The position numbers were made by a program, and so were the translations under genes. A stretch of DNA of 33,968 bases from Bacteroidales bacterium. Lineage in GTDB: Bacteria > Bacteroidota > Bacteroidia > Bacteroidales > JAADGE01. A model generated the notes under the pieces. The model saw only the letters and a list, made by a program, of their open reading frames with translations, was not told the DNA's origin and did not search any database. The stretch is taken from the NCBI GenBank assembly GCA_029934705.1, contig JAOZLS010000007.1, positions 1 through 33,968 of the forward strand. The letters are read 5' to 3'. This document shows positions 1 to 33,968 of this stretch, in pieces; the first letter of the stretch is position 1, and every line of letters begins with the position of its first letter.

Positions 1-1029
1 GGTTTAATAAGCAAAAATCAAAAGTGGGTATATGCAGGATTAATATATATGATACCATTTATATTAATTTTTACTGTACCAACAAACGACGAATTAGAGC
101 AGAAAAAACTAGAAATAGCAGATAAGCTTGAAAAAGAAGTTGCTTTCTCAGAAAGTGACTCTATAAAGTATAAAGAAGCCATACATATTTTTAATAAAAT
201 TAGAAATGTTAATCTCAAAATAGATTCGCTTGAGAATACCACTGATATAGATAAACCAAAATTAATTATAACATTAAAGCGACTAAAAACCGAGTATAAA
301 AAAGATTTAGACAAAGAAATAAAAGATGCCAACCCACAAATTAAAGATTCAACTTATGCAAACGTTGTTTATACGTCATGGGTACTTTTTTCGTTAATAG
401 CCTTTATACACTCATTTATAATAATAAAAAAATATAGGCAAATTTTAAATGGTGAAATTGATATTTCAAAAAAGAAAAAAGTGATTACCAAAAAAGAAGC
501 TCCAAAATCAAAACACGAAGATTTACTTAACAACGTTTCTGAAGTACAACAGAGAATATTATCTAAAATAAAAAAGTCTAAAGAGTTTGATTCATATATT
601 GTTGAAGAAATAAAGGAATATACAGATAAATATACAAATCAGATTAAAAAATTGATTATACAAGAAGAAAAATTATTTATTAGAATAAAAGACATTAACA
701 CAACTGTATTAACCAAAGAGCTTGAAAAATTAAAGAAGAATTTAACAAAAGAAGAAAACCCAAGAATTGAATTAGAATTAAAAAATGCAATAGACTCTAA
801 ACAAACTTTACTCGACTCATATATAGAAATAATAACAACACACAAGACAGTTTCATTAAGATTACAAACAGCGGTTTCATCCTTAAAACAGGTTGAAAAT
901 GACCTTATTAAATTAGAAAATGTTTTTAATCCTGAAAACAAAGAAGAATTCTTTAAATCTTTTGATAAAAAATCAGAAGAGCTAAATAATTACGTGTCAG
1001 ATGTAGAAAAAAACTACAAAAACATGTAA
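1..1029 (+). CDS. Membrane-anchored coiled-coil protein, 5'-partial, function unknown
   Basis: The reading frame is open to the left edge of the window, so the true start lies outside; the first in-window ATG (49) is inside a hydrophobic stretch and is not taken as the start. The visible 342 residues hold a membrane segment at about residues 9-27, a charged helical region, a second membrane segment at about 121-141, and then a Lys/Glu-rich C-terminal half of some 200 residues that looks like long helices or a coiled coil. The region between the two membrane segments is predicted to lie on one face of the membrane and the long C-terminal part on the other. I recognise no catalytic motif and no family with confidence. 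It precedes the SpoIIE phosphatase gene by about 160 bp containing a long hairpin, so it is probably a separate transcription unit. Confidence 0.8.
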   Translation, partial: GLISKNQKWVYAGLIYMIPFILIFTVPTNDELEQKKLEIADKLEKEVAFSESDSIKYKEAIHIFNKIRNVNLKIDSLENTTDIDKPKLIITLKRLKTEYKKDLDKEIKDANPQIKDSTYANVVYTSWVLFSLIAFIHSFIIIKKYRQILNGEIDISKKKKVITKKEAPKSKHEDLLNNVSEVQQRILSKIKKSKEFDSYIVEEIKEYTDKYTNQIKKLIIQEEKLFIRIKDINTTVLTKELEKLKKNLTKEENPRIELELKNAIDSKQTLLDSYIEIITTHKTVSLRLQTAVSSLKQVENDLIKLENVFNPENKEEFFKSFDKKSEELNNYVSDVEKNYKNM

Positions 1030-1039
1030 TACAATAAAC

Positions 1040-1095
1040 ATCAAAAACACTCGATAAATTATTGATCTTTTAAAATTTATTTCGAGCGTTTTGAT
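1040..1095 (+). terminator. Long imperfect hairpin after the first gene, possible terminator
   Basis: Arms at 1040-1060 and 1074-1095 are near-perfect reverse complements (about 19 of 21 positions with one or two bulges) around a 13-nt loop. The hairpin starts 11 bp after a stop codon, which suits a terminator. The 3' arm carries TTTT inside the stem, but no clean T-run follows, so termination is likely but not certain. Confidence 0.45.
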
Positions 1096-1190
1096 ATTAA
1101 ATTGTATAATTTACTGTTTTTGATTGTTTTTATGAAAAATCGGCTTGATATTTGAGTAGAGTATATAACTATAACTATCGCAAATTTATC

Positions 1191-3389
1191 ATGCAAAAAC
1201 ATATATTATATATAATATTTTTACTTGTATTTAGTGTTCCTACATTTTCGCAAAACAAAATAGCTTTGCAAAAAGCAGATAGCTTTGCTATTGAAAAAAG
1301 AATAAATAATGCAAAAGTGCTTCATGCCGAAAAAAATTATAATGAAGAAAGCAGAAATTATAACGAAATAGCCGAAATATACTGGAATCATTTTTATTTA
1401 GAAGAAGCAATTAAATATTTTGAAAAATCAATAGTTATAAATAAAATGCTAGGTAATAAAAGTGGTGTTTCAATGATAAACAGCAACTTAGGCTCTATAT
1501 ATACCGATTTAAAAAAATACGACAAAGCCTTGGTCTGTTTCAATAAAAACCTTGAGTACAAAAGATTAGTAAAAGATAAAAGAGGAAAAGTTAGCTCTCT
1601 AATTAATATTTCAATAGCCCTTAATCATCAAAAAAAATATGAAGAAAGTATTATTGGCTTACTTAAAGCCCTAGATATTGCACGAGAATTAAGTGATACA
1701 CGACAAATGAAAAGCTGTTATGGAATGCTTTCCGAAACATACGAAAAAGCAAAAGATCCAGACAAAGCAATTTACTACTTTAGTTTATACAAGTCATTTC
1801 ACGATAAGTTAAGAAAAGACAAAGAAACAGAAGCACAAATAAAATACAGAGAAGCAACCCTAAAGTTAAGGCTTACAGAAACAGAAAATCGAAATAATGA
1901 ATTAGAATTGCAACTGGCCGACAAAGAATTAAAAGAAAAAGACAAGCAACTACTTGAAGCTCAGAATAAAAGTAAATTACTGTATAGCAATTTATCAAAG
2001 TCGGACATGCAAAATAAACTATTGCAAAGAGACAAAGAAATTGCAGAAATGAATACTCAAAAAGAAAAAGAAATTGTTGAAAAACAAAAAACACAAATGT
2101 TTTTAATGTATTCAATAATAATTCTTGCTATTTTGATATTATTATTATTAGTAGTTGCATACATCCAAAAAAGGAAAACAACAATAAAACTTTCATATCA
2201 AAACAAAAAAATTCTTTTACAAAAAAGTGAAATTGAAAAACTATCAATAGTTGCAAGTAGAACCGACAATTCAGTAATGATTGCTAGCGGACAAGGTGAT
2301 ATAGAGTGGATAAACAACGGTTTTACCAAAATGTATGGGTACAAACTAGACGAATTATTAAATACCAACGTTGCAATACATAATTTAGATTATATTAAAA
2401 GCTCTGAACCCGAAATTATTAAAACTCTTCAAGAAAAGGAAACACAAGTTTACGAATCCTTATTAAAATGTAAAAACGGAAAAGAAAAATGGGTACAAAC
2501 AACACTAACACCTATTTTAGATGATGACGACGAAATTACAAAATTAATATTTATAGACTCCGATATTCAAAGAATAAAAGAATCTGAAAGAAAAATAACA
2601 CAACAAAAAGAACAAATAGAAAGACAACAAATTTCGCTTACCGATAGTATAAACTATGCACAATACATACAAGAAGCGATACTTTATAAAAACTTTTCTA
2701 CTAAAGATTTAGTTTCTGATAATTTTGTAATGTATAAGCCAAAAGATGTAGTAAGTGGGGACTTTTACTGGTTTTCGAAAATAAATGGTTATACAATAAT
2801 TGTTGCATCAGACTGTACTGGGCACGGAGTTCCTGGAGCATTCCTTTCACTAATAGGTGTTAACATATTAAACCAAATTGTAAATCACGAAAAAACGATA
2901 ATGCCCGATGAAATAATCCATAAATTACATCATGGATTTATAGAATCATTAAATCAAGACGAAAATGAAAACACTGATGGAATGGATCTTGCCATTTGTA
3001 CAATTGATAATAAAAATAAAAAACTATATTATGCAGGAGCAAATAGACCTTTAATATATATTCAAGACGATAAAGTAGAAACAATTAGAGGAGACATAAA
3101 CTCAGTAGGAGGTTTATTATTTCAAAAAGGAGACGAACGAAATTTCACAATTCACGAAATAGATATAAATAAAGAAACTTCATTTTACTTATCATCCGAC
3201 GGCTATGTTGACCAATTTGGAGGTCCTGCAAACAAAAAATTTAATAATGCTAATTTTTATGCACTTATCGATAAAGCTAAAAATATGCCATTTAGTGAAC
3301 AAAAAATATTATTTGAAAACACCTTTGACAAATGGAAAGGTGACTACAAACAAATTGACGATATATTAGTAATTGGAGTTAAAATATAA
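1191..3389 (+). CDS. TPR/PAS transmembrane sensor with SpoIIE-type PP2C phosphatase domain
   Basis: A 732-residue protein read from ATG 1191. A TTG 39 bp upstream in frame is possible but would put 13 polar residues before a clean signal peptide (ending near TFSQ, residue 21). Order of parts: signal peptide; periplasmic TPR-like helical repeats (about 30-210); a coiled coil (about 215-300); one TM segment (about 303-326); a PAS domain (about 350-460); a short helix; and a SpoIIE/PP2C Ser/Thr phosphatase domain (about 484-732). Metal-binding aspartates are present in ASDCTGHG (D541), DGMD (D596, D599) and SSDG (D670), so it should be active. By family knowledge it would dephosphorylate a cytoplasmic partner, such as an anti-sigma antagonist, in response to a periplasmic signal; the partner is not in the window. 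A weak GATATTTG -7 element lies at 1147-1154. The next gene follows after 13 bp, suggesting co-transcription. Confidence 0.9.
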   Translation: MQKHILYIIFLLVFSVPTFSQNKIALQKADSFAIEKRINNAKVLHAEKNYNEESRNYNEIAEIYWNHFYLEEAIKYFEKSIVINKMLGNKSGVSMINSNLGSIYTDLKKYDKALVCFNKNLEYKRLVKDKRGKVSSLINISIALNHQKKYEESIIGLLKALDIARELSDTRQMKSCYGMLSETYEKAKDPDKAIYYFSLYKSFHDKLRKDKETEAQIKYREATLKLRLTETENRNNELELQLADKELKEKDKQLLEAQNKSKLLYSNLSKSDMQNKLLQRDKEIAEMNTQKEKEIVEKQKTQMFLMYSIIILAILILLLLVVAYIQKRKTTIKLSYQNKKILLQKSEIEKLSIVASRTDNSVMIASGQGDIEWINNGFTKMYGYKLDELLNTNVAIHNLDYIKSSEPEIIKTLQEKETQVYESLLKCKNGKEKWVQTTLTPILDDDDEITKLIFIDSDIQRIKESERKITQQKEQIERQQISLTDSINYAQYIQEAILYKNFSTKDLVSDNFVMYKPKDVVSGDFYWFSKINGYTIIVASDCTGHGVPGAFLSLIGVNILNQIVNHEKTIMPDEIIHKLHHGFIESLNQDENENTDGMDLAICTIDNKNKKLYYAGANRPLIYIQDDKVETIRGDINSVGGLLFQKGDERNFTIHEIDINKETSFYLSSDGYVDQFGGPANKKFNNANFYALIDKAKNMPFSEQKILFENTFDKWKGDYKQIDDILVIGVKI

Positions 3390-3402
3390 TAAGTAATAAA
3401 TC

Positions 3403-5136
3403 ATGAAAAAACTGCAAAATTTAGCAAAATATCTTATAATTATAATTATTTTGTCATTTATATCCAACAAAACATTTTCTCAAAATAAAATTAAGTACAA
3501 AACTAATATATATATCGACAGTCTAAATAAAGTATATTCTCAAACAGCTCAACCAGTATATCTATATATTTCAAATTCCCCTAACGATAATAATCCAACA
3601 CCCATAAATAATGTAACAAAGGCAAATCAGCCAAAACCCATATTTCTAAAAATAAATGGCAAGCACCAATTTAAACGCTATAACCCTATTTCAAAGTTAG
3701 AAGAAACATTTTATATACATGCCGATGGAACACCACCACAAACAAAAATAATATTTAGTAATCCTGAACCATATACTCTAAATAATAAAATATACTATGG
3801 CAATAACCAAAAAATTAAATTAGCAAGTAAGGACGACATGTCAGGCGTAAGTCAAATATTATACTCAATAAATAATAGCGAATACAAAGAATATACAACT
3901 GAAATTGCAGTAAAAGCCGAAAAAAAATACCTTGTGAAATTTTACTCTGTTGACAACGTAGGAAATGTAGAAAACACACAGGAAAACACATTTTACATAG
4001 ACAAAACAGCCCCAAAAACAATATGCACAATATCAGACACTCTAGGAAATGAAATAATTTCTGAAAGAGGGAAAATTGAAATAGAAACAACAGACGCAGC
4101 TACTGGATCCTCCAAAATTTATTATAAACTAGATAGTGGCGAGTACAAAATATTTACACAAAAAAGTATTAACCTAAACAAAATAAAAGAAGGAAACCAT
4201 ACAATATATTTTTATTCTATTGATAATGTAAATAATGTAGAAAAAGAACAAAAAACATTTTTTTTCCTTGACAAAACCTCTCCAATTATAGCAACCGATA
4301 TTTTAGGAGACCAATTTATTATAGGCGACAAAATGTTTTTCTCGGGACGAACAAAACTAAAACTTACAGCAATAGATAATAAAGCAGGTGTAAAAACAGT
4401 AATGTTCTCCATTGACAAAAGTCCTTTTAAAAAATATGAAACAGCCTTTTATTTACCAGCCACAAAAGGAATGCACGGTGTTGACTACTATGCAATTGAT
4501 AATTTAGGAAACAGAACCCGAACAAAAACAAAAAATGGATATTTACACTACGAACATTTTATAGGTAGAATTTATATTGATTTAACAGGACCAACACTAT
4601 TTCATAAATTTATTGGAAAACAATATTTATCCAAAGACACCTTATATATAAGTAAAAATACTAAAATTCAATTTTCACAGCAAGACTTTGAATCCAAGCC
4701 AAAAAAAATCACATATATGATAGATGATATTCCTGAGGAAATAGACTACTCTGAGCCATTCTCTATTACAGAAGAAGGCTTTCATAAAATAGACCAGATA
4801 GGATACGATAAAGTTAACAATAGAAATTTTAAAACACTAAAATTTGTAGTTGACTCAAAAGGGCCAGAAATATTTCATAAATTTAGTGTAAAACAGACTA
4901 TAATATCTGACACTATACAATCATACCCATACTATGTTTCAATATTTATAGCACCACAAGACGACGTTTCTGGAATAGAGAATATTAGTTATACAATAAA
5001 TGATGGTCCTAAAAAAAGTTATTACAGAAAGATAAGCGGATTTAAAAAAGGTAAAATTAATACTGTTATTATTCACGTAAGTGATAAATTAGGAAACAAA
5101 TCAACTAAAAAAATACAATTTTTCATAAAAGAATAA
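3403..5136 (+). CDS. Secreted protein with five OmpL47/Ig-like beta repeats
   Basis: 577 residues with an N-terminal signal peptide (hydrophobic core IIIIILSFIS, cleavage likely after TFSQ). The body consists of about five repeats of 90-100 residues, each opened by a D-x-T-x-P type boundary (near residues 107, 199, 290, 393 and 484) and containing the pattern 'D..SGV..I.YSI....YK.Y' followed by 'YSVDNVGN'. This matches beta-sandwich repeats of the OmpL47/chitobiase-C-like kind found in secreted Bacteroidota proteins. No enzyme motif is visible and there is no typical type IX sorting tail. It starts 13 bp after the phosphatase gene and probably shares its transcript, so it may be a periplasmic or surface partner of that sensor; this is inference. 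No strong terminator follows: only AT-only hairpins lie between its stop and the tRNA promoter. Confidence 0.85.
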   Translation: MKKLQNLAKYLIIIIILSFISNKTFSQNKIKYKTNIYIDSLNKVYSQTAQPVYLYISNSPNDNNPTPINNVTKANQPKPIFLKINGKHQFKRYNPISKLEETFYIHADGTPPQTKIIFSNPEPYTLNNKIYYGNNQKIKLASKDDMSGVSQILYSINNSEYKEYTTEIAVKAEKKYLVKFYSVDNVGNVENTQENTFYIDKTAPKTICTISDTLGNEIISERGKIEIETTDAATGSSKIYYKLDSGEYKIFTQKSINLNKIKEGNHTIYFYSIDNVNNVEKEQKTFFFLDKTSPIIATDILGDQFIIGDKMFFSGRTKLKLTAIDNKAGVKTVMFSIDKSPFKKYETAFYLPATKGMHGVDYYAIDNLGNRTRTKTKNGYLHYEHFIGRIYIDLTGPTLFHKFIGKQYLSKDTLYISKNTKIQFSQQDFESKPKKITYMIDDIPEEIDYSEPFSITEEGFHKIDQIGYDKVNNRNFKTLKFVVDSKGPEIFHKFSVKQTIISDTIQSYPYYVSIFIAPQDDVSGIENISYTINDGPKKSYYRKISGFKKGKINTVIIHVSDKLGNKSTKKIQFFIKE

Positions 5137-5176
5137 TAGCATCTAAAAATAATTTTTAAAAAAAATGCAAACTTAT

Positions 5177-5207
5177 TTTTTAAATTAAAAAAATAATATT
5201 ACGTTTG
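5177..5207 (+). promoter_or_regulatory. Promoter of tRNA-Leu
   Basis: A TACGTTTG box (5200-5207) matches the Bacteroidota -7 consensus TAnnTTTG exactly, with a TTTT element at 5177-5180 at 19-bp spacing in the -33 position. Transcription would start near 5213, seven bases before the tRNA. Confidence 0.7.
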
Positions 5208-5219
5208 CACTCGCTTAAT

Positions 5220-5301
5220 GCGGATGTGGTGAAATTGGCAGACACGGTAGACTTAGGATCTGCTGCTTTCGGGCGTGGGGGTTCGAGTCCCTTCATCCGC
5301 A
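5220..5301 (+). tRNA. tRNA-Leu (anticodon UAG)
   Basis: The 7-bp acceptor stem pairs GCGGATG (5220-5226) with CATCCGC (5294-5300), with discriminator A at 5301. The anticodon stem GTAGA/TCTGC (5247-5251/5259-5263) encloses the loop CTTAGGA, giving anticodon TAG at 5254-5256 (reads CUA and related Leu codons). A long class II variable arm (about 5264-5276) fits leucine, and TTCGAGT forms the T loop at 5282-5288. The 3' end reads ACAA, so CCA is not fully encoded and must be added after transcription. Confidence 0.97.
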
Positions 5302-5304
5302 CAA

Positions 5305-5336
5305 AAACCGCCTGTTTTTACAGGCGGTTTATTTTT
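5305..5336 (+). terminator. Rho-independent terminator after tRNA-Leu
   Basis: A perfect 10-bp GC-rich stem AAACCGCCTG/CAGGCGGTTT (5305-5314/5321-5330) with a 6-nt loop is followed by ATTTTTATT. It ends the tRNA transcript and lies only about 30 bp before the trigger factor gene. Confidence 0.88.
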
Positions 5337-5368
5337 ATTATGACTATTTTAACTCTAATAATAGAAGA

Positions 5369-6733
5369 ATGAATATTACTAAAGAAACTCAAGACAATTC
5401 AACATTCAGCATTTCTCTAAAAATTACTAAAGAAGATTACGAGCCAAAAGTTAACAAAGCTCTTAAAGACTACAGAAAAAGTGCTCAAATAAAAGGTTTT
5501 AGACCAGGAAAAGCACCATTAGGTTTAGTCCAAAAAATGGTAGGACCAAGCATATTAATGCAAGAAGTTGACACTCTAGTATCTGAACACTTATCAAAAT
5601 ACATTAGCGATGAAAAGTTAAACCTACTAGGTCAACCTTTACCATCAAGTAAGCAACAACCGATTGACCCTATAAACGACAAAGTATTTGAATTCTTTTT
5701 TGACATGGCAGTTGCTCCAGAATTTGAATTAAGCCTAGATAAAAGAACGAAAGTTCCTTTCTATACTATAACTGTTTCAGACAAAATGATTACCGACGAA
5801 ATAGAACGAACACAAAATCAATTTGGTAAAACAGAAAATAATGAAGCTGTTAATGAAAATTCTTATGTTAAAGCTAACATAAACCAACTAGATGAAGAAG
5901 GAAATGTTATTGAAGGCGGAATAAGTACCGAAAACACAATGTTATCTATTGATTTAATAAAGGACAAAACAGAAAAGAAAAAAATAATAGGTCGGAAAAT
6001 AGGAGAAACTTTCAATTTAGACCTTAAAAAAGCATATCCAAACGATACTGAATTATCAGGAATGCTTGGTATAGAAAAAGATGCTGTAAATGATATTAAA
6101 ACACCATTTTCTATAACACTAAACGAAATTACAACATTTACCGCATCCGAAATAAATCAAGAATTATTTGACAAAGTTTATGGCGAAGGTATTGTAAAAA
6201 CTGAAGACGAATTCAAAGAAAAAATTAAAGAATCTATTGAAAGAATTTACAGTCAAGAATCTGACTTTAGATTTGCAATAGACGCTAAAGATAAAATTCT
6301 TTCAAAATTAAAATTAGATTTACCTGAAGAATTTCTAAAAAGATGGATTAAAGTAACAAACTCTGACAAAGAGCTTACCGAAGAAACATTGAATAAAGAA
6401 TACCCAATGTTTGAAAAGGATTTACAGTGGCAACTTGTAAAGAACAAAATTGCAGAAGCTCAGAAATTTGAAATTTCAGAAGACGAAATAAGACAAGAAT
6501 CAAGAAAATTTACCGAAGCACAATTTGCTCAATATGGTTTACCTTTAGGTTCATTATCCAACGAGCAAATGCAAACTTTTATTGATAAAAACCTTGAAAA
6601 AGAAGAAGATCGTACTAAATTTGCCGAAAAGGTAATTGAAAATAAAGCAAACAGTTTTATTAAAGATACAATTAAACTTGAAGATACGATTATTGACTTT
6701 GAAGACTTCAAAAAATTATACGAAAACGCATAA
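5369..6733 (+). CDS. tig: Trigger factor, ribosome-associated chaperone
   Basis: 454 residues, the usual length for trigger factor. The N-terminal ribosome-binding domain carries the signature GFRPGKAP at residues 43-50, which docks at ribosomal protein L23 by the exit tunnel. The central FKBP-like prolyl-isomerase domain (about 150-240) is divergent, as is common in Bacteroidota, and a helical C-terminal chaperone domain follows. It acts on nascent chains in the cytoplasm. It is followed by clpP after 50 bp and clpX further on, the classic tig-clpP-clpX grouping that links folding with degradation. No good -7 box is visible in the short gap after the tRNA terminator, so it may depend on read-through from the tRNA promoter or on a diverged promoter overlapping the tRNA. 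Confidence 0.96.
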   Translation: MNITKETQDNSTFSISLKITKEDYEPKVNKALKDYRKSAQIKGFRPGKAPLGLVQKMVGPSILMQEVDTLVSEHLSKYISDEKLNLLGQPLPSSKQQPIDPINDKVFEFFFDMAVAPEFELSLDKRTKVPFYTITVSDKMITDEIERTQNQFGKTENNEAVNENSYVKANINQLDEEGNVIEGGISTENTMLSIDLIKDKTEKKKIIGRKIGETFNLDLKKAYPNDTELSGMLGIEKDAVNDIKTPFSITLNEITTFTASEINQELFDKVYGEGIVKTEDEFKEKIKESIERIYSQESDFRFAIDAKDKILSKLKLDLPEEFLKRWIKVTNSDKELTEETLNKEYPMFEKDLQWQLVKNKIAEAQKFEISEDEIRQESRKFTEAQFAQYGLPLGSLSNEQMQTFIDKNLEKEEDRTKFAEKVIENKANSFIKDTIKLEDTIIDFEDFKKLYENA

Positions 6734-6783
6734 TCAAAAATAATTTATTATATATTTGATTAAAATTTCCTAAAAAAGAAAAA

Positions 6784-7467
6784 ATGAATATCGACGATTT
6801 TAATAAATACGCAACAAAAGATAGAGGTATTAGTAGCTTAAACCTTGACAGATATTATAAAGCAACTGTAAAAAGCAATTATATTTCTCCAACAATTATT
6901 GAAGAAAGACAATTAAACGTTGCACAAATGGACGTGTTCTCAAGATTAATGATGGATAGAATCCTTTTCTTAGGACTACCTATTGATGATTATGTTGCAA
7001 ACATTATACAAGCACAATTATTGTATCTTGAATCAGCAGACCCATCAAAAGACATTCAAATATACATTAACTCCCCAGGAGGTTCAGTATATGCAGGGCT
7101 TGGAATATATGACACAATGCAATATGTAACACCCGATGTTGCAACAACTTGTACTGGTATAGCAGCATCAATGGCGGCCGTGTTATTAACAGCAGGAACT
7201 AACGGGAAACGTTCAGCTCTTACTCATTCAAGAGTAATGATACACCAACCAATGGGCGGAGCTCAAGGACAAGTTTCTGATATTGAAATAACTTTCAAAG
7301 AAATTAAAAAATTAAAAACAGAACTTTACGAAATAATCGCTAAACATTCTGGAAATACTATAAAGAAAATAGAAAAAGATTCTGATAGAGATTACTGGAT
7401 GACATCCACAGAAGCTAAAGAATACGGAATGATTGACCGTGTTTTAGGACATAAATCAGAAAAATAA
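6784..7467 (+). CDS. clpP: ATP-dependent Clp protease proteolytic subunit
   Basis: 227 residues. The serine-protease triad is visible: Ser129 in GIAASMAA, His154 in RVMIHQP, and Asp203 in SDRDYWM, with the same spacing as in E. coli ClpP (25 and 74 residues from the serine). The oxyanion region INSPGGSVYAG is at about 94-105. It forms a barrel of two heptamers that degrades proteins fed by ClpX or ClpA-type unfoldases. The N-terminal 30 residues include a possible short propeptide. It lies between tig and a lipoprotein gene. A hairpin (7496-7530) follows the stop codon, so transcription may be attenuated before the downstream genes. Confidence 0.97.
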   Translation: MNIDDFNKYATKDRGISSLNLDRYYKATVKSNYISPTIIEERQLNVAQMDVFSRLMMDRILFLGLPIDDYVANIIQAQLLYLESADPSKDIQIYINSPGGSVYAGLGIYDTMQYVTPDVATTCTGIAASMAAVLLTAGTNGKRSALTHSRVMIHQPMGGAQGQVSDIEITFKEIKKLKTELYEIIAKHSGNTIKKIEKDSDRDYWMTSTEAKEYGMIDRVLGHKSEK

Positions 7468-7495
7468 TATTTCTTTTTTAACCTTATAACTACTT

Positions 7496-7530
7496 AAATA
7501 TCAGCTTGCATTTTTTGTAAGTTGATATTT
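7496..7530 (+). terminator. Hairpin between clpP and the PKD lipoprotein gene, possible attenuator
   Basis: A 15-bp stem (7496-7510/7516-7530) with two G-U wobbles closes a TTTTT loop. No poly-T tract follows the 3' arm, so this could be a partial terminator or an RNA-stability element separating clpP from the lipoprotein and clpX. Confidence 0.5.
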
Positions 7531-7560
7531 CTATTAAATACAATAACTAAAAACAAGCAA

Positions 7561-8337
7561 ATGAAAAATATTTTATTATCGCTTACAATTTTTTCAAGCT
7601 TATTTATTTCATCTTGCAAAAACAATACAGAAGTTGAGATTATAGCCGACTTTGAAATAAGTTTAGCAGGACAATCTCCCGAAGCAATTATTACAATAAC
7701 CAATTTAACAGCAGGAGCAACTTCATATAAATGGGAGTTTTCTGAGGGAGCAGATACTACTGGTTCAAACATTCAAGTACCGCCAAAAATAACTATTGAT
7801 AAAACAGGAACTTTCACAATAACATTAACTGCCACAAACGAAACAGAAACAAAAACTGTTAGTAAAACAATTGACATAACTGGTTTTAATGGTATTAATA
7901 AGTATCAAAACATTCCTTTTGGTGCAACATCAGAAAGTGCTGGTAGAAGTTTTTCAATTGAAATGGGTCAAATTTATAGTGATGATGAAATCTCAGAAAC
8001 AAATTCGTATTTAATAGATTTAGTTTTTGTTAATTGGACTCCAATGTACTTTTTTGAAAGCCCAGACTCTAGTAATCATAACGTAGATATACCAAATCCA
8101 AACACAACTATTATTGAAAACGCTACGGATAAACTCTCAGAATACGACTTTAACAACATTATTTCTGATGAGTTTTTTCAAACAACAACAGTAATTCAAA
8201 CAAATAATTCATTCAACCTAACAAGTTTACCTACTTTAATTCTATTTAAAACAACCGATAATAAGACAGGTGTTATTCTTGCAAAAGAATTTAACGACGG
8301 AAATATAATTACAGATATAAAAGTTCAAAAATACTAA
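7561..8337 (+). CDS. PKD-domain lipoprotein, function unknown
   Basis: 258 residues from ATG 7561. An upstream non-ATG start 39 bp earlier would place 13 residues before the signal peptide and is rejected. The N-terminus is a lipoprotein signal with a lipobox ending FISSC (Cys near residue 19), so the protein is lipidated and anchored in the envelope. Residues about 27-105 form a PKD/Ig-like domain (ADFEIS start, [10 protein letters not shown] core, [11 protein letters not shown] strand). The C-terminal 150 residues resemble nothing I recognise; they contain [10 protein letters not shown] and an [10 protein letters not shown] strand. It sits between clpP (93 bp) and clpX (8 bp before its ATG), so it is very probably co-transcribed with clpX. 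A cell-surface protein inside this cytoplasmic protease group is unexpected. Confidence 0.85.
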
Positions 8338-8345
8338 ATATAGAC

Positions 8346-9557
8346 ATGGATAAATGTTCATTTTGCGATAAAACAAGAGAAAACGTTGAAATATTAATTT
8401 CAGGCGTATCTGGTTTTATTTGTAACGAATGTGTAGAAAGAGCACACGAAATAATAGACGAAAATACAGTTAACGAAGGCAAATTCGACCTTGACAGCAT
8501 AAAAGGCTATAAGCCTAAAGAAATAAAAGATTTTCTTGACCAATATGTTATAGGACAAAATTCTGCTAAAAAAATTCTTTCGGTAGCAGTTTATAATCAC
8601 TACAAAAGATTAGGACAAGTAGATGAAAATGATGATGTTGAAATAGAAAAATCAAACATCATTCTTGTAGGCGAAACAGGAACAGGTAAAACCCTACTTG
8701 CCAAAACAATTGCAAAACTACTAGAAGTCCCTTTTACTATTGTTGATGCTACAATTTTAACCGAAGCAGGATATGTTGGCGAAGACGTAGAGAGCTTACT
8801 AAGCAGACTACTACAAGCAGCAGACTATAACGTAGAACTTGCCGAAAAAGGAATTGTTTTTATTGATGAAATAGATAAAATTGCTAGAAAAAGTGATAAC
8901 CCATCAATTACAAGAGATGTTTCAGGAGAAGGCGTACAACAAGGTTTATTAAAGCTTCTTGAAGGTTCTGTTGTAAATGTACCACCAAAAGGAGGACGTA
9001 AACACCCAGACCAAAAAATGATTGCTGTTAATACAAAAGATATTTTATTTATTGCAGGAGGTGCTTTTGATGGTATTGAGAAAAAAATATCGCAAAGATT
9101 AAATACACAAGTTGTAGGATTTGATAAAAAAAGCAAAGAAAATATTGATAGAAATAATTTCTTACAATATATTGCTCCACAAGATTTAAAATCATTTGGA
9201 CTAATTCCTGAAATAATTGGACGTTTACCTGTATTAACTTTCTTAAACCACCTTGATAAAGAAGCTCTAAGAACAATTCTTACAGAACCCAAAAATTCAA
9301 TAATAAAACAATACACCAAGTTACTTCAAATGGACGGTATAGAACTAACATTTGAAAATGATGCTTTAGATTATATTGTTGAAAAAGCAATTGAATTTAA
9401 AGTTGGTGCTAGAGGATTAAGGTCTATATGTGAGACAATTATGACAGAAGCAATGTATAATTTACCTTCTGAAAACACTAAAGAATTCAATGTAACTCTT
9501 GAATATACAAAAGCAAGACTTGAATTATTAAATGCAAAAAAATTAAGAGTTGCATAA
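8346..9557 (+). CDS. clpX: Clp protease ATP-binding subunit ClpX
   Basis: 403 residues, typical length. An N-terminal C4 zinc-binding domain (Cys4, Cys7, Cys26, Cys29) handles adaptors and substrates. The AAA+ module has Walker A GETGTGKT (109-116), Walker [10 protein letters not shown], the GYVGED pore-1 loop and an RKH-type loop (GGRKHPD), then the C-terminal small domain with sensor-2 GARGLRS. The hexamer unfolds tagged proteins and passes them into ClpP in the cytoplasm. The start is the ATG 8 bp after the lipoprotein stop codon, implying coupled expression. A weak AT-only hairpin (9573-9590) follows the gene and may serve as its end. Confidence 0.97.
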
Positions 9558-9595
9558 ATAAGATTCTTTAACTATAATTTTACAATTATATTATT

Positions 9596-9735
9596 GAGTC
9601 TGCTCTGAAAACCGGTCAGACGGTTGTATTTACAAAATATGAAAGTCGATTTGTCTTATTTACTGTTAATTAGCAAAGCCGTAAAACCGATTTCTATACA
9701 AATTTCAACTTTTAAGAGTGGTCTCATTATTTAAT
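9596..9735 (+). other. Compositionally distinct intergenic segment upstream of fabD, with a 31-codon ORF
   Basis: The 211-bp gap between clpX and fabD contains a block clearly richer in G and C than the flanking spacer. It has an inverted repeat GTCTG/CAGAC (9598-9602/9617-9621), a second one AACCG/CGGTT (9610-9614/9621-9625), and an open frame from ATG 9639 to TAA 9734 that would encode 31 residues (MKVDLSYLLL...). No RBS evidence is available in this group. It may be a leader RNA, a small RNA, a decayed repeat or a micro-ORF; I cannot choose. Confidence 0.4.
9623..9653 (+). promoter_or_regulatory. fabD: Candidate fabD promoter
   Basis: GTTG (9623-9626) and TCGATTTG (9646-9653) are separated by exactly 19 bp, each with one mismatch to the Bacteroidota TTTG/TAnnTTTG consensus. 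Transcription would start near 9660 and leave a leader of about 110 nt. The -7 box lies inside the 31-codon ORF, so only one of the two readings is likely to be right. Confidence 0.4.
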
Positions 9736-9768
9736 AGCATTAAATATTAACATTAAAAATAATAAATT

Positions 9769-10644
9769 ATGAAAGCTTATGTTTTTCCTGGACAAGGAGC
9801 ACAATTTATAGGAATGGGCAAAGATTTATACGAAAATTCAGATATTGCAAAAGAATTATTCGATAAAGCCAACCAAATACTAGGTTTTAACATTACAGAA
9901 ATTATGTTTAATGGAACAGACGAAGAACTTAGGCAAACCAAAGTTACACAACCTGCTATTTTCTTGCACTCAGCAATTTTAGCAAAAACTTTAGGCGAAG
10001 ACTTTAAACCTGACATGGTTGCAGGACACTCCTTAGGCGAATTTTCAGCACTTGTTGCAAACGGAACTCTTTCTTTTGACGATGGACTAAAATTAGTTTA
10101 TCAAAGAGCAATGGCAATGCAAGAAGCCTGCGAAATAGAACCTTCTACAATGGCAGCAATTATAGGATTAGACGACGATATAGTTGAAAAAGTTTGTACT
10201 GAAATAGACGATATTGTAGTTGCAGCAAACTATAATACTCCAGGGCAAATTGTAATTTCAGGCTCAATACCAGGTATTGATAAAGCCATTGAAAAACTTA
10301 ATGAATTAGGTGCAAGAAGAGCTTTAAAACTTAATGTAGGTGGTGCATTTCACTCACCATTAATGAAACCTGCAGGACAAAAACTTGAAGAAGCAATTAA
10401 TAATACAACATTTAATACTCCGGCTTGCCCTGTTTACCAAAATGTTACAGCAAAACCAGTTACTGATATTGCTGAAATTAAAGAAAACCTAATTAAACAA
10501 CTTACAGCCCCTGTACGCTGGACACAAATAATGCAAAATATGATTGCAGACGGAGCTTCTTCATATACAGAAGTTGGACCAGGTAAAGTTTTACAAGGTT
10601 TAGTAAAGAAAATAGATCGTAAATTTCCAACTTTCAGTGCATAA
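9769..10644 (+). CDS. fabD: Malonyl-CoA:ACP transacylase
   Basis: 291 residues. The N-terminal FPGQGAQ motif, nucleophile Ser88 in GHSLGE, Arg113 in YQRAM and His195 in GGAFHSPLM define the malonyl/acyl transferase fold. It moves the malonyl group from CoA to acyl carrier protein to supply fatty-acid elongation in the cytoplasm. Other fab genes are not adjacent; the neighbours are clpX upstream and a small lipoprotein gene 12 bp downstream, which probably shares its mRNA up to the terminator at 10869. The serine and histidine spacing and total length are normal, so activity is expected. Confidence 0.96.
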   Translation: MKAYVFPGQGAQFIGMGKDLYENSDIAKELFDKANQILGFNITEIMFNGTDEELRQTKVTQPAIFLHSAILAKTLGEDFKPDMVAGHSLGEFSALVANGTLSFDDGLKLVYQRAMAMQEACEIEPSTMAAIIGLDDDIVEKVCTEIDDIVVAANYNTPGQIVISGSIPGIDKAIEKLNELGARRALKLNVGGAFHSPLMKPAGQKLEEAINNTTFNTPACPVYQNVTAKPVTDIAEIKENLIKQLTAPVRWTQIMQNMIADGASSYTEVGPGKVLQGLVKKIDRKFPTFSA

Positions 10645-10656
10645 ATATATATTATT

Positions 10657-10845
10657 ATGAAAAAACTATTAATTATTGCAACAGTACTTATTTTTGCTTC
10701 ATGCGGAAGTTCTCCTTGCGAAAAAAAAGGCTGTAAAGACTTTGAAACTCAAGAAGAAGCTCAAGAAATGTATGAGTCTGACAAAGATTGTTATAAAAAT
10801 TTAGATAAAGACGGCGATGGCAAAGCATGCGAGAGCCTTCCTTAA
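10657..10845 (+). CDS. Small excalibur-like calcium-binding lipoprotein
   Basis: 62 residues. The lipoprotein signal has a lipobox ending FASC (Cys at residue 16). The remaining part reads as an excalibur domain: a conserved Cys-x-x-F opening (GCKDF), TQEEAQEMY, a [10 protein letters not shown] calcium-loop (DxDxDG) and a short LP end, with paired cysteines available for a disulfide. The domain is known from extracellular nucleases and surface proteins, where the acidic loop is thought to bind calcium; its role as a free-standing lipoprotein is unknown. It follows fabD by 12 bp and is closed by a strong terminator. Confidence 0.85.
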
Positions 10846-10868
10846 AACAACTACCTAAATTGTATAAG

Positions 10869-10906
10869 AAAACATGCTTAAAATACAATTTAAGCATGTT
10901 TTTTAT
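10869..10906 (+). terminator. Rho-independent terminator of the fabD unit
   Basis: A perfect 14-bp stem (10869-10882/10889-10902) containing ACATGCTTAAA/TTTAAGCATGT with a 6-nt loop, its 3' arm ending in TTTTTT. The A-run on the other side could allow bidirectional function. Confidence 0.88.
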
Positions 10907-10954
10907 ATTTAATCAAAAAAAAACATTTTGGGAACGTTTGCATAAAAATTTGAT

Positions 10955-10985
10955 TTTCACATATAAATATAAAGGCTTATATTTG
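10955..10985 (+). promoter_or_regulatory. pfkA: pfkA promoter
   Basis: TATATTTG (10978-10985) is a full match to TAnnTTTG, and TTTC (10955-10958) lies at exactly 19-bp spacing as the -33 element. The start site would be near 10992, leaving a leader of about 115 nt. Confidence 0.65.
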
Positions 10986-10996
10986 TGATATAGTGG

Positions 10997-11007
10997 GTGA
11001 AATTCAC
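10997..11007. promoter_or_regulatory. Palindromic candidate operator at the pfkA start site
   Basis: GTGAA-A-TTCAC is a perfect 11-bp palindrome a few bases downstream of the predicted start of transcription, a position where a bound repressor would block initiation. The binding protein is unknown. Confidence 0.4.
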
Positions 11008-11106
11008 TTTCAAATTATTAACAGCTTTTGTAATAGAAAGCAATAAACATAAGCAAAGAGCTCAAAAAATCATTTAGAGTTTTCTGCTAAATAAAAAACA
11101 TTAAAT

Positions 11107-12201
11107 ATGGCTAGTAAAATTAAAAAAATAGGTCTGCTAACAGCAGGTGGCGATTGCCCAGGACTTAATGCAGTAATAAGAGCAGCAACGAGGGCAGCTC
11201 TTAATAATGGAATAGAAGTTATTGGATACAAATTTGGATACAAAGGGCTTTATCTAAATGATTTTGAAGAACTTACAAAAGCAAGAGTATCAGGAATTCA
11301 ACATTTAGGAGGAACAATACTTTACAGTTCAAATAAAGATAACTTATTTGAATACGATGTAGAAATTGATGGAAAAACGGTGATGAAGGACGTTTCGGAT
11401 GTTGCAATTAAAAATATGAAAAAAGAGAATGTTGACGCTCTTATAATTATTGGTGGCGACGGAACCCTAACTAGTGCAAGAGATTTTGCAAGAAAAGGAG
11501 TTAAAGTTATTGGTGTACCTAAAACTATTGACAATGATTTAGCTGTTACCGATGTAACTTTCGGTTTTAACTCTGCAATAAATGTTGCACGAGATGCTTT
11601 AGACAGATTACACACAACAGCCGAGTCGCATCACCGCATAATGATACTCGAAGTTATGGGACGAAATGCTGGTTGGATAGCATTACACTCTGGAATTGCA
11701 GGCTCTGCAGATGTAATTCTTATTCCTGAAATTCCTTATGATATAAAAAAAATTGCTGCTAGAATAAAAGAACGAGAAAAAAGAGGTAAATTATTTAGTA
11801 TTATAGCTGTTGCTGAAGGTGCTATACCTGTTGGGGGTGATGTTGTTGTAAGCAAAATTGTTAAAGATAGTCCAGATCCTATTAGATTAGGTGGTATTGG
11901 TAACGTTTTAGCTATACAGCTTGAAGATCTTATACAAAAACATGAAGTAAGAGCAACAATTCTAGGACACTTACAAAGAGGAGGCTCTCCAAGTACTTTT
12001 GACCGAATATTAGCTACAAGATATGGTGTTAAAGCAATAGAGTTATTGCTAGACAAACGTTATGGTAACATGGTTACAATTAACGGAGACTCAATGTCTT
12101 ACGAGCACCTTGAAAATATTATTGGAAGACCAAAAAATGTTAATCCTGAAGGCGAACTTGTTAAAACTGCAAGAAGCATAGGTATTACATTTGGAGACTA
12201 A
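11107..12201 (+). CDS. pfkA: 6-phosphofructokinase
   Basis: 364 residues. It phosphorylates fructose 6-phosphate to fructose 1,6-bisphosphate, the committed step of glycolysis. Motifs: GGDCPGLNA (14-22), GGDGT (116-120), PKTIDNDL (138-145, catalytic base Asp142), and MEVMGR-type substrate-binding segment (LEVMGRNAG). The residues that track phosphoryl-donor preference are Gly119 (like ATP enzymes) and Lys139 (where classical ATP-PFKs have Gly and PPi enzymes have Lys). This Gly/Lys pair is typical of the mixed 'group III' type, so ATP use is likely but not proven. It has its own promoter and terminator and is not in an operon. Confidence 0.95.
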   Translation: MASKIKKIGLLTAGGDCPGLNAVIRAATRAALNNGIEVIGYKFGYKGLYLNDFEELTKARVSGIQHLGGTILYSSNKDNLFEYDVEIDGKTVMKDVSDVAIKNMKKENVDALIIIGGDGTLTSARDFARKGVKVIGVPKTIDNDLAVTDVTFGFNSAINVARDALDRLHTTAESHHRIMILEVMGRNAGWIALHSGIAGSADVILIPEIPYDIKKIAARIKEREKRGKLFSIIAVAEGAIPVGGDVVVSKIVKDSPDPIRLGGIGNVLAIQLEDLIQKHEVRATILGHLQRGGSPSTFDRILATRYGVKAIELLLDKRYGNMVTINGDSMSYEHLENIIGRPKNVNPEGELVKTARSIGITFGD

Positions 12202-12225
12202 AATAATATTTAATAAATAAAAAAG

Positions 12226-12250
12226 AAGCTGATTTTCGAATCAGCTTTTT
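12226..12250. terminator. Bidirectional terminator between pfkA and the small membrane protein gene
   Basis: A 9-bp stem AAGCTGATT/AATCAGCTT with a TTCG tetraloop is followed by T-rich sequence on the plus strand and preceded by A-rich sequence, which gives a T tail on the minus strand. It sits between two converging genes and can serve both. Confidence 0.85.
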
Positions 12251-12295
12251 TTATGTTATAAATTTAAGGCATGCAATTTTCTCGTTTTTATCAAA

Positions 12296-12583
12296 TTACT
12301 TATTTACTAAATAATTACTAATAATTGCAACACCTGCTGCAAAAAACAAAGCATATAAGAGAATAGTAAGTCTATTATATATAGATATGTACAATAAAAA
12401 TTTGGAATCTGTTTCTTTCTTTTTTGATAATTGAGAAATAAACTCAGATGAATATGCTGACATTAGTATTTCATATAAATAAACATCCTCCCCTCTCCTT
12501 TTTACATAAGTAAAAAGATAAGCTCTTATATAAAATGTAATAAATATAATAAACATTAACACTCCAATAAGTAAATCACTCAT
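12296..12583 (-). CDS. Small two-TM membrane protein, function unknown
   Basis: 95 residues. A membrane segment covers about residues 4-24 and another about 70-90, with a charged loop of about 45 residues between (KRRGEDVYLYE ... SKKKETDSK). Both ends would be on the same side of the membrane. I recognise no family. The gene has an ATG start and a shared terminator at its end. No good TAnnTTTG promoter is visible upstream, so expression is uncertain. It lies alone between pfkA and pckA on the opposite strand. Two regular hydrophobic segments and a plausible terminator favour a real gene over a chance ORF. Confidence 0.6.
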   Translation of the reverse strand: MSDLLIGVLMFIIFITFYIRAYLFTYVKRRGEDVYLYEILMSAYSSEFISQLSKKKETDSKFLLYISIYNRLTILLYALFFAAGVAIISNYLVNK

Positions 12584-12961
12584 ATTTTAAATTTTATATA
12601 AAAAGCCGTTAACTAATTTGTATATAAATAACATTAATTTTTTGCGAGTATATTGTAAATCTATTGGCAATATTCATGTGTATAATACCAACAAATTTTC
12701 CATATTAAACCGCAATTTAACAAAATAACTATACTATTTAGCTCTACAAAACCATTTTTTTTGTATAATATAATTTTTCAGTAAAACTCGTTGACTAAAA
12801 TTTTCATCAAAAAAGATAAACATTAAAGCTCCTAACTGTTAGTATAATACACAAAACATTAAATGTTTAACAACAGTTTTTAAATAGAAGATTATTTTAT
12901 CCGCTGTTTTTTTTTAGTTTTGTATATCTATATTAATGTAAATATGTAAATTTAAAACAGT
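12584..12961. promoter_or_regulatory. 378-bp gene-free control region upstream of pckA
   Basis: No gene is seen on either strand. A TAGTTTTG box (12915-12922) matches the -7 consensus TAnnTTTG about 40 bp before the pckA ATG; the -33 element is poor. Upstream lie two palindromes: AAACATT-A-AATGTTT (12854-12868) and CTAAC-T-GTTAG (12832-12842). A poor -33 with upstream palindromes fits an activator-dependent promoter, which would suit a gluconeogenic gene. The stretch near the small membrane gene (12584-12700) shows nothing definite. Confidence 0.5.
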
Positions 12962-14581
12962 ATGAAAAAATTAGATTTATCAAAGTATGGTATAGCAAAT
13001 GTGGAAGAAATCTTCCATAACTTATCTTACGATGAACTTTTTAAGCATGTAACTAATCCTAAATTAGAAGGATACGAAAGAGGATATCTTACAGATTCTG
13101 GAGCAGTTACTGTAGATACAGGGATTTTTACAGGAAGATCTCCTAAAGATAAATTTATTGTAAAAGAAGAAACTTCTGAAAACAATATTTGGTGGAAGAA
13201 CGAACACAGACCTGCTTCTGACAATAAACCTATTACGGAAGAAGTTTGGGACGAGTTATTAGAAAGAAGTGCGAATCAACTAACTGGCAAGAAATTATAT
13301 GTTCAAGACGGTTATGCTGGTGCAAACGAAAATACAAGATTAAAAATAAGAGTTATTACAGAAGTAGCTTGGATGGCACATTTTGTAAAAAACATGTTTA
13401 TTCGTCCTACGGATGAAGAACTTGAGACATTTGAACCTGATTATGTAATGCTTAACGCATCAAAAACAAGTAATCCTAACTGGGAAAAGCACAATATGCA
13501 CAGTGAAGTATATGCAGCTTTTAACCTTAAAAAGAAGATGGCTTGCGTTGGAGGAACTTGGTATGGTGGCGAAATCAAAAAAGGTTTTTTCTCAATAATG
13601 AATTATTTATTACCTCTACAAGGAATTGCTGCAATGCACTGTTCAGCTAATGTTGGCGAAAAAGGTGATGTTGCGATTTTCTTTGGTCTATCAGGAACAG
13701 GTAAAACTACTCTTTCGGCAGATCCAAACAGAGCTCTTATTGGAGACGATGAGCATGGATGGGACGACGAAGGAATTTTCAACTTTGAAGGTGGTTGCTA
13801 TGCAAAAACAATTGACCTTGATGCTGAAAAAGAGCCAGATATTTATGGTGCAATTCGTAGAGATGCTCTTTTAGAAAATGTTGGTTTTGATAAAGACTAT
13901 AAAATTGATTTTGCTGATGTTTCAAAAACTAAAAACACCAGAGTTTCATATCCAATATATCACATAGATAATATTGTAAAGCCAGTTTCAAAAGCAGGAC
14001 ATGCTAAAAAAGTAATTTTCTTAACTGCTGATGCTTTTGGCGTTTTACCTCCAGTATCAAAATTAACTCCCGACCAAGTAAAGTATCACTTTATTAGTGG
14101 TTATACTGCAAAAGTTGCAGGAACTGAAAGAGGAATTACTGAACCTGTACCTTCATTCTCTGCTTGTTTTGGTGCAGCGTTTTTATTACTTGACCCTGCA
14201 AAATATGCTGAAGAATTAATTCGCAAAATGGAAATGAACAATGCAACTGCATATCTTGTTAACACAGGATGGATTGGTGGTGCTCCAGGTGTTGGTAAAC
14301 GTATTGATTTACCTTCAACTCGTAACATCATAAATGCAATTCTTGATGGTTCGCTTGACAATGCTGAGTTTGATAATATGCCAGTATTTAACCTTGCTAT
14401 TCCAAAAGCAGTAAATAATGTTGATCCAAAATTACTTAATCCTAGAGGACTTTGGAAAGATGCTGAAAAATGGGATGCAACTGCAAAAAAATTAGGACAA
14501 ATGTTTATTGACAACTTCAAATTCTTTACAGACAATGATGATGTTGCTAAACTTGTTGATACAGCAGGACCTCAATTATAA
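12962..14581 (+). CDS. pckA: Phosphoenolpyruvate carboxykinase (ATP)
   Basis: 539 residues, the length of ATP-type enzymes. It interconverts oxaloacetate + ATP and phosphoenolpyruvate + CO2 + ADP; in Bacteroidota it often works toward oxaloacetate during fermentation as well as in gluconeogenesis. Motifs: substrate-binding TGRSPKDKF (about 59-67), [11 protein letters not shown], the P-loop GLSGTGKT (242-249), the metal/nucleotide segment LIGDDEHGW, and the adenine-binding C-terminal region. It is monocistronic with a strong terminator just after the stop. Codon use is regular and the length is complete. Confidence 0.97.
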
Positions 14582-14600
14582 TACAAATTTATAAATACCT

Positions 14601-14633
14601 AAAAAAGGCTACCATTAGGTAGCCTTTTTTTTT
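14601..14633 (+). terminator. Rho-independent terminator of pckA
   Basis: A 13-bp stem with GC core GGCTACC/GGTAGCC (14607-14613/14618-14624), an ATTA loop, and flanking A-run and T-run. The A-run makes it potentially functional for the converging ftsZ transcript too. Confidence 0.92.
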
Positions 14634-14723
14634 GATGAAACAATAACAAATTATTTGTAGAGATACAATTATAAATATGTAATTGTTTATATTCATCAAA
14701 ATTTGCTCAACACAAAAATATTA

Positions 14724-14799
14724 AAAAAGGGATTTTATGTTTTTCTTTCAAGAAACAAGAACATTTCAAATCAGAGAAAATATATTCTTCACCCTTTTT
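14724..14799 (-). terminator. Possible end of the dcw transcript, long-range hairpin after ftsZ
   Basis: An outer 8-bp stem AAAAAGGG/CCCTTTTT (14724-14731/14792-14799) encloses an inner imperfect 12-bp hairpin near 14739-14764. On the minus strand the 3' outer arm ends in a T-run. The loop is large, so this is only a candidate; the pckA terminator may be the real stop in both directions. Confidence 0.35.
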
Positions 14800-14807
14800 A
14801 TACTTTA

Positions 14808-16295
14808 TTAATCAGGTTTTTCGTGTAAAAACCTATTATTTTCGCCTAAAAACACATCATTGTTCCGTGTTGACATAGTATATTTAGACATATTTTCAGT
14901 ATCATAATCTTTATCTAAATCAATATCAACATTCTTTCTTTTGTATGCAGGTTCGTCTTCTAATTCTTCAATATGACTTTTATAATTACGAATTTTATGT
15001 GGAGGATTGCTATTATTATAAGAAGGCTCAGACTCTTGAACAGTAGTTTTAACAGACACATCAATTTGTGAATCAGTATTTAAACTATTATCTGGACCAT
15101 TTTTATTATTAGAATTATAACCTATAAAAGTTTCTTCTTCAGAAAATGCTACACTATCATCAAGAGTTACAATTTTAACTTTAGGTTTTGATTCATCGTT
15201 AGTAGTTTCTACCTCAAAACGAATATCTTCATTTATAGGTGTAGGTTCTTCTTTTTCAAGGGGTACAGTTTTACTTTCTTTAGTTTTTCCTTCGTCTGCT
15301 CTTAAATAAATTTCATTAATATCTTGAGTTTTAAAACCTGTAGCAATAACAGTAACAGCTACCGATTCTTCTAATGTTTCGTCAATAGAACTACCCCAAA
15401 TAAGGTCAGCAATATTTCCTGTTGCAGCTTGAACATACTCATTAATAATTGAAATTTCATCCATGGTTACTTCCTTAGTTCCCGATGAAATATTTAAAAG
15501 AATATCTCCAGCTCCTTCAATATCATTATTATCTAAAAGCGGTGAACTTAGTGCGGCCTTAACTGCTTCTTCGGCTCTATTATCGCCAGTAGCAACACCA
15601 GTTCCCATTAGAGCTATTCCACTATCTTTCATAACAGTTTTTACATCTGCAAAATCGACGTTTACATGCCCTTTTTTAGTAATAATTTCAGCAATCCCTT
15701 TGGCTGCGACAGTTAAAACCTCATCTGCCATAGCAAGAGCTTTTCGTGCTTCAAAGTTACCGTATATTTCTCTTAACTTTTCATTATTAATAATAAGCAA
15801 TGAGTCAACATGCTTGCTCATTTCTTGTATTCCATCAATTGCTTGATTGAGTCTTTTTTTCCCTTCGTACCTAAAAGGAAGCGTAACAATACCTACAGTT
15901 AAAATACCCAAATCTTTGGAAGCCTGAGCAATAACTGGTGCTGCACCAGTACCTGTTCCTCCGCCCATTCCGGCTGTTATGAAAATCATTCGAGTCTCCT
16001 CTCCTATTTCCTTTTTTACAATTTCAATACTTTCTATAGCAGCCTCTTTACCTTTTTCTGGCTGATTACCAGCACCTAAGCCTTCAGTCAATGTTGCTCC
16101 TAACTGAACTTTAATAGGCACAGGACTATCTTGAAGTGCTTGTGCATCGGTATTTGTAACAATAAAATCAACTCCTGTTATACCTTGTTTATACATGTGA
16201 TTTACGGCATTACTACCACCACCACCTACTCCAAGTACTTTAATTATTGCTGATACATTTACAGGCATCTGAAAATCCAATAAATCCCCTTCCAT
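14808..16295 (-). CDS. ftsZ: Cell division protein FtsZ
   Basis: 495 residues from the ATG at 16295 (MEGDLLDFQ); the frame also allows a GTG at 16322, nine codons earlier, which is less likely. This is the tubulin-like GTPase that forms the Z ring at midcell. Motifs: VGGGGSNAV, the GTP-binding signature GGGTGTG (111-117) and the T7 loop NVDFADVK. A variable acidic linker of about 160 residues leads to a C-terminal peptide NNRFLHEKPD of the Bacteroidota kind, which binds FtsA and other partners. It is the last gene of the dcw cluster, 42 bp after ftsA, and is transcribed with ftsQ and ftsA. Confidence 0.97.
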   Translation of the reverse strand: MEGDLLDFQMPVNVSAIIKVLGVGGGGSNAVNHMYKQGITGVDFIVTNTDAQALQDSPVPIKVQLGATLTEGLGAGNQPEKGKEAAIESIEIVKKEIGEETRMIFITAGMGGGTGTGAAPVIAQASKDLGILTVGIVTLPFRYEGKKRLNQAIDGIQEMSKHVDSLLIINNEKLREIYGNFEARKALAMADEVLTVAAKGIAEIITKKGHVNVDFADVKTVMKDSGIALMGTGVATGDNRAEEAVKAALSSPLLDNNDIEGAGDILLNISSGTKEVTMDEISIINEYVQAATGNIADLIWGSSIDETLEESVAVTVIATGFKTQDINEIYLRADEGKTKESKTVPLEKEEPTPINEDIRFEVETTNDESKPKVKIVTLDDSVAFSEEETFIGYNSNNKNGPDNSLNTDSQIDVSVKTTVQESEPSYNNSNPPHKIRNYKSHIEELEDEPAYKRKNVDIDLDKDYDTENMSKYTMSTRNNDVFLGENNRFLHEKPD

Positions 16296-16337
16296 AATTT
16301 CTAATTTTTTATTTATTTTCACTTTAAATTAACAAAG

Positions 16338-17687
16338 TTATAATTCTTTATCATTATCATTTATAAACTGAAGAAGCGTTTGCTTAAAGTTTGAAAATCG
16401 ACCTCCTGCTTTTAGATTTTTAGATTTATCATCTTTTTCAAGCTCTTCTTTTTCATCTACTTTAGCTTCATTTGTTATATTTTGCTCTTCTATATTCTTT
16501 TTAACAGCCCTACCTAAGCTTTCAAATTCAAATTGTTGTTCTTCTTCAATACCTAACATTATTAGACCAACAGCAGTTGAATACTTTGGGTTACTAATAG
16601 TTCTTGTAGAAGTTACTAAGTTTACTCCTGGACGAGATAATTTAACATCCAAACCTAAACGATACTTCATTAATTGTGGTAAATGTTTTAGTAAAGCTCC
16701 TCCTCCTGTAAGTGATATTCCAGCTCCAATTCGGTCTCTATATCCTGATTGTAGAAGTTCTAAATCAATTATTTCACAAATTTCTTCAACTCTAGCTTGA
16801 ATTATTTCAGCAACTAACTTTACTGAAATATTTTGAGCTTCGCGTCCATTAATTCCTTCAACTGTTACTAAAGTATCATTATCAGCAAACTCGCTTAATG
16901 CTACTCCATGTTGAACTTTGAGAGTTTCGGCTTTATTATGTAATATTTTGCAACCTACTTTTAAGTCAGTTGTTATTACATCGCCTCCAAATGGGATAAC
17001 TGCTGTATAACGCAGAATACCTTCGTAATAAACTGCCAAGTCAGTTGTTCCTCCTCCAATATCAACTAAAGCTACTCCTGCTTCTTTTTCTTCGCTAGTA
17101 AGTACTGCTCTACTCGATGCTAATGGCTCTAAGAAAAGTTTTTTTGCATTCAAGTTTAGTCTTTCAACGCAAAGTCTAATATGCTTAGAAGATATCACTT
17201 TCCCAATAATAATATTAAAATTACCCGAAAGTCTTTTCCCAAACATGCCAATAGGCGTATGAATTCCGCTGTTAGCATCTACTATAAATTCTTGAGGAAT
17301 AACGTGTAGGATTTCGTCGCCAGGGTCTAATGCACTCTGGTTTATTTCAAAAATCATTTTATCAACATCATCTTTAGTTATTTCAAATTCTTTAGATTCG
17401 ATCATAACCGAGTGATTTGTTTGCCGAGTATGCATATAAACACCAGCAATGCCAATATATACCTCTTTAAATTTAATATCCGTTTTTTCCTGAACAGAGT
17501 CAATTGCTTTTTTAACTGCTTGAGAAACCTGATCAACATTTAACGGAACACCTCTTTTTACGCTCCCTTTTGGGGTAGGAACGCTTCCCATGCCGAGTAT
17601 TCGGACTTTTCCTTTTTCTGTAACTTCGCCAGCAATTGCAACAATTTTAGTTGTTCCAATGTCTATGGCTGTAATAATTTTCATCAT
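16338..17687 (-). CDS. ftsA: Cell division protein FtsA
   Basis: 449 residues. The actin-like fold shows phosphate-1 motif AIDIGTTK (residues 7-14), phosphate-2 VDIGGGTTDLAVY, and an adenosine motif (LTGGGALL). Between them lies the FtsA-specific 1C domain. The C-terminus has a charged linker and then an amphipathic helix (FSNFKQTLLQFI) that should tether the protein to the membrane. It anchors FtsZ filaments to the inner membrane and recruits later division proteins. The start is one of two adjacent ATGs (17687 or 17684). It follows ftsQ by 26 bp. Confidence 0.96.
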   Translation of the reverse strand: MMKIITAIDIGTTKIVAIAGEVTEKGKVRILGMGSVPTPKGSVKRGVPLNVDQVSQAVKKAIDSVQEKTDIKFKEVYIGIAGVYMHTRQTNHSVMIESKEFEITKDDVDKMIFEINQSALDPGDEILHVIPQEFIVDANSGIHTPIGMFGKRLSGNFNIIIGKVISSKHIRLCVERLNLNAKKLFLEPLASSRAVLTSEEKEAGVALVDIGGGTTDLAVYYEGILRYTAVIPFGGDVITTDLKVGCKILHNKAETLKVQHGVALSEFADNDTLVTVEGINGREAQNISVKLVAEIIQARVEEICEIIDLELLQSGYRDRIGAGISLTGGGALLKHLPQLMKYRLGLDVKLSRPGVNLVTSTRTISNPKYSTAVGLIMLGIEEEQQFEFESLGRAVKKNIEEQNITNEAKVDEKEELEKDDKSKNLKAGGRFSNFKQTLLQFINDNDKEL

Positions 17688-17713
17688 AACTGTGTCTCTG
17701 ATTTAAGGGGTTT

Positions 17714-18490
17714 TTAATTATTTTTAGTGCAAATTATCTGATTATTATACTTCAAGCTTATTTGGCTATATTGTCGCCATCCTTCTTTATTAAGATTATT
17801 GATATAAAAATGTTTTAAATATCCCATTTTTTTCTCAAAATTACTTTCATCTCCCAATAAAACAATGTGTCTTCCTACACGTGGAACTAGCTCATATTCC
17901 TTATTTTTATTAATGTAAACCTGCGTTATTTGTGATTTTAAAAACTTATCGTTTTCAATTATTTTTGCTAATTTATATATATTTTTAATCGTACTAGTAA
18001 CTAAACTGTCATTAGCAATATCTATTGTTTCATTATTATATTTTGCTGTAAAATTACCATTTGCAACTAAAACTCTAACAGTATTTACAAGCGATAAAGG
18101 AAATATTGCCCCTTCATTACTTATATAAAAGCTATTATTTTTTTTATCAATTATTCTAACAATTGGCTTTCTTACTTCTATATCAATTTCTAAAACTCCT
18201 CTATATTTTTTATAAACATCTGCATTTTTAATTGATGGGTGACTCTCTATTTCAAATTCAAGCATTGCTAAATCAAGCTTATTACCTGTTATGCTTGTAA
18301 AATTTGGATATTTACTATAAACCATATCCTGAATTTCGTTTTCGCTTATCAATTTTACACCTGTTTCTTTAACATAATTTACTTTAATAGATTTATTAAG
18401 TTTATTATTATGAAAAAAGACAAATAGTACTACTGCTACTGTAAAAACAGCAGTTACTACTAATAATAATATTTTATTGTGCCTTGTCAT
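17714..18490 (-). CDS. ftsQ: Cell division protein FtsQ/DivIB
   Basis: 258 residues: a short cytoplasmic tail, one TM segment (about 7-27), then a periplasmic part with a POTRA-like region (starting VNYVKETGVKLISENEI) and a beta domain containing the VRKPIVRIID strand and SFYISNEGAIFPLS, typical of the family. It bridges early cytoplasmic division proteins and the FtsW/FtsI synthase in the periplasm. Family sequence conservation is low, so the call rests on topology, the beta-domain motif and its place between murC and ftsA. A perfect consensus promoter lies 25 bp upstream. Confidence 0.92.
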   Translation of the reverse strand: MTRHNKILLLVVTAVFTVAVVLFVFFHNNKLNKSIKVNYVKETGVKLISENEIQDMVYSKYPNFTSITGNKLDLAMLEFEIESHPSIKNADVYKKYRGVLEIDIEVRKPIVRIIDKKNNSFYISNEGAIFPLSLVNTVRVLVANGNFTAKYNNETIDIANDSLVTSTIKNIYKLAKIIENDKFLKSQITQVYINKNKEYELVPRVGRHIVLLGDESNFEKKMGYLKHFYINNLNKEGWRQYSQISLKYNNQIICTKNN

Positions 18491-18514
18491 TTTTTAAATA
18501 AAAATTATTTTTTT

Positions 18515-18545
18515 CAAAATTAAAGTAAACTTTACAATTTACAAA
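18515..18545 (-). promoter_or_regulatory. Internal dcw promoter for ftsQ-ftsA-ftsZ
   Basis: On the minus strand TTTG (18545-18542), a spacer of exactly 19 bp, and TAATTTTG (18522-18515) match the Bacteroidota consensus TTTG-N19-TAnnTTTG at every fixed position. Transcription would begin near 18508, about 18 nt before the ftsQ ATG. It lies in the 140-bp gap between murC and ftsQ, the largest gap in the cluster. Confidence 0.85.
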
Positions 18546-18630
18546 ATAATATTCAAGCTTTTTAACTTATTTTCAGCAAATTAGCTTGTTTAAACTCAAT
18601 CTAAATATCAAATAGAGTTATATAACTTTT

Positions 18631-20028
18631 TTACTGTCTATTACTTATCATTTTTTTTATTAATTCCACTTTTGTTCCAACATCTCCTGCTCCAATTGTA
18701 AGCAAAACGTCAAACTCCTTATTCTTCAATACATTTAGCATTTCATCCTTATTACAAATTGTTTTATTTTGGATTGAAACTTTATCAAAAATCATGTTTG
18801 AACTAACTCCTTGAATTGGTTCTTCTCTTGCAGGATAAATATCTAACAAAATTAACTGGTTCAATAAGTTTAAACTTTCTGCAAATTCATCGGCAAAATC
18901 CCTTGTCCGAGTAAATAAATGAGGTTGAAAAACTCCTAAAATATTTTTGTCTGGATAAATTTCTGCTACCGAATTAATAAAAGCTTTTAATTCTTCGGGA
19001 TGATGTGCATAATCATCGATAAAAACGAGCTTTTCTGTATTAATTACATAGTCGAACCTTCGTTTTACTCCTGTCCAAGTTTTTAGTGCATTAATAATTG
19101 TAACATCATCAATACCATGTATAACAGCAACAGCAGCTGCGGCTATAGCATTTTCAATATTTAATGTACCGGGTATTTTTAATTCTATATTAGAAATAAT
19201 TTTATTGGGACAAACTAAATCGAACGTACTAGAAGTACGGGAATTTTTTACATTTGTTGCATAAAAATCAGACTTTTCTTCCAAAGAATATGTAAAAACA
19301 TTCTTTGGGTAAAATTTATCTTCTAATTGAATTCCTTGTTTAATTAATAAAGTTCCGTTCTTATTTATTTGCCCTGCAAAAGTTCCAAAAGTATTGTACA
19401 AATCCTCAATTCCTGAATAAATATCCAAATGATCCTCGTCAATTGAAGTTATAACAGCAGTTTCGGGGAAAAGATGTAAAAATGAGCGATCAAATTCATC
19501 GGCTTCGGTAACTAAAAACTCAGCCTCTGAACTATTATTTGCTAATAATAAATTTGAATTAAAATTTTTAGATATTCCTCCTAAAATAGCGTTAGTACTT
19601 TTGCTTGAGACATTAAATATATGTGCCAATATAGTTGAAACAGAAGTTTTACCATGAGTTCCTGATACTGCAAGTGTTTTATGATTTTCTGATATCAGTC
19701 CTAATATTTGGGAACGCTTTTTTATTTCAATATTATTATTAGTGAAATATTGAAGTTCGGTATTCTTAAAATTAATTGCAGGTGTGTATATCACTAACAA
19801 TTCTTCTTTCAAACATGTTTTAAAAGCATTGGGAATTAAACTTACATCATCGGTAAAATGAATAGAACAACCTATTTCCTCCAAAGAATTAGTGATTACC
19901 GAAGGAGTTTTGTCGTATCCTGCAACAATATTACCTGAAGCAATAAAATATTTTGCTAAGGCACTCATTCCTATCCCACCAATTCCAATGAGATAAACAA
20001 ATTTCTTATGTCTATTTTTCTGTTTCAA
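18631..20028 (-). CDS. murC: UDP-N-acetylmuramate--L-alanine ligase
   Basis: 465 residues. It adds L-Ala to UDP-MurNAc using ATP, the first step of the stem peptide, in the cytoplasm. Motifs: Rossmann GIGGIGMSALA (15-25), P-loop GTHGKTSVS (123-131), and DEFDRSFL and DYAHHPEE in the catalytic and C-terminal domains. Start choice: the only usual start codon before the Rossmann loop is TTG at 20028; a TGA lies five codons upstream in frame and the next ATG is inside GIGM. It begins 5 bp after the upstream lipoprotein stop codon, so it is probably translationally coupled. Confidence 0.96.
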   Translation of the reverse strand: MKQKNRHKKFVYLIGIGGIGMSALAKYFIASGNIVAGYDKTPSVITNSLEEIGCSIHFTDDVSLIPNAFKTCLKEELLVIYTPAINFKNTELQYFTNNNIEIKKRSQILGLISENHKTLAVSGTHGKTSVSTILAHIFNVSSKSTNAILGGISKNFNSNLLLANNSSEAEFLVTEADEFDRSFLHLFPETAVITSIDEDHLDIYSGIEDLYNTFGTFAGQINKNGTLLIKQGIQLEDKFYPKNVFTYSLEEKSDFYATNVKNSRTSSTFDLVCPNKIISNIELKIPGTLNIENAIAAAAVAVIHGIDDVTIINALKTWTGVKRRFDYVINTEKLVFIDDYAHHPEELKAFINSVAEIYPDKNILGVFQPHLFTRTRDFADEFAESLNLLNQLILLDIYPAREEPIQGVSSNMIFDKVSIQNKTICNKDEMLNVLKNKEFDVLLTIGAGDVGTKVELIKKMISNRQ

Positions 20029-20033
20029 AGTAT

Positions 20034-20906
20034 TTACTGTTCAATGTTTAAGACTAGGTCAATGTCAGATAAAAGTCTTGCTATTTCGGCATTATTCTTC
20101 TGTTTTCTTAATAATTCGGCATGTAGTAAATTTAATTTTTCGGCAGTAATTTTAAGACTTTGAATTCTTCCTATAACTGCTTGTTTTTTCTTATATGCAT
20201 CGTCTCTAAGTTGTAATTTATATAAACCAAGAAGAACATCAGAGTCACTATACGGCTCATTAACAAGTAATTCTACTTTTTGAATATCAAAAGCTGAATT
20301 AGGAACTTTTTTTAGTCCTTTGTCATAAGCTAAAAATAAATGATTTAATATTTCAGATTGTTTATCAATGTCTTCAATAAAAATTTTCAAGAATATTTGA
20401 TTTACGGCAAGAATTATATCTTTACGCTCAAATTTGTTTGAGTTTGCTGCTTTATATATTTGATCTATTAATATTTTGTCATCCTCTGAAACATTCAAAC
20501 TTGAAGCTAAGGAGCAAAATCTATCAATATTATAAACAATTCCTGATTTTTCAAGACCAATAGTAAGGTCTGAAAGTAATTCGTAGGACTGATAAACAGC
20601 TGATGTTTTTTGAACAAAATCGGATATACTGTCTAATTGCAAATTGTTAAAATTAATGTTACTATATAAATTAACAATAGAAGTATCTGATTTTGTTAAG
20701 ATTTCGAGATACTCTCTTTTATAATCAAAATAATAATTCATTTCGTTTAATGTAGCATATAGCTCATTAACTTGCTGCATGAGTACACGCCCTCGTTGGG
20801 CAGCATCTCTTTGACTAGACTGAAAAGTAGTGTCGTTAGTACATGAACTAATAAATGCAAAAAATGCAACGGACACGAAAACTAAATATTTTTTCATTTT
20901 ATTCAT
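20034..20906 (-). CDS. Unrecognised lipoprotein embedded in the dcw cluster
   Basis: 290 residues. A lipoprotein signal ends in a lipobox FISSC (Cys at about 22; start ATG at 20906 or 20897). The rest is mostly alpha-helical with heptad-like stretches (AAQRGRVLMQQVNELYATL; the C-terminal LHAELLRKQKNNAEIARLL), few cysteines, no aromatic-rich binding motif and no catalytic signature. It would be anchored in the inner or outer membrane facing the periplasm. I do not recognise the family. The gene begins 3 bp after the murG stop and ends 5 bp before the murC start, so it is part of the same transcript. Position and topology suggest a role in septal peptidoglycan synthesis or envelope linkage; that is inference only. 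Confidence 0.88.
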   Translation of the reverse strand: MNKMKKYLVFVSVAFFAFISSCTNDTTFQSSQRDAAQRGRVLMQQVNELYATLNEMNYYFDYKREYLEILTKSDTSIVNLYSNINFNNLQLDSISDFVQKTSAVYQSYELLSDLTIGLEKSGIVYNIDRFCSLASSLNVSEDDKILIDQIYKAANSNKFERKDIILAVNQIFLKIFIEDIDKQSEILNHLFLAYDKGLKKVPNSAFDIQKVELLVNEPYSDSDVLLGLYKLQLRDDAYKKKQAVIGRIQSLKITAEKLNLLHAELLRKQKNNAEIARLLSDIDLVLNIEQ

Positions 20907-20909
20907 AGC

Positions 20910-22040
20910 TTAATCATTTTTATTAACTATAAGTTTTAATACTTCATCAGCAATTATGTTTGCTGAATTTAAAAAAGCAAATTTTGAAATATTTTCAGAC
21001 AAATCTTTTATTAAAGATTCATTATTAACTAATTTTAATGTTTCACCAATAAGTTGGTCGTTTGTATTTGAGTCTTTAACTAAAATAGCTGCATTATTCT
21101 CAAGTAAAGCTTTAGCATTTTTTGTTTGATGGTCTTCGGCAACATTTGGCGAAGGCACTAAAATAACGGCTTTCTTTAAAATACATAATTCCGAAATAGT
21201 TCCTGCTCCTGCTCTAGAAATTACAACATCGGCAGCTTTATAAGCTAAATCCATGCGAGTAATAAAGTCGGTTACTAAAATATTTTCAGAATTGTACTTT
21301 GCTGCTGCCTCTTTTGATTCTTCAAAATAATACTTACCTGTTTGCCAAATAATTTGAACATCGGAGTCTATAATCTCATTCAATTTTACGGCTATTCCAT
21401 TATTTAAACTCCTAGCACCACCGCTACCTCCAAGGCTTAATATAACTTTCTTATTAGGATTTAATCCAAAAAACTCTATTGCTTCTGTTTTAGTACTGCT
21501 TGTTGAAATCAATTTTTCTCGAACAGGATTTCCTGTTTTTATAATTTTTTCTGAAGGAAAGAATTTTTCTAATCCATCATAAGCAACGCAAATTGTTTGT
21601 ACCTTATTTGCCAGTAATCTATTTGTTATACCAGGAAAAGAATTTTGCTCTTGTAAAAGTGCAGGTATTCCTTTTTTTGTTGCAACTTGCAAAAGTGGTC
21701 CACTTGCGTAACCACCAACTCCAACGGCGACATCTGGTTTAAATTTTCTAATTATTTTTCTTGATTTCAGCAAAGAACTTGCTAGTTTTACAAAAAATGT
21801 AAATGTTTTAATAGAAAGTTTACGCTGAAAGCCTGAAATATTGAGTAATTCAATAGCAAAACCTGCTTCTGGTACTTTTTTTTCTTCAATACGACCTTTT
21901 GCTCCAACAAAAAGAATGTTAGCATCTTTATGTTTAGCTTTAATAGCTTGTGCAATAGCAATTGCGGGGAATAGGTGTCCACCCGTTCCTCCTCCACTAA
22001 TGATTATATTTGGTTTATTGTTTTTCAAAATCTTCTTCAA
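20910..22040 (-). CDS. murG: UDP-GlcNAc--MurNAc-pentapeptide-lipid GlcNAc transferase
   Basis: 376 residues from the TTG at 22040, or 372 from a TTG at 22028. It makes lipid II from lipid I on the inner face of the membrane. Motifs: SGGGTGGHLFPAIAIA near the N-terminus (glycine-rich acceptor loop), LSLGGSGGARSLN, and the C-terminal donor site ISRAGAGTISEL with PNVAEDHQTKNA. No ATG is available: a TAA lies immediately before the codon at 22040 and no Met codon precedes the GGGTGG loop. The gene overlaps the end of ftsW by 26 or 14 nt, which suggests translational coupling. Confidence 0.96.
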   Translation of the reverse strand: MKKILKNNKPNIIISGGGTGGHLFPAIAIAQAIKAKHKDANILFVGAKGRIEEKKVPEAGFAIELLNISGFQRKLSIKTFTFFVKLASSLLKSRKIIRKFKPDVAVGVGGYASGPLLQVATKKGIPALLQEQNSFPGITNRLLANKVQTICVAYDGLEKFFPSEKIIKTGNPVREKLISTSSTKTEAIEFFGLNPNKKVILSLGGSGGARSLNNGIAVKLNEIIDSDVQIIWQTGKYYFEESKEAAAKYNSENILVTDFITRMDLAYKAADVVISRAGAGTISELCILKKAVILVPSPNVAEDHQTKNAKALLENNAAILVKDSNTNDQLIGETLKLVNNESLIKDLSENISKFAFLNSANIIADEVLKLIVNKND

Positions 22041-23148
22041 TTACGTTTAATGATGTAATTCTACTAACATTTAATATTATTCCTACAGCAAAGCTGTTAA
22101 TAAATAACGAGGTGAGCCCCGAACTAACAAAAGGTAATGTTTGCCCTGTTACGGGAAGTAAATTTACTGCTACTCCCATGTGAACAAACGACTGAAATAC
22201 AATGCTAAGAGTAAGTCCTATTGTTAAAAATATTGCATAAGGCTTTTTCGATTGACTAGCAATTGCAAGACCACGATGAAAAAATATAACAAAAAACAAT
22301 AGTATTATACTACTTAACCACAAACCATATTCCTCAACTGTATAAGCAAATACAAAATCGTTATGAGACTGTGAAAATACATATTTCATAACTCCATTAC
22401 CAGGACCTTCACCCCAAAAGCCACCTTTAACAATAGCTGCCTTAGCAATTGAAACTTGAATACCTGATGTATCCATTAATCTTGACAAGCCTGTTAATAA
22501 TCTATTAGGAAAATCAAAAGCATAAGCAACAAATGAATATATTGCAACAAGACCTACAACCAATAATATAAAAGACATTAAATATTTAACAGCAATTTTT
22601 CCAATAAACAGTAACAATATAATAATAGCAAGTAAAATTGCAGCAGTTGATATATCAGCAGGGAAAATAAGTATTACAGACAATACTGTTGCTACAGAAA
22701 TTTTAATCATTGCTTTCTTAAAATCAATTCTATTTAGGTATAATAAGGTTAATATGCGAGCAACAAACATTATTAGTGCGACTCTAGCTAAGTCGGATGT
22801 TTGTATTTCAATTAGTCCAAAAATATTTAACCAACGCTTTGCACCGTTATGTTCTGTTCCCCAAATTAATGTAAGAACTAATAAAAATATTGCAATACTT
22901 GCAAAATGCTTAGAAAATTTAAAGTAAAATTTAAAAGGTATTATATGTGCTATATATATAATTACCATTGAACCAATAAGACCCAATACTTGTTTCCACA
23001 AAAACCCTGATGTATCGCCTTCAAAAAATCGATATGCTTCGTAGCCCGACGCACTATATACGACTGGAATAGAAAACAACATAAGAAGTAACACTATAGA
23101 CCATAGTGTTTTATCTCCTTTCAATTCTATTTTTTCAAAGTGTAACAT
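22015..23148 (-). CDS. ftsW: Lipid II polymerase FtsW (SEDS family)
   Basis: 377 residues with about ten membrane segments. SEDS features: KQVLGLIGSM early, GAKRWLNI, and the late GLTSLFINSF with VGIILNVSR. It polymerises lipid II into septal glycan strands together with the FtsI transpeptidase encoded upstream in the cluster. RodA is a paralogue, but the position between murD and murG identifies FtsW. Start ATG at 23148, 5 bp after murD; its end overlaps murG. Confidence 0.95.
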   Translation of the reverse strand: MLHFEKIELKGDKTLWSIVLLLMLFSIPVVYSASGYEAYRFFEGDTSGFLWKQVLGLIGSMVIIYIAHIIPFKFYFKFSKHFASIAIFLLVLTLIWGTEHNGAKRWLNIFGLIEIQTSDLARVALIMFVARILTLLYLNRIDFKKAMIKISVATVLSVILIFPADISTAAILLAIIILLLFIGKIAVKYLMSFILLVVGLVAIYSFVAYAFDFPNRLLTGLSRLMDTSGIQVSIAKAAIVKGGFWGEGPGNGVMKYVFSQSHNDFVFAYTVEEYGLWLSSIILLFFVIFFHRGLAIASQSKKPYAIFLTIGLTLSIVFQSFVHMGVAVNLLPVTGQTLPFVSSGLTSLFINSFAVGIILNVSRITSLNVIEEDFEKQ

Positions 23149-23153
23149 AAATT

Positions 23154-24488
23154 TTATAATTCTCTAACAGCTTGTTTAAATTTTCTACCTCTATCTTCGT
23201 AATTATCAAACAAATCAAAGCTTGAACATGCAGGGGAGAGCAGTACTAGTTCACCTTCATCTGCTAATGAAAAAGCTTTTACTACAGCCTCATCCATAGA
23301 TTTTGTGTCGTAAAGTTCAGTTATACCAAAAAAGGCATCAAAAATCTTAGAGTTATCGTTTCCTAATGCAACAATTGCTTTAACTTTCTGCTTAACAAGC
23401 TCTTTTAGTGAACTATAGTCGTTACCTTTATCAATACCACCAAGAATTAATACTATATCTTCCTCGTAGGTTTGCAGTGCGTACCAAACAGCGTTTACGT
23501 TAGTTGCTTTTGAGTCATTTATAAAACGTACTCCTCGTACTTTAATAAATTTTTCAAGTCTATGCTCAACTCCTTCAAAATTTGAAAAACTAGATTTAAG
23601 TTCTTCGTTGCGAATTTCGCTTAATTTGGAGGTAATTCCTGCCGCCATAGAATTATAGCGATTGTGAATTCCATCCAAAGATAATTTATCAGCTCCCATG
23701 CTAAATATATTTTTATCAATTATTATTTTTAATTCATTATCAATAGTATATGCTCCTTTTGTTACTTCACCTTTGATTGTAAAAGGGTACATATCTGCAT
23801 TGATTTTTCTTTTTTCAACCTCTCGTTGAATTATTTCATCATCGGCACAATAAATAAATTTATCAGCCTTAGTCATATTATTAACTATTCTAAATTTTGA
23901 ATCTATATAATCCTGAAAATCATAATCATAGCGGTCTAAATGGTCTGGTGTTATATTAAGTAGAATTGCTATATCTGCTTTAAATTCAAACATTCCATCT
24001 AGCTGAAAACTACTTAATTCGATAACAAAAAAATCGTAATTAAAATTTGCGACTTGCTCTGCCAAAGACTGTCCAACATTACCAGCTATTCCTACATTTA
24101 ATCCTGCATTTTTAAGTATAAAATAGATTAACTCAGTTGTGGTGGTTTTGCCATTGCTTCCTGTAATACAAATAAATTTTGCATTAGTAAAGCGAGCTGC
24201 AAATTCAATTTCGGAAATAACTTTAATGCCTTTATCCAATGCTTCCTTTACAACAGGAGCTTTTTCGGGTATCCCAGGGCTTTTAATTATTTCGTCGGCA
24301 TTTAGTATAAATTCAGAACTATGTTTATTTTCTTCAAAATGAATATTATTATCAGAAAGTATTTTTTTATATTTTGGAGAAATAGCTGAAAAATCGGACA
24401 CAAATACATCATAGCCTTGTTTTTGGGCTAATAATGCTGCTCCAGTTCCGCTTTCGCCAGCTCCTAATATTACTTTTCTGTTTTTCAT
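23154..24488 (-). CDS. murD: UDP-N-acetylmuramoylalanine--D-glutamate ligase
   Basis: 444 residues. It adds D-Glu to UDP-MurNAc-L-Ala in the cytoplasm. Motifs: N-terminal nucleotide-binding GAGESGTG (9-16), KSPGIP (69-74), P-loop TGSNGKTTTTE (109-119), NITPDHLDRY, FINDSKATN and the C-terminal LLSPACSSFD with RGRKFKQAV. It starts 6 bp after mraY and ends 5 bp before ftsW, so it is tightly packed in the cluster. Confidence 0.97.
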   Translation of the reverse strand: MKNRKVILGAGESGTGAALLAQKQGYDVFVSDFSAISPKYKKILSDNNIHFEENKHSSEFILNADEIIKSPGIPEKAPVVKEALDKGIKVISEIEFAARFTNAKFICITGSNGKTTTTELIYFILKNAGLNVGIAGNVGQSLAEQVANFNYDFFVIELSSFQLDGMFEFKADIAILLNITPDHLDRYDYDFQDYIDSKFRIVNNMTKADKFIYCADDEIIQREVEKRKINADMYPFTIKGEVTKGAYTIDNELKIIIDKNIFSMGADKLSLDGIHNRYNSMAAGITSKLSEIRNEELKSSFSNFEGVEHRLEKFIKVRGVRFINDSKATNVNAVWYALQTYEEDIVLILGGIDKGNDYSSLKELVKQKVKAIVALGNDNSKIFDAFFGITELYDTKSMDEAVVKAFSLADEGELVLLSPACSSFDLFDNYEDRGRKFKQAVREL

Positions 24489-24494
24489 TATTAG

Positions 24495-25721
24495 TTATCT
24501 TATTTTTAATGTTAAAATTGTTATTAATGCTAGTAAAATTCCTACAATCCAGAATCGTGTTACAATTTTTGATTCAGGAAAACCTTTGAGTTGAAAATGA
24601 TGATGCAAAGGTGCCATCTTGAAAATTCGTTTTCCTACACCAAATCGTTTTTTTGTATATTTAAAATATCCTACCTGCAAGATTACTGAGAAATTTTCCA
24701 CAACAAATACTCCTGCTAATACAGGTAATAAAAGTTCTTTACGAATAAGAATTGCAAATACTGCTATAATTCCTCCTAGAGTTAAACTGCCTGTATCGCC
24801 CATAAATACTTGAGCAGGAAATGAGTTATACCAAAGAAAGCCGATTGTTGCTCCAATAAATGCACTTGCAAAAATTACAAGTTCACCAATTTGTGGGATA
24901 TACATTATATTCAAATAATCGGCAAAAATTAGGTTACCCGAAACGTAGGCAAATATCCCAAGTGTTGTTCCCATAATAGCAGAAGTACCAGCGGCTAAAC
25001 CATCAAGACCATCGGTCATGTTTGCACCATTTGAGACGGCTGTTATCATAAAAATAACTAACAAAATAAAAATCATCCAAGCGGCTTTTTGCTTGTATTC
25101 GCCTGCAAAATTGACTAACCATGAATAATCAAATTCATTATCTTTAAAAAATGGTATTGTTGTTTTTAATGATTTATCAACAGTTATTGGTATTTCTTGT
25201 TGAACAAGTATTTCGGTATTATTTAAAACATTAGCCTGCGGATTTTCTCTAATTTGGATATCGTTACTTAAATAAAAAGTTAAACCAACGATAAGCCCTA
25301 GTCCTACCTGACCGTATATTTTATATCTGCCAGACAATCCACCTTTATCATTTTTAAATGTTTTAATATAATCGTCGATAAATCCAATAATGCCAAGCCA
25401 AACAGTGGTAACTAACATTAATATAATATACACATTACTTAAATCGGCAAATAAAACAACAGGTATAATAATAGCTGCTATAATAATAAGCCCACCCATT
25501 GTTGGAGTTCCTTTCTTTTGGTATTGTCCCTCGAGACCTAAATCGCGAACAACCTCTCCTATTTGTTTTTTTTGTAGAATATTAATTAATTTTTTACCCC
25601 AAATTAATGACACCAACAACGATGTTATTGCAGCCAAAGCGGCTCTAAACGAGATGTATTTAAACAATCCCGCTCCCATAAAATCTATTTTATCTAAATA
25701 TTCAAAAAGAAAATAAAACAT
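24495..25721 (-). CDS. mraY: Phospho-N-acetylmuramoyl-pentapeptide transferase
   Basis: 408 residues with about ten membrane segments. It attaches phospho-MurNAc-pentapeptide to undecaprenyl phosphate to make lipid I. Motifs: GTPTMGG near residue 70, FIDDYIKT, the catalytic [19 protein letters not shown] and the HHHFQLKG loop. It has an extra hydrophilic stretch of about 60 residues between membrane segments (near residues 155-215, ending before KAAWMIF), making it longer than the roughly 320-360 residues of most MraY proteins; this insert is usual in Bacteroidota. Gap to murE 11 bp. Confidence 0.97.
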
Positions 25722-25732
25722 TGTTGTTTTTT

Positions 25733-27184
25733 TTAATTCAATAATTCACTAATAATTTCTTTGTCATCAAAATGAGTTTTCACTCCATCTATTTCTTGAT
25801 AGCTTTCGTGTCCTTTTCCTGCTATTAATATTATATCGTTTTTCTTAGCTAGCATAACAGATGTTTTAATTGCTTGTTCTCTGTCTGTTATTCTTAACAT
25901 TATATTTTTTTGTTCTTCATTTAGCCCTTGTTCCATATCGTCTAAAATATGCTCTGGATTTTCTGACCTTGGATTATCCGAAGTAAGAATTACTCTATTG
26001 CTGTATTTAGCAGACATTTGAGCCATAATTGGTCTTTTAGTTTTATCTCTATCGCCACCAGCACCAACAACTGTAATAATTTCTTGTTCGTTTGTTATTA
26101 TCTTATTTATTGTTTTTAAAACATTTTCTAAAGCATCGGGAGTGTGAGCATAATCAACAATAGCCGTAATTCCCTTTCCTGTAACAATATCAAATCGTCC
26201 TTTTACTGATTTAAGTGTGCTTAATTTTGTTAGAATTTCTTCTTTTTCAATATTTAAAATACTAGCTACAGCGTAAACACTTAAAACATTATACACATTG
26301 AATAAACCTGGCAGTAAAGTCCACATTTCAACACCATTAATACTTACTAAGCTGCCATTAATTATGGTTTCAACAATTTTTGCTTTATAGTCGGCAACAC
26401 TCTGTAAAGAGTATGTAAGTTTCTCGGCTTTTGTATTTTGCAACATTACCATACCATTTTTATCGTCGATATTTGTTAATGCAAAAGCATTTTTAGCTAA
26501 CATATCAAAAAACTGTTTTTTTACTTTTAGATATTCAGCAAAAGTATTATGATAGTCAAGGTGATCGTGAGTAATATTTGTAAAAACGCCTCCTGCAAAG
26601 TTAAGTCCGCTAACTCTATTTTGAGCTAAAGCGTGAGAGCTAACTTCAATAAAACAGTATTGGCATTTTTGCTCTACCATTTCGGCTAACAACTTATTTA
26701 ATGATATAGAATCTGGTGTTGTGTGCGTTGCAACAATTTCTCTATCATTAATAAAATTTGCTACTGTTGATAACAGTCCTGTATTTTCACCTAGTTTTAT
26801 AAACAATTCGTATAAAAGAGTTGCTACTGTGGTTTTTCCATTTGTACCAGTAACACCAACGAGCTTCAGCTTTGACGATGGGTTTCCGTAAAACTCAGAA
26901 GCAATTATTCCCATAGCCTCGGCTGAATTATTTACTTTAATAAGTACTGTGTCCTTGTATGTTTGATTTTGAGTTTCCTCACAAACCACAGCAACTGCTC
27001 CATTTTTAATAGCAGTATCTATATATTTATGCCCGTCGGTTTTTGTTCCTTTGACTGCAAAAAACATATAACCAGGTTTAGCTGCACGTGAGTCAAAACA
27101 GAGACCTTCTATTTTGAGATCCGTGTTTCCTATAACAACTGGATTTGTTAAGTTTTTAATTATATGTTCTAATACTACAGACAT
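25733..27184 (-). CDS. murE: UDP-MurNAc-tripeptide synthetase MurE (meso-DAP type)
   Basis: 483 residues. It adds the third amino acid to UDP-MurNAc-L-Ala-D-Glu. Motifs: [10 protein letters not shown] near the N-terminus, P-loop GTNGKTT (113-119), [26 protein letters not shown] and DNPRSENP (403-410). The DNPR form is known from enzymes that take meso-diaminopimelate rather than L-lysine, so the organism should have DAP-type peptidoglycan. It lies 3 bp after ftsI. Confidence 0.97.
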
Positions 27185-27187
27185 TAT

Positions 27188-29329
27188 TTATACTAATTTT
27201 AATTTTATTTTATCACCATCTTTAAATTTTGTTCCTGGTTTTAATGATTGAGAACTAACAAAACCACGTCCTTCAATTTCAACCTTTAGTCCCATTGATT
27301 CTAATAAATATATAGCATCGTTTACTGCCATATATGTAACTGTTGGGACTATATTTTTATGTAAATTCAAGTTTTTATATTCTACAGAATTTTTATGCGT
27401 ACATGTAAATACCCAAGGACTATTTTTGTTACTTTTATTTTCAGTTTGAACTAAAATTGAAGAAAATACGTAACTCAAATCTTTTTGATACCCATTTTTT
27501 GATACAGGGATATCTACATAATGTAAATTTCCTAAATCTTTATTTTTAGGAGGATTCAACTCATAATCTTGAGAGAATATTTTATCAGAAATCTTTTTAA
27601 AAACAGGAGCTGCTACATTACTTCCAAATTTATTTTTTCCTGGAGGTCTGTTAATTACTACTATAATTGAGTACTTAGGTTTACTTGCAGGAAAATAACC
27701 AACAAAAGATGTTCTGTTAATATCTAAAAACTTTTTTTGTTCGTGATCCCAATATTTTGCAGTACCTGTTTTTCCTGCAATACTATATCCGTTTGTTTTT
27801 ATAGTAGCAGCAGTTCCGCCTTTTTTAAGAACAGCCTCAAGAACAAATTTCACTTTTTTTAGATTTTGTTGAGAACATATTGTTTTTACCTCCTTGTTGT
27901 CAAAGACTTTAACTGTTTCACCATGTCTTTTTAAAGCTTTTACAATAGATGGTTTTATTAATTTACCATCGTTTGCAATTGCATTATAAAAAGTTAAAAT
28001 TTGAATAGGAGTTAACTTAACTTCATAACCATGCGACATCATCATTGGAGTTACTTTTGACCAATTACTTGTTTTATCTTTTATCATAGGATAGGTTTCT
28101 CCATCAATATCAATATCCGAATAATCTGATAATCCAAAACTTATTAATCTATTAAGTAATAAGTGTACTCTGTTCTTCATAAAATAATTTTCGTACACAA
28201 TTTTTGCCATTCCTACATTGGACGATTTTGCAAACACTTTCCAAACAGGAATTTTACCATAAGCACCTTCATCTAAAATTTCTTTATCGTAATATTTTAC
28301 ATACCCATGTTCAGTGTCAATTGTATCGTTTAAATCAACAAAGCCATCTTCAAGTGCAGCTAATAATATAGGAAGTTTAAATGTAGATCCTGGCGCTAAC
28401 GATTCTACAACAGCATAGTTTTGATCTTCAAAAGCAGTACTATCCTCTTGCATTGTTAAATTTGCAATAGCTTTTATATTTCCTGTTTTAACCTCCATTA
28501 CTACAACAGAACCATGATTAGCTTTATGTTTAAGTATTTGTTTTTTTAATACTTCATTTACATAATCTTGCAAATCGATGTCAATAGATGTAACAAGGCT
28601 AAGCCCTTCCTCTGTTTTAACAATTTCGCCACCAGAGACATTTATCCAAACGCCTTTCGATATTTTTCTTTTTAATGCTTTTCCTAAAGTTCCCGAAAGT
28701 TCGCTATTATATGTAAATTCTAGTTCTGTAGTTCCAAAAGCAGGAGTAGTCTCAGTTTCAGGCTTCACCAAGCCTAATGTTCTACGCATTAGATTACCTA
28801 AAGGTCTAATTCTTGTACCTTCTTTTATTTTAATAAATCCGCCACCATTTGGTCCATATTTAAAAATTGGGAAATTGATCAGAGCCTCAACTTCTCTGTA
28901 ATCACAGTTTACTGCAATAGGTAAATATCTATTTGAGTTTGTTCTTGCCTCTAAAATATAATCGTAATATTCTTGTTTTGTTTTATCTTTAAAAAGTAGG
29001 GCTAAATGACTCGAGAGAGAATCAACACCTTCATCAAATCTTTTGTCAGTAAGACCTCCAGCCCGAGTGTCCATAAATATTTTATAATAATATACTGTAG
29101 TGGATAATACATTTCCTTTTTCATCAAATATATCGCCACGTTCAGGGTTACCTTCTTTTAAATTTATAGAGTATTCTTTTGCAACCTTTTCCCACCTTTC
29201 TTTTTGAAAAAACATAACTTGTATCAAACGAAACAGTATTGTAGCTGCCACAAGCAGTACAATAATATATAAGACACTTGACCTTAGCAAAATGTCTTCT
29301 CTGTTTTTTATGTTTTTTTCTGTACTCAT
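27188..29329 (-). CDS. ftsI: Septal transpeptidase FtsI/PBP3 with C-terminal PASTA domain
   Basis: 713 residues. One N-terminal TM segment (about 18-40), a PBP dimerisation domain (about 55-230), a transpeptidase domain with nucleophile Ser315 in PGSTFK, SSN (369-371) and KTG (520-522), and a C-terminal PASTA domain (about 650-713, VPTVTYMAVNDAI). It cross-links septal peptidoglycan in the periplasm with FtsW. The PASTA tail is familiar from Bacteroidota and Gram-positive versions but absent from E. coli FtsI. It starts 6 bp after ftsL. Confidence 0.96.
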   Translation of the reverse strand: MSTEKNIKNREDILLRSSVLYIIVLLVAATILFRLIQVMFFQKERWEKVAKEYSINLKEGNPERGDIFDEKGNVLSTTVYYYKIFMDTRAGGLTDKRFDEGVDSLSSHLALLFKDKTKQEYYDYILEARTNSNRYLPIAVNCDYREVEALINFPIFKYGPNGGGFIKIKEGTRIRPLGNLMRRTLGLVKPETETTPAFGTTELEFTYNSELSGTLGKALKRKISKGVWINVSGGEIVKTEEGLSLVTSIDIDLQDYVNEVLKKQILKHKANHGSVVVMEVKTGNIKAIANLTMQEDSTAFEDQNYAVVESLAPGSTFKLPILLAALEDGFVDLNDTIDTEHGYVKYYDKEILDEGAYGKIPVWKVFAKSSNVGMAKIVYENYFMKNRVHLLLNRLISFGLSDYSDIDIDGETYPMIKDKTSNWSKVTPMMMSHGYEVKLTPIQILTFYNAIANDGKLIKPSIVKALKRHGETVKVFDNKEVKTICSQQNLKKVKFVLEAVLKKGGTAATIKTNGYSIAGKTGTAKYWDHEQKKFLDINRTSFVGYFPASKPKYSIIVVINRPPGKNKFGSNVAAPVFKKISDKIFSQDYELNPPKNKDLGNLHYVDIPVSKNGYQKDLSYVFSSILVQTENKSNKNSPWVFTCTHKNSVEYKNLNLHKNIVPTVTYMAVNDAIYLLESMGLKVEIEGRGFVSSQSLKPGTKFKDGDKIKLKLV

Positions 29330-29335
29330 TAATTT

Positions 29336-29665
29336 TTACATTTTTTCTATTATTATTCTTTTATGAGGACTTTTTGGCAATTTTAATCCTCTAGAAATAA
29401 TAAAACTATCTTTTAATAATTTTGATTCTCTACCAAAATTCACTAATTCTTCTTCAATTTCTGTATTATCAAATTTAATATTTCGTAATTCATTAATTAT
29501 ATCTTCTTTTTCGTGTATTATTTTTTCTACTTGGTATCTGTTTGAAACTATTATTACAGATAACACTACTAAAAATACTATAAATTTAATATGCCTAAAA
29601 TCAATTATTGGACTAATCCAATGACCCGCCAAAATGTCTTTTAATATGTTATTTTTCATTTCCAT
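29336..29665 (-). CDS. ftsL: FtsL-like division protein
   Basis: 109 residues from ATG 29665, one base after the rsmH stop. A TTG at 29683 would overlap rsmH and is less likely; another ATG lies at 29659. A cytoplasmic part of about 30 residues precedes one TM segment (about 26-42, FIVFLVVLSVIIVS) and a periplasmic coiled coil (EKIIHEKEDIINELRNI). This bitopic layout and the place between rsmH and ftsI identify FtsL despite low sequence conservation. It would form the FtsQLB-type complex that activates FtsWI. Confidence 0.85.
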   Translation of the reverse strand: MEMKNNILKDILAGHWISPIIDFRHIKFIVFLVVLSVIIVSNRYQVEKIIHEKEDIINELRNIKFDNTEIEEELVNFGRESKLLKDSFIISRGLKLPKSPHKRIIIEKM

Positions 29666-29666
29666 A

Positions 29667-30587
29667 TCAAACTTTTTCAGCAATTCTTAGTTTAGCACTT
29701 CTCGATCTAGTATTTTTTTCTATTTCCTCTTTAGAAGGAATTATAACTTTTCTATTTATAGGTTTAAAAATTCTTTCTTGGTTACCAAAAACATCAGCTT
29801 CTCTTTTACCTTCAAAATTTCCATTTTTAATATAATTTTTTACTAACCTATCCTCCAAAGAATGATAAGTAAGAACCGATAACCTCCCTCCTATTTTAAT
29901 TACATCTCCTGTTTGAACTAACAAACTTTCCAGAGCTTCCATTTCTCCATTTGTTTGAATTCTTAATGCTTGGTATAATTTTGCCAAATATTTATATTCT
30001 TTAAACTTAGGTGCATTTTTAGATGCTATTTCGTTAAATTGCTCTACAGTTTCTATTTTTTCGTCTTCTCTACTTTTTATAATATTTTTTACTAAATGGT
30101 ACGGGTTACCAATTTCACCATAGTTTTTAAATATCTTATATAAATCTTCTTCAGTATATTCATTAATAATATTAATTGCTGAAAAGTTCGATTTATTATT
30201 CATTCTCATATCAAGTTTTCCTTCTAACATAAAAGAGAAACCTCTAGTACCAACATCAAATTGGTGAGACGAAACTCCTAAATCAGCCAAAACACCATCA
30301 ACTTTTGGGTAGTTATAATATTTTAAAAAATTCTTTATATATTTAAAATTACTTCTTACAAACTTTAACTTACCTGAACCAAATTCTTCAATTAAATTTT
30401 CTGCATTTACTATTGCATCTTCATCTTGGTCAAAAGCAATTAACAAACCAGTATCTAATTTTTCAAGAATAAGTCTGGAATGCCCTCCGCCACCAAAAGT
30501 AACATCAACATACACTCCATCGGGCTTAATATTTAAGCCTTCAACAGTTTCGTTTACCAAAACGGGTATGTGATATTTTTCAGACAT
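29667..30587 (-). CDS. rsmH: 16S rRNA m4C1402 methyltransferase RsmH
   Basis: 306 residues. It methylates N4 of C1402 in 16S rRNA with S-adenosylmethionine. Motifs: HIPVLVNETVEGL at the start, SAM-binding DVTFGGGGHS (about 29-38), LADLGVSSHQFD, RGFSF, LRIQTNGEM and LTYHSLEDRLVK, with the basic end SRSAKLRIAEKV. It lies 13 bp after mraZ and directly before ftsL, the conserved mraZ-rsmH(mraW)-ftsL order. Confidence 0.97.
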   Translation of the reverse strand: MSEKYHIPVLVNETVEGLNIKPDGVYVDVTFGGGGHSRLILEKLDTGLLIAFDQDEDAIVNAENLIEEFGSGKLKFVRSNFKYIKNFLKYYNYPKVDGVLADLGVSSHQFDVGTRGFSFMLEGKLDMRMNNKSNFSAINIINEYTEEDLYKIFKNYGEIGNPYHLVKNIIKSREDEKIETVEQFNEIASKNAPKFKEYKYLAKLYQALRIQTNGEMEALESLLVQTGDVIKIGGRLSVLTYHSLEDRLVKNYIKNGNFEGKREADVFGNQERIFKPINRKVIIPSKEEIEKNTRSRSAKLRIAEKV

Positions 30588-30600
30588 AAACCAGTTATTT

Positions 30601-31074
30601 TTATTCGTCTATATTTGTTGTAGGCAAATTGCCTCCCATTATTTTCTCGGCAAGTGCAGCAAAATCATCTGCATCTTCTTCTATATTTTCATAAGCTTGC
30701 TTAGACCAAATTTCGATCTTCTTATCTTGTCCTGACAAAACAACGCTATCTGAAATTTGACCAAACTCCAACAGTCGCGAAGGAATAAGTAGTCTATTGT
30801 TAGAGTCTAAATTTACTTCGGCAGTTCCTCTATAAAATTCTCGTAAAAACCTAGCATGCTCCCTATTGTATGGATTTAACCCAGCTCTAATTATGCTGTT
30901 TTGCCTTTCCCATTCTTCTGAAGTATATAAAATGAGGCATTTTTCAAAAACATCTTTTTTTACTACAAATGTTAATGGCTGATTTTCGGGCAATTGTTTT
31001 TTAAACGCGGAGGGTAGAATAAATCTCCCTTTCACGTCAACTTTACCTGTATAATCGCCAACAAAACTTGCCAT
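30601..31074 (-). CDS. mraZ: Transcriptional regulator MraZ
   Basis: 157 residues with two SpoVT/AbrB-like DNA-binding repeats: VDVKGRFILPSAFK (about 12-25) and LDSNNRLLIPSRLLE (second half). MraZ forms ring-shaped oligomers that bind direct repeats of a TGGG-type motif and repress the dcw operon, including its own gene. Matching repeats lie just upstream (31119-31153). The last 25 residues are acidic. First gene of the division and wall cluster; ATG at 31074. Confidence 0.96.
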   Translation of the reverse strand: MASFVGDYTGKVDVKGRFILPSAFKKQLPENQPLTFVVKKDVFEKCLILYTSEEWERQNSIIRAGLNPYNREHARFLREFYRGTAEVNLDSNNRLLIPSRLLEFGQISDSVVLSGQDKKIEIWSKQAYENIEEDADDFAALAEKIMGGNLPTTNIDE

Positions 31075-31099
31075 TAGATGTCATTTTTTTTATCAATGA

Positions 31100-31153
31100 C
31101 AAATATATGACATTTTTTACCACTTCAACCCACTTTCTCCCACTTTTTCCCAC
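31100..31153 (-). promoter_or_regulatory. mraZ promoter with MraZ-type operator repeats
   Basis: On the minus strand GTGGG occurs at 31153-31149, 31143-31139 and 31133-31129, with a degenerate GTGGT at 31123-31119: four boxes at an exact 10-bp period. A full-match -7 box TATATTTG follows at 31107-31100, with GTTG at 18-bp spacing as -33, overlapping the boxes. Known MraZ operators are direct GGG-containing boxes at 10-bp period, so binding here should block the promoter. Confidence 0.85.
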
Positions 31154-31285
31154 CTTTTTGACGAAAAAGTTTTCAACAGTTATCAAACATGCTCTATTTA
31201 CTGATAAACCTCAAAAGAAGGAATTCAGTTTTGTTGACGAAAATTAATTTATATTTTTTATGGGAGGGAATAAAAAGAAAAAAAC

Positions 31286-31999
31286 TTATTTTTTAAGCTC
31301 AAGTATATATTTTATACTACCTGAATTTTCAATACACTCATATTCAATAATATTTTCAAAATCGGTAAAATATTTTTCAGGAATTCTTTCTCCTAAACTA
31401 CGGTTACAGTAAAATAATATTTGTTCTTTTATAGATTTTTGCTGAAAGCCTAAAGATAAAAAAGATTTACCTAAACCCCAATCAACATCGACATAAGTCA
31501 TTATATTATCAGGTTTATAATCTCGAATATATGATTTTAGAAGTTTACTTAAGCCACCAACTACAGTTGTAAAATTTTTATTACAAAAGCGTAGCATTTC
31601 AGCTGATTTACCACTTACAAACTTACGTTGTCCTGCAAAACTAGCAACAGAAACAAGCTCGTCTTTATAAAAAAGTCCTATTTTATGTTTTGATGCTGTT
31701 GAGCCATAAATATGATTTTCGTCGAGAAATTTATTGGCATCAATTTTATTTATTTTACGAATTTCGCAATTTCGGGCAAAGATTCTTCTATTAATCCCAA
31801 GTATTGCACTTATTTTGCTTTTAATAATATTAGGTTTGCGAATCCACCAATCTTCAAAAACTACAAATGTATTTTCACTTTTATTGTATGTTTTATAGTT
31901 TTTAAAAGCTAAAAAAGCTACTTCTGTATTTTTGTATTCTTGAATATTATTAGTTACAAGAAATTGTTGTAGCCAAGTATGAAAATCTTCCTTTTGCAT
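31286..31999 (-). CDS. GNAT-like protein of phage-endonuclease-associated type, function unknown
   Basis: 237 residues. The middle and C-terminal part (about 90-190) shows the sequence HIYGSTASKHKIGLFY, ELVSVASFAGQRK, AEMLRFCNK, VVGGLSKLLKSYI, MTYVDVDWGLGK and LGFQ. I recall this pattern as a domain fused to, or standing beside, phage-encoded homing-type endonucleases, with an acetyltransferase-like layout (a GGLSKLLK loop at the CoA-binding position). No nuclease motif is visible here. The N-terminal 90 residues contain WWIRKPNIIKSKISAIL and are unassigned. It has its own good promoter (32071-32101) and lies just upstream of mraZ in the same direction, separated by 211 bp. The acyltransferase idea and the link to phages are from memory and unproven. 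Confidence 0.65.
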   Translation of the reverse strand: MQKEDFHTWLQQFLVTNNIQEYKNTEVAFLAFKNYKTYNKSENTFVVFEDWWIRKPNIIKSKISAILGINRRIFARNCEIRKINKIDANKFLDENHIYGSTASKHKIGLFYKDELVSVASFAGQRKFVSGKSAEMLRFCNKNFTTVVGGLSKLLKSYIRDYKPDNIMTYVDVDWGLGKSFLSLGFQQKSIKEQILFYCNRSLGERIPEKYFTDFENIIEYECIENSGSIKYILELKK

Positions 32000-32070
32000 A
32001 AAAAATATAAGTTTTATCTTTATTTTAATTAAATTCCATGAAACTAGGTTAGAAACAGCCTATATAAAAA

Positions 32071-32101
32071 CAAATATTTACACATAATTTTAATTTACAA
32101 A
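32071..32101 (-). promoter_or_regulatory. Promoter of the GNAT-like gene
   Basis: On the minus strand TTTG (32101-32098), exactly 19 bp, and AATATTTG (32078-32071) match the TTTG-N19-TAnnTTTG consensus with one mismatch. The start site would be near 32064, about 65 nt before the ATG. Confidence 0.7.
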
Positions 32102-32102
32102 T

Positions 32103-32501
32103 ATGACAAAATTTTATTTAACTTTATTATTAATTGCTTTAGGTTTTTTAAATTTGAAAGCTCAAAAAGACACAATTCAGCAAAAAGACATTTTTGAAAT
32201 GACTTTAGAAGAATTAATGGAGGTTGAAGTTAAAACAGCTTCAAATATTTCGGAGTCATTTTTAGAAGCACCTGCAACGATTTATATTGTTTTAAAAGAA
32301 CAAATAATAAATAGAGGCTATACTAATTTAATTGAACTTTTAGATGATATTCCAGAGATTGAGATTCAGCATAAAAGCTCATCTGAAGAAAACTATAACC
32401 ATATTGGTATTAGAGGAGTGTCAGGAAATGAGAAATTTTTGATACTAATGAATGGTATAAAAACACCTCGAAATAAAGGTACAAATAAGGTACAAATATA
32501 A
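32103..32501 (+). pseudogene. Truncated TonB-dependent receptor (signal peptide and part of the plug)
   Basis: 132 residues: a signal peptide (cleavage likely near LKAQ), then FEMTLEELMEVEVKTASN, FLEAPATIYIV, RGYTNLIELLDDIPEIE and GIRGVSGNEKFLILMNGI, the plug domain of TonB-dependent outer-membrane receptors. Full receptors have about 600-900 residues; here the frame leaves the family pattern after MNGIK, ends at 32501, and no barrel sequence follows before the mnmE terminator. The start lies in the intergenic gap beside the GNAT-like gene, and I see no plus-strand promoter. Most likely a remnant left by a deletion; a functional plug-only protein is less likely. Confidence 0.75.
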
Positions 32502-32549
32502 TCATAATAAACGATAAACATTACAAAATAAACATTAAGTTTGTTGTAT

Positions 32550-32574
32550 AAAAAAAGCCCTGTAAATAGGGCTA
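32550..32574 (-). terminator. Rho-independent terminator of mnmE
   Basis: On the minus strand AGCCCT-ATTTAC-AGGGCT is followed by a run of six T. It lies about 45 bp after the mnmE stop codon. Weak in the plus direction. Confidence 0.8.
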
Positions 32575-32619
32575 TTTATAAGTTTAGTATGTGTTTTGTA
32601 CTATGTTATTTTGTAGTGG

Positions 32620-33968
32620 TTACTTTCCGATGCAGAATGACCCAAAAATATTCCCAAGTACTTCGTCGGGAGTGAATTTTCCGGTTATATCGCCAATGTA
32701 TTGTAGGATTTCACGAATATCTTGTGCTAAAAAATCACCAGAAATATTTTGGTCTAAGCCACTTGCGACTCTTTCGGTTGAAATTAAAGCATTTTTCAAC
32801 GCTTCAAAATGTCTAGTATTGGTAATAATTATATCATTTTCTTTTACCGAGCTATAATTTACAGCTTTGGCAAGTGCGTTATTCAAATCCTCGATATTAT
32901 TTTTATATTTTGCCGAAATTTCAACTACCGGAAGTGTGCAATTTTTAGTAATTTGCGATGTTGTATTTTTTTCGTCACTTTTATTTATTACAACAATAAT
33001 TTTTTTGTCTTCGGCTCTATCTTTTATATTTTGTATTTTTTCATTAGCTTTTTTATCATTTGCATCAATTAAAGCTAAAATAATTTCGGCATTATCAATT
33101 TTTTGCATTGTTCGCTCAATTCCTAAGCTTTCAACCGTATCCTCCGTTTGGCGGATTCCTGCAGTATCAATAAATCTAAATAAAATCCCTTTTACCGAAA
33201 TAACATCTTCAATTGCATCGCGTGTTGTGCCTGCAATATCCGAAACTATTGCTTTGTCTTCGTTTAATAATACATTTAGTAAAGTCGATTTACCAACATT
33301 TGGTTCGCCAACTATTGCAACCGGAATTCCATTTTTTATTACATTTCCTAATTCAAAAGAATCCATTAAATTCTTTATGTGAGTTTTAATTTCATCAATT
33401 AAATCTTTTAATTCTTTTCTATCGGCAAATTCAACGTCTTCTTCGCTAAAATCGAGTTCTAATTCTACTAAAGTTATAAAATGTTTTAGTCTGTTGCGAA
33501 GTTCGCCTAAATCGTTTGAAAAACCTCCACGCATTTGCTGCATTGCAACACGATGCGATGCTGCTGAAGAGGACGATATTAAATCGGCAACTGCTTCGGC
33601 TTGCGATAAATCCATTTTGCCATTTAAGAAAGCACGCTGGGTAAATTCTCCAGGCTGTGCAAGTACTGCTCCGCTTTTCAATAATAAATTCAATATTTTT
33701 TGCTGAATAAAAAGTGAACCATGACATGAAATTTCAACAGAATTTTCGCCAGTGTAAGAGTTTGGGTTTCTGAAAACTGATACTAGAACTTCATCAATAA
33801 TATTATTTTCGTCTTTAATTTCTCCAAAAGCAATTGAATAAGCTTTTTGTTGTGCAATTTTTTTTTTCGATTTAGAAAAGAAAACTTTATCGGTGATTTC
33901 AAAAGAATTTTCTCCCGAGAGTCTGACAATTGCAATAGCTCCTGAGCCTGGAGCAGTTGCAATTGCAT
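32620..33968 (-). CDS. mnmE: tRNA modification GTPase MnmE, N-terminal end outside window
   Basis: The frame is open to the right edge and reads AIATAPGSGAIAIVRLSGEN at its visible start, so only about ten residues are missing. The N-terminal folate-binding domain contains YTGENSVEISCHGS and QPGEFTQRAFLNGKMDL. A G domain inserted in a helical domain has G1 GEPNVGKS, G2/G3 GTTRD and DTAG, and G4 NKSD. The C-terminal FCIGK holds the conserved cysteine. With MnmG it adds the carboxymethylaminomethyl or related group at U34 of certain tRNAs. A terminator follows. An internal TTG start at 33693 is a fragment reading and is not used. Confidence 0.97.
   Translation of the reverse strand, partial: AIATAPGSGAIAIVRLSGENSFEITDKVFFSKSKKKIAQQKAYSIAFGEIKDENNIIDEVLVSVFRNPNSYTGENSVEISCHGSLFIQQKILNLLLKSGAVLAQPGEFTQRAFLNGKMDLSQAEAVADLISSSSAASHRVAMQQMRGGFSNDLGELRNRLKHFITLVELELDFSEEDVEFADRKELKDLIDEIKTHIKNLMDSFELGNVIKNGIPVAIVGEPNVGKSTLLNVLLNEDKAIVSDIAGTTRDAIEDVISVKGILFRFIDTAGIRQTEDTVESLGIERTMQKIDNAEIILALIDANDKKANEKIQNIKDRAEDKKIIVVINKSDEKNTTSQITKNCTLPVVEISAKYKNNIEDLNNALAKAVNYSSVKENDIIITNTRHFEALKNALISTERVASGLDQNISGDFLAQDIREILQYIGDITGKFTPDEVLGNIFGSFCIGK

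Follow-up and report, generated by a model that had tools for sequence, protein, structure and literature searches.

The window, the whole 33,968-nucleotide stretch of Bacteroidales DNA analysed here (contig JAOZLS010000007.1), carries a complete dcw cluster on its minus strand, mraZ-rsmH-ftsL-ftsI-murE-mraY-murD-ftsW-murG-X-murC-ftsQ-ftsA-ftsZ (14808–31074), as read from open reading frames (ORFs) and their translations. The genes were named from their sequences, ftsL (29336–29683) having an FtsL_2 Pfam match, and their order is the same in relatives. As a group, dcw genes form one of the best-conserved clusters known in bacteria, and their products are mainly cytoplasmic and inner-membrane proteins; X, at 20034–20906 on the minus strand, is the one gene of the window's cluster that encodes a lipoprotein. 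Its frame runs from an ATG start to a TAA stop and encodes 290 amino acids. Directly upstream lies murG (20910–22040, minus strand; a murG match was found in 96 of 99 genomes) and directly downstream murC (18631–20028, minus strand, with a TTG start; matched in 95 of 99). X begins 3 bp after the murG stop and ends 5 bp before the murC start, exactly as a sequence-only reading of this DNA had reported, to which we add the strand.

Spacing between X and its neighbours is mostly below 70 bp elsewhere too (21 dcw copies). A consensus scan found a strong terminator-like hairpin after ftsZ (14601–14630, minus strand) and no terminator-like site on the coding strand at the murG–X or X–murC junction. 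Because of the 3–5 bp spacing and the lack of such a site at either junction, X is likely to be co-transcribed with murG and murC. X lies in a contiguous, same-orientation run of mra, fts and mur genes, at a position conserved by descent (below), and by these marks it is a dcw gene.

Upstream of mraZ and on the same strand, 31286–31999 encodes a protein with a match to phage families of homing/HNH endonucleases, in their C-terminal part (phrog_3339, E = 4e-43), and with none in Pfam. A short ORF on the plus strand (32103–32501) resembles a TonB-dependent receptor cut short after its signal peptide and plug.

Residues 1–22 of X (20841–20906, minus strand) form a signal peptide and lipobox ending FISS-C22, with Cys22 as the presumed lipidated residue. 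The lipobox context is present in 21 dcw copies and the cysteine in all 28 aligned homologues; with signal peptide, lipobox and invariant cysteine, X is a bacterial lipoprotein, as the earlier reading had described it. That reading had also called the protein helical, and an AlphaFold2 model of X, built with only seven sequences (pLDDT 85, pTM 0.82), is all helix beyond the signal peptide, with long helices at 26–70, 161–200 and 222–266. A second model, made from a relative of 27% identity (pLDDT 80), has nearly the same helix order. Conservation per 20-residue block is highest at 201–240 (28 homologues), and the most conserved segment, residues 201–233 (20208–20306, minus strand; V-P-x3-F-D-x2-K-x7-P-Y-x9-Y-K-L), is modelled as a hinge joining the two long C-terminal helices, 161–200 and 222–266. 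P202, F206, D207, K210, P218, Y219, Y229 and K230 are its conserved residues; P218 and Y229 are invariant (28/28), and F206, K210 and K230 nearly so. No catalytic residue pattern was apparent in X.

Many Bacteroidota lipoproteins are outer-membrane proteins. Surface export in this phylum has been linked to an acidic signal, K-(D/E)2 or Q-A-(D/E)2, just after the cysteine (PMC5080379). Neither form directly follows the cysteine in any of the 21 dcw copies, although the published motif may not be the one this lineage uses. Because the acidic export signal is absent, a periplasmic orientation is the more plausible, and X most likely sits on the outer membrane facing the periplasm.

X matched no known family, unrelated ones included, which agrees with the earlier description of a protein without recognizable enzyme or binding motif. 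Searches of X and 13 homologues against Pfam and NCBIfam gave scattered matches below cut-off, none common to more than two members and none to an LpoA/LpoB, CpoB, Pal or NlpD-type domain; PADLOC and PHROGs, searched with X and selected homologues, gave nothing convincing. The PDB, searched by sequence and by profile, returned three chance matches (E about 0.3). With Foldseek, neither model had a PDB match at E ≤ 0.001, nor did the first model have one among the viral structures of BFVD. The best hit, to TTYH2 (E = 0.018, TM 0.31), was rejected, and the remaining matches were generic helical bundles.

The sequence-only reading held that murC normally follows murG directly in Bacteroidota and asked whether the murG-X-murC arrangement is conserved. 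Both points were borne out within Bacteroidales. Across 91 genomes of the order, the distance between the two genes follows a bimodal distribution, spanning −8 to 188 bp in the 64 genomes without X and 881–1216 bp in the 21 with it, and every gap of the latter size holds an X homologue. These homologues are 14–45% identical to X and come from ten families of the order (f1, f11, f17, f36, f37, f56, f63, f67, f71 and f85), the slot being unchanged even at 14–20% identity. With the window's proteins as tblastn queries, nearly every homologue proved to be flanked by murG and murC. Searching 99 relatives recovered a homologue in 14 genomes, counting the window's own; when 393 genomes of the order were searched with a profile, about 23 of the 34 genomes listed held true members, the others being short matches of signal-peptide type. 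X is present in 18 of 18 genomes of genus g62 and absent from g3 and g5, both of them genera in the family to which the window belongs. Class-wide and phylum-wide samples contained no further dcw-type X; a profile scan of genome contigs with alignment A2 found six uncultured Bacteroidales MAGs only, and every named carrier in this analysis is a MAG. Weak matches at order, class and phylum level were nearly all confined to the first 50–105 profile positions, and we judged them to be signal-peptide matches to other lipoproteins.

Several murG–murC gaps have other contents. In G036 and G090 the gap measures 5.1 and 4.7 kb and a Septu-type defence pair, PtuA/PtuB, adjoins X (L016 6918–10735 and L015 9028–11003, respectively); in the latter locus, murD and ftsW are also separated by an AAA ATPase gene and a 172-aa gene (3978–5580). 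The longer gaps of G022 and G087 hold unrelated DNA in which no X remnant was seen, and an apparent long gap in G029 was an artefact of a split murG match. In G070 (L110), murG and murC share a single 823-codon open frame, possibly a MurG–MurC fusion or a lost stop. Elsewhere in these clusters, one genome of the window's family (G003) has an extra 122-aa gene between ftsW and murG (L178 9429–9797), and one from a genus without X (G009) has a different, lipoprotein-like gene of 308 codons near ftsZ and convergent with it (L177 5775–6701).

In a MurG+MurC tree of 89 genomes, 19 of the 22 carriers fall within one 28-tip clade (support 0.93), in line with the earlier proposal of a lineage-specific factor; the non-carriers inside it are G057 and genera g3 and g5. 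Presence and absence of X required five state changes on this tree, whereas 2,000 shuffles averaged 19.7 and never gave fewer than 13. Carriers from families f36 and f67 lie outside the main clade on long branches with low support, a placement that may be a tree artefact or may reflect transfer. The simplest history is one origin in the dcw cluster, after which X was inherited vertically for a long time and cleanly lost at least once; X appears to have been lost in the two sister genera, g3 and g5.

Selection was estimated from two close g62 pairs, in which dN/dS for X is 0.11 (83% identity, dS 0.83) and 0.15 (96% identity, dS 0.12); murG, to which X is close, gave 0.07 and 0.16 in the same order, and murC 0.08 and 0.06. 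X is under purifying selection and is clearly a functional protein. In two of the three pairs compared, its dN is roughly double the MurG and MurC values. The possibility that X belongs to a single strain and evolves under relaxed selection, with dN/dS near 1, is rejected by these values and by the homologues in many genomes. A frame-broken copy lies near a contig end in one of three g17 genomes (G147, L045 2–828), the other two being intact; it may reflect decay or an assembly error.

Homologues of X, here X2, also occur outside the dcw cluster in five genomes of two classes: G026, G275 and G242 from the window's order, G924 from another family of its class, and G1014 from another class. Each is followed within a few bases by Y, a gene for a protein of 111–118 amino acids (the 112-aa partner) with a hydrophobic segment at its end; the Y copies are 40–59% identical to that of G026. 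These X2–Y cassettes (L017 3867–5075, L052 7468–8677, L053 7223–8432, L150 6512–7721 and L151 7285–8614) match no known family, and one lies near transposase genes. We assigned proteins to the X/X2 family on a profile match over nearly the full length together with the P218/Y229 hinge; X2 has both and is a true homologue (profile E down to 1e-83). Y was absent from all 22 dcw carriers tested. In a tree of X, the X2 sequences group together as one clade, whose place among the dcw forms has a support of 26. The existence of X2 outside the dcw cluster with a partner of its own indicates that the X fold is not intrinsically tied to division.

Together, these results confirm and strengthen the earlier observation: X represents a new family and adds a clade-specific member to the dcw cluster. 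The new helical lipoprotein, its lineage-specific distribution, its conserved slot and the purifying selection on it all stand, and a septal or tethering role is kept as a proposal. We suggest that X would be exported by Sec, lipidated on Cys22 and retained on the side of the outer membrane that faces the periplasm, where its compact rod of long helices could dock through the hinge (F206-D-x2-K210 ... P218-Y ... Y229-K230) onto a periplasmic partner in the septal machinery. MurG and MurC are cytoplasmic proteins, and X's own neighbours would therefore not be its partners; candidates are FtsQ, FtsL, FtsI, a class A synthase or an amidase. X could then serve as a scaffold or regulator coupling septal peptidoglycan work to outer-membrane constriction. 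We rate as evenly poised the view that X is a vertically inherited, clade-specific dcw lipoprotein of the periplasm-facing outer membrane with such a septal role. The bolder formulation, in which X is an undescribed divisome component, a dcw-encoded, clade-specific outer-membrane lipoprotein coupling septal wall synthesis to outer-membrane constriction, is offered tentatively, at somewhat under an even chance. The dcw position of X, its conservation under purifying selection, its tight packing, the lipobox lacking the acidic export signal, the helical model with its conserved hinge, and the precedent of DalA (below) count for the septal reading; the entry of unrelated genes into the dcw cluster of these lineages, the roughly doubled dN and the f36 and f67 carriers outside the clade count against it. 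A division role does not follow automatically, because g3, g5 and most Bacteroidales divide without X, and because X2 lies outside the cluster beside a different partner gene.

The main rival is that X is a general envelope lipoprotein, concerned for example with outer-membrane maintenance or with peptidoglycan homeostasis outside division, that merely uses dcw transcription and does not belong to the divisome. This would fit the dispensability of X in g3 and g5, the orphan homologues and the ability of unrelated genes (the Septu pairs; the 122-aa gene at L178 9429–9797) to enter the cluster. A hitchhiker, however, ought to change position now and then, and the location of X is constant over deep divergence in the carrier clade, with tight spacing; we consider this rival unlikely, if a serious contender. 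A domesticated X2–Y copy, captured once by the dcw cluster and keeping an original activity such as envelope protection or immunity without Y, would account for the unlinked pairs in two classes, one of them near transposase genes, and for the missing Y in the dcw carriers. Yet the poorly supported position of the single X2 clade among the dcw sequences gives no direction to such a capture, plasmids contained neither X2 nor Y, and phage records contained no X2; we consider domestication improbable. Most improbable of all, in our estimate, is an inner-membrane anchor from which X, close to FtsW, would regulate how lipid II is supplied or consumed at the outer leaflet. The immediate neighbourhood of murG, ftsW and murC is suggestive of this, and the sequence does not fix the side of anchoring, but MurG and MurC, as cytoplasmic proteins, are out of reach of a lipoprotein in the periplasm, and lipoproteins of this phylum are often found in the outer membrane.

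A lipoprotein kept in the dcw cluster across several families is likely to be a lineage-specific link from septal wall synthesis to the outer membrane, a link that is, to our knowledge, poorly known in Bacteroidota. The persistence of X in a group of related, uncultured Bacteroidales suggests that the machinery by which they divide has an uncharacterized envelope component. Sister genera g3 and g5, where X was lost naturally, offer a ready comparison, and the orphan X2–Y pair a second route to what the X fold does.

X shares cluster, orientation and co-inheritance with the other Bacteroidota dcw genes from mraZ to ftsZ and differs from them in being restricted to part of one order; X2, its true homologue, differs in lying outside the cluster, with Y, scattered over two classes. 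Among characterized lipoproteins, the Gammaproteobacterial PBP1B activator LpoB acts from the outer membrane on periplasmic wall synthesis, as proposed for X, whereas X matches no Pfam family and is predicted to be all-helical. Pal, an OmpA-type peptidoglycan-binding lipoprotein, couples the outer membrane to the wall at the septum, again as proposed for X, which lacks an OmpA-type domain match. X may work like DalA, LpoB or Pal and yet is probably no member of these known families. DalA (RSP_1200) is an outer-membrane lipoprotein restricted to Rhodobacterales; it is septal, binds both peptidoglycan and proteins of the divisome, and is co-purified with FtsZ and Pal (PMC10470522). Both it and X are order-restricted lipoproteins, and DalA is a proposed scaffold of septal peptidoglycan enzymes, the role we infer for X. 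The two come from different phyla, and DalA is septal and peptidoglycan-binding, whereas X, known here from its sequence, lies in the dcw cluster. Compared by role and not by sequence, a DalA-like scaffold or regulator is the best analogy for what X may do.
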